Below are positions 1 to 64,000 of a stretch of DNA of 64,000 nucleotides, piece by piece. The position numbers and the translations under genes are program-made. Within the stretch, counting starts at the first letter, position 1; each line of letters opens with the position of its first letter. The DNA comes from a virus. The stretch spans positions 62,001 through 126,000 of the IMG/VR virus record IMGVR_UViG_3300028840_008160; one strand, written 5' to 3'. The notes under the pieces were generated by a model. It made no database searches. It was not told the origin of the DNA and was given only the letters and a program-made list of their open reading frames with translations.

Positions 1-985
1 ACAGCTAGAAATAACAAACAACAACTACATGGCATATTGGGTTGTAGCTACAAACGATATACAATATCCATTAAAATCAATTCAGGGCTCTGTGCAGTAT
101 GCAAATCAAAATGATGCAATCAGTGGCGCAGGGACAGAATTAATTAATTTTGGTGATTTGCCGGCTAAAGAAATTAAAATATTATATAGGATAGTGTTAC
201 GTAGCAGTAATTCGTATACTGATGCTAGAAAATGCATTATAGTTGCAGTACAAGATTTTAGAAAATCATCATTTTCAACTAGTGCTTCACCATCTATAGT
301 GTCGCACGCTTTATTGCAAAATTTGGATTATGCAACAGCTGGTCATACAGGATTTGGAAGATTAGCATATACTACTACAACTAATCCAACAGTGAATAAT
401 GATGGAGTTGATACAGCTGGAATTGGTAGGCAATTTAGAGTCGGTGATTATTGGATTAACACAACAGCAGGTACATGGTGGGTTTGCGTCAATAATACGA
501 CCGGTGCTGCTGTATGGGTATTTGGAAAAGCTAGTCAAGTAACTACTGATGTGACAAATTTTAATCAAGTTCTTACTAGTGCAGACGACACAACGCAAAA
601 AGCATTAGATAAATTAGATGATTATTCGTATGATGAATATTATGAAGACGAAACATTGTTTTCTACTACTAGTGGCACATATGTAGAAGCAGCCACTTTC
701 ACTACTTCATCATTGCAGGCTGGAAATTATTTAATTACTTGTTTGATGGAGGGTGGGCCTGCACAAAAGGATAAAATTGGATTTTTTAGGTTTCAAGTAG
801 ACAATACAACAAATATTATTGAGACAACAACAGGTAGAACAGCAGATGCACCTTTATATATGGTGTGGACTGCTTTTAGAAGATTGGCGCTAGGCGCAGG
901 CACTCACACAATAGATTTGGATGTGTATACTGACAACACTTTCAACGTCAGAAGCATGAGAGTTCATATTAAACGCGTGAAATAA
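1..985 (+). CDS. Tail fibre-like protein, 5-prime truncated by window edge
   Basis: The reading frame is open from position 2 through the first ATG (29) with no stop. The bases before that ATG are an AAC-rich coding-like stretch without a ribosome binding site, so the true start probably lies outside the window. From ATG 29 there are 318 residues. Near residue 100 is LDYATAGHTGFGRL and near residue 190 is KALDKLDD, both short motifs common in phage tail and fibre proteins. The last ~100 residues look like a beta jelly-roll of the kind that ends trimeric fibres (alternating hydrophobics, LGAGTHTIDLDV). Role inferred: fibre or tail appendage. The specific receptor or attachment point cannot be seen. 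Confidence 0.6.
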   Translation, partial: QLEITNNNYMAYWVVATNDIQYPLKSIQGSVQYANQNDAISGAGTELINFGDLPAKEIKILYRIVLRSSNSYTDARKCIIVAVQDFRKSSFSTSASPSIVSHALLQNLDYATAGHTGFGRLAYTTTTNPTVNNDGVDTAGIGRQFRVGDYWINTTAGTWWVCVNNTTGAAVWVFGKASQVTTDVTNFNQVLTSADDTTQKALDKLDDYSYDEYYEDETLFSTTSGTYVEAATFTTSSLQAGNYLITCLMEGGPAQKDKIGFFRFQVDNTTNIIETTTGRTADAPLYMVWTAFRRLALGAGTHTIDLDVYTDNTFNVRSMRVHIKRVK

Positions 986-1001
986 GAGAAAAGAGTTTAA
1001 G

Positions 1002-1469
1002 ATGGCAGAATATCAGTTTACTAAAAGTGCTGTTAATTTGGAAAAGTTAGAGGCTGAAATAAAAACTAGCCCTAATATAAGCCAGGCTGCCAGTTATAGT
1101 CTTTATAAGGCACCTGACGTGCTGAAAATTACATTTACGATTGATTTAACTGCAGAAGAACAGACAGCACTGCAAGCTTTAGTTTCTGATCATTCTGTTT
1201 CAGATGTTGGAGAAGCAAAATTTTTGGTTAAAGAATATGATGCGTCTGGCAGACGTATTATTCGTGAAACTTGGTATAACACAGATAATGGTGATGGCAC
1301 TTATTCAGGAAAAGTGACTGAAAACGCATATATTTATAATAACGGTAAACTTGAAAAACGAAAAGAAAAGCGATTTTGGTTGGATGGAACAGAAGATATT
1401 GATAAAGAATGGGATTATTTTGTCGATGGTAATGAAAAAGTTATAGAGAAATTAGTTGAAGGAGTATAA
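1002..1469 (+). CDS. Hypothetical protein, 155 aa, in structural cluster
   Basis: I do not recognise a family. The protein is acidic, with a beta-rich C-terminal half that reads like a repeated sheet (YSGKVTENAYIYNNGKLEKRKEKRFW). The start has a purine-rich leader (AGAGAAAAGAG). It sits 16 bases after the fibre-like gene and 2 bases before the next gene, so the three are almost certainly co-transcribed. Position suggests a small virion or fibre-associated protein. No signal peptide or membrane segment is visible. Confidence 0.6.
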   Translation: MAEYQFTKSAVNLEKLEAEIKTSPNISQAASYSLYKAPDVLKITFTIDLTAEEQTALQALVSDHSVSDVGEAKFLVKEYDASGRRIIRETWYNTDNGDGTYSGKVTENAYIYNNGKLEKRKEKRFWLDGTEDIDKEWDYFVDGNEKVIEKLVEGV

Positions 1470-1471
1470 CA

Positions 1472-2122
1472 ATGGAGCAAAAGGGCTTGATTTTACCACA
1501 AATAAATGCAAATGGACAATACGTTGTTCAGGTTAGAGAAGAAAATGTCGAAACTGGTGGGCATTATCAAGCGCAAAGTTTCGAATTGGCTATTCCTGCA
1601 GAAACAGGTTGGCAATCATTAGAATTTTCCTATCCGATACCAATTGGATTGTTAGCTGCAAGAGCTCATGTAACTGACGAAATGCATGGAGATGTCATTG
1701 AATGTGTTGTAGCACCAGATACAGTTATAGGTGCGATTACAGCAGACGTAAGTGTCGACGACACCGTAATTAGTGTGCAACAGTCAGTAATAGATAATAC
1801 TGAAATTGGATTTTTTGTAACACTAGATGATACTACGAATAAAAATGAATTAAAACGTATTGTTTCAATTGATTCAGAAAATTTGCAAATTACTGTAGAA
1901 GATGCTGCGACGCAAGCATTTGCAGCTGCCACGCCGACATATGTAAAGCAAGGTGTTTATTATGTACCTGTATTGACTTTGGTTAAAGGTCACAATCTAG
2001 ATTTAGGTACAGCAAAAATTGGTTCTAGTTATGTGCCTGCAAATACAACAATGCGTTTACGATATAACAATATTACTGGCACAGCTAAAACTTTTTCATT
2101 CATCTTTGAATACTTGTATTAA
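1472..2122 (+). CDS. Hypothetical structural protein, 216 aa
   Basis: No family recognised. The sequence is almost entirely beta-type. It has a middle segment (about residues 85-150) resembling small beta-barrel modules of phage tail proteins, with VDDTVISV, GFFVTLDD and KRIVSIDSENLQITVEDA. It has no cysteine-rich motif, membrane span or catalytic signature. A strong GAAGGAG site precedes the ATG. It follows the 155-aa gene by two bases. A virion surface or fibre accessory role is inferred from context only. Confidence 0.6.
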   Translation: MEQKGLILPQINANGQYVVQVREENVETGGHYQAQSFELAIPAETGWQSLEFSYPIPIGLLAARAHVTDEMHGDVIECVVAPDTVIGAITADVSVDDTVISVQQSVIDNTEIGFFVTLDDTTNKNELKRIVSIDSENLQITVEDAATQAFAAATPTYVKQGVYYVPVLTLVKGHNLDLGTAKIGSSYVPANTTMRLRYNNITGTAKTFSFIFEYLY

Positions 2123-2134
2123 TAGGAGAATATT

Positions 2135-2278
2135 ATGCCTGGTCAAGAAGGTGTAGCTGGGGCATTTAATCAAGATTTCAATGATGATTTTGATGTGTAT
2201 AGACCAGAGAAGATAATGAAAGTTGTCGAAATAGATCAGCAGATGGGCCAGCAAAAAGGTAATAATACGACCGACTAA
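2135..2278 (+). CDS. Small hypothetical protein, 47 aa
   Basis: A short ORF beginning MPGQEGVAGAFNQDF and ending KGNNTTD fills the gap between two structural genes. AGGAG at 2124-2128 sits seven bases before the ATG, and the stop merges into the GGGAG site of the following gene. The product is hydrophilic and acidic with no membrane segment. The spacing on both sides and the ribosome site are the evidence that it is real; function unknown. Confidence 0.6.
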   Translation: MPGQEGVAGAFNQDFNDDFDVYRPEKIMKVVEIDQQMGQQKGNNTTD

Positions 2279-2289
2279 GGGAGCAATAA

Positions 2290-5200
2290 ATGGAAGGTAA
2301 GAAGAGTACTGACAAATGGTTTCCCGTAATTTTAGTTGATGAGAATAATTACAAAACGCCTGAAACGGGTAAAGCATTTGGCGACATTACTGTAAAGTAC
2401 TCATATGAAGCGGCGACGTCTGCCACGACTGCGACGATTACTGTTAGCGACTGGACTGAAGTTGGTGAAGGAAACTATTGGGTGCAACTTGGTAATCCAG
2501 AGTTTGCTAATGAAGGAAAATATCAAGTCGAAGTTCAATGTACTGGTTGTTATACATATAGATTTCCTGTTGAAGTGACGGACAAGACATTTGCTGAAGT
2601 TACTGATATTATTGACACATTAAATACTAATATTGGTACTCCTACAGCACTTGATGGTGGATCTGCTACTATCGCTTCTAATTTGGTAAAGCTGGCTGAT
2701 GACAACGACGGTGCCAGTTATGATGCCACGACTGATAGTCAAAGAGCTATTAGATCAGCAATTGATGTCGTTGATGGCAATGTAGATGATATATTAGTAG
2801 ACACTAATGAAATACAAGGCAAATTACCAACAAACTATATCATGGGTTCATCAGTACAGACTGATAAGGATGACGAGATAGATGCTATTCTTGTTGATAC
2901 AAATGAGATACAAGGCAAGTTGCCGACGAATTACATAATGGGATCATCTGTACAGTCTGATAAAGATGACGAAATAGATTCAATTAAATCAACTGTCGAC
3001 ACAAATTTGGATACTACAGTATCAAGCCGAGCTGCTCCCGGTGATGCAATGGATCTTGTAGCTGATGCTATTAAAGCAACAACTTATGATGAATCAACTG
3101 CTTATCCTATAACGGACGCTGATACTGGGGCAACAAGAATTGCTAGAACCGGCGCTGATGGCGACACGTTAGAAACGCTGTCTGATCAGATTGATGGTGT
3201 GCAGACTAGCGTTGACGGCATCCAAAACAACACTAGATTCGTAGCTACTGTCCCAACAAACATGCTAGTGCCGGATACTGGCACGACAATGTACAAGATT
3301 ACGGTACATTTCTATGATTCAGATGGTAACATGGAAGATCCGGATAACAACGAGATTGATGTCTTGTACGAGAGCGTTGATGGTACTGATAAGGATGCAT
3401 TTTTTGATGATGCTGGCGGTATAACTGGAGCTACTGCTGGAACTATCGATGCTAACATGTGGAAGATGGTTAGGATCAGTACTGGCGTTTATGAGACGTA
3501 CTACAAACTTCCTAATACTGAAACTCCTGAACAGTGGACTGCTTCATTCAAGCTCGAAGAAGCTTCGACGTTACTTCAATACGCTCGCAGCACGAATGTA
3601 GTTGATGAGAATCCTGGATCGATTACTCTGGCTGACAATACCACGAACAAAGACATTATCGCAGAAGCTTTGAAGGAACGTGATGTATCAGGCACTGGCG
3701 CTGTCTCTGGGTCGATCTACAAAGACATTAATGACAATATTGATGCCAATGAGACCAAGATTGACAATGTTCAGACAGATGTGACGTCAATACTAGCTGA
3801 TACTAATGAAATTCAAGGCAAATTGCCGACAAATTACATTATGGGGTCATCAGTACAGACTGATAAAGACGACGAGATAGATGCGATTCTTGCTGACACT
3901 AATGAAATGCAAGGTAAATTACCGACTAACAATATTATGGGATCAAGCGATAAAGATAATCATGATACAGATATTGATGCTATTTTAGTTGATACAAACG
4001 AGATGCAAGGCAAATTGCCGACAAATAATATTATGGGTTCAAGTGATAAAGCTGATTATGATGACAATATTACTAATATTGAAACTATCGTGACAAATGT
4101 TTCAAATAATACAAGATTTGCAGCGTCATATCCGACACAAGCTATTATTCCAGCTACAGGTAATGATGTAATAGAATTAGCAGCATATTTTTATAATTTC
4201 ACGGGTGACATGGAAGATCCTGATAGTTTAGAAATTGCAATAGTTTTAGAAGATGTGTCAGGGACTGCAAAGACCGCGTTGTATGATGATTATGCTTTAA
4301 CTACACCTGCTACTGTATCATCGACATTTCCTGGTTTTTACAAAATGATTCGTCAAGGACAGGGTCGATATAGAATTTATTATGCTGTGCCTAGCACTGA
4401 AATGCCTGAACAGTGGTCTATCAAATATATTTTGAATGAAAATTCTACAACATTACGATATCAATATGTAATGGGTATCGTTGACGCTGCTTCTGTTACT
4501 GGTAGCGTGACATTGGCTGACACTGGGACAAATAGAGACATTATTGCAGAATCATTGAAAACTCAAGATGTTTCATCTACGGCAGCAGTTACTGGATCAG
4601 TTTATGACGATATAATGGATAATATAGATGCTAATGAAACAAAGATTGACAATGTTCAAACTGACGTGACAGCAATTTTAGCAGACACGAATGAGATACA
4701 AGTCAAATTGCCAACTAATAATATTATGGGTTCAAGTGATAAGTCAGATCATGATGACGAAATTGCAGCTATTCTTGTTGATACTAACGAAATGCAAGGC
4801 AAATTGCCGACAAACAACATTATGGGTTCTAGTGATAAAGATAATCACGATACTGATATTGATGCTATTCTTATTGACACTAATGAAATGCAAGGTAAGT
4901 TGCCAACGAATAATATTATGGGTTCGAGCGATAAAGCAGATTACAACGATAATATTACAAATATTGAAACAAGAATTGGAACTCCTGTTGCATTAGACGG
5001 TGGTTCGGCTACTGTATCTAGCATGCTGACTAAGATGGCTGATGATAATGGCGGTGCTAGTTTTGATGCTACTACAGATAGTCAAACAGCTATTGCTGAT
5101 AATATAGCTAAAATAATTCCAATTGATAATTTAGCTACTAGTCAAGCATTAAATTCTGGTGTGATTGATGTTGGTAGTTATACTGATACTCATACAATAA

Positions 5201-7164
5201 ATTCAGTTTATTTCAGATTATCACCGACAGGAGCAGCTGTAATCAACGTAGATTTAGGATTTACAGCTGCTGCTGATCAATCGACAATAAAATTAATGAT
5301 TGTTGGAAGATATCAAGTAACATCACCAACTGCAGGAAAGTATGTTAATGTGTTTGTGTATAATCATAATACTGCAGTATTTGATCAATTATCGGGCACA
5401 ACTACTAGATTTAATCATAATACTGTTGATGAAGCAAGAACATTTTTCTTACTTCCTGAACACGTGAATCCTTCATCACCGTATGATGTAACAATAAGAT
5501 TTATTTCAAGTGATACAAATGTAGCATCTGATTTATATCTTGATTATGTTAATGTTATTACGGTATCTGCTGCAGCTACTACTCCTGCAGAGGCAGCTAA
5601 AGCGGTTTGGGATCATCCATTGACTAATTTAGAGGATCAATTATCAGCTGGTGGTATATTGAGATCGTCTGGTGGACTTGTGTTTACTGAAGTTATTGCT
5701 GTTACAGATGCAAAAACATTTCGTATTGGTGCAAATCCTCCCGGAGGATCTGGTGCTGTCTGGATTGATCATGTATTGGTTTTTCATGATATATCTACAG
5801 GCGAATATCAATGCATACCAGTTCAGAGTGCAGATGCGTCTGGCAATATAGTTTTATATAGAAATTTATCAATAACACCTGTGATTGGAGATCAAGTTGC
5901 TATTTTAAATGAAACAATGGTAAAAGGACTGTCGACAAGTGCTGTTGATAGCATTGTTGATACTACATGGAATGAATTAAGAAGTGAACACATTAGTGCA
6001 GGGTCATTTGGTCAAGGAGTTGCTAGTGTACAAGGCAATGTAACTGGTAATGTTCAAGGCAATGTAGTTGGTTCTATAGGGTCATTAGCTACACAAGCAA
6101 AAGCAGATGTTAATGCTGAAGTTGATCAAGCTTTGCTTGATTATGATGCACCAACTAAAGCAGAATTAGATGCTGTTGAAGATAACATTCGTGGTGCAGA
6201 TAATGATAATCTTAAAACGTTATCTGATCAACTTGATTCAGTTCAAACATCGATTGATGGCATTTCAAATGTTACTAGATTGTCAGTGGCATTACCTGTT
6301 TATATGCAGCGGCCGTCATCAGGTGATAAGCCCATACTTGTTGAAGTTGCATTAAAAGATATTGATGGGAATATGGAAGATCCAGACAGCAATCAGTTAG
6401 CATTAACAGTATATAATTCGTCTGGAACTAATAGAAATACTTTCTTGTATCAAGATGTAGCTTTTACAACCCCGTTGGTTGCTGGAACTGGTACGTTTGT
6501 TGGATATAGACAATTGTTGAGAACTGGTACAGGTTTGTATAAGTTTTACTATCGATTGGCAGATTCTCATCCAGAAGAAGAATTGATATTCAAATTTGGT
6601 TGGGAAGAAAGTTCAATAGCGCTTTATGAGTATAGATCATCACAAGTAACTGATGCAGCAAGTGATATTTCTCAAATAGCATCTGATGTTACTGGTATTA
6701 AGGGTCAAACTGATAAGATAAGATTTGATGGTGCTGATAGAGTAATTACTGATGCTGAAGCAATATCTGCATCAACTACAGCAGCTGATCAGTTACAAGC
6801 AAATATTTCTAAATTAGATGTAAATGTTTCAACTAGATCTAGTCATACGGCTGCTCAGGCAGGGACAGATGCTGCAAGCAAGATATTGGTAACTCCAGCT
6901 AATAAACTTGGTACTGATGTTAGTGGTCGTATTGAAATATCTGGAACAAAAAATACGTTAGATGTGTTAGAAGATATTTCAGTTAGCGATATTTTAAGTG
7001 GTAATGTTGATGGAAAAACTGTCGAGGCTGTACTAGAAGTGCTGCTGTCATATTCACAAGGTAAGATAATAAAATCAGGAAGCAATTATACGTACTATAA
7101 GCAAGACAATGCGACATCGTTGTTTACATTGACAGCGTCACCAACTAGTAGGACTAGGTCATAA
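2290..7164 (+). CDS. Giant repeat-containing tail or fibre protein, 1624 aa
   Basis: A modular structural protein. Residues 1-100 form a beta domain (WFPVILVDENNY onward). A 32-residue unit (DTNEIQGKLPTN-IMGSS) occurs eight times in three arrays beginning at residues 171, 504 and 799, and is likely helical or coiled coil. An Ig-like domain with the signature GNMEDPDNNEI occurs three times, starting near residues 313, 606 and 1327. A short GTP-ALDGGSAT element occurs near residues 116 and 897. Residues about 1130-1215 form another beta domain. Ig domains alternating with coiled coil suggest a long trimeric appendage. GGGAG precedes the ATG, and the stop overlaps the next start (TAATG). The attachment site on the virion is unknown. 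Confidence 0.7.
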   Translation: MEGKKSTDKWFPVILVDENNYKTPETGKAFGDITVKYSYEAATSATTATITVSDWTEVGEGNYWVQLGNPEFANEGKYQVEVQCTGCYTYRFPVEVTDKTFAEVTDIIDTLNTNIGTPTALDGGSATIASNLVKLADDNDGASYDATTDSQRAIRSAIDVVDGNVDDILVDTNEIQGKLPTNYIMGSSVQTDKDDEIDAILVDTNEIQGKLPTNYIMGSSVQSDKDDEIDSIKSTVDTNLDTTVSSRAAPGDAMDLVADAIKATTYDESTAYPITDADTGATRIARTGADGDTLETLSDQIDGVQTSVDGIQNNTRFVATVPTNMLVPDTGTTMYKITVHFYDSDGNMEDPDNNEIDVLYESVDGTDKDAFFDDAGGITGATAGTIDANMWKMVRISTGVYETYYKLPNTETPEQWTASFKLEEASTLLQYARSTNVVDENPGSITLADNTTNKDIIAEALKERDVSGTGAVSGSIYKDINDNIDANETKIDNVQTDVTSILADTNEIQGKLPTNYIMGSSVQTDKDDEIDAILADTNEMQGKLPTNNIMGSSDKDNHDTDIDAILVDTNEMQGKLPTNNIMGSSDKADYDDNITNIETIVTNVSNNTRFAASYPTQAIIPATGNDVIELAAYFYNFTGDMEDPDSLEIAIVLEDVSGTAKTALYDDYALTTPATVSSTFPGFYKMIRQGQGRYRIYYAVPSTEMPEQWSIKYILNENSTTLRYQYVMGIVDAASVTGSVTLADTGTNRDIIAESLKTQDVSSTAAVTGSVYDDIMDNIDANETKIDNVQTDVTAILADTNEIQVKLPTNNIMGSSDKSDHDDEIAAILVDTNEMQGKLPTNNIMGSSDKDNHDTDIDAILIDTNEMQGKLPTNNIMGSSDKADYNDNITNIETRIGTPVALDGGSATVSSMLTKMADDNGGASFDATTDSQTAIADNIAKIIPIDNLATSQALNSGVIDVGSYTDTHTINSVYFRLSPTGAAVINVDLGFTAAADQSTIKLMIVGRYQVTSPTAGKYVNVFVYNHNTAVFDQLSGTTTRFNHNTVDEARTFFLLPEHVNPSSPYDVTIRFISSDTNVASDLYLDYVNVITVSAAATTPAEAAKAVWDHPLTNLEDQLSAGGILRSSGGLVFTEVIAVTDAKTFRIGANPPGGSGAVWIDHVLVFHDISTGEYQCIPVQSADASGNIVLYRNLSITPVIGDQVAILNETMVKGLSTSAVDSIVDTTWNELRSEHISAGSFGQGVASVQGNVTGNVQGNVVGSIGSLATQAKADVNAEVDQALLDYDAPTKAELDAVEDNIRGADNDNLKTLSDQLDSVQTSIDGISNVTRLSVALPVYMQRPSSGDKPILVEVALKDIDGNMEDPDSNQLALTVYNSSGTNRNTFLYQDVAFTTPLVAGTGTFVGYRQLLRTGTGLYKFYYRLADSHPEEELIFKFGWEESSIALYEYRSSQVTDAASDISQIASDVTGIKGQTDKIRFDGADRVITDAEAISASTTAADQLQANISKLDVNVSTRSSHTAAQAGTDAASKILVTPANKLGTDVSGRIEISGTKNTLDVLEDISVSDILSGNVDGKTVEAVLEVLLSYSQGKIIKSGSNYTYYKQDNATSLFTLTASPTSRTRS
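2800..2991 (+). repeat. 96-bp coding repeat, array 1 (2 copies)
   Basis: Two tandem in-frame 96-bp units starting at 2800 and 2896, each encoding DTNEIQGKLPTNYIMGSS and a charged tail. The two proteins are nearly identical but the DNA differs at many third positions, so the duplication is not recent or is held by protein-level selection. Confidence 0.85.
3799..4086 (+). repeat. 96-bp coding repeat, array 2 (3 copies)
   Basis: Three in-frame units at 3799, 3895 and 3991. The first keeps the VQTDKDDEID tail of array 1. The later ones carry the DKDNHDTDID-type tail seen again in array 3. Confidence 0.85.
4684..4971 (+). repeat. 96-bp coding repeat, array 3 (3 copies)
   Basis: Three in-frame units at 4684, 4780 and 4876. 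Array 3 begins 885 bp after array 2 with one Ig-like domain between, so a larger Ig-plus-array block was duplicated as well. Confidence 0.85.
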
Positions 7165-8753
7165 TGGCTGGCTTAGTTAGTGATTATGTATCAACTTTTA
7201 CTGGTGGATGGTTTAATCTTGATGGTGAACTACCCACTGTAGAAGATACATTTACTGGCGGTTGGTGGGAAACTGCAAATGGCCCTGGTGATTTAATTTA
7301 CCAGGGCTCTGAAGTCGATGGGCCTGGAGTTAAAGTCGGTGTTAGTGTTGACAGCGAATTGCTTTATCCAGGGTCTGAAATTGATGGAAATGGTACAGAA
7401 GTTGTTGAAGCAGATGTATTGCTATTGTATCAAGATTCTGAAATTGAAGGATACGGTGCTAGAGTAAGCGATTCTACTTCATCAACATTAGACAAACAAG
7501 ATTCTGAGATTATAAGCACAGGTGTTAGAGTTGGTGAAGCAACAGTTATATTAGAGAAACAAGATTCTGAGATAGTTGGTGTTGGTGTAAAAATCGGTGT
7601 TACGACTGTAATTCTTAATAAGCAAGATTCAGAAATTGATGGTGACGGAATAAAAATTGGTGTTGATTCTGGTGTATTACAATACCAAGGCTCTGAAATT
7701 GATAGTGACGGAATTAAAATTAGTGTAAGTGCTTTAATAATTAATAAAGAAGATTCTGAGATTGAATGCGACGGCATACGTATTGTACCGACGACGGTTT
7801 TATTAGTAAAGCAAGATTCAGAAATAATTAGCACTGGTGCAAGAGTTATTGAAGGTAGTGGTTTATTAGTTTATCAAGATTCTGAAATTGATGGTACTGG
7901 CGCTAGAGTTTCTACTGGTTCTGGTGTGTTGATCTATCAAGGTTCAGAGATTGATGGATTAGGTGAAAAGTTATACACCGGTATAGCATTACTCAATAAA
8001 CAAAATTCTCAAATTTTAGCCAATGGTGTGAAAATTGGCGAAGCTGTTGTTATTTTAGAAAAGCAAGATTCAGAAATAGATAGTACTGGATATAAGATTG
8101 GATTAAGCACATCTAGTTTGCTCATATACCAAGGTTCAGAGATCGAAGGAACTGGCGACAAACTAGCATCTGGTGAAGGAATACTTGATTATCAAGGGTC
8201 TGTAATTGTTGGAACTGGTGGCATTGCTCAATACTTAATATATCAAGGTTCTGAAATTGTTGCGACTGGTATTAAGATTAATTATGGTAGTGGTTTACTT
8301 ATTTATGGTGGATCAGATATTAAAGGTTTTGGTCAAGGCGCAGGTCCTTGTGATGCATTAACGATTTATTTTGAGAAAAATGGTCAACCATTTGATCCAT
8401 TTTCTGTACGTTATACTATTTATGATCCTTGTGGCAACATTGTACGAGGACAAGAAAATCGAGAAGCAGATTGGGCTGATATCGGGTCTTATTATGCGCT
8501 TGCTAATTTTCTTTGTTCACCGACAGCAAATAGTATAATGCCAGGCATATATAAAATTGTTTGGATGATACAGGAAACTTACATTAGTCAGTTAATATCA
8601 AAAGCTAATACATTCTCTGTGTATCATGATAGAAGAGAAGGATGTCAGATTAGAGATGATATTACATCGACAGATGGCGAAGGTCAATTACAATCTGGTA
8701 CTTGTAATACGCCCGAATATGGTGATACAACAACCTGTGGTTGTCAAACATAG
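7164..8753 (+). CDS. Repeat protein with 17 short beta repeats and an Ig-like C-terminus
   Basis: 529 aa. Residues about 46-390 are 17 consecutive units of about 21 residues with the consensus L-YQ-(D/G)SEI-G-G-(K/R)(I/V), ending in a hydrophobic pair. This looks like a beta-solenoid or repetitive beta-sheet shaft. Residues about 395-500 form a beta domain (FEKNGQPFDPFSVRYTIYDP ... GSYY ... G-YKIVW) that matches the N-terminal domain of the next gene. The tail has several cysteines (last residues TTCGCQT). The start overlaps the previous stop as TAATG. Inferred to be an extended virion decoration or appendage. I know no named family for the repeat. Confidence 0.65.
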   Translation: MAGLVSDYVSTFTGGWFNLDGELPTVEDTFTGGWWETANGPGDLIYQGSEVDGPGVKVGVSVDSELLYPGSEIDGNGTEVVEADVLLLYQDSEIEGYGARVSDSTSSTLDKQDSEIISTGVRVGEATVILEKQDSEIVGVGVKIGVTTVILNKQDSEIDGDGIKIGVDSGVLQYQGSEIDSDGIKISVSALIINKEDSEIECDGIRIVPTTVLLVKQDSEIISTGARVIEGSGLLVYQDSEIDGTGARVSTGSGVLIYQGSEIDGLGEKLYTGIALLNKQNSQILANGVKIGEAVVILEKQDSEIDSTGYKIGLSTSSLLIYQGSEIEGTGDKLASGEGILDYQGSVIVGTGGIAQYLIYQGSEIVATGIKINYGSGLLIYGGSDIKGFGQGAGPCDALTIYFEKNGQPFDPFSVRYTIYDPCGNIVRGQENREADWADIGSYYALANFLCSPTANSIMPGIYKIVWMIQETYISQLISKANTFSVYHDRREGCQIRDDITSTDGEGQLQSGTCNTPEYGDTTTCGCQT

Positions 8754-8761
8754 GAGCATAA

Positions 8762-9658
8762 ATGAATGCATTGAGACGCGGTGATACGACAGGTAAAGAG
8801 AATCTAAACATCTTTACATATGATCAAGCTGGTCGGTTAAAAGATCCTTATAGCATCGTGTTTGATTTATATAGAGTTAATGATGCCGGTCCTGATGAAT
8901 TGATTGGTGCAGCTGATAGACTTCCCATTAAGTTTGCAGTAGGCAGTTATTTTGCACCGTGGAAAATTGATGATGATGAACCACTCGGTCGACATAAAAT
9001 TACATGGAAGATTCGTGATACTGCCACAAGTAATGTTATATCAAATTCTGAAGAATTTGAAATAGTGTCACGATTGACTGTAATAAATGAAGAGTATCCT
9101 GAGTCAATCAAGCGATTGATTAAAAAACTTAGAGTTAAACTTAGAGATATTCATCCTGATCGTGATTATCATTTTGCTCCGCCTAGTAGTGAACAAGAGA
9201 TTGCTGGTTTTACTGAAACTAGAGGTTATCGGTGGCCAGATGAACAATTAGTAAATCATCTTGAGGACGCGTCAAATTATATAAATTTGTGGCCACCAGC
9301 AACAGATTACGTGTTGCAAACATATCCAAAAGCATGGGAACCGTTAATGCTTTTGGAAGCACAAGTTTATGCGCTTTATGATTTGGCGATTTTATGGGCA
9401 GCAGAAGAGTTCAACTATAGTTTGGCTGGTGTTAGTCTTGATATACGCCGGTCTGACAAATATTCTGGGTTGGCAAATCAAATGCAAGGTATGGTTGACA
9501 AGCGTTTAGAAATGGCTAAGAAACGTGTTCTTTGCACTGTTGGTTTGCGTCAGGATAGATACACTTATAGTCGTGGTGCTGCTCTTGGTCCGTGGACATC
9601 TGGTCAAAATATTAAGCGTTGGACTGGTTCACGATTTAATAGAATAATGTTGGGGTAA
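8762..9658 (+). CDS. Structural protein with connector-like C-terminal domain, 298 aa
   Basis: Residues 1-105 repeat the beta domain that ends the preceding protein (YDQAGRLKDPYSIVFDLYRV, then GSYFAPW and KITWKIRD). Residues about 110-298 are mostly helical and resemble head-tail connector or neck proteins of large phages (YRWPDEQLVNHLEDA, LWPPATDY, ILWAAEEF). The shared domain suggests it contacts or forms the attachment point for the neighbouring 529-aa repeat protein. AGGAG stands before the ATG. The connector assignment is by overall pattern, not by a diagnostic motif. Confidence 0.55.
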   Translation: MNALRRGDTTGKENLNIFTYDQAGRLKDPYSIVFDLYRVNDAGPDELIGAADRLPIKFAVGSYFAPWKIDDDEPLGRHKITWKIRDTATSNVISNSEEFEIVSRLTVINEEYPESIKRLIKKLRVKLRDIHPDRDYHFAPPSSEQEIAGFTETRGYRWPDEQLVNHLEDASNYINLWPPATDYVLQTYPKAWEPLMLLEAQVYALYDLAILWAAEEFNYSLAGVSLDIRRSDKYSGLANQMQGMVDKRLEMAKKRVLCTVGLRQDRYTYSRGAALGPWTSGQNIKRWTGSRFNRIMLG

Positions 9659-9659
9659 T

Positions 9660-10142
9660 ATGAAACATTTAGCATTAATTCAATCTGAATTTCTGAAATT
9701 AGCTCAAGATGATGATATGAGTGGTACAGTACATGAGGAACGAGAAGCTAGATTAACATTGACTGAATTACCAGAAGAAGTAATGAATAAAAAATCAACG
9801 TTAATCAAACAAGGCGTTTTAAGAGAAGTTCGTGATGATAATGATAAAATGATATCATATGCACGAATTCGAATGAAACAAGAGCCTAATGAAGAACCTA
9901 TATATAGTTTGGGTGTGAAGAATTTTCCATTACATCAGGAAGCAGAAACTGAGATATCAAAAGAAATGTTTGATAGTTTTTTCCCAGATAATTTACTTAA
10001 ACCACAGGTTAAACACAGATATAAGACTGATGATGGTTGGGAAATTGATCAAGTAGATACAGATGGTGGCATTTATGCTGAATATGAACATGATAAAGGT
10101 GACAAAGTGAAAGTTCCGTCACATTGGAAGATCAAACGATGA
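9660..10142 (+). CDS. Hypothetical protein with MKHLALIQSEFLKLA leader, 160 aa
   Basis: No family recognised. It is charged and soluble. The first 15 residues closely match the leader of the next gene (MIHLAQIQVEFAKKA), so the pair share a short amphipathic N-terminal helix that may be a docking or packaging tag. The C-terminal 40 residues form a lysine- and glycine-rich beta stretch (GGIYAEYEHDKGDKVKVPSHWKIKR). It starts two bases after the connector-like gene and its TGA overlaps the ATG of the next gene as ATGA. Confidence 0.6.
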   Translation: MKHLALIQSEFLKLAQDDDMSGTVHEEREARLTLTELPEEVMNKKSTLIKQGVLREVRDDNDKMISYARIRMKQEPNEEPIYSLGVKNFPLHQEAETEISKEMFDSFFPDNLLKPQVKHRYKTDDGWEIDQVDTDGGIYAEYEHDKGDKVKVPSHWKIKR

Positions 10143-10564
10143 TACATTTAGCTCAAATACAAGTTGAATTTGCAAAGAAAGCTGATTTGCAAAATGACGT
10201 TAAGAAAGCAGAAAAAGATGTGTCTGTTTTTCTTGGTGGCATGACTGAAGACAATGATTGGCGCAAAACAATTAAGAAAGAATTTAAAGATAAAATTCAA
10301 TTTTTAGACCCATATGATGATGATTGGGAGCCAACTGATAATATTTATGACGAGTGTTCTGCGATGCTGGCTGCTAATTATATCATTTTTTATAGAGGCG
10401 GCAAACTTTCAAAGAATGAACAAAATTTTCTGAAAGGATTAGGACGAAAATTCAAAATATTTGATGATTTATCATCATTAAAACGTTATTTGAAAGTTGT
10501 TGCGCAAATTAGCGATGAATATGATAAATTGGAGCAGTTGAACAAAAAGGAGGAAAAGTTATGA
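10139..10564 (+). CDS. Hypothetical protein sharing the leader motif, 141 aa
   Basis: The start is taken at ATG 10139 rather than the in-frame TTG at 10124. GGAAG at 10126-10130 is well placed for 10139, ATGA overlap is the rule here, and the resulting leader MIHLAQIQVEFAKKA matches that of the preceding protein. The body is acidic and helical, with WRKTIKKEFKDKIQFLDPYDDDW and DECSAMLAANYIIFYRGGKLSKNE. This faintly recalls small nucleoside-binding folds, but no catalytic motif is clear and I assign no function. Confidence 0.6.
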   Translation: MIHLAQIQVEFAKKADLQNDVKKAEKDVSVFLGGMTEDNDWRKTIKKEFKDKIQFLDPYDDDWEPTDNIYDECSAMLAANYIIFYRGGKLSKNEQNFLKGLGRKFKIFDDLSSLKRYLKVVAQISDEYDKLEQLNKKEEKL

Positions 10565-10992
10565 GAAAGACAGTGATGTTGTTTGGAGTGATTGTTTTGG
10601 CTATGGTTGCTTGTGTATTTGCTGAATCAACAGCAGTTGTTGACACGTTGACGACGACTGTTGATACATTGATTAATAAGACTAGCGATATAGTAGAAGC
10701 AATTGGTGGATTAAAAGCTGGTGATGTAACAATTTGGATTGTTATGGCTGCAGTAATTAAATTATTGATATCTTTGATGAAGTTTAAACCTGTAGCTAAA
10801 CTGCTTGATTCACCGAAGGCTAAAGCAATTAAGCCGTATATTGCATTAGTATTAGGCATAGCCGGAGGATTTATTACTAGTATGACTACAGGACAAAATC
10901 TTGTGACTAGTTTAATTGCCGGTGTTACTGCAGGATTAGGTGCAACTGGCTTACATGAAGTTACAAAGTCAATAAGGAAAAAGAATGGATGA
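10561..10992 (+). CDS. Holin-like membrane protein, 143 aa
   Basis: The first 21 residues look like a cleavable signal peptide (MRKTVMLFGVIVLAMVACVFA before ES). Three hydrophobic segments follow at about residues 57-75 (WIVMAAVIKLLISLM), 97-115 (IALVLGIAGGFITSM) and 120-138 (LVTSLIAGVTAGLGATGLHE), with a basic C-terminus (KSIRKKNG). The glycine/alanine-rich last span followed by a lysine tail is typical of phage holins. A very strong AAGGAGG leader precedes the ATG. Holin function is inferred; no endolysin is recognisable next to it. It could instead be a virion or host-membrane protein. Confidence 0.5.
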   Translation: MRKTVMLFGVIVLAMVACVFAESTAVVDTLTTTVDTLINKTSDIVEAIGGLKAGDVTIWIVMAAVIKLLISLMKFKPVAKLLDSPKAKAIKPYIALVLGIAGGFITSMTTGQNLVTSLIAGVTAGLGATGLHEVTKSIRKKNG

Positions 10993-11395
10993 TAAGCCGA
11001 AGATTATTGCGGTTGATTTTGACGGCACGATTGTAAAGCCTGAAGATGATCCGCATTTATTAACTGATTTTACTCTTCAGCCATATGCTAAAGAAGTGCT
11101 CGCATGGATATACGAGCACTTCTTTTCTATATTATGGACGTGTCGAGAAGATGACGTATTACAAAATGCGCTTAATTTTCTCGATAGAAATGATATTAAG
11201 TTTCATGCAGTAAATGAGAATGCGCCATTTCTTGATTTTGAAACATCTGATAAAATATATGCTGATTTTTATGTTGATGATAGAGCAGGTATTGGCATTG
11301 ACTGGTTAGCCATTCAAAGTTATTTGAGAAAGAAATTTTTAAAGCCCATTAATTGCGAGAAGATTATTCGGCAAGTAATAATTGAGGTAAAATGA
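10985..11395 (+). CDS. HAD-superfamily phosphatase-like protein, 136 aa
   Basis: Motif I is VDFDGT with the nucleophile pair Asp11 and Asp13. A motif II-like segment follows at LWTCRED, and the acidic motif IV is YVDDRAG (Asp98, Asp99). Length and cap-less layout fit small phage-encoded HAD hydrolases, which dephosphorylate nucleotides or nucleic-acid ends. The substrate cannot be read from sequence. It overlaps the holin-like gene by eight bases and the next gene by four, so it is translated with structural genes, an unusual place for an enzyme. Cytoplasmic. Confidence 0.75.
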   Translation: MDDKPKIIAVDFDGTIVKPEDDPHLLTDFTLQPYAKEVLAWIYEHFFSILWTCREDDVLQNALNFLDRNDIKFHAVNENAPFLDFETSDKIYADFYVDDRAGIGIDWLAIQSYLRKKFLKPINCEKIIRQVIIEVK

Positions 11396-14157
11396 TACGC
11401 TTTCAAAGTTATTCACCTGAAAAGAATGCAGTAGGTGTATCAAGAACTTCGCCTATATATTTCGAGATACGTAATGACGGGACAGTAGCTGACAAAACTA
11501 CGCTTAACGTGACGGTTGATGGAAATAATGTTATAGTTAATGGTGTGTTTCAAGCAGGTTATGCTGGAATAATTGACGATCATACTCGAGGATATAATGT
11601 TTACATAACACAAAACTTACCATTTGCACAAGGTTCTGATATTGTAGTTACGATAAATATTAACACTGAGTTTAACGATGTCTATTCGTTTACAATAATC
11701 ACATCTGATGTTACTGCTCCGGTGACAATTGCTAATCCCAGAGGCAGTACATATGCTTCTGCACAGGATGTACAATTATTGACTAATGAACCAGCTACGA
11801 CTTACTATACTATTAATGGATCACTACCTAGTACATCATCACTAGTGTATTCTGCGCCCATACCAATAACAGAAAACACTATATTACGATTTTTTAGTGA
11901 AGATTCTGATTCAAACACTGAATATATTCATACTGAAATGTATGTTATTGATATACAGGCGGTTGATACTAACGCGCCAATTACTACTCCAAATATTGCT
12001 GGTGGAACATATCATGTATTAAGTTCAATAATTTTGACAGCAGATGAACCGTCTACTATCTATTGGACGATAAATGGTCAAACTCCAACTGTTAATTCGT
12101 ATGATGGTAAAGACACATCGCCTGTAACAATTCAATTGCAACAAGGAACAACTGTTTTAAAGTTTTTTGCAGTTGATGATCATGGAAATGAAGAAACTGT
12201 AAAATCTGAAACGTATATAATTGATCCCAGAGAAAACAACATAGTTCCAAAAAATGTGTTTGTGAGCCATCCATATATCAAGAATACGGTTGATATTTGC
12301 TGGGATGACATGACGCCGATTGAATCTGATATTGTAGGGTATAATGTATATCGATCGCAAGTTGATGGTCAACAACTTATGGATTTAGTATCACATGATA
12401 CACTTACTTCTGAAGATGTATACACAAAAGAGCCAGGTACGTTTGTCAAAATTAATAACCAACTCATAACTGTGCCGTTTTATCGTGATCAACAATTAGA
12501 TAGAATCGTAACGCAAGAAGATGTGTCTGAACAATTTAAGTTTAAGACATTGGCTGATGCAGCAACTGATTTTAGTGGTCAAATTGTAAATGCTGACTAT
12601 TGGGAAGCTATTGATCCGGATCGATTGTTTAATCAGTCAGATGGTATTCATTTTACTGATGTTTATGGTGGAAGTAAAGAAGCTTATTTTCAATCAAAAT
12701 TCAGAATGCGTAATGATTTTGAGATTGAAACAGCATATGAACAAATTGTATGGCCGGTGACAGATAATATTCGTCAAGAAGAAATGGCCTTTATTATTGC
12801 TGTAAATCAGTATACGTGCATTGAATTATCACGTATTAGACGCGAAGCCTATGATTATTATGTAAGTAGATTAATAGTGAATTCGCAAGAAATAAGTAAA
12901 GTTGAAACACAGACGATGGATTCAAAAGGACAAATAAAAATTGTTCGTTATGATAGCAATGTTTCAACATATTATTATGATGGGATAAGCTGGGTATTGT
13001 TAGAATCATATTTAAGTTTTTCTCGAGATGATTTGCAAGTAAGATTTTATGCTGTAAGTGCAGATAAACCTATTGATGTATTGTTTTCGTATTTTCACAT
13101 TAATTCAGGTAATGCATATTTGCCGTTATTAAAAAATGTTGATGGTCAGTATTGTATTCAAACACAACATAAACCAATTATAGGAACAGATGATAAAGAA
13201 TATACTGATAGTATTAATGAAGTTGAAGTCATTATTGATGGCCAAGTTGCTTTAATTGATAGAGTTGATGGTTTAAAAGGAACAATCATTCTTAAGACAG
13301 AGCGAGAATTTGATTATGTATTGGACAAATGGATTGAACCTGTTATTCCAACGCCTGAGTCGATTGCGACCGTGACTTATAAGTATAGATTGGCAGAGCT
13401 TAAGTTAAATTTACGAAGATTTCCTCATTATAAAGTTACTGCTGTACTTAGTAATGGTAGCGAAACAAGATTGTCATGGTGTACGTCTGTAACATTACAA
13501 TCTGAGAAATTAGACTATATGTATCGAGAAGCTATTAGAAGAAATGCTTGGTTGTTAGATCAAGCTGGTGAACGTGTCTTGTTGTTTATTAAGAAAACAA
13601 CAGGTGAAAGATGTCAGTGTTATAGATTAAATCAACGAACTCATAAACAACCAAAAGTTGGCAGTTGTTTAGAGTGCTGGGGCACTGGATTTATTGGCGG
13701 TTATGTTGGTCCGTTTGAAATAAAGATTTCACCGTTTCAGGCTGAACAAAAAATTACAATGACAGATCGCGGAATGCATCTTGACAATGTTGAAGATACG
13801 TGGACGACAATAACACCAGTAATAACACAGCGTGATTTTATTGTTCGTAGGAACGGTCAAATATATGCAATAGGTCCTGCTGCTAGACCTGAAGTTAAAG
13901 GTGAACCTACTCAACAACATTTTTCTGTAGAACACGTTGATTCAACAGATATACGATATAAATTTGTACAGTCATTAAATTTGTATGGATATCAGGATAG
14001 AGTTGGATTGAGAAAGGGTACAGATCATTATACTGAAAATCCAATAATTACAGATGGTGAAGTGACTGAACATGACAGACAACGCACTGATAAAGGACCG
14101 ACCGTAACTAATGTTAAAAGAGGTCGAACAATAACATTTGAGAACACGCTTTACTAA
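11392..14157 (+). CDS. Neck or tail multi-domain protein with Ig-like domains and zinc ribbon, 921 aa
   Basis: Domains in order: a Big_5-like Ig domain (1-105), two chitobiase C-terminal-like domains (about 108-190 and 195-280, with YYTINGSLPS and YWTINGQTPT), and an FN3-like domain (about 284-330, IVGYNVYRSQ). Next is an EDVS-type module that starts near residue 380 and appears to resume after residue 580, around a roughly 200-residue insertion. A Cys cluster C741-x-C743 ... C759-xx-C762 with GTGFIGGY follows, a zinc-ribbon pattern I associate with a conserved large-phage structural protein. The C-terminus is beta-rich. Position before the HK97-gp10-like protein favours a neck or tail-terminus role. 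Ig domains may bind surface glycans. Confidence 0.65.
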   Translation: MIRFQSYSPEKNAVGVSRTSPIYFEIRNDGTVADKTTLNVTVDGNNVIVNGVFQAGYAGIIDDHTRGYNVYITQNLPFAQGSDIVVTININTEFNDVYSFTIITSDVTAPVTIANPRGSTYASAQDVQLLTNEPATTYYTINGSLPSTSSLVYSAPIPITENTILRFFSEDSDSNTEYIHTEMYVIDIQAVDTNAPITTPNIAGGTYHVLSSIILTADEPSTIYWTINGQTPTVNSYDGKDTSPVTIQLQQGTTVLKFFAVDDHGNEETVKSETYIIDPRENNIVPKNVFVSHPYIKNTVDICWDDMTPIESDIVGYNVYRSQVDGQQLMDLVSHDTLTSEDVYTKEPGTFVKINNQLITVPFYRDQQLDRIVTQEDVSEQFKFKTLADAATDFSGQIVNADYWEAIDPDRLFNQSDGIHFTDVYGGSKEAYFQSKFRMRNDFEIETAYEQIVWPVTDNIRQEEMAFIIAVNQYTCIELSRIRREAYDYYVSRLIVNSQEISKVETQTMDSKGQIKIVRYDSNVSTYYYDGISWVLLESYLSFSRDDLQVRFYAVSADKPIDVLFSYFHINSGNAYLPLLKNVDGQYCIQTQHKPIIGTDDKEYTDSINEVEVIIDGQVALIDRVDGLKGTIILKTEREFDYVLDKWIEPVIPTPESIATVTYKYRLAELKLNLRRFPHYKVTAVLSNGSETRLSWCTSVTLQSEKLDYMYREAIRRNAWLLDQAGERVLLFIKKTTGERCQCYRLNQRTHKQPKVGSCLECWGTGFIGGYVGPFEIKISPFQAEQKITMTDRGMHLDNVEDTWTTITPVITQRDFIVRRNGQIYAIGPAARPEVKGEPTQQHFSVEHVDSTDIRYKFVQSLNLYGYQDRVGLRKGTDHYTENPIITDGEVTEHDRQRTDKGPTVTNVKRGRTITFENTLY

Positions 14158-14194
14158 ATGTTGATAAGTTCTGTAATAAAAAAAGGAGAATCCT

Positions 14195-14677
14195 ATGTCT
14201 TATGTTCAAACAGCTGAAGCAAAAATGAGACAGCAAGAACATGATGATAGAGAAAGATTATTTGACGATCATGATGGTTTTATGTATACGGCTGCATCAT
14301 TTATTAGCGGGAATTATACTATAGATCAAGATGATGCACGAGACATAATGAAGTATTTGCATTTGGATTTAGTAAAAGTATTAGATATATTTCCTAAGAA
14401 TAAAATAGATGAAAATGGCGATATAATCAACATTGTAATGAATGTCGGTGACACTATACAAGCACAGGCTGTTCTTCTTTATAGAGATAGTGATCATATA
14501 GATAAGGATGTAACGGGATATGCCGATTGCGAATGGATTACAGATCCATCGCCGACGACGTTTTTGACAGTGTCTCAAGGTTTGATTACTGCCACTTTAA
14601 CAAGTACTGCTGATGTTGAAGTATATGCTAAAATTGGAGATTTTGAATCGCAAAGAATTAGGATAGAGGTGGCATAA
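14195..14677 (+). CDS. Structural protein with Ig-like C-terminal domain, 160 aa
   Basis: The N-terminal 70 residues are helical and charged (KMRQQEHDDRERLFDDHDGF). Residues about 80-160 look like a bacterial Ig-like (BIG2-type) domain: GDTIQAQAVLLYRD, then a DCEWITDPS strand, FLTVSQGLITA, and a closing ADVEVYAKIG. AAAGGAG precedes the ATG. The stop overlaps the next start. A virion role is inferred from the Ig fold and neighbours. Confidence 0.6.
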   Translation: MSYVQTAEAKMRQQEHDDRERLFDDHDGFMYTAASFISGNYTIDQDDARDIMKYLHLDLVKVLDIFPKNKIDENGDIINIVMNVGDTIQAQAVLLYRDSDHIDKDVTGYADCEWITDPSPTTFLTVSQGLITATLTSTADVEVYAKIGDFESQRIRIEVA

Positions 14678-15096
14678 TGTATGATAATGGCGTATCAATT
14701 GCTCCAACTAGACGTTTAGGTCAACCGAGAACAAGCATAAATGATCAAGGTCATTTACCATTAGGATCAAAGATTGCAAATGTCAGTCAGAAGTTTAATG
14801 ATGATACAGAAATAACTACAACTAGAACAGTGCATGTTCAAGATCCAGTAGCAAGAAACGAAAACTATATTGATGATCAGCGATTGACACCTGAGTCTAG
14901 AGATTTAGTTGGTAAAAAAGCACCGAATATGCCGACAACTGAATTTGATCAGTCAATTATGAATACTTTTAATGCTAAAACAAATGAAAATATGACATTA
15001 AATGAAGTTAAAGAACGTAAATTATCGTGTTATAATTTGGTTTCATTTCCGTTTACACAAGCAAAACCATTTGAATTGCCATCATGCCAAAGCTAA
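14677..15096 (+). CDS. Hypothetical protein, 139 aa
   Basis: No family recognised. Low-complexity hydrophilic sequence, probably extended or disordered, with LGQPRTSINDQGHLPLGSKI near the N-terminus and a more hydrophobic end (LVSFPFTQAKPFELPSCQS). It starts in TAATG overlap with the preceding gene behind a GAGGTGG site, and overlaps the next gene by 13 bases. Tight coupling to connector-like genes suggests a small neck or tail-completion component. Confidence 0.5.
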   Translation: MYDNGVSIAPTRRLGQPRTSINDQGHLPLGSKIANVSQKFNDDTEITTTRTVHVQDPVARNENYIDDQRLTPESRDLVGKKAPNMPTTEFDQSIMNTFNAKTNENMTLNEVKERKLSCYNLVSFPFTQAKPFELPSCQS

Positions 15097-15347
15097 GTGT
15101 TAGACGGTTACCATTACGATTTGAGATTGAACAGTCACATAAAGTGAAAATTCATGAAATGCGACGAAAAGCAAAATATGATGTTGCGTTAACATTAGGA
15201 TTACCAATAGAACATAGATTAGTTAATCTAGTTTATGACGCATCGCAAAAACGCGTAAAGATTCTATTAACTAATGATGATGAACTTTTGAAATATAGAC
15301 AAATGCTTAACAACAAATTTCATATAGAGGTTCGTGAATGCAATTAA
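15084..15347 (+). CDS. Hypothetical basic protein, 87 aa
   Basis: No family recognised. The first half is rich in Arg and Lys (SVRRLPLRFEIEQSHKVKIHEMRRKAKY). The second half is alternating beta/alpha (HRLVNLVYDASQKRVKILLTND). The ribosome site is weak, so translation probably depends on coupling with the upstream gene it overlaps. It overlaps the next gene by ten bases. The arrangement of small overlapping ORFs before an HK97-gp10-like gene is typical of head-tail joining modules, which is the only hint of function. Confidence 0.5.
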   Translation: MPKLSVRRLPLRFEIEQSHKVKIHEMRRKAKYDVALTLGLPIEHRLVNLVYDASQKRVKILLTNDDELLKYRQMLNNKFHIEVRECN

Positions 15348-15790
15348 AAATGCGATATCTACATTTCAACTCGTCTGCATTACGAGAAGCTAGAGGTCGC
15401 ATTATTGATGAAACTGCACGTAAAGGTGTTCAAATTTTTAGACAAGAAATAAGAAGAAGAAGGCTTATTAATACAGGTCATATGTTAGATAGTGTTGGTG
15501 CAACAATTAAACGAAATAGTGTAACATTTGACATAAATGCTGATTATGCTGGTATAATAAACGATGGTGTTCGTCGACATAAAATGAGATATTTAGTTGA
15601 TGCAGGACCAATTCCATTAGTTACTAGACGTGGTCGTAAGATTTTTAGAGTTGCAACGCCTTCAAATATAAGAGAACGAGATCGATGGTTACATCCGGGA
15701 TTCAAACGTGGCAAGGGATTCTTTGATAAAAGTGCAGATAAAATTGAAGCTGTTGCAAAAGAGCTTATAATAGATGAAGGTATAATATGA
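15338..15790 (+). CDS. HK97-gp10-like tail completion/neck protein, 150 aa
   Basis: The layout of the HK97 gp10-like family is visible: an N-terminal helix (ALREARGRIIDETARKGVQIFRQEIRRR), then INTGHMLDSV, a beta strand ending in ADYAGIINDGVRRH, and a C-terminal WLHPGFKRGKGFFDKSADKIEAVAKEL. Family members sit at the head-tail interface and help complete the tail top. Length is normal for the family. GAGG at about 15326 supports ATG 15338 over the in-frame ATG at 15350. Confidence 0.65.
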   Translation: MQLKMRYLHFNSSALREARGRIIDETARKGVQIFRQEIRRRRLINTGHMLDSVGATIKRNSVTFDINADYAGIINDGVRRHKMRYLVDAGPIPLVTRRGRKIFRVATPSNIRERDRWLHPGFKRGKGFFDKSADKIEAVAKELIIDEGII

Positions 15791-15817
15791 ACAATTTAAC
15801 GATTAATGAAGGTATAT

Positions 15818-16525
15818 ATGAATGTGCAACTTAATAATGGTCAACTTGGTGATAGAATATGGCATCAGCATACTAGGGCTTTAATGCCAGAGTATGTACG
15901 AGTTATTGGTCGTGTTATCGGCAAAGTTTTTATTCGTGATATCGCTAAAGAAGTTAGATACAATCAAGTTGTTGATATTTTGATAACTGATGCTAAACGA
16001 TCTGATGACTTGGTTAGAGCAATTTCTCAAAAATGGGTTGACATAGTTTACGGAAAAGAATTTTTAGACAAAAAGAAATATTCATCAGAGATTCTACGTC
16101 AACCGTCACAGACGCAATTTGTAACCAATAACGCTAGACAGACTGTTGATTTAAGTGAAGTTAAAGTTTTAGCATCTCAAATTGCACAAGATGCTGCAAA
16201 TAGATCAGTAATGTCAATTAGAGAGTCATTGGATGAATTACAAGAATCAATTAAGAATTCAAAAAGTTCATCAATTGATGTTGACCAAGTTATAAAAGAG
16301 TTGACGACTAAATTGCCACAACAAGCACAAGTCAATGAAAAATCTAAATTTGATGATGAAATTGCTAATAACGTATTTATTAATCTTGACGAACAGAAAG
16401 AGCTAAAAACAAATATACAACAAGACGGTTTGGGGACTGTTACGAAGCGCAAAGGTAAGAAAGCCAAGATGACAATTAAACGATTAAAACATATTAACAA
16501 AGGAGATGGTAATGGAAATGTCTAG
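15818..16525 (+). CDS. Hypothetical neck-region protein with coiled coil and basic tail, 235 aa
   Basis: ATG 15818 is preferred over ATG 15806 because GAAGG at 15809-15813 precedes only the later codon. Residues 1-90 are a compact mixed domain (LGDRIWHQHTRALMPEYVRVIGRVIGKVFIRDI). Residues about 115-160 are a probable coiled coil (SIRESLDELQESIKNS). The last 30 residues are strongly basic (TKRKGKKAKMTIKRLKHINKG) and may bind nucleic acid. It overlaps the actin-like ATPase gene by 14 bases, so the two are likely translated together and could be partners. Function unknown. Confidence 0.6.
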   Translation: MNVQLNNGQLGDRIWHQHTRALMPEYVRVIGRVIGKVFIRDIAKEVRYNQVVDILITDAKRSDDLVRAISQKWVDIVYGKEFLDKKKYSSEILRQPSQTQFVTNNARQTVDLSEVKVLASQIAQDAANRSVMSIRESLDELQESIKNSKSSSIDVDQVIKELTTKLPQQAQVNEKSKFDDEIANNVFINLDEQKELKTNIQQDGLGTVTKRKGKKAKMTIKRLKHINKGDGNGNV

Positions 16526-17660
16526 CCCTAAGAAAATTCGACGGCATCGATCACGTGAGGAGAAGCGTCAACTTCGTGAAGATACTAATGAAGAGACCCA
16601 AGATACTCAAAAAGTTCAGACACAAGAGGAAGAAAAAGTAGTGAAGGCAAAAGTTAAACGTAGATTTGGTGTAGGTTTAGATATAGGAACATCATTTATT
16701 AATAGAGCGACTATTGATGATGATGACGATATTGATATCAGAACGCAACGAGATGCATTTTTTGATATCGAAAATGATAAATTTGCAAGGAATATGTTGA
16801 CGACAAATAATGCAAATTATATCGTATCTGACGATTCAAAATTATTATATGTAATTGGTCAGGAAGCAATCAATTTCGCTAATGTATTCAAGCGTGAAGT
16901 TCGTAGGCCTCTGCATAAAGGTGTGATTAGTACAAGGGAACCCGAAGCATTATTGATGATTAAGACAATCATTACTAATATATTAGGTAAACCTGTAACA
17001 GAAAATGAAGTTTGTCAATTTTCAGTGCCGGCTGAGCCTATTGATGCAGATTACAATATCATATATCATAGAAACATTTTACAATCGTTTGTCGAATCTG
17101 CTGGATATAAAGCAGTACCGATCAATGAGGCTAGAGCTGTTTGTTATTCAGAATTAGATGACGACGGATTTACTGGTCTTGCTATTAGTTTTGGTGCTGG
17201 TATGGTGAATGTGTCATTAACATATATGGGTGCAGGATCAATTGAGTTTAGTTTGTCAAGAGCAGGTGATTGGATTGATGAGAATGCAGCAAAAGCTATT
17301 GGTGAGAGAGCAACAAAAATGGTTGCTGTAAAAGAAGCTGGTCTTGATTTATTGAAACCAAAAGATAGATATGAAGAGTCAATCAGCATCTTTTATCGTA
17401 ATTTTATAGCATATGTCGTAAAAAAGTTTGAACAGAAATTGTCGCAAACTGAAGATATTCCAGAATTTCCTGAACCTATTACTATTATTTTGGCAGGTGG
17501 AACGTCACTTGTGAAATCATTTGATGTTGTGTTTAAGCAAGAAATTGATAAGATTAAGTTACCGTTTAGAATCAAAGAAATCAAACTAGCTGAAGATCAA
17601 TTATTTGCTGTTGCAAAAGGTTGTCTATATTCTGCATTGTCTGAATACGAAGATGAATAA
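16512..17660 (+). CDS. Actin/Hsp70-fold ATPase-like protein, 382 aa
   Basis: After a charged, probably disordered 50-residue N-terminus come the ASKHA landmarks: phosphate-1 GLDIGTS (Asp57, Gly59, Thr60), connect-1 PLHKGVISTREPEALLMI, a conserved glutamate in INEARA (Glu206), a phosphate-2-like LAISFGAGMVNV (residues 223-234), and an adenosine motif ILAGGTS (Gly329-Gly330). The phosphate-2 aspartate of typical family members is replaced by Ser226, so ATP may be bound but hydrolysed poorly. Length suits ParM/MreB/FtsA-like filaments. Start 16512 is chosen because AGGAG at 16501-16505 abuts ATG 16506 but is correctly spaced for 16512. A filament, segregation or assembly-chaperone role is inference. 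Confidence 0.75.
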   Translation: MEMSSPKKIRRHRSREEKRQLREDTNEETQDTQKVQTQEEEKVVKAKVKRRFGVGLDIGTSFINRATIDDDDDIDIRTQRDAFFDIENDKFARNMLTTNNANYIVSDDSKLLYVIGQEAINFANVFKREVRRPLHKGVISTREPEALLMIKTIITNILGKPVTENEVCQFSVPAEPIDADYNIIYHRNILQSFVESAGYKAVPINEARAVCYSELDDDGFTGLAISFGAGMVNVSLTYMGAGSIEFSLSRAGDWIDENAAKAIGERATKMVAVKEAGLDLLKPKDRYEESISIFYRNFIAYVVKKFEQKLSQTEDIPEFPEPITIILAGGTSLVKSFDVVFKQEIDKIKLPFRIKEIKLAEDQLFAVAKGCLYSALSEYEDE

Positions 17661-17671
17661 AGGAGGAAACT

Positions 17672-17950
17672 ATGTCGAATTCAGAGAACAAGATTGTTAG
17701 TAAAATTGTAAAAGAAGCTAACATTGGAATAAAGAAACAAGCGAAATTGTTTAATCGCGATGATATCGTGACACTTGTCGACCAAGTACAAGGATTAAAT
17801 AAAGGAACGAATTACAAAGTTATTGATAATTCAAATCCTGGGTATATTACGATTGCTACATTTGATCCGTCTGATAGTGATGATACTATTGGGGAAAGAA
17901 TTGGTGAATTTAGAACTGATAGATTCGTCCATGTCAACGATGTGTACTAA
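17672..17950 (+). CDS. Small SH3-like hypothetical protein, 92 aa
   Basis: The C-terminal 65 residues read as a small beta barrel (FNRDDIVTLVDQVQGLNKGTNYKVIDN, GYITIATF, FRTDRFVHVNDVY) after a basic N-terminal helix. SH3-like barrels of this size are common in phage joining proteins, but no specific family is recognised. A strong AAGGAGG site precedes the ATG, 11 bases after the ATPase gene. Confidence 0.55.
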   Translation: MSNSENKIVSKIVKEANIGIKKQAKLFNRDDIVTLVDQVQGLNKGTNYKVIDNSNPGYITIATFDPSDSDDTIGERIGEFRTDRFVHVNDVY

Positions 17951-17958
17951 GGTTAATA

Positions 17959-19164
17959 ATGTTTTACAGAATAACAAATGTTGTTAAAAAAATTATCATT
18001 CAAGAGTTACAAGAGCTCTTTAAGGATCATCCTGTTTTTAGTGATGAATTAGTTATCACTAATAAGTATTCATTTGAAGAACGTCCAAAATATGCTATAA
18101 TTGTTAAAACAGCATCTGCTAAATCACAAAAACTGTCATTAGATAATTATAAGGGAATTGTTCAATCATATGTTACTTTAGCTAATTTAAAGAACACTCC
18201 TGGTCGCATGATAGAATGGGTTAGAGAAGATGTAGCAAACATAAGTAATGTAGTTAAGCCCGGATTTTATGTTGTTGAAATGGTAGAAGATGATCAATTT
18301 ACAGTGTCTGCTTATCTTACTGTTGCTGATGAAGTGTTAACGATTGAGACGAATGGTTTTGAACATGCTTTTTTACAACATCAAAACATTAATCCTAACA
18401 GTGAATTAGTTTTGACAGAAACTGGTCGAAGATTACAACCTAACGAGCATTATACGATTGATAATAGCACGGGTGAAATTACTTTTTTGCAACCAACAGA
18501 AGATTATGAAACTATTTCTGTTGATTATCAATACATTGGTAATGTTACTGGACCGTTTACTGTTCAACCAGAAACAGTTGATCAATTGGCAATACCAGGT
18601 GTTGTTTTAGCATTTGGTAATTTTTTAAAGAAGGGTGGTTTACAAGTAGTAGTTGTGTATCCTGACAGACAAGAAGTAGCAAAATCATATTTAGGCAAAT
18701 GGAATATGACATTAAGTTTGGGTGCGGTTGCTCAAGACACTGATACACAAGAACAATTGATAGATTTAGCATCTATGTATATATGGTCTGTATTACAAGA
18801 AAAATTAGTTAATGATGGTATATATGTGTCAGAATTTAATATTGGTGGTGAATCTGAAGATGATGAAGTGAAGAGTGCTAATGAATTATCGTATATGGGT
18901 GATTTATCGTTTAATGTTGATGTTGAATGGGAAGCTTTTCAACCAATTCTCGGTGTAATTAAGAACGTGTTTCTTAATCGTGTCGAAGATTTTGGACAAT
19001 ATGATGATGCAGAACATGAAATTAGAAGTAAACGACCGTTTAATATATCGCAAAGAGGAGTTGACTACATGACAGGTTTACAACCTGTTGAAAATTTAGA
19101 TCCTTTCCTGATAAGACCTCTTCCAAAATATACTCTGGTGCAATCAAGCACGCACGTTGGGTAG
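17959..19164 (+). CDS. Tail terminator or connector-like structural protein, 401 aa
   Basis: Residues 1-130 and 200-350 together look like a tail-completion or sheath-terminator type alpha/beta protein (MIEWVREDVANIS; AFGNFLKKGGLQVVVVYPDRQEVAKSYLGKWNMTLSL). Between them, at about residues 134-195, sits an inserted beta module with YTIDNSTGEITFLQP and VDYQYIG, related to modules in the baseplate proteins further right. The position just after the neck genes and before the sheath fits a tail-terminator role. The assignment rests on context and pattern only. Confidence 0.5.
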   Translation: MFYRITNVVKKIIIQELQELFKDHPVFSDELVITNKYSFEERPKYAIIVKTASAKSQKLSLDNYKGIVQSYVTLANLKNTPGRMIEWVREDVANISNVVKPGFYVVEMVEDDQFTVSAYLTVADEVLTIETNGFEHAFLQHQNINPNSELVLTETGRRLQPNEHYTIDNSTGEITFLQPTEDYETISVDYQYIGNVTGPFTVQPETVDQLAIPGVVLAFGNFLKKGGLQVVVVYPDRQEVAKSYLGKWNMTLSLGAVAQDTDTQEQLIDLASMYIWSVLQEKLVNDGIYVSEFNIGGESEDDEVKSANELSYMGDLSFNVDVEWEAFQPILGVIKNVFLNRVEDFGQYDDAEHEIRSKRPFNISQRGVDYMTGLQPVENLDPFLIRPLPKYTLVQSSTHVG

Positions 19165-19171
19165 AAAAATT

Positions 19172-19348
19172 ATGAATGATGAACAAATCATTCATGACAT
19201 AGTTCACGAATTGTCAAGTGAAAAGAAAAAACCCACAGGTCATCCGGCAAGTAGGCGTTTGCCCAAAAGAGTATATATGGATGTCGCTATACCGGCAGTT
19301 GGTGACTGGCCAAAATATAGCGATCCCATCAAAAGTCGCGAACAATAA
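19172..19348 (+). CDS. Small basic hypothetical protein, 58 aa
   Basis: ATG 19172 is taken as the start; an in-frame TTG at 19157 would add five residues and overlap the previous gene. The ribosome site is weak. The product is hydrophilic with a proline- and basic-rich middle (KKKPTGHPASRRLPKRVYMD). No family recognised. It lies at the end of the neck block, before an 87-base spacer. Confidence 0.4.
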   Translation: MNDEQIIHDIVHELSSEKKKPTGHPASRRLPKRVYMDVAIPAVGDWPKYSDPIKSREQ

Positions 19349-19435
19349 TCATTTCTTTATTTTTATACTATTTTTGATAATTGTATCATCTAGTTTTAAG
19401 GTGAAAAGTCTTTTCATTATTGGGAGTCAGATTAT
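19349..19435 (+). promoter_or_regulatory. Spacer before tail fibre gene with two short palindromes
   Basis: The AT-rich 87-base gap contains TGATA-ATTG-TATCA, a five-base stem with four-base loop (about 19375-19388), and a near-perfect 15-base palindrome TGAAAAGTCTTTTCA at 19402-19416. A TATACT hexamer lies at 19364-19369 without a good -35 box. GGGAG precedes the fibre ATG. It could be a weak promoter or operator, or simply a leader; the evidence is slight. Confidence 0.3.
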
Positions 19436-22400
19436 ATGAGTCAACCCTATGTCGGCAATTATTCATACAGCATTAACGATTTAGAGACTAGTTCTAAAAA
19501 GCGTTATTTGATGGCGGGTCAAAAAGGAAAACCCGTTTTAGATGAAGAACTTTCTGAAGTTAATTTCAGAAATTTTGATCTTAAAAGACGCATTTGGGAG
19601 CGTAATGCTGGTGATGCTGCATTGGGTCGTGATTCATTTGAAATTGTCCAAAGTTCAACAACGACTGTTAGTAACTTCACGATAAAAGGTGGGACAGCTG
19701 AAGATCCAGCTGTGCTATTTATACAAGGCTATCCGCTATTACTCTTTGGCGACATCGAATATAATCAACAAAACAATACTGGCGCGTTAACTGATGATGA
19801 CTATACAGAGACATTAATTCCTGGAATAAGTACGCCTACGTCTGATCGCACAGATACAGTTTATGTTGATTGCTATTTAGCCGAAGTTAGTTCTGAAACT
19901 GGCAGTGAATATCAAGATCCAGCGATTAAAGATGCTGTCTTGGGATTACAGACTGCTAATAGGTTTAGAATTGTTCAAGATATACGAGTTGAAGAAGGAT
20001 CAACGACGATACCTATTGACGGTGTTGATGGCAATGGTATATATCATAGATATTATAAGTTAGCAGAACTTGATAGGCATAATGGTGTGCCTGATATTTA
20101 TACAGCTGATATTACTGACATGCGAACAGTTACGACGTCGCTTAAGGAAATATCAAATGGATATGGTGATATTCATGTAAGAAATGCTATTGTCGATAAT
20201 GATCTTGATGTTCATGGCACACTTACAATCATTAATACATCTGAAACTAATCAAGAAAAATTAGTTATCACTTGCAATGACCCTGGCGTTGTTGCAATGG
20301 TAGTTAACAAGTCAGAAAATGGTGATGCAGTTCAAATCAATAAGACATCAGGCACCGGCTATGCATTGATTGTTAACAGCGGTTATGTCGGCATTAATAC
20401 AAGTGCACCATCTGAGGCACTTTTCATTCATCAACAACGTTTGGGCATATTGGGTTCAAATGGCGCACAAATACGTTTGTCTGGAAATGATCATACTGCT
20501 GGCGCTTTATATACAACAAATAACTATCCATTGTATTTAGGTGTAAATAATATAGCTGAAAGAATTGTAATAGCGGCAACAACTGGTTATGTTGGTATTC
20601 ATACTACAAACCCAAGTAACGAATTAGATGTTAATGGTACAATTAGAATTAGAGGTGGATTGCCAGCTGCTGGCAATTTATTACAGTCAGATGCAACAGG
20701 TGTTGGCACATGGGTTAGTCAGTCATCTATTGATGATAATGACTGGGTAGAAAGTGGAAATGATGTTTACTTTAATAAATCAGGCAATGTTGGAATTAAT
20801 ACATCTTCTCCGTCAAACGCTAAACTTGACGTTAATGGTCAAATAAGAATGCGTACAGATGCCGCATCTGGAAAGATTATAATTTCAGATGCAAATGGTG
20901 TAATGAGTTGGGTTAGTCAAACAGCGATTAGTGACGGTGACTGGGTTGTTAGTGGAAGTAATGTTTATAACAACACTGGCAATATTGGCATAGGCACTAG
21001 CAACCCAACAAAGAAATTTGCTGTTCAAGCAGCTGCATCTGATGGTATGTATTTATGGAATAGTTCGTCTGCAGAACGAGGAAAATTAGCATTTGATGCA
21101 TCATCAAATGCAGTATTAGAATTAAGGAATGCAGCTGGTAATCCGCAAGTTCTTTTAGATTCTAGCACTGGTGCTAATTATATATTTGCCGGAGATACAG
21201 GTATTGGTACTGCTACTCCTGGTGCAAAACTTGATGTTGAAGGCAATTTTAGAGTACTGAACGGTACAACTATTAATGAGTTTTCAACTGATGGAACATT
21301 AGCAGGTGACTCTGATGACGCTGTACCGACTGAGAAAGCTGTCAAAACATATATTGATCAATATAGTCATTGGATTAAAACGTCGACAACAGTGCATTTA
21401 CAAACAGGATCTAATAATGTTGGTATAGGTACTGCATCATCGACATATAAATTAAGAGTAGAAGGCACATCATATTTGAATGGTTCAACTGATATTAAAG
21501 GTGATTTGACAATTACTGATCAGGATTCTACTGATGTTATTGTTAAAATGTATGATAGTGGTGATGATGGTGTTATTGATGTTTATCAAAATAATGCTGT
21601 TACAACTAAAATTCATGGTAATGGAACAAGCTATTTTAAAGGTGGTAGCGTTGGAATAGGAACAGAAACGCCTGCTACAACACTTGATGTTGAAGGTACA
21701 CTTAGAGTATTGAATGGCACGTCAATTAATGAATTTTCAACAGATGGTACAATGGCTGGTGATTCAGACGACGCTGTGCCAACAGAAAAAGCTGTCAGAA
21801 CTTATGTTACTAGTAATGCTGGTCAGTGGAATAGAATATCATCGGTGTTGTCGCCGAAGACAATAACAGATGGTGTTAGTGTCGGTCAAACTGCCGGAGT
21901 CGCAAATACACTTTCAGTTAATGGTAGAGTATCTGTTACTGGTACTAGCACTACACAATCAGCAATTTATAGTATTGCAGGCGGACCTGGTGCAGCTGTG
22001 CAGGCTGTTCAGGATAATGCAAATGGTTATGCTATTGAATCTAATGCTTCTGATACTACAGGATATATTTTGATTGGTAAAAGTGGTGCAAGTACAAGAT
22101 TTACAATGAGGGGTAGTGGTAATACTCGTTGGGCAGCTGGTGGAATAGCTATAAATGAAGCTGAAGTTTCAACTACTGGTTATTTACAAGCTACTGGTCG
22201 TATAGTATGTACTGGTACTAGTACTACACTAGCAGCAATTCAGGGTATTGGAAGCGGTGGTCCTGGTGTATATGCTATACAAGATACTGCAAGTCGTTAT
22301 GCTATTGAATCTGTTGTTTCTGATGATACAGCATATAATTTATTTTGCAAAAGTGGTGCAAGTACAAGATTTACAATGAGGGGTAGTGGTGATACTCGTT

Positions 22401-23338
22401 GGGCAGCTGGTGGAATAGCTATAAATGAAGCTGAAGTTTCAACTACTGGTTATTTACAAGCTACTGGTCGTATAGTATGTACTGGTACTAGTACTACACA
22501 ATCAGCAATTTATAGTATTGCAGGCGGACCTGGTGCAGCTGTGCAGGCTGTTCAGGATAATGCAAATGGTTATGCTATTGAATCTAATGCTTCTGATACT
22601 ACAGGATATAATTTATATTGCAAAAGTGGTGCTTCACTAAAGCATTATTTAAAAGGTAATGGTGAAGCTTATTTTGATTTTTCAGTTGGTGTCGGAACAA
22701 CACCGCCTGGTTATGGTGGCGCATTTATAGCTGGAACAAGTACAACGAACCCAGCAATGTTTATTTATGGTGTTGGCGGTGGACTGCGTGTTATAGCAAC
22801 TACTGGCGCAGGATTTACTTATGAAGGATGGGACTCAACATTGGGTCGTACATTTACTGTTAGTAATGCAGGTCAAATTAAATCAGATTATGGTGCTGCT
22901 GTATATTCACCCGCTGACTTTGCTGAATGGACTAAGGTTGAAGGAGAATTAAAAAATTATGATTTGGGAACAATAGTTTCACAATCAGATATAGATTTAA
23001 CAGTTAAAGTTGCTGATGATGTTGAAAGTGTTTATGGTATTGTAACAGATAGAGCAACATTTCTAGGCGGTTTGACAGGAGTTGTGAAAAAAGAATATGA
23101 TATTTTAGAAGATCATCAGATTGAACGAAAATTTAATGCCAAAAAAATTGCTATGACTGGTCATGTAGTTGTAAAAGTTATTGGCAATATTAAAGTTGGA
23201 CAAAGGTTGACGTTGTCAAGTATACATGGTGTAGCAAAAGCAGCTAAAACAACTGAAGAAAAAATGTTCGCGTTTGCATTTGCTAGACAAAATTATAATG
23301 CAGATGAAATTGGATTAATTGAAGTACGATTGCTTTAA
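19436..23338 (+). CDS. Long tail fibre protein, 1300 aa
   Basis: Residues 1-230 form an attachment-type N-terminus (SYSINDLETSSKKRYLMAGQ, DAALGRDSFEIVQ). The shaft carries many VGI-T-SPS-KLDVNG-type repeats, typical of trimeric phage fibres, and two copies of a motif containing NEFSTDGT-AGDSDDAVPTEKAV (near residues 612 and 762). Residues about 835-1065 are three 90-91-residue units that are almost identical in places. The last 150 residues start with YSPADFAEWTKVEG and GIVTDRATFLGG, resembling Peptidase_G2-type intramolecular chaperone domains that trimerise and may self-cleave. Role: host recognition. The receptor is not readable, and the G2 call is tentative. Confidence 0.8.
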   Translation: MSQPYVGNYSYSINDLETSSKKRYLMAGQKGKPVLDEELSEVNFRNFDLKRRIWERNAGDAALGRDSFEIVQSSTTTVSNFTIKGGTAEDPAVLFIQGYPLLLFGDIEYNQQNNTGALTDDDYTETLIPGISTPTSDRTDTVYVDCYLAEVSSETGSEYQDPAIKDAVLGLQTANRFRIVQDIRVEEGSTTIPIDGVDGNGIYHRYYKLAELDRHNGVPDIYTADITDMRTVTTSLKEISNGYGDIHVRNAIVDNDLDVHGTLTIINTSETNQEKLVITCNDPGVVAMVVNKSENGDAVQINKTSGTGYALIVNSGYVGINTSAPSEALFIHQQRLGILGSNGAQIRLSGNDHTAGALYTTNNYPLYLGVNNIAERIVIAATTGYVGIHTTNPSNELDVNGTIRIRGGLPAAGNLLQSDATGVGTWVSQSSIDDNDWVESGNDVYFNKSGNVGINTSSPSNAKLDVNGQIRMRTDAASGKIIISDANGVMSWVSQTAISDGDWVVSGSNVYNNTGNIGIGTSNPTKKFAVQAAASDGMYLWNSSSAERGKLAFDASSNAVLELRNAAGNPQVLLDSSTGANYIFAGDTGIGTATPGAKLDVEGNFRVLNGTTINEFSTDGTLAGDSDDAVPTEKAVKTYIDQYSHWIKTSTTVHLQTGSNNVGIGTASSTYKLRVEGTSYLNGSTDIKGDLTITDQDSTDVIVKMYDSGDDGVIDVYQNNAVTTKIHGNGTSYFKGGSVGIGTETPATTLDVEGTLRVLNGTSINEFSTDGTMAGDSDDAVPTEKAVRTYVTSNAGQWNRISSVLSPKTITDGVSVGQTAGVANTLSVNGRVSVTGTSTTQSAIYSIAGGPGAAVQAVQDNANGYAIESNASDTTGYILIGKSGASTRFTMRGSGNTRWAAGGIAINEAEVSTTGYLQATGRIVCTGTSTTLAAIQGIGSGGPGVYAIQDTASRYAIESVVSDDTAYNLFCKSGASTRFTMRGSGDTRWAAGGIAINEAEVSTTGYLQATGRIVCTGTSTTQSAIYSIAGGPGAAVQAVQDNANGYAIESNASDTTGYNLYCKSGASLKHYLKGNGEAYFDFSVGVGTTPPGYGGAFIAGTSTTNPAMFIYGVGGGLRVIATTGAGFTYEGWDSTLGRTFTVSNAGQIKSDYGAAVYSPADFAEWTKVEGELKNYDLGTIVSQSDIDLTVKVADDVESVYGIVTDRATFLGGLTGVVKKEYDILEDHQIERKFNAKKIAMTGHVVVKVIGNIKVGQRLTLSSIHGVAKAAKTTEEKMFAFAFARQNYNADEIGLIEVRLL
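21938..22067 (+). repeat. Fibre gene repeat B, copy 1 (130 bp)
   Basis: Matches 22481-22610 with only about one difference (AGC versus AGT near the start). The copies are 543 bp apart (181 codons), in frame, inside the fibre shaft. Confidence 0.9.
22079..22229 (+). repeat. Fibre gene repeat A, copy 1 (151 bp)
   Basis: Matches 22349-22499 at an offset of 270 bp (90 codons). The only difference I see is A at 22121 against G at 22391. Identity at synonymous positions indicates a recent duplication or gene conversion. Confidence 0.9.
22349..22499 (+). repeat. Fibre gene repeat A, copy 2 (151 bp)
   Basis: Second copy of the element at 22079. It runs directly into repeat B copy 2, so A2 and B2 are contiguous. 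Confidence 0.9.
22481..22610 (+). repeat. Fibre gene repeat B, copy 2 (130 bp)
   Basis: Second copy of the element at 21938. The intervening middle unit (about 22210-22348) is diverged at the protein level (AAIQGIGSGGPGVYAIQDTA), so the identity is patchy rather than uniform. Confidence 0.9.
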
Positions 23339-23349
23339 TGGAGATGCAG

Positions 23350-23619
23350 ATGATAGTAATATTAAGTTTTATTCGAAAAACGACAATATTAAAGAATGTG
23401 TCTATTGCACAGATGACTGATGGCAGTTTGAAAAGAAATTTTTATGACAAAGCTGAATTAGTTTCTGTTATAGATAGTATTCCTCCACCTGCTGGAGCAG
23501 ATACTGTGTTATATATTAAATGTGGTTGTGGTAGAGAGTATCTTTGGACAACTACGGATGATATTCCTACGACTAATTTTGATTGCGTTTGCGGCCAGAA
23601 AGTAATCGAATATGGATAA
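23350..23619 (+). CDS. Small zinc-ribbon-like protein, 89 aa
   Basis: Three in-frame ATGs (23338, 23344, 23350) are available. GGAG at 23340-23343 is correctly spaced only for 23350. The C-terminal half carries two Cys pairs, KCGCGREY and DCVCGQK, 20-odd residues apart, suggesting one zinc-bound ribbon. The N-terminal half has a hydrophobic beta strand (MIVILSFI). It follows the fibre gene and could be a fibre chaperone or a small virion protein; no named family is recognised. Confidence 0.55.
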   Translation: MIVILSFIRKTTILKNVSIAQMTDGSLKRNFYDKAELVSVIDSIPPPAGADTVLYIKCGCGREYLWTTTDDIPTTNFDCVCGQKVIEYG

Positions 23620-23631
23620 GATGCATAGATT

Positions 23632-23660
23632 TAGTCAAATGTAGATCATACATTTATAAT
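23632..23660 (+). promoter_or_regulatory. Candidate sigma70-type promoter before sheath gene
   Basis: A perfect TATAAT lies at 23655-23660 and TAGTCA (4 of 6 matches to TTGACA) at 23632-23637, with 17-base spacing, in a 96-base gap ahead of the sheath gene. AAAGGA precedes the sheath ATG at 23716. In AT-rich DNA such matches arise by chance, but the gap is unusually long for this cluster and the downstream genes are normally the most expressed tail genes. Confidence 0.45.
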
Positions 23661-23715
23661 TCTTTTAATTATCAGCTAAAGATGTAAGAGAAAACTAATC
23701 GAAAGGATCTTAATT

Positions 23716-26478
23716 ATGGCAGCATTTGTATCAGGCTATCTTGCGCCGGGTGTATATGATAGAACTCTCTTGGACCCCAATGTCGCTAGTTTAATTGGTG
23801 GACTAAGAATTCCTGTCATAGTTGGAACGGCTAATGAAGAAAAACTTCTTTTGAATCAGGATATGATTCGTGGGTCATCAGCATCTGTTGATAATAAAGC
23901 ATCTAATGAAGATTTATCATCACAAGCTGATGGTTCTAATACTGTATTCCAAGTTTTGTATTACCCAATTGTTACAGGCGAAGGTTCAGGTATAGTTACA
24001 AGTCGTGTGTCAGATGTCATTGTAAGTGTGAATAATCAGCCAGTACCAGTTGTTAGAGTTGACGGATTGAATGGATTAGTGACCACACAGCTTCCGCCAA
24101 AAGACAATGATACAGTCACTATTACATATTATTTTAAGTTGACTGATACTAAGATTGACAATGAAGATGTTTCTGCTCAAGCTGATGGTTCAAATGTGTT
24201 GTTCTATACTGCTCATAAACCGATAGTTGATGGTCGTGGTAGTGGAACGCCTACTACTTCAATAACAGATGTTGTTGTTAAAGTAAATGGTTTGTTAGCA
24301 AATATATCTGAAGTTAGTGGTATTGAAGGAACTGTTACATTGTTAACTGCTCCAGCTGGTGGAGCTACTGTGACAGTGTCATATTGGTTTAATGAGCATT
24401 CAGACACTTTTGACTTGTTGCCTCAAGACAAATTGACAACTGTTATTCAGGTTGGTGATTCGCCTGATTTAGCAAACTATGTTGAAGGTGTTGACTTTAT
24501 CATTCTTGATGGTAATAAAATTCAATGGGGCGCTGGATATAAGATTGACATTATCACTCATACTACAGGTGCTGTGTATTTTGAAGATCAAATTTCAGTG
24601 CTTCTTGTTGACGATCATATTATCAAAGAGGATGTTTCTAGTCAGTTTACTGGTGTCGAGAATTCATGTGTCGTTACTTATCTACCAATTGTTGACGGTA
24701 ACGGCCGTGACATTATTACTTATGATCCACAAAAAGTCAAAGCATACATTAACGACGTTGAGACAACAGTTATTAGGGTTGACGGTGCAACAGGAACCAT
24801 TTATTTGTCAACAACACCGTTAATTACTGATGTTGTTGAAGTCTCATATTACAGAAATGAGATGATTGACGAAACGTATGCTATTGCTGTTGTTACAGCT
24901 GGTATTGCTGGAACTGGCACATATAAAGTTTCAACGCAGATTCAAGGTTCGCTGTATCATGTGAAGATGACTAACTATACGACAACACCTACACCGACGT
25001 TTATGTCATCGGTTGGTGCGTATACTAAGACTAGTAAGAATAAAGCTGTAGATGAAGTAGTAACGTTGACTTTTACAAGTGCAACTGAATTTACAGTGAC
25101 GTCTACAAATGGTTCTGGATCTGGTTCTGGAGCAACAACTTCAGGAAAGACAGGTCATACTTACATCGATGCAGTTACCGGATTGCAGTTTACTATTACA
25201 CCTGATGGGACTTATCAAGTAGGTGAAACTATTGAACTTACTAGTCATAATGATGATGTTCCTGGTACAAGAACTGGTGGCCCTGGAACTGGTGATGCTG
25301 GCCCATTTGAAACAGGTGTGTCGGAAACTGTTTATACTGTGCCAGGTATCAGATTGATTGTTACTGACACAGAGAATACTGCATCAGGTGACACAACAAA
25401 TGTTCAGACATATGATAAAGCTGGTAATGAACCTGTTGTTGGATCGACGTATTACATGAGTTACTATTATGAAAAGACTGATTATACGCCGAAGATTTTC
25501 ACAAGGTTCAAAGATATTACGTCTGAATATGGAAACATGGACATTGGCAACCAAATCACATTAACAGCATTCTTGATGATGATTAACGGTGCTGTAGCTG
25601 TTATGTGCAAGCAAATTCTTAAAGAGCCAGGTGAACAAATAGCTGCTGATCAGACGTACATTCTTGCTCTTAAAGAACTTGAGAAGCCAGTTAGTGGTAT
25701 TAGACCAAGAGTAATTCATCTTTGTACCACTTCTTCGTCAGTTATTTCTGCTCTTAAGACACATTTAGCTCAAATGTCTTCAGAACGTCGTCGGTCTGAA
25801 AGAACAGCATTTATTGGCTTTGCTGTTGGGACTGAACCTCAGGATGCTGCGCAATTTGCTCGATCACTTAGTTATGGCCGTATTGTTGCAGTTTATCCTG
25901 ATGGTGCAGTTGTTGCATTAACTGACGAACGCGGCGTTGAATCTGAGTACATCGTTGATGGTAGTTATATGGCTGCTGCTATGGCTGGATTGAATGTTAG
26001 CACAGCTTATGATGTAGCCGAACCAATGACTCGTAAGACAATCACTGGTTTCAAACGGCTTATTCGTGCTATGGACGATGTTGAAATGGATGAGGCTGCT
26101 GCTGCGGGTATCACTATTATTGAGGATCAATCTGGTATCATGAAGATTCGTCATGCACTGACGACTGATATCAGCAATCCATTTAATAAGGCACCGAACA
26201 TCATCACAATCATGGATGAAGTTCAAATTCAGGCTAGAAATGCACTAGACCAGTACATTGGTAAGAAATTCTTGCCGAATACGCCTGGTGATGTTATTGG
26301 TACTCTTGCAGCTACACTGTCTGCTCTTAAGGAAGGTGAAATTATTTCTGATTATGCTAACGTTACAGCTGAACCTTCCGACTTTGATCCTAACTACCTT
26401 GTATGTGAAGCATACTACAAGCCAGTGTTTGAATTGTCGTATATCAGGGTGACTTTCAATATTAGAGCGAAGCTTTAA
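23716..26478 (+). CDS. Tail sheath protein, 920 aa
   Basis: The N-terminus has the sheath-type opening (SGYLAPGVYDRTLLDPNVASL), and residues about 610-920 are a classic sheath C-terminal region (AFIGFAVGTEPQDAAQFARSL, GRIVAVYPDG, KKFLPNTPGDVIGTLAATL, ending FNIRAKL). At 920 residues it is longer than typical simple sheaths. The excess is mostly three copies of an EDVS-type Ig-like module at about residues 57-140, 141-228 and 299-385, which probably project outward from the sheath. Codon use looks richer in GC-ending codons than neighbours, as expected for high expression. It contracts around the tube during infection. Confidence 0.93.
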   Translation: MAAFVSGYLAPGVYDRTLLDPNVASLIGGLRIPVIVGTANEEKLLLNQDMIRGSSASVDNKASNEDLSSQADGSNTVFQVLYYPIVTGEGSGIVTSRVSDVIVSVNNQPVPVVRVDGLNGLVTTQLPPKDNDTVTITYYFKLTDTKIDNEDVSAQADGSNVLFYTAHKPIVDGRGSGTPTTSITDVVVKVNGLLANISEVSGIEGTVTLLTAPAGGATVTVSYWFNEHSDTFDLLPQDKLTTVIQVGDSPDLANYVEGVDFIILDGNKIQWGAGYKIDIITHTTGAVYFEDQISVLLVDDHIIKEDVSSQFTGVENSCVVTYLPIVDGNGRDIITYDPQKVKAYINDVETTVIRVDGATGTIYLSTTPLITDVVEVSYYRNEMIDETYAIAVVTAGIAGTGTYKVSTQIQGSLYHVKMTNYTTTPTPTFMSSVGAYTKTSKNKAVDEVVTLTFTSATEFTVTSTNGSGSGSGATTSGKTGHTYIDAVTGLQFTITPDGTYQVGETIELTSHNDDVPGTRTGGPGTGDAGPFETGVSETVYTVPGIRLIVTDTENTASGDTTNVQTYDKAGNEPVVGSTYYMSYYYEKTDYTPKIFTRFKDITSEYGNMDIGNQITLTAFLMMINGAVAVMCKQILKEPGEQIAADQTYILALKELEKPVSGIRPRVIHLCTTSSSVISALKTHLAQMSSERRRSERTAFIGFAVGTEPQDAAQFARSLSYGRIVAVYPDGAVVALTDERGVESEYIVDGSYMAAAMAGLNVSTAYDVAEPMTRKTITGFKRLIRAMDDVEMDEAAAAGITIIEDQSGIMKIRHALTTDISNPFNKAPNIITIMDEVQIQARNALDQYIGKKFLPNTPGDVIGTLAATLSALKEGEIISDYANVTAEPSDFDPNYLVCEAYYKPVFELSYIRVTFNIRAKL

Positions 26479-26481
26479 TAA

Positions 26482-26853
26482 ATGAAAAGAGCATTCAATA
26501 ATGCTAAATATCAAGACCAGCCTCGTTTTAAAGACGAGGCTGTGTCTTGGTCAGATGTATTGCCTCGGTGGCAGGATCGCATAAAAGTAAGTCCTGTTAG
26601 ATTAGAAGAAGGCGATTATCTATATGAAGATGAAAATGCAGATCGATTTAATGCTGGGCCTGACTTTAATCAAAAACATGGTCAACCCAGAGGATATGAT
26701 CCAATAAGTAAAAAGCCTGTTGATCGATTTGAAAGTGGAATACACGCTGACGATATTAGAGAACAGGTTTTTGTAGATGATTTGATAACTTCGTTTAATA
26801 ATGAAGAACGATTAATCAGAGACATATTAAAAAATGACACTGGAGGTAGCTAA
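26482..26853 (+). CDS. Hypothetical protein between sheath and tube, 123 aa
   Basis: No family recognised. Acidic and hydrophilic, probably extended (FNAGPDFNQKHGQPRGYDP), with a helical C-terminus (DDLITSFNNEERLIRDILKND). It starts three bases after the sheath stop and ends in TAATG overlap with the tube gene. Its place in the sheath-tube unit suggests a tail assembly or virion role. Confidence 0.6.
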   Translation: MKRAFNNAKYQDQPRFKDEAVSWSDVLPRWQDRIKVSPVRLEEGDYLYEDENADRFNAGPDFNQKHGQPRGYDPISKKPVDRFESGIHADDIREQVFVDDLITSFNNEERLIRDILKNDTGGS

Positions 26854-27491
26854 TGGCATCAAACAGTTATATTTATCAGCACGGTGCGACACCGAACACT
26901 ACTCTGTTAAACAGCCAGAAAGTCAAAGTATTTACTTCACATCCTGGTGGAGCAGATCCTGCAGCTCATCAAATTGGTTTGCTTCAATCATGGGCACCGT
27001 CGCAATCAAGACCGTCAGAGTTCGTTCGCGGTATTGGTCATGGTGATAGAGTTGCTGAGCAATCAGTTGGTGTGACTGATTTGACCGGATCACTTAGTAT
27101 TGCTGTTATGTATCTAGTCAATATCATGCAAGTTCTTGGTTATAATGCTGGATCATCAGGAATTATTCGGTCATTAAAGCATCACAGATGGCCGTTTGAC
27201 ATTAAAGAACAGATCATTATTCCTGATTTTATTCAGTCAGATCTTACATATCAGCAAGGTACTAATAAGACAGGTGGTGTATCAAGTGGTAACATCATTC
27301 AGACTTATTATGAAGGTTGCTGGATGCAGGATTACAATATTTCGTTTGAGATTGGCTCATCAACAATTATGCAAGATTGCTCGGTCAATATTACAGATGT
27401 ATATGATCCTGCCGCTGGCCGCGGCGCATATGGTGAGGATCTCGAAGATAGAGATGCCTCAACGATAAGCAAGCTTATCACGCTTGCATAA
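26853..27491 (+). CDS. Tail tube protein, 212 aa
   Basis: Sequence and position match large-phage tail tube proteins: IGLLQSWAPSQSRPSEFVRGIGHGDRVAE, VGVTDLTGSLSIAVMYLVNIMQVLGY, IIRSLKHHRWPFDIKEQI, and a C-terminal beta segment ending SVNITDVYDPAAGRGAYGED. Tube subunits stack as hexamers inside the sheath and form the DNA channel. Behind a strong GGAGG site, it closes the sheath-tube transcription block and is followed directly by an intrinsic terminator. Confidence 0.85.
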   Translation: MASNSYIYQHGATPNTTLLNSQKVKVFTSHPGGADPAAHQIGLLQSWAPSQSRPSEFVRGIGHGDRVAEQSVGVTDLTGSLSIAVMYLVNIMQVLGYNAGSSGIIRSLKHHRWPFDIKEQIIIPDFIQSDLTYQQGTNKTGGVSSGNIIQTYYEGCWMQDYNISFEIGSSTIMQDCSVNITDVYDPAAGRGAYGEDLEDRDASTISKLITLA

Positions 27492-27514
27492 GCTTGTTTA
27501 GTTACATTCCCCGC

Positions 27515-27557
27515 AAGGCGTTCATTGACCGAGTCTTCGGGAGAACGCCTTTTTTTT
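27515..27557 (+). terminator. Strong rho-independent terminator after tail tube gene
   Basis: AAGGCGTTC (27515-27523) pairs with GAACGCCTT (27543-27551), followed by a run of eight T ending at 27557. Inside the loop a second small hairpin CCGA-GTCT-TCGG can form. It is the only clear intrinsic terminator seen in the window and would separate the highly expressed sheath-tube unit from the tape-measure genes. Confidence 0.88.
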
Positions 27558-27644
27558 CTCTCTTCTGTTTCTTCCCGCCAAGGGTTTCTCATTATGTCTC
27601 TGGACTTGTAGATTTTTTTAGATTTAGGCAATGGATATGAATAT

Positions 27645-29009
27645 ATGGATAAGTTTGCAGATATTAGACTGTTAGTTTTCGAAGGTTGCTTAAAAGAGAC
27701 GATAAAGTTCCGTGATTTCAGCGTGGTCATTAGAACTTTAGGTCCTGCAGAGGAGAATTTTGTCATCGAGATGTATCAATGCTTGCCAAAAGAATACAAT
27801 TTATTGTCTGCAGTTGATACATTACAATACGCTGTGTACTCAATTAATGGCTGTTGCATTTCTGATGAGTTTCGAGCATTAATTCGTGATTGGCCGAAAC
27901 AAATTATCATAAAATTGTTTGAAGAATATTTAAAGCTTGTCGAGAGATCTCGGCAGGCATTTTCTTTGATCGAAGAATTTATTACTACTGACGAATCAAA
28001 ATTACGGTGGTCGGTTGTTAGATCAACTAAAACAAATCTTAATAGTGCAGTAATAACTGGCAATCCAAATTTTGAAAAAAGAGGATTGACGCAGATTCAA
28101 CAACTTTGGGTGTACTTGCATCAACAAGAAGATGCTGTCGCAAAAAATAAACTTGATTGGACTAGAGTTGAGTATATGACTGATAGTATATGCTCATTCA
28201 TTAATCCAAAAGCTATGAGGCAAGTACAGAATCAAAAGAAATTACAACAAGAAGAAGAAATGAAGCGACAGCATCGCGAAGAGATGAAACAGATTCAAAA
28301 TAAATCAGAGGAGAAAGTAATGATTGATAATACTGCGGATGATTTGTTTGATGCGATTAAGAAACGACCAAATGAACCAGCACATGTATACGCAGAACGT
28401 GTACAAAAGTCAGTAATGAATACATTAAAAGAAGACGATCATGATAGATTGATTCGTGAATATGAAGAATTTGAATTTTATAGACGTTTACGAATAAAGA
28501 AAGAGAATGTTAGAAGATCAAGGATATTACAAGAAAAGAGAATGAGTAAAGCTATTGTGATTGATTTACCTGAGGCTCCTAAAGGTATTCAAGTTGGTTT
28601 TCAACAAGTAGCCACATTAGGTGATGATGTTAATTTTGAAGAACGAATTGCTGAACAAGAAAAAGGTAATAAGTGGTTTGTAAATGGTGTTGATTATTCA
28701 GAAGTTATGTTAGTTACATCATTTTCAATGTTGAAAAATAGAGATAAGATTTTTGAAGAAGTAACAAATGAAAGTGATGAAGAGACACAACGATGGATTA
28801 ATATTTACATTGAAGCAGATAAAGAAAAATCAGAAGTTGAACAAAGAATTAAAGATGCATGGAATGGTTCTTCGTCAGATTCTTTATTAGATAAGCGTGA
28901 ACGAGTGTTATCTGGTGAAACAGTTAATTCGTTTGAGGATAGACAACAAGCAATGAAACAAAAGATTCAAAAACAAAATGAATTAGATGAAATCAGATTT
29001 GGAGGATGA
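27645..29009 (+). CDS. Tail assembly chaperone-like protein with long C-terminal extension, 454 aa
   Basis: Residues about 15-115 share a pattern with the next two proteins (FSVVIRTLGPAEENFVIEMYQ, YAVYSINGCCIS, IIIKLFEEYLKLVE), the layout of tail assembly chaperones that lie before tape-measure genes. After about residue 200 comes a highly charged coiled-coil region (QQEEEMKRQHREEMKQIQNK) and then a 230-residue acidic domain of unknown type. The start has only a weak ribosome site, and the gene lies 88 bases after the terminator. A scaffold fused to the chaperone domain is one reading. Its TGA overlaps the next gene. Confidence 0.55.
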   Translation: MDKFADIRLLVFEGCLKETIKFRDFSVVIRTLGPAEENFVIEMYQCLPKEYNLLSAVDTLQYAVYSINGCCISDEFRALIRDWPKQIIIKLFEEYLKLVERSRQAFSLIEEFITTDESKLRWSVVRSTKTNLNSAVITGNPNFEKRGLTQIQQLWVYLHQQEDAVAKNKLDWTRVEYMTDSICSFINPKAMRQVQNQKKLQQEEEMKRQHREEMKQIQNKSEEKVMIDNTADDLFDAIKKRPNEPAHVYAERVQKSVMNTLKEDDHDRLIREYEEFEFYRRLRIKKENVRRSRILQEKRMSKAIVIDLPEAPKGIQVGFQQVATLGDDVNFEERIAEQEKGNKWFVNGVDYSEVMLVTSFSMLKNRDKIFEEVTNESDEETQRWINIYIEADKEKSEVEQRIKDAWNGSSSDSLLDKRERVLSGETVNSFEDRQQAMKQKIQKQNELDEIRFGG

Positions 29010-29011
29010 AT

Positions 29012-29455
29012 ATGCTAAAAAAGTTTGATGACCCAATGGCAGCGATGCGAGCTGTTTCAGAGTTACAGCAACGGTCAAAAGAAGTACCAATTAATGATGA
29101 ATTTTCTGTAACAGTGCGAACTCTTGGAGCAAAAGATGAAACAGAATCATTTATTGACTGTATGCATCTTTGGGGTCAAGCATTTTTGTTGAAGCACAAA
29201 ATGGAAACATTATGTCGCGCAATTACATATATAAACGAAACGCCCATAGAATCAGTTAGTTTAGATGATAGACGACAAATTATTGGTCAATGGAATCAAG
29301 AATTAATTGATCAATTATATCTAGAATATGCTAAGATGTTAGGTTCAATTGATGATTTTATGAAAAAGATAGAATTAACTGCACAAACAAATGTTGTTGG
29401 TGTTAGAGAAGAAGAGATGAAAGCAGATTCAAATCAGGAGGAAAACAATGGCTAA
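29012..29455 (+). CDS. Tail assembly chaperone-like protein, 147 aa
   Basis: ATG 29012 is chosen over ATG 29006 because GGAGG (29001-29005) abuts the earlier codon but is six bases from the later one. The core (FSVTVRTLGAKDETESFIDCMH, ITYINETPIES, QELIDQLYLEYAKML) parallels its two neighbours. Chaperones of this type coat the tape measure before tube polymerisation. No slippery heptamer linking it to the next frame was found. Confidence 0.6.
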   Translation: MLKKFDDPMAAMRAVSELQQRSKEVPINDEFSVTVRTLGAKDETESFIDCMHLWGQAFLLKHKMETLCRAITYINETPIESVSLDDRRQIIGQWNQELIDQLYLEYAKMLGSIDDFMKKIELTAQTNVVGVREEEMKADSNQEENNG

Positions 29456-29873
29456 TAAAGATCCACTTGCATTGTTAAGATCATTGGAATCATATGGATA
29501 TCAAGAACGAGTTGTACCGATTGGTGATGTTAGTATTACATTAGCGCCACTTGGTGCAGCAGAAACAATTGAAGTGTTTGAATCTACTAATCAATATGAA
29601 GATACTGATGCATCAATTCAAAAATTAAAACTTGAAGCTGTTGCTAGATCAATTATTAAAGTAAATGACATATCATTAGATCCAAAAGGAATGCTTGAAG
29701 AAAAACAAAAAATAGTTGGTTCATTTGGTGATGAATTGATTGATATATTATTTGATGAATATTGCCAATTGGATAAGACAATCAAAGCTTCAGTTGTGCA
29801 AAGAGAATCTGCTGTAGTTGATTTAATTAGAGAACCAAAAGAAAATATTGAGTCTAAAAAGGATGAAATGTAA
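29448..29873 (+). CDS. Tail assembly chaperone-like protein, 141 aa
   Basis: Third member of the paralog set: VSITLAPLGAAETIEVFEST, IIKVNDISLDPKG, DELIDILFDEYCQLD, then an acidic disordered tail. It starts eight bases inside the previous gene behind AGGAGG and ends in TAATG overlap with the tape-measure gene, the classic place for a tail chaperone. Confidence 0.65.
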   Translation: MANKDPLALLRSLESYGYQERVVPIGDVSITLAPLGAAETIEVFESTNQYEDTDASIQKLKLEAVARSIIKVNDISLDPKGMLEEKQKIVGSFGDELIDILFDEYCQLDKTIKASVVQRESAVVDLIREPKENIESKKDEM

Positions 29874-32800
29874 TGGCAAGAGAATCAAAAGTTAGATTAG
29901 ACGTCGAGTTCGGCGATGTCAGTCAAGCTGAGATTGATAAACTTGGTAAACAAGTTAAAGAAGGATTAGAGAGTGTAAAGCTTGATCCTACTTGGGCTCA
30001 GAAATATGCAGACGTACGAAGTGAGATTGTTCGTTTACAAAAAGAAGGTACTGAACTTGAATCATCTCGCAAAAAAACTATTGGTGAAATTACAAAATTA
30101 GAAGCTAGAAGTTTATCTAATAGAGAAAAGATGCAACGCGTTACTGATACTATCACTAATACGCAAATAGATAGTGCAAGATTAGAGCAACGATTTGCTA
30201 GACAACAATTTGATTTACAAAGTAAGATTAATGCTGACACAGCCAAATTAAATGATCTAAAAGAATCAGGAATGGATGATGAAAAGACTATAGCAGAAAT
30301 GCAAAAGTTACGTGATAGAATAACTAGTAATACATTAAAGAAGGAAGACTTAATTACTCAGCAAAAACGATTGGCTCTTAGAACTACTGAAAAAACAGTA
30401 AAATTGAACCAACAATTAGATGAAATAGAATCAGAAGATGTTAGACTGAACAAAGAAATAAACAGCTTATTGAATGATCGTAATACTAGTGTAGATAAAC
30501 TTAGAAGTAATCAAGATGCTATAATTGAACAGCAAAGAACTGCAGCTGGTCTTGAAAATCAACGAATAGCAACGCAGCAAGCTATTGCTGCAGAAATTAG
30601 AAAAGCAGATCCTTCAATATCGCAAGAAGACGCACTCAAACGAGCCAAGGAAATGTTGCCTATTGTTGGTAAACAATCAAAATTTGAACAAAAAAACGAA
30701 CAATTGTTAAAGCGAACAAAGAAAGATAGAAAAGCTATTCTTAAAGATAGATTGACTGAATTAACTATACATGATAAAATGTTAAAACGGCAAGGCATTG
30801 GTTTTATGGAACGCCGAAAAATAATTGGCGCTGAAAAAGTCAATGCTAAAAAATCATTAGGCTTAGTATCTGTTAGAGAACAAGCTACAGAAAAAGCTGC
30901 TAAAGGTATGGGAAAGGCTGTCTCTGGTCAACTTGGGCAAATTGCAGCTGTTGTTGGTAAACTGGCTGGTCCATTAATAGCATTAGGCGGCATTGCTGGG
31001 TTTGTGATGTTAATGCTTCAATATAATAAACAGATTATGGCTGCAAGAAAAAATCTATTTACATTGGCACAAACAGGTGATGCAACATGGAAGAAAATGG
31101 AAAAAGGACAGACAACTACCATTGGTCAAGTAGAAGCTTTTAGAGGATCATTACGTGGTTTATGGGGTCAAGTTGGAATGACATATGAAGACGCATTAAA
31201 AAATGTTGGTGCGTTAACAAAAGCTGGAATTGAACTTGACGTTACAACAGCAAAGGGAAGAGAAAGTTTTACAGGTTTAATGGCTGATGTTGAAAGTATG
31301 GCGTTAATGTCTGGTCAGTCGTTTGAAGAAATGGCCGCCACTGTCGGTGAATGGAAGACAGAATTTAGAAAAGATGTAGATGAAATGTCTGACACGTTTT
31401 TGTCACTTAGAAGTAGTGCGGCAAAAACTGACATTATGACAACTAGATTCTTTTCTAGTGTCATGAATGCTGCGCAAGGTTTGGCTATTTATGGTACGCA
31501 GATTGAGGATGTAGGTACGGCATTTGCCGCGTTGACAAATGGCGTGAAGATGCCTCAGAAAGAAGCTTCAAAATTAGCGAGCGAAATGATTAATGCTACT
31601 GATCAAATGTCTTCAGCACAAAAAGTAATGGTTGCACAAATTGGTGGTGCTAAAGGATTACTTGAAGAGCAACGAAAAAGTAAACAAGAAGAAGTTGATA
31701 GACTTGAACTTTTAGAAAAACAAGGCAAATTAACAGCTGCTAGTAGAAAAAGTCTTGAAAAGAATCGTGGAGAATTACAAGAGATTAATACATTATTGAC
31801 TACAAAATATCCAGACGAACTTGAAGCACAAACTAGATATTTTGAAGCGCTAGATCCTGGACAACAAATTGAACTACGTTTAAGAGCTTTGTCTAAAGCT
31901 GCGCCAGATATGTTTAAAGATGTTGATATTGCTGATCCTAAACAATTAGCTGGTGCGCTGGCTTTGAATAGAGAGAAAATGGCTGAAGTAGGAAAGCAAT
32001 TTGGTTTTGATAAGAAACAATTAATGTTAGTTGAACAATTAGCTAAAGCAGGAACTAGCATTGCAGATTTGCCGACTAAAATGGCTAAAAAAGAAGAAGA
32101 AGCAGAAAAGAAAAGACTTAAAGCTCAAGAACGCCGACAAGCAAGTATAATTCAACAAGGCACAAAATCAATAATGGATTCGTTGGGTCAAAAAATAGGA
32201 TATTGGGTTGAACAGATTTATTTGTGGCTTGAAGAAAAGATGATTCCGTTTTTTGAGATGGTTGCTGATTATTTTGGAAAAGATTATAAATATAAAGATG
32301 CAACTGCTGCTAAGTTAGCTGAAAGGATTAAAGAACTAGAAACTGAAGAAACAAAATTAGCTACTAGACAAAAAGAACTAGAGACTAAAGAAGCAGATGC
32401 AGGATTAACAAAAGACGAAGAAAAAGAATTGGCTGCAGTTAAAGAACGGCGCGGTGCTATACGTGTTGCAAAGAGCGGTATGGAAAGTCGACTTGCCTCT
32501 TCAAAGGAAGAAAAAGGCAGTGGACTAGGAGGCAAAGCTGCATCATTTCTTACAGGAGGTTTGTTAAAAACAAAAGAGAAGCAGTCAGCTGAACGTAATT
32601 TAAGAGCACTTGCTCAAGAGAAACGATTAGCTTTACAAAGTGCAATTGGTAAAGCTGGGTTTGATAAAGCAACAAAAGAATTTGCTGATTATGCTTTTAG
32701 ATTGTTTAGTAGTCATCCGTATATGACTAAAATTGGTGAAGGTGATGATAAAGCACAAAAGTGGTTGCGTAACAACTGGGATGAGTTAGTTATGCGTGTA

Positions 32801-33313
32801 TCTCAAGGGTTTATTCCAGTATCATTAAGCGCAAAAACTGGCGATGTTAGAAAGCTATTTTCATCATATTTAGGATTTCAAAAGGGTGGGTTTACAGGTG
32901 TTGGTGAACCAGGTAAGATTGCTGGATTTGCTCATAAAGGTGAGTTTGTTTTTGACAAACAAGCGACTGATAAAGCTGGCCCAGAAAATCTAGCAAATTT
33001 AATGACAGCAATAAAAAGCCCTAGTGCAGATGTGCCGTCAGCTGCGACATCAATTAATCAAGCACCGATTGATGTTGATACATCAATGCGAGCATTAGTA
33101 TCTATAATGAATTTTGATGGTATAATTAGTGCAGTTAATAGATTGCCTGGTGCAATAGCATCTGCGATGCCGGCTACTCAGGTTGCCGGCGGTGCAGCAG
33201 CACAAAATAATGTGACAAATAATGTTACACTAAATGTTAATCAGCGCGATAAACAAGAAATTGAACAGATTATTTACAAAGTATTATATGATAAAAGTGG
33301 AGCTAATATCTAA
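29873..33313 (+). CDS. Tape measure protein, 1146 aa
   Basis: Residues 1-330 are nearly all heptad-rich coiled coil. Residues about 350-385 form a hydrophobic segment (VVGKLAGPLIALGGIAGFVMLMLQ region) as seen in tape measures that reach the host membrane. Long helical stretches follow (EEQRKSKQEEVDRLELLEKQG, RIKELETEETKLATRQKELE). The C-terminus is glycine/alanine-rich and ends in NNVTNNVTLNVN. It sits directly after the chaperone-like genes and before hub genes. With the usual 0.15 nm per residue, a tail of about 170 nm is expected, an inference that ignores non-helical parts. Confidence 0.88.
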   Translation: MARESKVRLDVEFGDVSQAEIDKLGKQVKEGLESVKLDPTWAQKYADVRSEIVRLQKEGTELESSRKKTIGEITKLEARSLSNREKMQRVTDTITNTQIDSARLEQRFARQQFDLQSKINADTAKLNDLKESGMDDEKTIAEMQKLRDRITSNTLKKEDLITQQKRLALRTTEKTVKLNQQLDEIESEDVRLNKEINSLLNDRNTSVDKLRSNQDAIIEQQRTAAGLENQRIATQQAIAAEIRKADPSISQEDALKRAKEMLPIVGKQSKFEQKNEQLLKRTKKDRKAILKDRLTELTIHDKMLKRQGIGFMERRKIIGAEKVNAKKSLGLVSVREQATEKAAKGMGKAVSGQLGQIAAVVGKLAGPLIALGGIAGFVMLMLQYNKQIMAARKNLFTLAQTGDATWKKMEKGQTTTIGQVEAFRGSLRGLWGQVGMTYEDALKNVGALTKAGIELDVTTAKGRESFTGLMADVESMALMSGQSFEEMAATVGEWKTEFRKDVDEMSDTFLSLRSSAAKTDIMTTRFFSSVMNAAQGLAIYGTQIEDVGTAFAALTNGVKMPQKEASKLASEMINATDQMSSAQKVMVAQIGGAKGLLEEQRKSKQEEVDRLELLEKQGKLTAASRKSLEKNRGELQEINTLLTTKYPDELEAQTRYFEALDPGQQIELRLRALSKAAPDMFKDVDIADPKQLAGALALNREKMAEVGKQFGFDKKQLMLVEQLAKAGTSIADLPTKMAKKEEEAEKKRLKAQERRQASIIQQGTKSIMDSLGQKIGYWVEQIYLWLEEKMIPFFEMVADYFGKDYKYKDATAAKLAERIKELETEETKLATRQKELETKEADAGLTKDEEKELAAVKERRGAIRVAKSGMESRLASSKEEKGSGLGGKAASFLTGGLLKTKEKQSAERNLRALAQEKRLALQSAIGKAGFDKATKEFADYAFRLFSSHPYMTKIGEGDDKAQKWLRNNWDELVMRVSQGFIPVSLSAKTGDVRKLFSSYLGFQKGGFTGVGEPGKIAGFAHKGEFVFDKQATDKAGPENLANLMTAIKSPSADVPSAATSINQAPIDVDTSMRALVSIMNFDGIISAVNRLPGAIASAMPATQVAGGAAAQNNVTNNVTLNVNQRDKQEIEQIIYKVLYDKSGANI

Positions 33314-34029
33314 TGCCAATATCTAATGTTATATCTGGATTAAATGATGTTGCTAGTTTTTTGACTGAAACTCAGCAACGCGTGAATAGAGATGTGCAAC
33401 AGTATACAGGTTTACCTATACCGTCACAACAAAGTGGGACTATTGTAAATAGGAAAGCAATAATATGGCAAGTAACTGGATTGCCTAGCACATTACAAAT
33501 ACCTGATTTAATAATGAAAATTAATCCTAAAAATTTGTCATCCAAATATACACAATTAATAAATAGAAAACGAACACTAGCAGGATTTATTGAAGAACAT
33601 TGGGGAGAACAATTAGATTCATTATCTGCTGGGGGTCAAACTGGTCAGTTTTTTGGTCCTATAGGGTTAACAGATGATAGAAGACGAGATACAGATGCTT
33701 ATGATAGATTTCGACAATTAGTGGCTATTTATAGAAATAATGGTTCAGTCTATGATACTAGAACAGGGAAAATTATTGCACAGGGTGCAGTTGTAATGAA
33801 TTATGACAATTGTGTATACGCTGGATATTTTGAAAGTTTTACAATTATCGATTCTGCTGACAGACCATTCAGTCTTAATTATGATTTTGCATTTAAAGTT
33901 GTTAGAGAAATTTATCCTGGTCGAATCAAATCATTTGCTAATGTTACTACTGTTCCAAGAGTTGGAGCTCCTAGAAATGATAGAGTAACGATGGATATTA
34001 CAACTTTTTCTGGGGGTAATGAAGCATGA
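33313..34029 (+). CDS. Baseplate/hub-associated tail protein, 238 aa
   Basis: Pattern of a conserved large-phage tail protein found between tape measure and hub: MKINPKNLSSKYTQLINRKR, FIEEHWGEQLDSLSAGGQTG, FFGPIGLTDDRRR, LVAIYRNNGSVYDTRTG, and a C-terminal beta domain (YAGYFESFTIID, LNYDFAFKVV). The next gene is a diverged paralog. It probably forms part of the ring connecting tube and hub. TGGAG precedes the start. Confidence 0.6.
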   Translation: MPISNVISGLNDVASFLTETQQRVNRDVQQYTGLPIPSQQSGTIVNRKAIIWQVTGLPSTLQIPDLIMKINPKNLSSKYTQLINRKRTLAGFIEEHWGEQLDSLSAGGQTGQFFGPIGLTDDRRRDTDAYDRFRQLVAIYRNNGSVYDTRTGKIIAQGAVVMNYDNCVYAGYFESFTIIDSADRPFSLNYDFAFKVVREIYPGRIKSFANVTTVPRVGAPRNDRVTMDITTFSGGNEA

Positions 34030-34574
34030 ATATTTTGGGTTGCAAATTACCAGTCAAACCAATGTTTTTTGAACTTGAAATAGATGAACCACCGCCAGTA
34101 TTGGCTTTAGCTATTAATCCTAGAGAATTTTCAAAAACGATGGCTAAAAGAGTGACTCAAAGTCGACATAGAGCTGAAATAAGAGATAAAGGTGCATATA
34201 CAAACAATTTTGCATTTGATGAATTGGATGTATTAAGTTGTTCTGGCACATCAGCAATGTTTTATGGTCAAAATGGTTTGACTGTTGATGATAGACGTAA
34301 TTCATTAGGTTTTAGAAATTTGAATAGTCTGGTACAAATATATCGTAATAATGGTCGAAATTATAGAAAACGGCCGACAAATGATGCACCATTAGTAACT
34401 GGTGGTAGTGGATTAATCGAAACTGTTGGTCGTGTTATTATTGCTTTTGATGATTTTATTTATAGAGGATCGTTTGATTCATTTTCATTAGATGAAACTG
34501 ATGACAAACCGTTTAATATAAGTTTTAGTTTTCAATTTACAGTTAGTAATACAATTGATGTGAGAAATCCATGA
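34026..34574 (+). CDS. Paralogous baseplate/hub-associated protein, 182 aa
   Basis: Shares with the preceding protein the INP opening, a FYGQNGLTVDDRRNSLGFRNL segment, SLVQIYRNNGRNY, and a C-terminal FIYRGSFDSFSLDETDDKPF-NISFSFQFTV. It is shorter at the N-terminus and lacks the EEHWGE motif. The two genes overlap by four bases (ATGA). A tandem duplication followed by divergence is likely, giving two ring layers or a hetero-ring. Confidence 0.6.
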   Translation: MNILGCKLPVKPMFFELEIDEPPPVLALAINPREFSKTMAKRVTQSRHRAEIRDKGAYTNNFAFDELDVLSCSGTSAMFYGQNGLTVDDRRNSLGFRNLNSLVQIYRNNGRNYRKRPTNDAPLVTGGSGLIETVGRVIIAFDDFIYRGSFDSFSLDETDDKPFNISFSFQFTVSNTIDVRNP

Positions 34575-36745
34575 GTGATCGAAATTTATATCAACAAGCT
34601 GATGTACAAGCCTTAGCACCTGATGCTATAATCTTTATTGATCAGAGTGATGGTCAAGGCCGTAAAAGAACTATTAACTTGAAAACAATTAATAATGGTA
34701 AGATTGAAGAAGCTCCTGTTGATTTTATGAATTTTGTGACAAATATATCAGTATCAAAAGGTATTGACAGTGTACCAGGCAGCGCAACTATTTCAGTTAG
34801 AACACCGAAGCATATGGCAGATAATTTTTATGGAAGTGTGAAAGATGCATTGTCGACTATGGATGAGATTGAAATATATATGAAGGGTCGGTTTCTTTAT
34901 GAGAATAAACCCCAATATTACCCAGTATTTTGGGGCGTAATTAGTAATTTGACTGAAGGTATTACTGCAGGTGATTTAGCTTCAGTGACTATTACATGTC
35001 AAGATATGATGAGATGGTTGGCTGTGACTAAAGTCAATATTAGTCCGTCAGCTTTAAATTCAAGAATAAATCATGATCCAACAGGGCAAGTGCCTATAGA
35101 ACAACAAAATACTGAAGTGAAAATTCATCCATTTTCTTCTTATTTTGTAGGACTTAGTACGCCAGGCATTATTAGAGAATTATTTAACTTATCGACTAGT
35201 GCTGCATTTTTGGCACCTAGAAATATTCAACAACGAGGTTTTCTTGAGCAAGAAAATGCTGAGCCAGAAATTGTTGACGATTTAGCACCGACAGAAAGTC
35301 AGTTAATTAAATTGTGGCAACAAAAATTTAATAGATTGTCTAATGCATTTTATATATTCGGATTTGATGGTTACACGACACAACCATCTGCGCCGTTTGG
35401 CATTCCTGATATTGCATTAAATGTTGAAGCATATGCATCAATATACGGATATGCGACTCAAACAATTAAGACATATGATGATGCTGGTAATCAAATAGGA
35501 ACTGAAAGTGTAAAACGGCCATTAATTGATATGACAAAATTGTTTCCGCAGGATGCTGCTGCTTATGCAGTGCAGACACCGCCGATTTTCTCTTCCAATT
35601 TTCAAAATAGATTGGATATCGCTAATGAAGTAAAAAATCAAATTCATTTTGAATTTTTTCAAGATGTTGATGGCACTATTGTGTTGAAACCTCAATTTTA
35701 CAATATGGACACTCGTGAAAACCAAATATATGTTATTGAAGATATTGATATAACAAATTTTAATGTGATTGAAGATGAAAGTCAAATAATTACTAGAGTT
35801 GATGTGACTGGTTCGTTTGTGACTGGTATGTCGGCAGGTGCAGCAGAAAGCGCAAATCCACAATATGGCTTTGCTGTTGATTATGATAAATTAGCAAAAT
35901 ATGGTCTTAGGGATATGTCGCTTAATACAAATTTCATCACTACTGGTGATGACGCTATTTTATATGCGCAAAGAGAACTTGCAAGAAAGAACAGTTTAGT
36001 GCATAATGGATCAATTACAATTCAAGGTAGACCAGAAATAAAGTTGGGTTATCCTGTGTATATACCAAGTAGAGATTCATTTTATTATGTTACTGGAATA
36101 TCACATTCATTTGCATTTGGCGGTTCATTCGACACAACACTGTCTGTGACTGCATTTAGACAAAAAAGGACTGACAATTTAGGCAATTTATTAAAAAATC
36201 TATATGTTGAAACAGATGGCTCACCTACAACGCAGACTGACGATCAAGGTAAAGATACAACGCATGATGATGATAATGTAATGAATAATCTTACAAAACT
36301 TTGTGCTGCAGATGCTGCAAATCAGTTTACAGCTTCAAGACCAAATTATAGATTGAAGTCTTTAGACAACATATTACAATATCAAGGCACATTCAGATAT
36401 ATTAAAGATGAAACTAGAGATGAATATGATCCTCGAAAATATCAGCAAGTGACTGATAATGAGGGTTATATGTTAATAGGCAATGGATATCCGTTTGGTA
36501 AAGACTTGAAGTTAACTGAAGATTTCAAGATTAAACTTAAGACAGCTACTGGTGAAGAAGCTGCTGAAATTGCATCAAAAATGCAAGTTCAAACTGCCGG
36601 CAGTAATAGTCCACAAAGTACATTGCGTTATCAGCAACCATTAACGCTTGAACAAGTTCAAAGTGTTGAAGTTATGACAGCTAAAAGTGAAATTGCTATT
36701 AATATGAGACCATCACAAGATGCAACAGATGATAATAATGGATAA
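34571..36745 (+). CDS. Baseplate hub protein (gpD/gp27-like), 724 aa
   Basis: The N-terminal 180 residues fit the first hub domain (FVTNISVSKGIDSVPGSATI, IEIYMKGRF, YYPVFWGVISNLTEG, LASVTITCQDMMRWL). The region about 340-530 fits the later hub domains (QIHFEFFQDVDGTIVLKPQF, DITNFNVIEDESQIITRVDVTG, GRPEIKLGYPVYIPSRDSFYYVTGI). The hub is the trimeric platform that carries the spike. The C-terminal 190 residues are an extra acidic region. Spike gene directly downstream supports the call. Confidence 0.75.
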   Translation: MSDRNLYQQADVQALAPDAIIFIDQSDGQGRKRTINLKTINNGKIEEAPVDFMNFVTNISVSKGIDSVPGSATISVRTPKHMADNFYGSVKDALSTMDEIEIYMKGRFLYENKPQYYPVFWGVISNLTEGITAGDLASVTITCQDMMRWLAVTKVNISPSALNSRINHDPTGQVPIEQQNTEVKIHPFSSYFVGLSTPGIIRELFNLSTSAAFLAPRNIQQRGFLEQENAEPEIVDDLAPTESQLIKLWQQKFNRLSNAFYIFGFDGYTTQPSAPFGIPDIALNVEAYASIYGYATQTIKTYDDAGNQIGTESVKRPLIDMTKLFPQDAAAYAVQTPPIFSSNFQNRLDIANEVKNQIHFEFFQDVDGTIVLKPQFYNMDTRENQIYVIEDIDITNFNVIEDESQIITRVDVTGSFVTGMSAGAAESANPQYGFAVDYDKLAKYGLRDMSLNTNFITTGDDAILYAQRELARKNSLVHNGSITIQGRPEIKLGYPVYIPSRDSFYYVTGISHSFAFGGSFDTTLSVTAFRQKRTDNLGNLLKNLYVETDGSPTTQTDDQGKDTTHDDDNVMNNLTKLCAADAANQFTASRPNYRLKSLDNILQYQGTFRYIKDETRDEYDPRKYQQVTDNEGYMLIGNGYPFGKDLKLTEDFKIKLKTATGEEAAEIASKMQVQTAGSNSPQSTLRYQQPLTLEQVQSVEVMTAKSEIAINMRPSQDATDDNNG

Positions 36746-36754
36746 GGAGTAATT

Positions 36755-38854
36755 ATGGCAGAAAAAGCGTTTGTGCAAAAAGGTGAAGATCCTACTTTTA
36801 ATCAATATGTTGATTTTTACAAATTTTTGCAAGTTGGCAGAATTGCAAGAGTCGACAATGAACGGAATATTGTCGATATTCAATTTTCTACTAATCCTGT
36901 TTATTCTAAAAATATTCCAGTAACGAATCCATTTTTTACAGGCAGAGCCTTTGTCGGCGGTATGCCAGAAGTAGGTTCATATGTAATATGTGGATTTATC
37001 AAGTTAACAAATACTGTTGGTACGCCTGTTATAGTTGCATATCTTGATAGCGAATATTATCGGTCTCTTAATTACATTTATTCGATAGGTAAAACTAGCG
37101 ATGAATTAAAAGAATTAACTGGCGTGCATGAGAAGATTGGTTATGGTGTTAGACGATTAAAACGCAGAAAATTATATCCTGGTGATGTAGGTTTAGAATC
37201 GACACAAGGGTCTGAACTTTTATTAGATGATGGTATATTATTATCTGATTCAAAATTAGATGAAATACGCATTTCTAGTGCTGAGCGAACAATTATTCAG
37301 AATGCTGTAAATAATTTTCAATATACTAGTGGCACTAGATTTCTTAATGGTTTGGTCTTGCGACCAAATGCTCCGTCAATTGAGCCCGTGATTTTAGATA
37401 ATGGTCAAAAAATGTTTGTGGTGACGTCTGATGCTAGGTCAATTGATAATAATGGTCAAGCATTTACTGAAATGCGACATGAAATACGTGAAACAGCAAA
37501 CGCTGTACTTGATGTAGTTGAGTCATATGAAGATGCAGATTTTGCTGATGATTCGGCAAAAGGTAGATTACTTATTAGTCAGATACTGGGCACGTTAGTA
37601 GGCAACGATAAGAGTGACATAAGTCGTTATGGGAAAGTTTTGAGGCCACAAGTATTTGCAAGTGAAGGTAATATACCTACACCTGAAGATGTTATTTGCA
37701 AACCTCATGAATTTTTTAATTTAGCATCAGCATATCAATTAAAATTTGACAGTGGTACAAAAATTGATGTTGATAAAGAAGGTCATGTATTTGCATATTT
37801 AACGGCTTCGTCAGCTGCTCATCCGCTTGGCGCTGGTAGATCAATGGAATTTGCATCTGATGGTAGTTTGAAATTTGTTATTGGTAAAACAAATGTTGGT
37901 GAACGATCGTTAGAATTGTCTACTGAGGGAAAAGTGACGATGCATTTTGGGTTCGATTCTGATACGCTAACTAGTTGCGAGTGGGTATTAGATCGAGCAA
38001 TGTATATGACGATTAATGGTACTGATAAGAATGGTTTTGCTCGTCGTGATGAATTATTTGGACATTATTATGAGAAAATTCATGGTGACAAGACTATTGA
38101 TGTTGATGGTAGTTTAAATGTCATTGTGAAAGGTAAGATTCAGGAAGATATTTTAGGTGCTAAAGCTGAAAATTATGTTAATGACAAAATGACAAATTAT
38201 GGTGGTGATTTTCAGGAAATTGTTACATATCAACGACAGAGTAAATATGGTGAAGGTCATGTAACTGATATAGCTAAAACGGGTGATGAATTAAACATTT
38301 TAGAAGGTGATAAAACTGAAACGTTAACGCTTGGCAATAAAGAAGTAACACTTATTGCTGGCGATAGTAAAGAAACATTGACACTTGGTAGCCATGAAGT
38401 CGATTTGACTGCTGGTGATATGAAAGAAAGTTTACTTAAAGGAAATAGAGAAACAAGTATAACATTAGGCGATCATAAGATTGAAGTTAAGACTGGTGAC
38501 ATTTCTCAAGACGTGACGTTAGGCGATAGTACAGAATCTGTTGGCACAGGTAATAAAACAATTACAGTTAAATTAGGTGATTTTGAAGTTAAAGTGACGA
38601 CTGGAAATGTTACTATAGAATCAACAACTGGAACAGTTGATGTCAAAGCATCAACTCAGAAAGTTACAGTTAATGGCATGTTGAGTGTCGATGTTGTAAG
38701 TGCAACGAAAGTTAATGTGAAAGCACCGATGGTTGACATTGGTCAAACGCCTGTTAAAGGTGGGGTAGTGACTGGATTGCCAGCGCCAAGTCACCTAGAT
38801 TTTATTTGCGGGACTCCGCTGCTTACGTCACAGACTATAAAGGCTGCATTATGA
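36755..38854 (+). CDS. Baseplate spike protein (gp5/VgrG-like), 699 aa
   Basis: Residues about 25-115 look like the OB-fold of gp5/gpV-type spikes (VGRIARVDNERNIVDIQF, FVGGMPEVGSYVICGFI). Residues about 510-690 contain repeated short strands of the type GD-KETLTLG-KEV-L-AGD and GNVTIESTTGTVDVKAS, the signature of a trimeric beta-helix needle. No lysozyme domain is recognisable between them; the middle is a beta domain of unknown type. AAGGAG precedes the ATG. It pierces the outer envelope during contraction. The expected tip gene lies after an inserted gene. Confidence 0.8.
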   Translation: MAEKAFVQKGEDPTFNQYVDFYKFLQVGRIARVDNERNIVDIQFSTNPVYSKNIPVTNPFFTGRAFVGGMPEVGSYVICGFIKLTNTVGTPVIVAYLDSEYYRSLNYIYSIGKTSDELKELTGVHEKIGYGVRRLKRRKLYPGDVGLESTQGSELLLDDGILLSDSKLDEIRISSAERTIIQNAVNNFQYTSGTRFLNGLVLRPNAPSIEPVILDNGQKMFVVTSDARSIDNNGQAFTEMRHEIRETANAVLDVVESYEDADFADDSAKGRLLISQILGTLVGNDKSDISRYGKVLRPQVFASEGNIPTPEDVICKPHEFFNLASAYQLKFDSGTKIDVDKEGHVFAYLTASSAAHPLGAGRSMEFASDGSLKFVIGKTNVGERSLELSTEGKVTMHFGFDSDTLTSCEWVLDRAMYMTINGTDKNGFARRDELFGHYYEKIHGDKTIDVDGSLNVIVKGKIQEDILGAKAENYVNDKMTNYGGDFQEIVTYQRQSKYGEGHVTDIAKTGDELNILEGDKTETLTLGNKEVTLIAGDSKETLTLGSHEVDLTAGDMKESLLKGNRETSITLGDHKIEVKTGDISQDVTLGDSTESVGTGNKTITVKLGDFEVKVTTGNVTIESTTGTVDVKASTQKVTVNGMLSVDVVSATKVNVKAPMVDIGQTPVKGGVVTGLPAPSHLDFICGTPLLTSQTIKAAL

Positions 38855-38889
38855 TCAATTTGTAGTAAGTTGATAACAGGTGCAATAAT

Positions 38890-40194
38890 ATGAATCAATT
38901 AAATGAATTGGAAGTTGTAAAAGAATATTTGCAGTTAGGTGCAGGTGTAAAAACTGTTGCTCGAAAGTTTAAAGTTCGTAGACATTTTATAGAATCTATT
39001 TTGATTAAGAATGATGTTAAGATCAAAACAAATAGCGAACTTAAATCAGAGCTTACTGGTAAAAATAGTCTAAGATATGGATTACCACCGCCGATAGGTG
39101 CCGGTCATTGTCGATGGTATTGTTATCATAATAAGAAGTATCAGGGTACTTGGGAATTTATGTATGGATTGTTGTTGGAGCAACAGCAAATTAAGTTTAA
39201 TGTGCATGAAGACGTTAGACAGTTTCGTTGTAAGTATGATGATGGTAAAGAATTTACATATTGTCCGGACTTTTATTTAATAGATGACAATAGATATGTT
39301 GAAGTTAAGGGATATTTTTCTGAAGAAAGTAAGAATCGAATGAGACTGTTTAAAGAACAGTATCCTGATATTGATGTAGCAGTGATTGATAAATATAAGA
39401 TAGTTGAGATTGGTGCATTTGATATTCAAAAGAAATTAAATATAGATTTAGAGTTATATCAGTTAGATTATGAGAATGAAAAGTCAGTTAAAAAGTTTAT
39501 TAATTCTATTGATCAAATTGAATTTGTTAAGTTGTTTATTGTTGATGGTTTGAATTTATCAGAGCTAGCACAAAAGTATGATGTGCCATATCGAGTAATA
39601 AGTCATGTATATAATTTGTGGGTTCCTGATCGTAATTCTAAAGAATATTATGAATTTATTTTACGACAGTGTAAATCAGATATTGTTAAAGATTGTGAAT
39701 TAGGGTTAAAGTTTGGACAAATAGTTCGTAAGTATAAGTTTAGATCTAATTCTAAGATGTTACTTAATGCAATAATTAGTTGGGGTGCTAAGATAAATAG
39801 ATTACAAGAACCGGGTAGAAAAGTTATTGCGCATGATGTTAAGCAATTTATATTGAAAGACTATGAAATAGGGTTGTCAAAACGTCAAATTTGTAAAAAG
39901 TATTGTTTAAGAAAGAAGCATGTGGATAGAATTCTAGTCACTGAAAATGTGCAACAAAGATCTATTGGTTATTATACCGTGATACGTCATGAGAAAAATA
40001 GACAACAAATGATTGATAGGTCACAGCAAAATATTATTGGCGATTATAAGAGTGGGTTGAGTATAAGAATAATTAATAAGAAATATGGTGTCTCACGCAA
40101 TGTTATAAAGAGACTTCTTTTAGAAAATAACATTGAAGTTAGACCATCAGCAACATATTCATTTGAAAATGCTAAAAAGAAAGTTTTGGTGTAG
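38890..40194 (+). CDS. Putative PD-(D/E)XK homing endonuclease with five HTH-like repeats, 434 aa
   Basis: The nuclease core is at residues about 75-170: GTWEFMYGLL (Glu89), CPDFYLIDDNRYVEVKGY with Pro126-Asp127 and Glu138-x-Lys140, and then KNRMRLFKEQYPDIDVAVI. HTH-like repeats of the type G-(S/K)---I-KKY-V-R--I-R-L lie at about residues 10-38, 214-244, 261-295, 320-354 and 382-418. These probably read the target site. The only non-structural nuclease in the block, it stands as a free-standing gene between the spike and tip genes. It is likely a mobile selfish element; the cleavage site is unknown. Confidence 0.75.
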   Translation: MNQLNELEVVKEYLQLGAGVKTVARKFKVRRHFIESILIKNDVKIKTNSELKSELTGKNSLRYGLPPPIGAGHCRWYCYHNKKYQGTWEFMYGLLLEQQQIKFNVHEDVRQFRCKYDDGKEFTYCPDFYLIDDNRYVEVKGYFSEESKNRMRLFKEQYPDIDVAVIDKYKIVEIGAFDIQKKLNIDLELYQLDYENEKSVKKFINSIDQIEFVKLFIVDGLNLSELAQKYDVPYRVISHVYNLWVPDRNSKEYYEFILRQCKSDIVKDCELGLKFGQIVRKYKFRSNSKMLLNAIISWGAKINRLQEPGRKVIAHDVKQFILKDYEIGLSKRQICKKYCLRKKHVDRILVTENVQQRSIGYYTVIRHEKNRQQMIDRSQQNIIGDYKSGLSIRIINKKYGVSRNVIKRLLLENNIEVRPSATYSFENAKKKVLV

Positions 40195-40195
40195 T

Positions 40196-40813
40196 ATGCC
40201 GATTGCAGGACCAGCATTAGCGGGATTAATTCAAGCACAAATGGCTGCTAACGGCATGGTCGGTCAAAATGCTCTGCAGTTGTCGCAAGCTATTGGTAAT
40301 GGCATAATAAATACTATTTTGGCATCGGCAATTTATACAGGGACATCAACTGGTTTGGGCATCGGTGCTGGTTCGTCGACTGGAAAACTTATTGGCACAA
40401 TAACTGTAGGCCCAGCTATTGGTGGAAACATATTTACACAAATGGGGGCTTTTGCTATTGCTGGTGAAAAATCACAACCATTAGCGATGGCTATAGGCAA
40501 TGCTATTGCAACTCATATGGCTACAGCAATTGTAGCAGGGGCATCAACAGTTGTAGGCATTGGTACTGGGACAGGTATAATTACTGGTGTTGTTGGACCA
40601 TCATTAGGATCAATGATTGCTTTGCAAATGACAGCAATGGGTTTATTAGGACAAAATTCAATATCTTTAGCTAATGCTATAGGAATGGGTGTTGCATTAT
40701 CAATACAACAATCGACAGTGACAACAACAATAACTGGAGTAGCTGTCGGTACTGTTCCGCCCGCTTTGCCGCCTATTCCAAGTGTTGGTACTGATACAGG
40801 AAAAATAGTATAG
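40196..40813 (+). CDS. Glycine-rich putative spike-tip or hub-plug protein, 205 aa
   Basis: ATG 40196 lies one base after the stop of the endonuclease gene; a longer in-frame extension exists but overlaps it. The sequence is hydrophobic and Gly/Ala-rich. It contains three diverged copies of a 60-70 residue unit (QMAANGMVGQNALQLSQAIGNGI, QMGAFAIAGEKSQPLAMAIGNAI, QMTAMGLLGQNSISLANAIGMGV), each followed by a GIGTGTG-like strand. I recognise no PAAR histidine/cysteine set. Context after the spike suggests a tip or a plug in the spike-hub complex. A membrane-active role is also possible. Confidence 0.5.
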   Translation: MPIAGPALAGLIQAQMAANGMVGQNALQLSQAIGNGIINTILASAIYTGTSTGLGIGAGSSTGKLIGTITVGPAIGGNIFTQMGAFAIAGEKSQPLAMAIGNAIATHMATAIVAGASTVVGIGTGTGIITGVVGPSLGSMIALQMTAMGLLGQNSISLANAIGMGVALSIQQSTVTTTITGVAVGTVPPALPPIPSVGTDTGKIV

Positions 40814-40821
40814 GGGATGAA

Positions 40822-43800
40822 ATGCCAGAATTAACAGAACGAGATCGTGGATTATTACAAAACAAAATTGATGAGTTGAATAGTGCAAATACTCAATTGT
40901 TGGATGGTATAGAGACTGATTTACGTGAAGTCAATAATCTTTTATTGTTTGACATACCATATAAAAAGTATGTTGATGAGAAACATTACAATATATATGC
41001 ATTTGAAGAAGAACTTAGATTATTAACTGGGCGCACAATCATTGGACCGGTTGAAGAAGATGCTTTTTGGGTAACTGCACCCGAAGCAGACATTTTTATT
41101 CAAATTAAAGACGGTCGATTTATAGCTAAAAAAGATGACGTTGTCATCGTAGACGTTCCAATAATTCCGTATAGAGCATTTGTAGTTGGTAGTGAATGTG
41201 GCCCTAATTTTGATATATGGACTAGAGATCGTTATGGTTCGACTACATCTGAAACTGGTGTACCTCAGTTATATACGATTAATGAAGGTAATAATAAGAT
41301 CAAAGTCAAAATTAATGGTGTACAATACGAAGTAAAGATTGTTGAAGACGGAATCCTTGAGGCAAAAAACGGAGAACTAGTTGTTGACCCGTTTGTTTTG
41401 TCGTCGTCAATAGGTTTATCGTTAAATGAGGTTCAGGTTGAAGGCGTTGCTGTATTAGAGAACGTACAATGCATGTATAATCAAGCAAGACAAACATTTA
41501 CGCTTTGTTCAAACACTGTTGGCCCAATGTCTACAGCTGAAGTTGTTGTTGAAGAAACGAATGACATAGCATATGAAATGAAATTTAGTAATCAAACGCA
41601 AGTACCTGGTAGATATGCTAACAACAAATTAAAAGTATCAATTGATGGTGAAATTCAAACATTAGAAATGATATTTGACATTCGTATAGCAACGTATAGC
41701 CCATTACTGGGATATGCTATAGACGATTTTAGTGCAGACTGGCGTTGGGATTTTAGTAAAGGGCCACTGTTTCCGGCTACGCCAAATAATGGTGCTAAAA
41801 TTGCGACGATGATTCAAAATAAATTACGTGAAAATTCTGCAGGATTTGAAAAGGCTCAATGTACATATTATACAGATAGTAATAAATTCATCATATACTC
41901 TGGCACATTTGGAATTGAATCATCAATTCAAATTCTTCCAGCAGATGATGTCAATAGAGATATGGCGCCGTTTGTCGGATTAGATGTCATTACAGACACT
42001 AAAAGTCATGAATATGCTTTTACGACTATTCAATCATTGTATGATTATCTTAACAAATGGACTAGTTTGAGTTGTTCTAGATTGTCAAATCCGACAAAAT
42101 CTTGTTATTCATTATTGTCTTTACTTGATGACATTACTGTATCAGATCAACAATTTATTTTGCAAACAACAAGTGAATATGATTATGCTCATTTAGGTCA
42201 ACCACGATTATATAGCAATAAATTACGAGTTGATGATACAAACAATAAAATTGATATTATAGACGGTGGTGTAAAAGAAATTGTTTTACCGCACGGCAAT
42301 TATTCTGAGTCAGAACTTGCAGAATTAATACAAGACTATCTCAATTATTTTGGCACTACTTTGTATACGATCACATATAAAAGCAGGCCTCAAGTATTTG
42401 TTATATCAGTAGCAGATAGTGTGACATTTTTATGGAATACTGGTGTAAATAAAGCAACATCAATTGGCACGTATATTGGATTTCCAAATTTTGCAAATGT
42501 TTCAGGCACGTCGTTCGTGAGCGATATTGTGTCGTTTGCTGGCGAAGATTTTTTTAGTATGGCTTCAATACCACAATTAATTCCCGTTGAATGGTTTGAT
42601 TGGTATCCACCATACTATTATGATTTTGAATTTGGCGAAAGTAATTGGTTGACAATATTACAAATATTATTGGGTGCTGAAGATAACGCTGGCACGGATG
42701 CCCTGGACTTGTTAAAAAATCAAGCTGATTTTTATAATGAAGTACTACTGAATCATTGGGAGCATATAGCAGCAAGAGAATTAGAAATAGAAACAGATCA
42801 ATATGAAGCATTAAGACAAGAAATTGCATTTTATAGTAGGATTAGTACAACTGATGCTACATATTTGAATAAAGTTGCTGCGCTTAATGCATCAATTGCT
42901 AATAGAAATAATTTATTATCATTTGCTGTTCATGCTAGTATTATGAACATTAGATCATCTAGTCAATCGTTTGTTGAAGGGTCTGATTATAATGAAGGAG
43001 CAGTTGAACCATTAACAATTGACATTACGCCTGTATCAAATGACGATAGAATTTACAATCGTCCCGCACCCGAATTTAGATATGCTGATAATAAATATCT
43101 GCCTATGAGAAATTCGACAGCTCTTTACAGTAGCATTGTTGATTTTAGACCATTTGATGACATTGCTTTTACAATATTAAGTAACAAAAATGCTATTCCT
43201 GGGTTTGCTGTTTCTGGTACGGACGTTGATGGGCTGTTTACAATTGACAGAGCAGCAGACACAAATGCAACAATGTTATCATTAAATTCAGAACCTTATG
43301 ATTTAACTGGGGCATTAGCTAATACAATAGAAGTATCTGTTGATGGAACAACACCGCAAACAGCTGTAATTCAGGCCAATGCAGCATATGTTGAAAGTAC
43401 AAACGTTTTAACAGACAGTGTGTTTGTAGTTAGAAATACTAATAATAAGATCGATTACAATGACGGGTCTGCACATACAGTTACAATTGCTAATGGCATA
43501 TATTCTGGCAGTAGTTTACGAATAGAAATTGAAAATAAACTTCAAGCCGAGTCACCAGGATCTAATTTTACTGTATCATGGTCATCAAATCAGTTTACAA
43601 TTAATTCAACACCTAGTGTAAATTATTTGTTCGCATCAGGGCCTAATGGCATAATATCTATTGGAAAAATGATTGGGTTTCCAATAGATGTTTCTGGAAC
43701 ATCTGTTGTATCTGCAACAAGAAATATTTACATTCAAACAAACATAAATGATGAATTTAGTGCAATGGTTAATGGTATATCATCAGGAAGCATTACAATA

Positions 43801-46344
43801 GCAGAGACTAATTATACAATAGCATCAATGATAACGACTCTTGAATCTGCAATTAATGCTAAATATATAGGTGATCCAGTTGACGTTACTAATAATGCTG
43901 ATAAGATCAGAATATCAACTATAAGACGCGGAATCGGAGCAACAATTTCTGTTACTATCGGCGTGAATGATTTGTTAGCTGCAATTTATATGAATACAGC
44001 AACACCTGTAGTTGGTTCTGGTGATGTTTTTGATTTATCTGCAGCCACAGCAGTTGAAGTGGGTGATAAAATTTCCGTGTCAATTAATGATTTAGTAGCA
44101 GGTGGAGAAAGTGGAAAAGTTAGAGCAACGACGACAACTGCTAGAGGTACATTAAATAAGATTGATTTTTTACCAAATCCGTTTACAACTGTAATTGGTT
44201 TATTTGTCAAACCTGTCGGATTAGATCAAAATAATAAATTGAGTGTTGCAATTGATGGTATTGACGCTGTTATTTCGTTAAATACTAATACATCACCGAT
44301 TACTGGTGATGATGTTGCTACTGACATGCAAATCAAACTTAGAGCAATTGGTTCTGGTGGATTTGTTAATTCATTTGCATATTATGACAGATATGACTAT
44401 CCAGATAAATTTAAGATTGTATCTGGTTCTTTAGGTCCAGCTTCGTCAGTTTTGGTCAGCGAAAAAACGATAGTAATTGATGCAACTAATAATAAGATTG
44501 ATTTTGAAGAATTATCTGGCACGCAACTAACTGCAACTATAGCAAGTGGATTATACGATGGATCATTATTAGCAACAGCTGTTAAAGTTGCAATGGATGC
44601 AGCCGGAGCGTCTACATATACTGTTACATATAATCCATCAACAAAGAAAATTACGATTGCATCAAATGGCGCAGGTGGAGGCGGTATATTTACGTTGTTG
44701 TTTGGTTCTGGCACTAGTGGATCAACAGCAGCCACAATACTTGGCTATTATCGAACTAATAAATTTGGTCCGTTATCATATGTAAGCGATGCGCCGATTA
44801 AGTTACAACAATGCTTTTTTGAAGTTAATTATGATACTCAGACTAATGAACCTGGACATAACATTGTTGATTCTAGATTATCATTAACTGACACGTACAT
44901 TTCTTGTATAGTGTATTGGTCAACTGGGAATGTTGAAGATTTTAGATATTATTTCGTTGATTATCCAGATATCAATTCATTACTTGATATTTTAGCATTA
45001 GAACAGCCAGATTATGAGATACAAATTAAGTCTTCATTATGGTCTAGGTATCCAGAAAAATATGTTCTTAATGATGATGACGAGTTTAAAATTAGAATAG
45101 GCACAGGTTCTGAACAATCAGAAACGTTTTCAATGACAACTGGATCATCTATATCAGATTTAGAACCTGCTGAAGTGACTACAGCTAGTGACACTTTAAC
45201 TCTTAGAATCAATGGTGAATCTGCTCAAACTATTACAATGCCGACAAATACTATGAATGCTAGTCATACAGCCGAAATGATACAAACATTAGTACGAGTT
45301 TTGCAAGCTTCGTCAGTTGAAAATCAGCCGGGTTACTCTAATTTTATATGCACATATTCAGGAGATAGATATTATTTGTATTCTGGAACACAAGGCACAA
45401 ACTCATCAGTTAATGTGACAGGTGGCACATTGAGTTCATCACTTAAATTGGGGTCAAACGAAACTGTAGGTACTGGTGATGTAGCTAACAATTGGTTTGT
45501 AACAATTGCCGAATTAATTGCTAAATTCAGTTTTACAGATGTAGACATTATCAATGACAACAATTTCTTAAAATTCTATTCAGAAGATGGTGAAAAGATT
45601 GAAGTTATTTCAACTGACATGGCTACTAAGCTTGGATTTTTCGCTGATAATTTGATTGTCAATCCAGTTGTTGATTTGTCAAACGTGTTGAGTGCATCAT
45701 TAAGACGGTTTAGTAATCAAACAATTCACCAACATTATCCAATGAGTTATGTTGCTATTCCTGCATCTGATCTTCTTATTGTGTCTACTCCGTATGCAAT
45801 ACAGACTGGTGACGTATTACAAGTAACAAGTACAGGTTTACCGCCTGATCCATTAAACACGGGTGTTGATTATTATGCAATTTATGTTTCACCGACACAA
45901 ATAAGATTGGCTTATACATTACAAAATGCGCAATTAGGCATATATATTACTTTAAACGATACTGGATCGGGAATAAATCAAGTTGTTCCAAATACGGAGC
46001 CATTTGATATGTTTAGAGGGTATGAAAATAGAGGTGATATTACAGTTTCGTTTTATATAACTGATGACAGCCTCATTGATTCTAGACGTCCATTTGTTGT
46101 TGCTAGAAAGTCGACAGTAAGTAATAGAATATCTCAAATAAATGCTAGAGTGCTTGCTATTTTAAGTGAGTTGACACCGACATTATATGATGAACGGTGG
46201 CAAGAAATTATTAAGAGATTGAATAAGAAAAATGGGTCGTATTTCAAAGTTGGTGAGAAAGAACTTGGTATAATTAGATCGCAAGAGACAATTACTGAAA
46301 ATTTAACAATGATAAGTGAAATAGAAGCTATTTTGGAGGCTTAA
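40822..46344 (+). CDS. Giant baseplate or fibre protein with repeated NNKI beta modules, 1840 aa
   Basis: The N-terminal 100 residues are helical (LLQNKIDELNSANTQLLDGIETDL). A beta module with T-NNKI and G-YSG--L---I--KLQ, ending near an IGFP, recurs near residues 472, 870 and 1220. Shorter related starts occur near 153 and 265. Residues about 630-710 are an internal helical bundle. Residues about 1647-1725 carry a GDVL-STGLPP-PL-DYY module also found in two later proteins. The C-terminal 90 residues are helical again (RISQINARVLAILSELTPTL). Helical ends with beta modules between suggest a baseplate-anchored appendage. GGGATGA leader before ATG. Confidence 0.6.
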   Translation: MPELTERDRGLLQNKIDELNSANTQLLDGIETDLREVNNLLLFDIPYKKYVDEKHYNIYAFEEELRLLTGRTIIGPVEEDAFWVTAPEADIFIQIKDGRFIAKKDDVVIVDVPIIPYRAFVVGSECGPNFDIWTRDRYGSTTSETGVPQLYTINEGNNKIKVKINGVQYEVKIVEDGILEAKNGELVVDPFVLSSSIGLSLNEVQVEGVAVLENVQCMYNQARQTFTLCSNTVGPMSTAEVVVEETNDIAYEMKFSNQTQVPGRYANNKLKVSIDGEIQTLEMIFDIRIATYSPLLGYAIDDFSADWRWDFSKGPLFPATPNNGAKIATMIQNKLRENSAGFEKAQCTYYTDSNKFIIYSGTFGIESSIQILPADDVNRDMAPFVGLDVITDTKSHEYAFTTIQSLYDYLNKWTSLSCSRLSNPTKSCYSLLSLLDDITVSDQQFILQTTSEYDYAHLGQPRLYSNKLRVDDTNNKIDIIDGGVKEIVLPHGNYSESELAELIQDYLNYFGTTLYTITYKSRPQVFVISVADSVTFLWNTGVNKATSIGTYIGFPNFANVSGTSFVSDIVSFAGEDFFSMASIPQLIPVEWFDWYPPYYYDFEFGESNWLTILQILLGAEDNAGTDALDLLKNQADFYNEVLLNHWEHIAARELEIETDQYEALRQEIAFYSRISTTDATYLNKVAALNASIANRNNLLSFAVHASIMNIRSSSQSFVEGSDYNEGAVEPLTIDITPVSNDDRIYNRPAPEFRYADNKYLPMRNSTALYSSIVDFRPFDDIAFTILSNKNAIPGFAVSGTDVDGLFTIDRAADTNATMLSLNSEPYDLTGALANTIEVSVDGTTPQTAVIQANAAYVESTNVLTDSVFVVRNTNNKIDYNDGSAHTVTIANGIYSGSSLRIEIENKLQAESPGSNFTVSWSSNQFTINSTPSVNYLFASGPNGIISIGKMIGFPIDVSGTSVVSATRNIYIQTNINDEFSAMVNGISSGSITIAETNYTIASMITTLESAINAKYIGDPVDVTNNADKIRISTIRRGIGATISVTIGVNDLLAAIYMNTATPVVGSGDVFDLSAATAVEVGDKISVSINDLVAGGESGKVRATTTTARGTLNKIDFLPNPFTTVIGLFVKPVGLDQNNKLSVAIDGIDAVISLNTNTSPITGDDVATDMQIKLRAIGSGGFVNSFAYYDRYDYPDKFKIVSGSLGPASSVLVSEKTIVIDATNNKIDFEELSGTQLTATIASGLYDGSLLATAVKVAMDAAGASTYTVTYNPSTKKITIASNGAGGGGIFTLLFGSGTSGSTAATILGYYRTNKFGPLSYVSDAPIKLQQCFFEVNYDTQTNEPGHNIVDSRLSLTDTYISCIVYWSTGNVEDFRYYFVDYPDINSLLDILALEQPDYEIQIKSSLWSRYPEKYVLNDDDEFKIRIGTGSEQSETFSMTTGSSISDLEPAEVTTASDTLTLRINGESAQTITMPTNTMNASHTAEMIQTLVRVLQASSVENQPGYSNFICTYSGDRYYLYSGTQGTNSSVNVTGGTLSSSLKLGSNETVGTGDVANNWFVTIAELIAKFSFTDVDIINDNNFLKFYSEDGEKIEVISTDMATKLGFFADNLIVNPVVDLSNVLSASLRRFSNQTIHQHYPMSYVAIPASDLLIVSTPYAIQTGDVLQVTSTGLPPDPLNTGVDYYAIYVSPTQIRLAYTLQNAQLGIYITLNDTGSGINQVVPNTEPFDMFRGYENRGDITVSFYITDDSLIDSRRPFVVARKSTVSNRISQINARVLAILSELTPTLYDERWQEIIKRLNKKNGSYFKVGEKELGIIRSQETITENLTMISEIEAILEA

Positions 46345-46345
46345 G

Positions 46346-46555
46346 ATGCAATCAGATTACCAATGGCAAAAGCGGCAGAAGTTAGGGCTTCAAAAAAACA
46401 TAGTTGAACCATTACTTGAAGCACTAAAGAAAGCAGCTGAAGTTGAACGAGACGAGTTAATTCACAAATTGGAAAATTTGAAACGATTAGGTGTGATTTC
46501 AATGAGTAAAGCAGAGTTAAATAAAAAACTTGAGGAGATGAAATTTAAAACATGA
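46346..46555 (+). CDS. Small coiled-coil protein, 69 aa
   Basis: Almost entirely one charged helix (LLEALKKAAEVERDELIHKLENLKRL), then a second short one (KAELNKKLEEMKFKT). TTGGAGG precedes the ATG, and its TGA overlaps the next ATG as ATGA. A small baseplate clamp or assembly factor is plausible; no family recognised. Confidence 0.6.
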   Translation: MQSDYQWQKRQKLGLQKNIVEPLLEALKKAAEVERDELIHKLENLKRLGVISMSKAELNKKLEEMKFKT

Positions 46556-49500
46556 TTGCTTTATCATCAGACAGCATTGATTATGGATCACTGTCAAGAG
46601 GTGATTCAGACACTAAAAGAGTTACTATTTATAACTTAGATGCTACTAGTGTCGATATTACTAGCATTGTCAGTTCCAGCCCTGACTTTGATCCAGCGCC
46701 GACATTATTTTCTATTGATGGATATGGTTCGTTAGACATATCTATTAAATACACTGCTAGTATACTAGCTACTGCAACAGGCGTTATCACAATATCTAAT
46801 TCGGCTGGTCCGGATGAAATAATTGATGTTGTCGGTGTGCCGTTAGAGCCGACTGTGAACTTAAGCACAGCAATATTATCATTTGATGATGTTGCTGTCA
46901 ATGACATAAAAACGTTGACTAGAGAAATATCTAATGATGCAACTAATGGTTCTGTTTTAAAAATTGTAGTTACATCAACTGATTCTAATTTTGTTGTAAG
47001 TGATTCTACATTAGAAATTGAAAGCGGTGAATCAGCTGACATAACTATTTCATTTAAGCCGACTAGCACAGGGTCAAAAGGCGGGACGATTAATATTGTA
47101 GCAAATGATGTCACAGGCGCATATGATTTTGATGTTGAAGGAGATGCTTTAATACCAACGTATACAATTGCTCCAGCTTTATTAGATTTTACATCTATTC
47201 CTATAAATGACACGAAATCGTTAACATTTGAATTGACAAATACGCACGCGACTGTTAATTTAATTGTTAGTTCAATCAATATAACTGATAGTCAATTTCA
47301 AGTTGATACGTCTAGTATTACAATTTTACCAACAGAATCACACGAATTTACTGTATCGTTTACGCCTGATTCTCCAGCAGCTATTGCTAATCAATTGGAA
47401 ATTGTAACAAACGCTGGAAGCATATTTCTTGATTATGAAGGAACTGGATTAGTTGTTCCATTAATGAGAATATCACCGATTGATATAGATTTTGATAAGT
47501 ATTCGTTAAGCGTTGATCAAACAATTGAGTTAACAATAACTAGTGCCGGTGTAGTTGATATTGAAATTGCTAATCTTGTTTTTCCGACTGTTGCTGACAC
47601 GACATTTTCAACAACTGCGTCATTTCCGTTAGTTATACCTCATGGTACTAACGAAAAAATAGATATTATTGTAAATTCTATTGACGAAGTAAATTATAGT
47701 GACGTTATAACAATAAATAGTGACGCATTTGATAATCCTCATGATGTATCTGTTTCAGGCGATGCTCAGTCTCCACAGATTAGTGTAAACGTTAATGAAC
47801 TTGATTTTGGAACAATTCCAGTTGATCAAGAACGACGGTTATCATTTAATATAACAAACAGTAAAGATGTTGACTTGAATGTCGTCATCACTGAAGCACC
47901 ACATTTTACAGTACAACAAACGAATGTAATAGTTCATGGCAATAGTCAACACACGATCGTTGTAACATTTTTATTAGAAGCTCCAGGCGAAGTAGAAGAA
48001 ATTTTAATTATTTCATCAAATGATATTGCTACTCCCGTAATTGATCTTACAATGAAGGGAACAGCAAATTTAGATCACTTTTTTAGAGTGATTCCTGATG
48101 AAGTTGTACAGAATTATATCGATAAAGACATACCACAAGAATATGAATTGACTGTTATAAATAGAAGTCTATATCCTGCTGCTATTGATGACATGATTGT
48201 TACGGTACTTCCTGGTGTTACTGTTCCGCATGAAATTATTGCTACTGGATTACCAACAGTTTTAGAACCAGGTGATGTGTTGTTATTGATGTTGTCAACT
48301 TTGGCTACTGATATTGGAGAAATAGCAGGAGTAATAAAACTTAATACTAGAGTCGGTGATACGTTACAATTTAATACGTCAATTACAGTTGATTATAGTG
48401 GCGAAGTTTTTTCGCCGACAATGGAAATTTCAAAGTCTAGTATAAGTTATGGAGATGTCGCTGTTGGATTGACTGATTATGATAGTATTACAATTTACAA
48501 TACTAGTACAGGTGCAGATTTGTCTGTCACTTTAACATCAGATAATAGTAATGTTTTTCATTTTAAGGGAACAGCTCAAATAAATTTGGTCGTAGCACAA
48601 TCAGATGGTAGATATACTGTCAATACTGGGCGAAACAATTTAGTTAGACAATCAGTGTCAGTAGTGGATGACTTAACAGGCGATGCATTAATTCTTGGTG
48701 ATCCTTCAAATCTTGGTGAATTTTCAGTAAATTCTGATACTGGCGTAATTAGATTTAATGCGGTTTCAAACGGCAAATCGTATAAGATTAATTATGAATA
48801 TAAACTATCAACAATAACATTATTAGTTGGTAAGAAACTTAATACAACAGTTCAAATTGGCTTTTCTCCTGAAGTTGTCGGTCCAATATCTGGTTTAATA
48901 ACATTAACGACAAATGATAAACTTAATCCGTCAGTGTCAATTAACGTTGATGGTAATGGGCTTGATGCAATTGCATCATTAAGCATTGTAAATGATATTA
49001 TAAAGTATGAAGAGAAAGTTGGAAAACTTATAGGTCAAACGTTTGTATTAAAGAACACAGGAACTGTACGTTTGTATGTAAACAGCATAGATATTGTAGA
49101 ACCATTTACTGTTGAAATTGATACTTTTTGGATTGATCCTAATGAAGAATACGAATTACCAGTATATTTTACAGGTGAAGACGATGTTGAAGTCAATCAG
49201 AATATTGTATTTCATAGTAATGCGCCTGATTTGATTGTTCCCGTTGTTGGTCAAGGGCAATATCCTGAAATGTCTTTACCAGCAGATGTAGATTTTGGTG
49301 ATGTTGGTTTGAATATTGAAAGTGAACAAATATTAACTATTACTAACAATGGTGATGCTGATTTAGATGTAACATTGTCATTAGAAGCTAATACACCGAC
49401 ATCATCGCCATCAATGTTTACTGTATCACCGACTATAACTACTGTGTTAGCTCATAGCACTTATGACATCACGATTAAATTTACGCCGACAGAAGAAATT

Positions 49501-52227
49501 TCATATCTAGAAACATTAGAAATATTGAGTGATGATCCAGTAAATCCTGAAGTTGATTTACCATTGCTTGGTAATGGCGTAAAGAAGCCAATTATTGAAG
49601 TGGCCGATAAGTTATTATTTGATAAGACTAATGTGCGCGAAACAAGTCAAAAACAACTTACCATATTAAATGTCGGAACTGATCCTTTACAGTTAACAAA
49701 TGTAGCTGTTATAGATAATTTGCGAGAATATGAAGTTACGTTTACGCCAACTACAATTGCTGCCGGGTCTCAGAAACAATACACTGTTAATTTTAATCCA
49801 AAGAATCAAAGTAAAGCTGCAAAAGGTACAATTGTAGTTGAAAGTAATGACATTACTAGTCCGTCAGTTGAAGTTTTACTTAAAGGCGAAGCTATTCAGC
49901 CTGAAGGTGAATGGCAATCGTTTCAATTGCAAGACATGGTTCCTGATGCAATAATTACATTAGCTAATGGTGTAAGCGACGTAATTGGTCCGCTTAAAAT
50001 AATTCTTGGATTGATTAAGACAATATTAGATTTAGTGAAAATATTATTGATCGATACTAGTAGTGCGTTAAAACCATTATTGCAAGCATTACAAAGAGCA
50101 ATAGAAGATTATATTGCGAATCTCGGTGCTACAGGATTATATTTGTTGCCGATTTATCCGAGTTCAAAGTATCACGATCCGAATATTGAAGCTAAAACAA
50201 AATTTGGTAAGTATCTTGCCAGTATAGGTGGAGGATCTGAGCAATTTAAGAAAAGAATTATTGATTCGTTTGACGATATTTACGATAGTAAACGGCCACA
50301 ATTTACAGACAGTGCATCTGTTGGTGCTGTAGTTTTAGCTATTGATTCTGGCAACGTGACTGATGTGATTAAAGGTATAATGTCTTTAAGAAATATTTTC
50401 ACATCAATTCCATTTGATCCAGAAATAGAAGCACCAAAAGATGTCAGTGCTGCGTCTTCTAATAGGACAGTTACATTACGATGGTCTTTACCTGAAGTTG
50501 TGTCGTTTAATATTTCGAATAGACGAACTGATACTAAGATACTAAATTTTGTTAGCGGATTTGATGTATATAGATCAGAAACACAAGGCCAAATGGTTGT
50601 TGCTGTACAAGATTATTATGATGAGAACAAACAAAAAATTTCATCAAAAGGCGAAGTAATTAATAACATTACAAAAACTCCAGTTAGTAAAATAGGCGAA
50701 GTTAATGCTAGTTCTTTTGATTGGCAGGCTGAAAATTTTGCTGTTGGATGGAAAAGCTCTGGAAGCAAAACTATTAATGATATGGGTTATTATTATGAAG
50801 ATACTGGATTGACTAATGGTAAAAATTATTATTACGCTGTTCGTACAAAGATGGGTACAAGTGCAAATGATCCTGCTAGTCAATTGTCGACTGAAGTAAT
50901 TGGATCGCCAATAGCAACTGTTGAATTACCAAAAAATGAACAATTTTTGTTAAAGTGTAGCAATTTTACTTGTATTAAAAAACGGTCAATTACAAGAGAT
51001 GTTATTGTTTTATCAAAACCAATTGTAAAGATAATAGATTCAATTGGAGTAGTTCAACAAAGTGGAAATAGGACTGAACCAGATAAAATTGACACAAATG
51101 CTAATGCTAAACAGGTAAATAATTTTTCAATTGTCATCAAAACACCAAAAGTTGATTTTTCAAATGTTATAATTAGAAATGTATCAGAAACTGAACGACG
51201 ACTTAAAGCAGATGACGCTACTAAAGGAATTAATACAAAACAGTTTCTTGATGGAACGACATTTGGTATTTGGGACACAAATACAAGCAATGAATTGTCA
51301 AATCCTGAAAGTGCGTCATCAGTATATTTTAATATGCTTGATCAAACTAAACTGGTATTAGGTTGGGATTTATTAATGGGTCGTGATGAATCAAAAACTG
51401 ACATCACGATATCAGATATTTCCAATATTGGTTATAAACAAGGTGACACAGTTGTTATTGAATATTATGAACAAACATATGAAGCAAAATGTAAAATAGA
51501 ATCTAGAAATAAACGAACATTTGACATAGTCAAGTGTTCGACAACTAGACGAACTGATTGTGATGATTATACGAATAAACGTTGTCAGTTTTATGGTGGA
51601 TCAGCCTGTTTGAGTTTAGGATACACTCAAATATCTAATGGTAGATGTGTTCCTAATACTACATTATTCAATCCAGATACATGCCAAGACGGATCTCAAG
51701 GGGGCGATGTTAGAGGCGTCGACAAACCATTTAGAAATACGCCGTCATATTGTATTGAAACAACTGGATCTTGTGCAGGATATACAGCGCAAGATGAAGA
51801 TTCTATTGGCATGTTTCCTAATTGGTATAGTTTGTCATTACAGGGACTAATTAAACCGATTGAGACTTTTTTGACTAGTTTACAAGGTTGGGTGAATCGT
51901 GAATTAGAAGCAATACAAAAGGGTGCGGAAACAACTCAACAATTTATCGAGTTATTGAGTAAGAAAATTGAAGCATTGGAAGAATTTATAGATACGTTAC
52001 AACAAATAATCGATATTTTTACATCTATCTTTAGCTCAAATGTTGGTTTTTACATTCTTATGATTGAACCTGAAGATGGTGGTATTCAAAGAATTAAAAG
52101 TATTGTTCAAAGTGCCGAACATGGTCCAGATTCTGGACAAAGTGGATACACTGCAGGTGTAGTATTGCTAGCCGGTGGCAATGAACTCGACATATTATGG
52201 GACTTTCTAAAGGTGCTATTTGATTAG
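46552..52227 (+). CDS. Giant ASH-domain virion protein, 1891 aa
   Basis: Residues 1 to about 1120 are about ten tandem domains of 95-120 residues with the ASH (ASPM-SPD-2-Hydin) pattern: an L-F-DV--G opening, a TI-N-GD--L strand, FTV, L-PG-S--I-V-F-P and a closing G-G. A YTVNTGRNNLV-type beta insert sits inside the seventh (about 686-752). Then come a hydrophobic helical segment (ILGLIKTILDLVKILL), an FN3-like part with VSGFDVYRSETQG, and a Cys-rich patch with nine cysteines (about 1647-1743). The protein ends in a helical C-terminus. Probably a long rope-like baseplate or tail appendage. The ASH call is by pattern; DUF1573-like Ig domains are the nearest alternative. Confidence 0.65.
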   Translation: MIALSSDSIDYGSLSRGDSDTKRVTIYNLDATSVDITSIVSSSPDFDPAPTLFSIDGYGSLDISIKYTASILATATGVITISNSAGPDEIIDVVGVPLEPTVNLSTAILSFDDVAVNDIKTLTREISNDATNGSVLKIVVTSTDSNFVVSDSTLEIESGESADITISFKPTSTGSKGGTINIVANDVTGAYDFDVEGDALIPTYTIAPALLDFTSIPINDTKSLTFELTNTHATVNLIVSSINITDSQFQVDTSSITILPTESHEFTVSFTPDSPAAIANQLEIVTNAGSIFLDYEGTGLVVPLMRISPIDIDFDKYSLSVDQTIELTITSAGVVDIEIANLVFPTVADTTFSTTASFPLVIPHGTNEKIDIIVNSIDEVNYSDVITINSDAFDNPHDVSVSGDAQSPQISVNVNELDFGTIPVDQERRLSFNITNSKDVDLNVVITEAPHFTVQQTNVIVHGNSQHTIVVTFLLEAPGEVEEILIISSNDIATPVIDLTMKGTANLDHFFRVIPDEVVQNYIDKDIPQEYELTVINRSLYPAAIDDMIVTVLPGVTVPHEIIATGLPTVLEPGDVLLLMLSTLATDIGEIAGVIKLNTRVGDTLQFNTSITVDYSGEVFSPTMEISKSSISYGDVAVGLTDYDSITIYNTSTGADLSVTLTSDNSNVFHFKGTAQINLVVAQSDGRYTVNTGRNNLVRQSVSVVDDLTGDALILGDPSNLGEFSVNSDTGVIRFNAVSNGKSYKINYEYKLSTITLLVGKKLNTTVQIGFSPEVVGPISGLITLTTNDKLNPSVSINVDGNGLDAIASLSIVNDIIKYEEKVGKLIGQTFVLKNTGTVRLYVNSIDIVEPFTVEIDTFWIDPNEEYELPVYFTGEDDVEVNQNIVFHSNAPDLIVPVVGQGQYPEMSLPADVDFGDVGLNIESEQILTITNNGDADLDVTLSLEANTPTSSPSMFTVSPTITTVLAHSTYDITIKFTPTEEISYLETLEILSDDPVNPEVDLPLLGNGVKKPIIEVADKLLFDKTNVRETSQKQLTILNVGTDPLQLTNVAVIDNLREYEVTFTPTTIAAGSQKQYTVNFNPKNQSKAAKGTIVVESNDITSPSVEVLLKGEAIQPEGEWQSFQLQDMVPDAIITLANGVSDVIGPLKIILGLIKTILDLVKILLIDTSSALKPLLQALQRAIEDYIANLGATGLYLLPIYPSSKYHDPNIEAKTKFGKYLASIGGGSEQFKKRIIDSFDDIYDSKRPQFTDSASVGAVVLAIDSGNVTDVIKGIMSLRNIFTSIPFDPEIEAPKDVSAASSNRTVTLRWSLPEVVSFNISNRRTDTKILNFVSGFDVYRSETQGQMVVAVQDYYDENKQKISSKGEVINNITKTPVSKIGEVNASSFDWQAENFAVGWKSSGSKTINDMGYYYEDTGLTNGKNYYYAVRTKMGTSANDPASQLSTEVIGSPIATVELPKNEQFLLKCSNFTCIKKRSITRDVIVLSKPIVKIIDSIGVVQQSGNRTEPDKIDTNANAKQVNNFSIVIKTPKVDFSNVIIRNVSETERRLKADDATKGINTKQFLDGTTFGIWDTNTSNELSNPESASSVYFNMLDQTKLVLGWDLLMGRDESKTDITISDISNIGYKQGDTVVIEYYEQTYEAKCKIESRNKRTFDIVKCSTTRRTDCDDYTNKRCQFYGGSACLSLGYTQISNGRCVPNTTLFNPDTCQDGSQGGDVRGVDKPFRNTPSYCIETTGSCAGYTAQDEDSIGMFPNWYSLSLQGLIKPIETFLTSLQGWVNRELEAIQKGAETTQQFIELLSKKIEALEEFIDTLQQIIDIFTSIFSSNVGFYILMIEPEDGGIQRIKSIVQSAEHGPDSGQSGYTAGVVLLAGGNELDILWDFLKVLFD

Positions 52228-52290
52228 CAGTGCAGAAAAAGTGTAGTAATAAAATCTTTATTCGAGCGCAATATCAGTGGAGGATAGATA

Positions 52291-52755
52291 ATGTCATTTG
52301 ATTTTTTGGGCATTTTTACAAAACAAGACTTAGAGAGCTTGCGATCATGTTTACAAGGCGAAGTTGATAAGATTGATGCTCAAGTGAATCATATGATCAT
52401 GGAAGCTAATAAGCTTCAAAAAACGCTAAACGCACTTATACAGTATTCTAATACTAAAGGTATTAAATTTAAGACGTTTGAAAAAACTTTTTATAGACAA
52501 ACTAGGTCGCAATATGATGACACAAATTCAGCGATATTAGTTCAAAGAATAAAAGAACCATTTTATGCTAATTTGAAAGATAGAGAAAAATATGAATATA
52601 GAATGAGGAAATTGATCGATAAAATAGAACAAATGCATGAGAGGATTCATATTTTGAGAATTATGAAGTCAGAATTTAGATTGAACATTGAGAGTACAAA
52701 TGCACTGTTTAATTCTTTGAACCCTCAATTGACAGTTGAGTCAGAGGTTATATAA
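52291..52755 (+). CDS. Coiled-coil structural protein, 154 aa
   Basis: Long helices throughout: LESLRSCLQGEVDKIDAQVNHMIMEANKL and YRMRKLIDKIEQMHERIHILRIMKSEF. GGAGG precedes the ATG. It sits between the ASH giant and the W-J-I baseplate set after a 63-base gap, and its stop overlaps the next start (TAATG). A baseplate assembly or wedge connector role is inferred from position. Confidence 0.55.
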   Translation: MSFDFLGIFTKQDLESLRSCLQGEVDKIDAQVNHMIMEANKLQKTLNALIQYSNTKGIKFKTFEKTFYRQTRSQYDDTNSAILVQRIKEPFYANLKDREKYEYRMRKLIDKIEQMHERIHILRIMKSEFRLNIESTNALFNSLNPQLTVESEVI

Positions 52756-54257
52756 TGTCATTTGAAACTAAACTGCTCAAATATTGTGATCACCGAATGA
52801 TAGAGGAAGATCATGTTGTCGACGTTGATGGTAGAACAGTCTATTTAGATCTTGCTGTTGCTAGCTTTGATAATATCAATACTAGAATTAATGGTATTTC
52901 AGTAGATAGAAATAATAAAATTGAAATATTGTATGAAGAAGATGTAACATCGCAAATAACAGGATTAAATTCTATATTTGTTGTATCAAAAATACCAATA
53001 TATGACGGTTCAAATCGGCGCAGGCCGGCTTCTAGATTGGTAGACGTTATAGTTCAAATTTCTGTTTTTGACGAAGATGCTTCTGCTCAGTTTACTGGAA
53101 CAGATGTTTTATTAGTGACGCAACATAGACCATTAATGTCAGCGTTTAACATTAATGCAATACAATTGACAGATAAAGATGTTGAAGTAAAAGTAGATGA
53201 TGGTTCAGGTCCTGTTGTAGTTGAGATTGAATCAATTGAACCTGTGTTTGGTAAAATTGTTTTAAAAAATCCTCCAGGACCAACTGACACTGTAACTGTG
53301 TCATATCATTATCGAGCTCATGTTGATGCTTTAAATGCTGATTCAGGTTCTATCACTATTCGTGAGGTGCCAGAAATTGGTCAAGAAATATTTATTTCTT
53401 ATTATTATTTAGAAAAAGATGGTTGGCATGTTGAATACAATAATGAAACGTTAAGCAGTATGATTATTTTTGATAGAATTAAGCAGACAAACATAACGTT
53501 AGTGCAAGATGAAGATGTGTCGGATCAATTTATGGGTATAGAAGATTCGTTTTATACTGAACATAAACCAATGATACCACCACGAGCTAAATTAAAAGCT
53601 GAACCAATTGAAACATTGGTAACGCAAATTGCCGTGTTAGTCAATGGTAATAGAGTGACACCGTTGAATTTTAATGCTGAGAAAGGATATGTGTGGTTAG
53701 GTTTTAAACCGGCTGCAACTGATGTTGTAACTATATCGTATCATTATAGAAGTGATAGACCGTCTGATATTATTTCAGTAGATTATCAAGTAAACATTAC
53801 TAAATGTAGAAAGTGTAAACGCACGGGTCAATTGAATGATTTTAGTTATGAAACCGGTGAATTAGTTACGGTTGTTAGAGAAGAAAAAATGTTGCAAGAT
53901 TTGTTAAAACTTGTGACAGCTATTAGAGGATCTAATACAGCTCATGCATGGTATGGCACATCATTAATTTCATTTATTGGTACAGCTAGATTGCCTGAAT
54001 ATTATCAGATTAAGTTTAGAGGCGAAATAATTGATGCTGGTGAACGAATGAAAGATTTGCAGCAGCAACAAACGCAGTATCAGACCGTAGATGATGAAGA
54101 ATTTTTTAGTTTTCTTGATAATATTTTAGTTGAACAAAGCGATTTGGATCCTAATTTTTATGAGATAGAAGCTGTAGTTGTTTCACAAGCAGCAACAGCT
54201 ATTACTTTAAACACATCATTGAAGTTTAATCAGCCGCTATTGGGCTCTTCATTATAA
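52755..54257 (+). CDS. Baseplate wedge protein, gpW/gp25-like with Ig modules, 500 aa
   Basis: Residues about 60-190 and 253-333 contain EDV(T/S)-Q--G-type Ig modules closing in VTVSYHYR. After them a C351-xx-C354 pair (TKCRKCKRTGQ) leads into a helical domain (MLQDLLKLVTAIRGSNTAHAWYGTSLISFIG) like the ends of gpW/gp25 family wedge proteins. The following genes are gpJ- and gpI-like, so the order W-J-I as in P2 supports the call. Unlike a plain gp25 it is enlarged fourfold by the added modules. Confidence 0.6.
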   Translation: MSFETKLLKYCDHRMIEEDHVVDVDGRTVYLDLAVASFDNINTRINGISVDRNNKIEILYEEDVTSQITGLNSIFVVSKIPIYDGSNRRRPASRLVDVIVQISVFDEDASAQFTGTDVLLVTQHRPLMSAFNINAIQLTDKDVEVKVDDGSGPVVVEIESIEPVFGKIVLKNPPGPTDTVTVSYHYRAHVDALNADSGSITIREVPEIGQEIFISYYYLEKDGWHVEYNNETLSSMIIFDRIKQTNITLVQDEDVSDQFMGIEDSFYTEHKPMIPPRAKLKAEPIETLVTQIAVLVNGNRVTPLNFNAEKGYVWLGFKPAATDVVTISYHYRSDRPSDIISVDYQVNITKCRKCKRTGQLNDFSYETGELVTVVREEKMLQDLLKLVTAIRGSNTAHAWYGTSLISFIGTARLPEYYQIKFRGEIIDAGERMKDLQQQQTQYQTVDDEEFFSFLDNILVEQSDLDPNFYEIEAVVVSQAATAITLNTSLKFNQPLLGSSL

Positions 54258-54270
54258 TGGAGTACAAAAT

Positions 54271-57200
54271 ATGGCGATACCGTCACAACCAACTGGACTA
54301 ACGACAGAAGCTGCTGGAAATAAAATTACGATTCGTTGGATTAAGAATCCTGAACCCGATATTCAAGGGTATAATGTTTATAATTCAACGACATCAGGTG
54401 GCGGGCTGAGTGGTTATGTAAAGTTGAATAACGAGCTTGTTACTGATTATCGATCAATTGAAGAAATTTTGACAAATAGAGTTGAGACAGTAGAAATTAT
54501 TGGCGGTGAGAAGATTACAACAATTCGTGAAGATATTGAAGAAGTATACATGTTTGCATATGATCATGAAGAATTATTAGATAATCAAATACAATATTAT
54601 GTTATCACAGCTGTCAATAATGCTGATGAAGAAAGTTTATATTCAATAGAAATACATGATACGCCGTTAATTTTGTCGACAAAGTTAATTGAATTTCCGA
54701 TAAGGACCACTAGTGATGTTACTAGAACAATGATCAATAGAATTCTGGATAGACATCCAGACATTGATGTTAAGCCAGGGACAATGACTCGAGATCTTCA
54801 TATAGATCCACATGCAGCAGAGTTTTCTCATCTTTACATATATATCGATTTTTTATCAAGATCTCAGTCTTTTATCACATTACTAGATATTGATGATCCA
54901 AACAATACTGGGACATCAATTGATGTTGAAGATTCAGATTATAAGCAGGCATTAAAGGCAGCACTGCAATTTACAGATGATCAAGATTTACAAGATGTGA
55001 TTGATATTGCATTTGATAAGCTTGCTAATAACTTTAATACTTTTAGAATAGATGCAACATCATCAATTGGTCAGGCTGTGTTTTATACTACAATTGAGCC
55101 TTTAAACACTATTGTTATTCCTAAAGGAACAATAGTATCAACAACACCGACATCGACAAAAAATGCCATAAATTTTGAAACTACTGCAGAAGCAAAAATG
55201 CTAATTGCTTCAATTGATGATTATTTTAATGAATCAACACATCGTTATGAGGTAACTGTTGATATTAAGTCGATCGAAACTGGCGAAGTAACAAATGTTA
55301 ATGTTGGTACGATTGTTAATTCTACATTTTCTCAGTTACGCGTTACAAATATTAAGCCGACTGAAAATGGATTTGATCGTGAAAGCAATACTAATTTGGC
55401 CCATAGAGCAATGTTGGCTTTTACTAGTTTAGACGTAGGAACTAGAGATGGATATTTAAGAACTGCGATTGAAACACAATATGTGCAAGATGTTTTGGTA
55501 GTTGATGCAGGTCATGAATTAATGCAACGAGACTTTGATGATTTAAGAGAAGAACATCTTTATGGAAAAGTCGACATATATTTCAAAGGAGATGTGACAG
55601 TATCATATTCAGAAACTTTTGGATTTTTGTATAATGGTGGCATCAATGAAGATGTTCAAATTGATAGTATTACTGATATGAGGATCACTGTATTAAATCC
55701 AGAAGTATCTATTGATTTTCCAGTATATTTAGTACAGCAAGTGACAAATGTAACTCGCGCAGAGGCTTATGATTTAACTGGCAATTATACATTGTATAAA
55801 AATGCAGTTGAATTACAAAAGACGGCATATACTTTGGATCTGACGACGGGTGAAATTGAATTACAAGATCCTCTGTTTCTTGGTGATAGTTTGACGGCAG
55901 ATTATCAATACAAAGTGCCTATCACAGGTGAAGTCGTATTGGCTTCTGCTGCTGGTGGTGAAATACAAGTAACATTAGATGCACCATTAACATTAGGAAA
56001 ACCAGTTGCTATTTTCTCTGACAAAATTTATTTAATTCGAATTAGTGCTTTTTCAATCGATCCTGGCACAGATACATTAACGATTTTGCCAGAACATGTG
56101 TATAAAACTGGTGATGTTGTACGCATTTCTAGTACAGATTCAATGCCATCACCATTATTAGTAGATACTGACTATTATGTAATTAGATTATCTAATACAC
56201 AAATTAAATTAGCAACAACACTGGCAAAGGCTGAAGCCGGAACTGCTATTGATATATTAACATCTGGTGTTGGGTCTTTGACGATTATACCTGAGCCGCA
56301 TATTGAATTAGCAAGAAATGTTGATTATACAATAGATTTAACAACAGGGCAAGTGAATTTCTCATTTTCGTCATTTCCCACAGGTTTGCGTTCAGGTGAT
56401 TCTATTGTAGCTGATTATGATTATGTCGAGACGATTACTGGCGAAATTGTAATTAATAGTGCTTCTGGTGGTGAAACATCTGCTTTATTAGCAAATGGAA
56501 ATATAGTAGAAGCATTTGTTATTGAACCAAATGGTGTGACAATCAATCTTAATGAAGCAAATGCAATTAATTCAGCAATTGGTATGTTAATAACCGATAC
56601 AATACGAGCTACTTATAAATATAGAAAAGCTAGTAATGTGATATTGACAAATCAACCTATTGAATCAATTGTATCTGTGACTACATCAGATGGCACTGCA
56701 TTGGTTGAAGGTACGCATTATCAATTTAACAAAGTCGATGATTTATTACTAAATGGCAATTCAGTGAGAGCGCAACGAAGTATTAAGATGTTGTATGATA
56801 GTGATACTGGTTTACCAGAAGGTAATATTTTAGAAAATGAAGATTCAATTAGTTTAGTCGCATTAGAATATGAACCGTTAACAAAAAAGGGTATTGACGC
56901 AGATACTATTGTTGTAACTAATTTAACTGGAACTATAACTTATGCACTAAATGCTGATTATGTGTTAGAAGTGCCAACTAGTCCGCTTGAAGTTGTGCAA
57001 ATTGCAAGATCAATTGGTTCAACAATAGCTAACGGCGAGACTGTGTTAGTATCATATTGGTATGGAGAGCCTTTAACTGTTGTATACAATGTAAATTCAC
57101 TGATTGCAATTATTCAATCGAAAGTTAATGAAAAGAGACATTTGACGGCTGATGTGTTAGTAAAAGAAGCTAATAGAATAAATGTTGATTTAGAATTTAC

Positions 57201-57780
57201 AGTTAAATTAAGATCGGGAGCAAATGGTCCAGAAGTAAAAGATCAAGTATCGACAGTCTTATATGCTTTGTTTAATTCAAAGAAGTTAGGAAGTCGCGTA
57301 AGTCAAAGTGATGTTATTAGAGAAATAGATGATAATAGTGGTGTTGATTTTGTTATTTTACCATTAACAAAGATGGCAATAGCTGATGGCACTCATATTG
57401 CTTATGAAGCAATTGATTCCAGTACGCCATGGTATGTTCATCAAACTGATGTTGTAACATCATATAGAACTGACTCAAATACATTACGATATAAAACAGC
57501 CGGCAGTACAAGTGATGATTCAGTATTTTGGCGGGTTAGTGAAGATGATATGGAATTGGAATTAGTTGATACTATTGCTGATGTGGCTGGCGGAGCTGGT
57601 AGAGCACTTATTGATAGTGATGGTTCATTGTATGTATCTACTAGACATAACGATGATCCATCAGGGCATTCAATAACTGTAGCATACAATGTTTCTGGGG
57701 AAACTGGAGCAAATGATATTGTTGTAACAGATTTAGATTATTTTAATCTAGAGTCATTAATCATTCATACAATTTTATAA
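54271..57780 (+). CDS. Baseplate J/gp6-like wedge protein with FN3 and Ig modules, 1169 aa
   Basis: Residues 1-85 are an FN3-like domain (PTGLTTEAAGNKITIRWIKN). Residues about 140-400 have the baseplate-J layout (DVKPGTMTRDLHIDP, VFYTTIEPLNTIVIPKGTIV, TNVNVGTIVNST, GFDRESNTNLAHRAM, GTRDGYLRTAI). Two beta modules follow (about 505-570 and 680-745, with TIDLTTGEI-type motif), with a GDVV-DYY module at about 605-675. The J C-terminus is at about 935-1060 (VNEKRHLTADVLVKEANRINV, KKLGSRVSQSDVIREI). J proteins form the baseplate iris around the hub. TGGAG precedes the ATG. Confidence 0.78.
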   Translation: MAIPSQPTGLTTEAAGNKITIRWIKNPEPDIQGYNVYNSTTSGGGLSGYVKLNNELVTDYRSIEEILTNRVETVEIIGGEKITTIREDIEEVYMFAYDHEELLDNQIQYYVITAVNNADEESLYSIEIHDTPLILSTKLIEFPIRTTSDVTRTMINRILDRHPDIDVKPGTMTRDLHIDPHAAEFSHLYIYIDFLSRSQSFITLLDIDDPNNTGTSIDVEDSDYKQALKAALQFTDDQDLQDVIDIAFDKLANNFNTFRIDATSSIGQAVFYTTIEPLNTIVIPKGTIVSTTPTSTKNAINFETTAEAKMLIASIDDYFNESTHRYEVTVDIKSIETGEVTNVNVGTIVNSTFSQLRVTNIKPTENGFDRESNTNLAHRAMLAFTSLDVGTRDGYLRTAIETQYVQDVLVVDAGHELMQRDFDDLREEHLYGKVDIYFKGDVTVSYSETFGFLYNGGINEDVQIDSITDMRITVLNPEVSIDFPVYLVQQVTNVTRAEAYDLTGNYTLYKNAVELQKTAYTLDLTTGEIELQDPLFLGDSLTADYQYKVPITGEVVLASAAGGEIQVTLDAPLTLGKPVAIFSDKIYLIRISAFSIDPGTDTLTILPEHVYKTGDVVRISSTDSMPSPLLVDTDYYVIRLSNTQIKLATTLAKAEAGTAIDILTSGVGSLTIIPEPHIELARNVDYTIDLTTGQVNFSFSSFPTGLRSGDSIVADYDYVETITGEIVINSASGGETSALLANGNIVEAFVIEPNGVTINLNEANAINSAIGMLITDTIRATYKYRKASNVILTNQPIESIVSVTTSDGTALVEGTHYQFNKVDDLLLNGNSVRAQRSIKMLYDSDTGLPEGNILENEDSISLVALEYEPLTKKGIDADTIVVTNLTGTITYALNADYVLEVPTSPLEVVQIARSIGSTIANGETVLVSYWYGEPLTVVYNVNSLIAIIQSKVNEKRHLTADVLVKEANRINVDLEFTVKLRSGANGPEVKDQVSTVLYALFNSKKLGSRVSQSDVIREIDDNSGVDFVILPLTKMAIADGTHIAYEAIDSSTPWYVHQTDVVTSYRTDSNTLRYKTAGSTSDDSVFWRVSEDDMELELVDTIADVAGGAGRALIDSDGSLYVSTRHNDDPSGHSITVAYNVSGETGANDIVVTDLDYFNLESLIIHTIL

Positions 57781-57795
57781 TGGGGATAATGAATC

Positions 57796-60700
57796 GTGTC
57801 ATTGCCACCGATTACTCAAAGTAACATATCGACACAGTGGTCGACAAATTTCTTCACTGTCATTCTTACGACTAATGAACCGTGTGATACATATTATACT
57901 GTCGATGGTTCTAATCCAATCAGTTCGCCTACAAGAGTATTATATAATGAACCGTTTACAATTGATGAAGAAGGCATTCACACTGTACAATTTTATTCAA
58001 TAAGTCATGCTACAAGTCTTCAGAATTTAGTGCAAACGCATTATGTTCGAATTGATAATTCTCCACCAGTAACAACAATAACTGCTAGCATTAGTCCTGA
58101 TGGTACTAATGGTTGGTATGTAACATTACCAACAATAACATTGTCAGCTGCAGACAATGTATCTGGCATTGACAAAACTATGTATTCTTGGGATGGCGCG
58201 ACGTTTCAGGAGTATACCGGTGGTAATTTAATCATTCCCGATGAAGGAATTCATTATTTACAAGTATATTCTTTGGATTTAGCTAGCAATAAAGAAGAGG
58301 TTCAAACACGCGTTTTTAAATATGATATTTCGGCGCCAACGACGTCTATTAGAATCCCTTTAGAAGTTTCTTACAATCCAGTAACAATTGAATTTGTGCC
58401 GACTGATGGTGCATCTGGTTATGAAACTACTTATTATACTATTGATGGAACGACGCCGACTTTAGAATCAGATTCAGGACCGACATTTGACATTAGTGAA
58501 TCTGGATTGTACATTGTAAAATATTTTTCTGTTGACAATGCCGGAAATGTCGAGTCTATAAAAGAATCGGGTCAAGTAAGGGTTGAAATTGATCCTGAAA
58601 CGATACAAGTATTATTGACTGAAAGTTTTCCTATAAACGGGAAAAATGGATGGTATAGAGCATCGCCTCAGATTGGCATTTTAACAACTAAGCCTCATCT
58701 TGTTACATCACTAGAATATAAAGTTGCGCCAAAAGAAAAGCCAACGACTGCAACGTATACAAGCACAGTAGAGATTACTGGTGAAATTGATTTGTCTGAC
58801 GGCACGTTTATTGCATTAGAGCTTGATCAGTCTGGTCAACCATTAGTAATTAATATCCGAGGAACTGATAAAACAAAGACAACTATTGATGATATCATTG
58901 GTAAGATTAATGACACTATTGGTGGTGACACACCCATAGCTAAAGAGACTGGACCTGACGGTTTAGAAGGCACAGGTTATGTGACTGTGACTTCACCGAC
59001 AGCTGGAACTGGGTCGCAGACATCTGAAATCAAATTTGTTAGTCCGGGCACTTATGATGCTACTGGCGTGGTGTTTGGATTAGATGTTGATAATTATCCG
59101 CATACATTTACTGAAACTTATTTGTTTGAAGACTATTCAGCACCGTTTTTGTTGCCTGGTAATGGTTATTGGAATGTAGTAGCTAGAGCAACAACTGCTA
59201 CTGAAACTGCTGAAGTAACAAAAGATTATAGGGTCGATTCGACAGCTCCCGTGACAACTGTGAATGTTGTTCCTGACCCAAATCCTGAAGGATTTTATAC
59301 TACATCACCAGACATTACTTTTTCAACTGAAGATGAAGATTCAGGTATTGATAGAATCGTTTATCAATTTGATAATGGACCGGTATTCGAATATCACCCT
59401 GAAGACGGGCCGCTGCAATTACCACCAGAATCAAAAGAAATTCTTCTTAGATATTTCTCTGTTGATATTGCTGGCAATTCTGAGGCCCCTAAGATCACGA
59501 CATTTAATTATGATTTTATTGCACCAACAACTAAGTTTGATATTAACGCTGTCAATTTGGATTCTCAAAATATACTGGACATAATGTTCTGTCCAGCTCA
59601 AATCGTTAAATATAATCCGTATACAGATGAATATCAGTTTACGTTAACACCGCAACAACGTGAAAGTTTGTCATATTTTGCAGGGTGGACAAATGATCTA
59701 GATTCTAGATTATATGATGAGACTACGCCTGTAGCATTTAATGTTGATGTAAGTACTGATATTTTAACATTTATTCCGGCGTATACATTATTGACAGAAG
59801 ATGTTGTTCGTGTTGCAAGTACGGGTGTATTGCCGACACCATTACAGCCTGCAACAGACTACTATATTATTAGTGTAACTGATACTGAGTGTAAACTTGC
59901 AGCAACATTGTCAGATGCGCAAAACAGTATAGCTATCGATATCACTGATGAAGGTACAGGCATACATACATTAATACCAGATAAACCGACAATTGTAGTT
60001 TTTGATCCATTGAAAGTTTATTTATGGCCAATTGATGATCGAGAATATGTAATTGAAGATGAAACAGTTGCAACAAAAGATGAAGATATTCGTGAATTAA
60101 CTATTGAAAATGGATTTTTGAAACATGTCATTAGTATTTATAATCAAGCGACATTATCATTCATGTCGTATAGATACTTTTCAGATGACAAAATCTATAC
60201 TGTCGAGTCGTTTTCTAACACTGACACTATTATAGTGAGTTATGCATATACAAAAATTAAAGAAACGCATTATACAATTAATGGTTCAACACCAACTACT
60301 TTGTCGCCTGAAGGTCACATAATTCATTTGTTTGAGAGTGGTGAATATGATCTTAAGTGGTTTTCAATTGATGAAGCCGGAAACCAAGAATCAATTGTAA
60401 CATTTCCTGCAACAATAGTTATTATTAATCGCGCGCCAACAGTTGATGTATCAATTGTTAAGCATAATGATGTTGGCACACTATATAGTCCTAATGGCAC
60501 AAATAATTGGTATAAGCGTGACGAGATTGAACCGCTTTTACGACCCGTAATCAAAATAGAATATTCTAGTCCTAATGTATCAATATTTAATGAAAATTCT
60601 GATGTTGAAAATGTCACTGGCGCAGGGCCATATAATGTTGAATTGCGTGTTTTGAAAGTTGATGCAACTGTTGAAGAAGTGTCTGATGTAACTAGAGTTA

Positions 60701-63700
60701 GAAACATAACAAAAGCAGAAACATATAGTATTGTATCTTATGGTGGTGTTGGTACTGAAGACAGAATATTTACAACAGCAATTGTGTCACCAGATCCGGG
60801 CGATGTTTTTGAGGTCGATTACAAATTTAATACTGTGTTAGATGGTAACCCTGATGGCAAAATATTAAAAATTGGTGATCCAAATAATCCTGATGTTGAA
60901 ATTGATTTTTCAGCAGAAACAAGCCTGTATTATTATCAATTGCCAAGTGGCTACAATATACAAGGGGCAAAAGAAATAACTATTGTTGTTAAAGATCTTA
61001 GAGAAGCAGTTACTACTGTTAATGAAATACCTCAATTACCTGACAATTTGTTAAAACTTGATGTAGACGATCCAATAACAGTAGATAATGTTGTGCCAGG
61101 ATGGGTAGCGACTGATGTTACAGTGACTTTGACGGCAACAGATCCTATACCTCCATTGCCGTATGAATTTCCTTCAGGCATGTATAGGATTTATTACAGT
61201 ACTGATGGGTCATTTCCAAATGTGCTGTATGGCGCTGGGTCAGTCGTTCATATTACGTTGACTACGACAGGTCAATATGTAATAAAATATAGGGGTATTG
61301 ATAATGCAGGAAATGACGAAAGCGTTAAGACATCAACTGTTGTACAGATTGATAAGATTGCACCAACAACGACGATATCTGTTGTTCCGCCTGACGGGTA
61401 TAATGGTTGGTATAAAACGCCGCCGTCAATTGTTTTGAATGCAGTTGATTTAGATTCTGGTGTTGATAAAACTTATTACAAATGGGACGATGATCCGACA
61501 TTTACTGAGTACATAGCATCTATTTTAATTCCATCTGAAGGCGTACATACATTATATTACTATAGCGTTGACAATGTTGGTAATGTTGAAGTACTGAAAC
61601 AGCAAGAGTTTAAACTAGATACTATTGCCCCAGTAACAACTGATGATATTACAGGTTCATGGACCAATGATTCTGTTATTCATTTAACAGTACTTGATGA
61701 TTCATCAGGGCCATATAGGACATATTATACATATGCATTAGTTGGTGATCCTCATCCTGATCCTACACTGTTTTCACCATATACAGAAACATTTGAAATT
61801 GCTATTCCGGCTAGTGGGATTTACAATGTTAAGTATTTTTCTATCGATAATGCAGGAAATCAAGAAGCAGTTCAAACGGCGTTAAATCAATTTTATTTGG
61901 ATTTGACAAAACCTGTCATTGTATCTATTGATCCGCCAGATTTAGTATTTACAACGCAGACATATTTGACAGTCAATTTTACTGACACATTTTCAGGTCT
62001 TGATATTGATACTGTTCGTATTGTTGTTGATGATATTGAATATTCAACAAGCAAAAACTCATCATTCTTTTCTTATTCAGGCACGCCGTTTGCTACACAA
62101 GTTCAAGTAGGGCCTGTTGCTAGTATACCAAATTTTGATAAATTAGAGAGTGCAGTCATTTATGCTAATGATTTTGCTGGTAATGCTTTAGATCCTGAAG
62201 TCATTCAAGTCATACCAGTTGATAATGAACCGCCTTACATTAGACGTTTTTGGCCAAGAGATAAAGCTAATGATGTGTCAAGAGATACAAATATCGTATT
62301 TGAGATCAACGATGACATTTCTACTGTTGATATTAGAACAGTTAAAGTTAAAGTCGCTGAAACAGAGTATCAATTAGTTACTAAAGATGTAATTGATATT
62401 GAATATTCTGGGTTGGGCAATCAAATTTTTATTGATGTTCGCAATCATAGTTTGTTTATAACAGTTGATGGCATCGTAATTATTAATATTAATTTAACTC
62501 ATGAAGATTATATCACATGTAAGAAAGTTGCGACATTTATTGATGGTTTGCCAGGTTTTAGTACAACGATAGATCGTGAAAATGACCAAATATTAAGTAC
62601 TGACCTTATTGGTTTGTATCATGTAAGAATTGATCCGACGATTACATTGTCTGTTGCTACTTTTGAAGACAATGTGAACATAAACTATATGCCGAGAGAT
62701 CGAGGTTATTTAATCGCAATTACACCGACAGAAACATTTGATGATAATTACACTGTAATTACTAGAATTGAAGCATCTGATTTTACTGGTAATGAAATGC
62801 CAGTTGAACAATATTCGTTTGTTTGTAAAGACATAACTACTCCATCTAGAGATATAAGATATAGATGGTATGATTATCATGTTGACATCATTAACAGAAT
62901 TAAAAGCAATTTAGAAAGCACGTATAATAAATATACTGATTCAACAGTGTTTCACGGTTATTTTAGGTCGTTAGCACTCGAAATTGCTAGAGCAATGCAA
63001 ATAGCTGAAGATTATCGTGATGATGTTTATTATGATGGCGGAACAACAAGATCAGAATTGTTGTATCAAAATATTGGATATTTACTTAAAACGCCACCAC
63101 AAGAAGAGTATACACATAATGAATATAGACAGATTTTAATGGCAGTTATGTATATGTTATTTCATGGATCAACTAAACAAAGTCTACTTACTGGTTTAGG
63201 TGTGTTTTTAGGTATTCATGATTTGTCAATTACTGAAAATAGCTTGACAGAAAGCAGTGATATTTCACAACAATTTAGTTTTACGTTTGACGTGTCAATA
63301 GGTGATAATCATATAAGAAATTGGGAAGATTTTAATGAAAACATTGATGCCGTATTGCGTATTGTTAAACCGGCTCATACTTATTTCTTGATAAGATATT
63401 TATTTTCTGAAATTGTTAGAACAAAAGATATTGTTGATGAGATTATTAAATGGCATTTTGAATATTATGGTACTGAAGACGTAAGAACTGACTGTGCTGA
63501 AAAGTACAAAGTAGCTGAAACAATCACAGAAGACGTTTCAAATCAATTTAGTGGTTCAAACAATTGTTGTACGGCTTTTTATACGCCGATTTTAAGTTGG
63601 GACGAAACAACAATAACTACTACACCATCTGATATACAAGTTACTGCGTCTGGTGGACCAATAAATGTGATTTCTGTCGACGGCTTTACTGGCGAAATTT

Positions 63701-64000
63701 GTTTCGATCGTAATCCGGGACCTGCAGAAATAGTTGAAATTATCTATAAGTTTAATAAATACGTTATTTACAGGAAGATCGGTTTTTATCTGAACACATA
63801 TACACTTACAGGTGGAGGGTTTGATCCAGCTCAACCATATCTGCTAAATCAAACTGGTAATCCTGTAATTGTTATGATTGCGTATGATAATCCAGAAGAA
63901 ATGCATGCTCATATTTGCGAAGCTGGATTATTTATTGATGTTCATTATCCTATTAGTGAGAAACTATGGACGTCACCTGTTGAGAGAATAATATTTGACG
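57796..64000 (+). CDS. Giant Ig-rich gpI-like baseplate/tail-fibre protein, truncated at right edge
   Basis: An open frame of more than 2068 codons starts at GTG 57796 (MSLPPITQSN), nine bases after GGGGA; an in-frame TGA at 57790-57792 excludes any earlier start. Residues 1-1490 are Ig-like domains, including chitobiase-C-like (YYTVDGSNP) and OmpL47-like units (NGWY-T-P-I-LSA-D--SGID near residues 110 and 1213). Residues about 652-732 carry the GDVV-DYY module and about 1485-1680 a Big_5-like domain. Residues about 1689-1880 are helical and gpI-like (TTRSELLYQNIGYLLKTPP, HGSTKQSLLTGLGVFLG), and about 1912-1992 an EDVS module. It follows the J gene as gpI does in P2. It probably anchors fibres. 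Confidence 0.7.
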   Translation, partial: MSLPPITQSNISTQWSTNFFTVILTTNEPCDTYYTVDGSNPISSPTRVLYNEPFTIDEEGIHTVQFYSISHATSLQNLVQTHYVRIDNSPPVTTITASISPDGTNGWYVTLPTITLSAADNVSGIDKTMYSWDGATFQEYTGGNLIIPDEGIHYLQVYSLDLASNKEEVQTRVFKYDISAPTTSIRIPLEVSYNPVTIEFVPTDGASGYETTYYTIDGTTPTLESDSGPTFDISESGLYIVKYFSVDNAGNVESIKESGQVRVEIDPETIQVLLTESFPINGKNGWYRASPQIGILTTKPHLVTSLEYKVAPKEKPTTATYTSTVEITGEIDLSDGTFIALELDQSGQPLVINIRGTDKTKTTIDDIIGKINDTIGGDTPIAKETGPDGLEGTGYVTVTSPTAGTGSQTSEIKFVSPGTYDATGVVFGLDVDNYPHTFTETYLFEDYSAPFLLPGNGYWNVVARATTATETAEVTKDYRVDSTAPVTTVNVVPDPNPEGFYTTSPDITFSTEDEDSGIDRIVYQFDNGPVFEYHPEDGPLQLPPESKEILLRYFSVDIAGNSEAPKITTFNYDFIAPTTKFDINAVNLDSQNILDIMFCPAQIVKYNPYTDEYQFTLTPQQRESLSYFAGWTNDLDSRLYDETTPVAFNVDVSTDILTFIPAYTLLTEDVVRVASTGVLPTPLQPATDYYIISVTDTECKLAATLSDAQNSIAIDITDEGTGIHTLIPDKPTIVVFDPLKVYLWPIDDREYVIEDETVATKDEDIRELTIENGFLKHVISIYNQATLSFMSYRYFSDDKIYTVESFSNTDTIIVSYAYTKIKETHYTINGSTPTTLSPEGHIIHLFESGEYDLKWFSIDEAGNQESIVTFPATIVIINRAPTVDVSIVKHNDVGTLYSPNGTNNWYKRDEIEPLLRPVIKIEYSSPNVSIFNENSDVENVTGAGPYNVELRVLKVDATVEEVSDVTRVRNITKAETYSIVSYGGVGTEDRIFTTAIVSPDPGDVFEVDYKFNTVLDGNPDGKILKIGDPNNPDVEIDFSAETSLYYYQLPSGYNIQGAKEITIVVKDLREAVTTVNEIPQLPDNLLKLDVDDPITVDNVVPGWVATDVTVTLTATDPIPPLPYEFPSGMYRIYYSTDGSFPNVLYGAGSVVHITLTTTGQYVIKYRGIDNAGNDESVKTSTVVQIDKIAPTTTISVVPPDGYNGWYKTPPSIVLNAVDLDSGVDKTYYKWDDDPTFTEYIASILIPSEGVHTLYYYSVDNVGNVEVLKQQEFKLDTIAPVTTDDITGSWTNDSVIHLTVLDDSSGPYRTYYTYALVGDPHPDPTLFSPYTETFEIAIPASGIYNVKYFSIDNAGNQEAVQTALNQFYLDLTKPVIVSIDPPDLVFTTQTYLTVNFTDTFSGLDIDTVRIVVDDIEYSTSKNSSFFSYSGTPFATQVQVGPVASIPNFDKLESAVIYANDFAGNALDPEVIQVIPVDNEPPYIRRFWPRDKANDVSRDTNIVFEINDDISTVDIRTVKVKVAETEYQLVTKDVIDIEYSGLGNQIFIDVRNHSLFITVDGIVIININLTHEDYITCKKVATFIDGLPGFSTTIDRENDQILSTDLIGLYHVRIDPTITLSVATFEDNVNINYMPRDRGYLIAITPTETFDDNYTVITRIEASDFTGNEMPVEQYSFVCKDITTPSRDIRYRWYDYHVDIINRIKSNLESTYNKYTDSTVFHGYFRSLALEIARAMQIAEDYRDDVYYDGGTTRSELLYQNIGYLLKTPPQEEYTHNEYRQILMAVMYMLFHGSTKQSLLTGLGVFLGIHDLSITENSLTESSDISQQFSFTFDVSIGDNHIRNWEDFNENIDAVLRIVKPAHTYFLIRYLFSEIVRTKDIVDEIIKWHFEYYGTEDVRTDCAEKYKVAETITEDVSNQFSGSNNCCTAFYTPILSWDETTITTTPSDIQVTASGGPINVISVDGFTGEICFDRNPGPAEIVEIIYKFNKYVIYRKIGFYLNTYTLTGGGFDPAQPYLLNQTGNPVIVMIAYDNPEEMHAHICEAGLFIDVHYPISEKLWTSPVERIIFD

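What the first reader, a model, noticed from the sequence alone, without database searches (positions are those of the whole stretch)
16512..17660. Actin/Hsp70-fold ATPase embedded in the neck/tail gene cluster, with a degenerate phosphate-2 loop
Seen: DIGTS, connect-1, a conserved Glu206 and ILAGGTS, but SFGAG where DxG is expected (Ser226). Known: phage actin-like proteins (Alp6A, AlpC) segregate or position phage DNA and normally sit with replication or partition genes. Here the gene is translationally coupled to neck-type genes, with a 14-base overlap with a protein that has a basic tail. Inference: it may polymerise or act as an ATP-gated switch in tail or neck assembly or in virion positioning, or be a non-hydrolysing structural relative.
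Basis: partly seen in the sequence, partly recalled or inferred. Interest (0 to 1): 0.78.

Follow-up and report, generated by a model that had tools for sequence, protein, structure and literature searches.

The report
Volactin actin-adaptor pair in huge phages
A huge virus of microbes carries an actin-like cytoskeleton protein, related to the archaeal protein volactin, together with a conserved partner gene inside its neck-and-tail gene cluster; the same pair occurs in most related giant phages found, which suggests that these phages build or steer their particles with a cytoskeleton of their own.

Summary
The ORF is real and actin-like (AlphaFold2 pLDDT 89; Foldseek best MreB/MamK). It is a volactin (Pfam PF25216, 270 bits, cut-off 35), not an Alp/ParM-type phage actin. 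The 'degenerate' phosphate-2 loop is the family's own signature: Ser replaces Asp in every volactin examined where the column is present, including haloarchaeal relatives of the filament-forming H. volcanii protein. A non-hydrolysing decay product is therefore unlikely.

The tail-module location is deeply conserved: neck1, partner, volactin, tail terminator, sheath (70 of 81 viral loci with enough flank). Loci found independently through the terminator gene carry volactin in 58 of 63.

The overlapping upstream gene is a second conserved component, a candidate adaptor in 74 of 88 viral volactin loci, ending in a short basic helix. A profile of phage tails alone picks out the genes next to volactin in Haloarchaea, Planctomycetota and Omnitrophota (top 7 of 1020 ORFs, all adjacent); in Haloarchaea that neighbour is a membrane protein.

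Best model, inferred and untested: filament-forming volactin coupled by its adaptor to virion parts late in infection. No paper found describes volactins in phages. Polymerisation, ATPase activity, adaptor binding and cargo need experiments.

The parts
16512..17660 (+). phage volactin (MreB-like actin fold, PF25216), 382 aa; start at 16512 favoured over 16506
   Evidence: PF25216 270 bits; AF2 pLDDT 89.4, pTM 0.84; Foldseek MreB/MamK/BeeR E down to 5e-15
16501..16505 (+). Shine-Dalgarno AGGAG for the volactin gene, inside the end of the adaptor gene
   Evidence: sequence read
17184..17210 (+). phosphate-2 region ISFGAGMVN with Ser228 in place of Asp (16506 numbering)
   Evidence: Ser invariant across independently gathered phage and cellular volactins
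15806..16525 (+). candidate volactin adaptor, 239 aa: N-terminal beta domain, helical linker, short C-terminal basic helix
   Evidence: family in 74 of 88 viral volactin loci and 75 hits in 6738 ORFs; window protein E 1.2e-14 against a profile built without its close relatives; AF2 pLDDT >90 over residues ~30-80, mean 71
16457..16501 (+). adaptor C-terminal helix, putative volactin-binding peptide
   Evidence: AF2 helix 218-232; profile of this tail picks out genes next to cellular volactins
15338..15790 (+). neck1 / tail-completion (HK97 gp10-like) protein
   Evidence: phrog_5 E 4.8e-8; conserved upstream of volactin
17672..17950 (+). 92-aa protein between volactin and terminator, unknown
   Evidence: ORF; no significant family
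17959..19164 (+). tail-terminator-like protein (g401)
   Evidence: similar to gp324 'tail terminator' of Tunturi_5, 22% over 200 aa, E 5e-5; conserved between volactin and sheath
23716..26478 (+). contractile tail sheath
   Evidence: phrog_2839 E 1.5e-29
26853..27491 (+). probable tail tube (by position)
   Evidence: conserved after the sheath; no PHROG match
29873..33313 (+). tape measure protein
   Evidence: phrog_24 E 8.5e-11
54271..57780 (+). baseplate wedge protein
   Evidence: phrog_6 E 2.7e-27

Best explanation
The gene encodes a phage volactin that works with the adaptor gene overlapping its 5' end as a two-gene module inside the late neck/tail operon. Proposed mechanism: volactin forms ATP-dependent dynamic filaments late in infection; the adaptor's short C-terminal basic helix binds volactin, most likely in the groove used by ParR on ParM and arcadin-2 on crenactin; and the adaptor's N-terminal part binds a head-neck or tail component. 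The filaments would then move, space or tether assembling particles in the host. Shown here: volactin membership, fold, conserved gene order, the conserved partner, and the tail motif shared with genes next to cellular volactins. Inferred: polymerisation, ATP hydrolysis, direct adaptor binding, and the virion as cargo.
For: Volactin membership at 270 bits and MreB/MamK-like fold, with the phosphate-1 DxGT, the conserved Glu and the family-typical S-x-G-x-G intact. H. volcanii volactin makes dynamic filaments whose tips bind the membrane (PMC10869688). Adaptor and volactin occur together: of 63 terminator-found loci 58 have both, 4 neither, 1 adaptor only, none volactin only. A profile made from phage adaptor tails alone ranks the co-directional neighbour of cellular volactins in all of its top 7 hits out of 1020 ORFs, where 43 ORFs qualify as neighbours. 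In 26 of 27 haloarchaeal loci the gene just upstream codes a protein with 3-4 predicted membrane segments and a similar tail, which would fit tip-to-membrane anchoring. Adaptors with C-terminal helices that bind an actin groove are known: arcadin-2, ParR (PMC5173319). Position between neck1 and terminator is kept across a broad, near-monophyletic set of phage volactins.
Against: No experiment shows polymerisation or ATPase for any phage volactin, and no binding test links adaptor and volactin. The adaptor N-domain has no recognised fold, so a virion target rests on gene position alone; operon position can reflect timing, not contact. The tail motif is short and several cellular hits are weak one by one (E 0.05-0.1). 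Seven viral loci keep volactin outside a recognisable tail module.
Confidence: 0.5

Rival explanations
1. A non-filamentous ATP switch or structural part: volactin and its adaptor act as an assembly factor that joins neck and tail, or are built into the virion.
For: Strict position between neck1 and the tail terminator with overlapping or near-overlapping genes. Actin-fold proteins such as PilM serve as non-filamentous assembly platforms (own knowledge; PilM appears among Foldseek matches).
Against: The pair is absent from 4 of 63 terminator-found loci, where neck1 lies next to the terminator gene, and from the isolate Tunturi_5, so a neck-tail junction can be made without it. Family members in archaea form filaments (PMC10869688).
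Confidence: 0.25
2. Interference with the host's own volactin: the phage copy co-assembles with, caps or redirects host filaments.
For: Volactins are common in Planctomycetota (111 of 294 genomes) and present in Omnitrophota and Haloarchaea, possible hosts of some of these phages; adaptor tails of phage and cell resemble each other.
Against: Host unknown. Phage volactins form nearly one clade (71 of 73) and keep a partner of their own, which argues for an internal function rather than repeated capture of host copies. Late-operon position is unusual for a host take-over factor.
Confidence: 0.1
3. A DNA segregation or positioning system like AlpC-AlpA-alpS or ParMRC, with the upstream gene as the DNA-binding adaptor.
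For: Two-gene layout with a small basic-tailed partner next to an actin, as in AlpAC (PMC5539076).
Against: No iteron-like array near the pair. Gene order is tied to neck and tail genes, not replication genes. No match to partition families with support. The adaptor N-domain has no DNA-binding fold match.
Confidence: 0.1

Closest known systems
Volactin (VolA, HVO_2015; Pfam PF25216) of Haloferax volcanii
   Same: Same protein family, S-x-G-x-G phosphate-2 signature, and an adjacent partner gene with a similar C-terminal tail in haloarchaea.
   Different: Viral, in a neck/tail operon; partner has a soluble beta domain instead of membrane segments; about 39-41% identical to archaeal copies.
PhuZ tubulin of Chimalliviridae jumbo phages
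   Same: A cytoskeletal-fold protein carried by giant phages; capsids traffic on PhuZ filaments (PMC13282480).
   Different: Tubulin, not actin; no tubulin-family gene found in this genome. Function here is unproven.
AlpC-AlpA of prophage CGP3
   Same: Phage actin plus a neighbouring adaptor that alters filament dynamics (PMC5539076).
   Different: AlpA binds DNA sites; here the pair lies in a tail module with no iteron array. Sequence family differs (volactin).
Crenactin and arcadin-2
   Same: Adaptor C-terminal helix binding an archaeal actin groove (PMC5173319) is the model proposed for the tail helix.
   Different: Binding not tested here; no sequence relation was tested or claimed.

Membership tests
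Volactin (PF25216) | Match above the family's curated cut-off over the whole domain | tested here: met
   270.3 bits against 35; profile positions 3-321 of 321
Volactin (PF25216) | Actin/MreB-type fold | tested here: met
   AF2 pLDDT 89.4; MreB and MamK best in Foldseek
Volactin (PF25216) | S-x-G-x-G-M-x-N in phosphate 2, as seen in haloarchaeal members | tested here: met
   ISFGAGMVN; Ser invariant in all sets where the column is present
Volactin (PF25216) | Dynamic filaments in cells | not testable with these tools
   Shown for H. volcanii in PMC10869688; no data for phage members
Volactin (PF25216) | Adjacent partner with conserved C-terminal basic helix (pattern found here) | tested here: met
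ParM / AlpC / Alp6A phage and plasmid actins | Sequence match to that group | tested here: not met
   No ParM- or ALP-type family among Pfam matches; no PHROG for the window protein
ParM / AlpC / Alp6A phage and plasmid actins | Centromere-like repeats beside the genes | tested here: not met
   No iteron array in 14100-19500; sites elsewhere in the genome were not searched
MreB | Best match to MreB models, with Asp in the phosphate-2 DxG | tested here: not met
   MreB_Mbl 27.7 bits, barely over its cut-off of 27, against volactin 270; Ser in place of Asp. MreB remains the nearest solved fold
Hsp70/DnaK | Substrate-binding domain after the actin-like domain | tested here: not met
   Protein ends with the actin fold at 382 aa
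FtsA/PilM | 1C/SHS2 subdomain in place of MreB-type 1B | tested here: inconclusive
   FtsA and PilM rank below MreB and MamK in Foldseek; subdomains were not compared directly

The most novel reading that the evidence does not exclude
Volactins across Archaea, several bacterial phyla and giant phages share one adaptor-binding code: a short C-terminal basic helix carried by different anchors (membrane proteins in haloarchaea, other proteins in bacteria, a beta domain in phages). Giant phages use it to couple virion parts to a phage-made actin cytoskeleton.
Probability: 0.4. Interest if true: 0.88.

Novelty: new variant of a known kind. Interest (0 to 1): 0.74.

Why it matters
Phage cytoskeletons known so far are mainly the PhuZ tubulin of nucleus-forming phages and DNA-segregating actins. 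A volactin with its own adaptor, kept in the neck/tail operon of many giant phages, would be a second and separate cytoskeletal strategy, tied to particle assembly. At least 583 matching stretches in IMG/VR encode relatives. The shared adaptor tail also names candidate volactin partners in Haloarchaea, where the H. volcanii study noted that volactin-binding factors are unknown, so the idea can be tested in a genetically tractable archaeon. The seven papers found that mention volactin concern archaea or are reviews, none is about phages by title and abstract; the library holds open-licence papers only.

Tried and rejected
Non-hydrolysing decay product because of Ser in phosphate 2: rejected as a local feature, since Ser is family-wide; whether volactins hydrolyse ATP by another route is open. 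Hsp70-like chaperone: no second domain. Partition system: no iterons, wrong neighbourhood. Bacterial and archaeal relatives as misbinned phage contigs: sampled cellular loci have no neck1, sheath, tube or terminator match, so they look chromosomal. Adaptor annotation: no Pfam or PHROG family recurs among its members and Foldseek finds nothing. My first homolog file held one wrong ORF (L019|6891, the gene upstream of volactin); it was in the profile used to collect homologs, was noticed there and left out of the alignments used from then on. A profile for the 921-aa gene at 11392 became promiscuous and was dropped. BFVD gave Hsp70s and unnamed phage proteins but no named volactin. Host: not identified; PhuZ/tubulin absent.

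Full report
What was checked. The ORF at 16512-17660 lies in a 329.8-kb virus record (window = 62001-126000). The start at 16512 is preceded by AGGAG at a 6-nt distance.

Identity. Pfam places the protein in Volactin (PF25216; 270 bits, cut-off 35), with MreB_Mbl far behind. PHROGs has no family for it. AlphaFold2 on 47 aligned relatives gives pLDDT 89.4 and pTM 0.84; the first ~50 residues have low confidence. Foldseek ranks MreB, MamK and BeeR first among solved structures. Among viral models the best matches are Hsp70s and unnamed proteins. This is a volactin and not a ParM- or Alp-type phage actin.

Phosphate 2. SFGAG is not degeneration. In haloarchaeal volactins the stretch reads ISFGAGMTN, in Planctomycetota ISCGGGMFN. 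To avoid bias from search patterns that contain the motif, volactins were also gathered through the neighbouring terminator gene and through the Pfam model: Ser is found in 67 of 67 phage proteins (one more row is gapped there), 22 of 22 and 59 of 59 cellular ones (the two cellular sets overlap in part). H. volcanii volactin forms dynamic filaments in vivo (PMC10869688). The passages of that paper read here do not report an ATPase assay, so hydrolysis is open, but a dead relative is not the natural reading.

Spread. PF25216 passes its cut-off in 90 of 394 genomes of the phylum that holds Archaeoglobaceae and Haloarchaea, 111 of 294 of the Planctomycetota sample and 8 of 285 of the Omnitrophota sample. 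In a tree of 108 rows the phage proteins group in one set of 71 of 73 (support 85, with two long-branched phage rows outside), a quick tree that should be read with care.

Gene order. Profiles of window genes were run over 88 viral volactin loci. Of 81 with at least 5 kb downstream, 70 have a terminator-like, sheath or tube gene within 9 kb on the same strand; of 67 with at least 3 kb upstream, 46 have neck1 within 4 kb. The gene after volactin (17959) resembles the annotated tail terminator of Tunturiibacter phage Tunturi_5 (22% over 200 aa, E 5e-5). The reverse test started from that gene: of 63 loci with enough upstream sequence 58 have volactin, 59 the adaptor, 58 both and 4 neither (Fisher 8e-6, rows not independent of descent). 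In the four, neck1 is followed closely by the terminator gene, and the five records without volactin show none elsewhere, though they may be fragments. Tunturi_5, an isolate, also lacks it. The pair is therefore widely kept but dispensable for making a contractile tail.

The partner. The ORF at 15806-16525 starts a family that iterative search from the window group and from distant members reaches alike (71 shared). The family profile hits 75 of 6738 ORFs in these loci, nearly all upstream of volactin, 74 of 88 loci in all; the window protein scores 1.2e-14 against a profile built without its close relatives. Common features are an N-terminal beta domain, a variable linker, a FIPs-like motif in many members and a C-terminal basic helix of the form A-x-x-A-L-K-x-L-R-K-K. 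Its model is confident only for residues ~30-80 and matches nothing in the PDB. No Pfam or PHROG family recurs.

The tail across domains. A profile from the last 48 residues of phage adaptors only was run on 1020 ORFs from 16 cellular volactin loci. Its top 7 hits (E 2.5e-5 to 0.095) all lie within 100 nt of a volactin on the same strand, while 43 of 1020 ORFs meet the wider 150-nt rule; by chance about 1.4e-10 if ORFs were independent, which related loci are not. The next hits fall to E above 1 and are mostly not neighbours. In 26 of 27 haloarchaeal loci the neighbour upstream has 3-4 hydrophobic segments by a simple hydropathy count and, in most, a tail such as VDDQTAKLKELREQ, although single scores there range from 1e-4 to above 100. 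In the H. volcanii study, filament tips bind the membrane and binding factors are unknown. A membrane protein with this tail is a natural candidate.

Mechanism. Actin adaptors with C-terminal helices are known: arcadin-2 on crenactin and ParR on ParM, both in the same groove (PMC5173319). By analogy the phage adaptor would bind volactin by its tail and a virion part by its N-domain, so that filaments position or tether particles. Filament formation, binding and cargo are inferred. A non-filamentous assembly switch, interference with host volactin, and DNA positioning remain as rivals, the first being the strongest.

Limits. Most loci are metagenomic fragments and the host is unknown. Co-occurrence counts share ancestry. 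Seven viral loci hold volactin outside a recognised tail module, some with a small upstream gene that also ends in a basic helix. No isolate with the pair was found in the phage collection searched. The literature search covers open-licence papers only.

Noticed in passing
G000 record 144,900-175,050 (outside the window; L027, L028): About 56 tRNA genes in one block, among them predicted suppressors with anticodons CTA (about 151,440) and TTA (about 158,885) and a four-base anticodon candidate; stop-codon reassignment late in infection is possible.
   Followed up: no
Planctomycetota and Omnitrophota genomes (L074-L080, L093-L112): Volactin-family actins are common in Planctomycetota and present in Omnitrophota, there often as tandem pairs; the volactin papers found do not appear to describe them.
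   Followed up: partly
Haloarchaeal genomes: Some second volactin copies lie in open frames of 767-1258 aa, which suggests fusions or long chance frames in GC-rich DNA.
   Followed up: no
window 54271-57780: The baseplate wedge protein also matches the terminator-gene profile, perhaps through a shared domain.
   Followed up: no
window 2290-8753: Repetitive proteins of unknown role upstream of the neck genes (1624 aa with DTNEIQGKLPTNxIMGSS repeats; 529 aa with QGSEIDGxG-type repeats).
   Followed up: no
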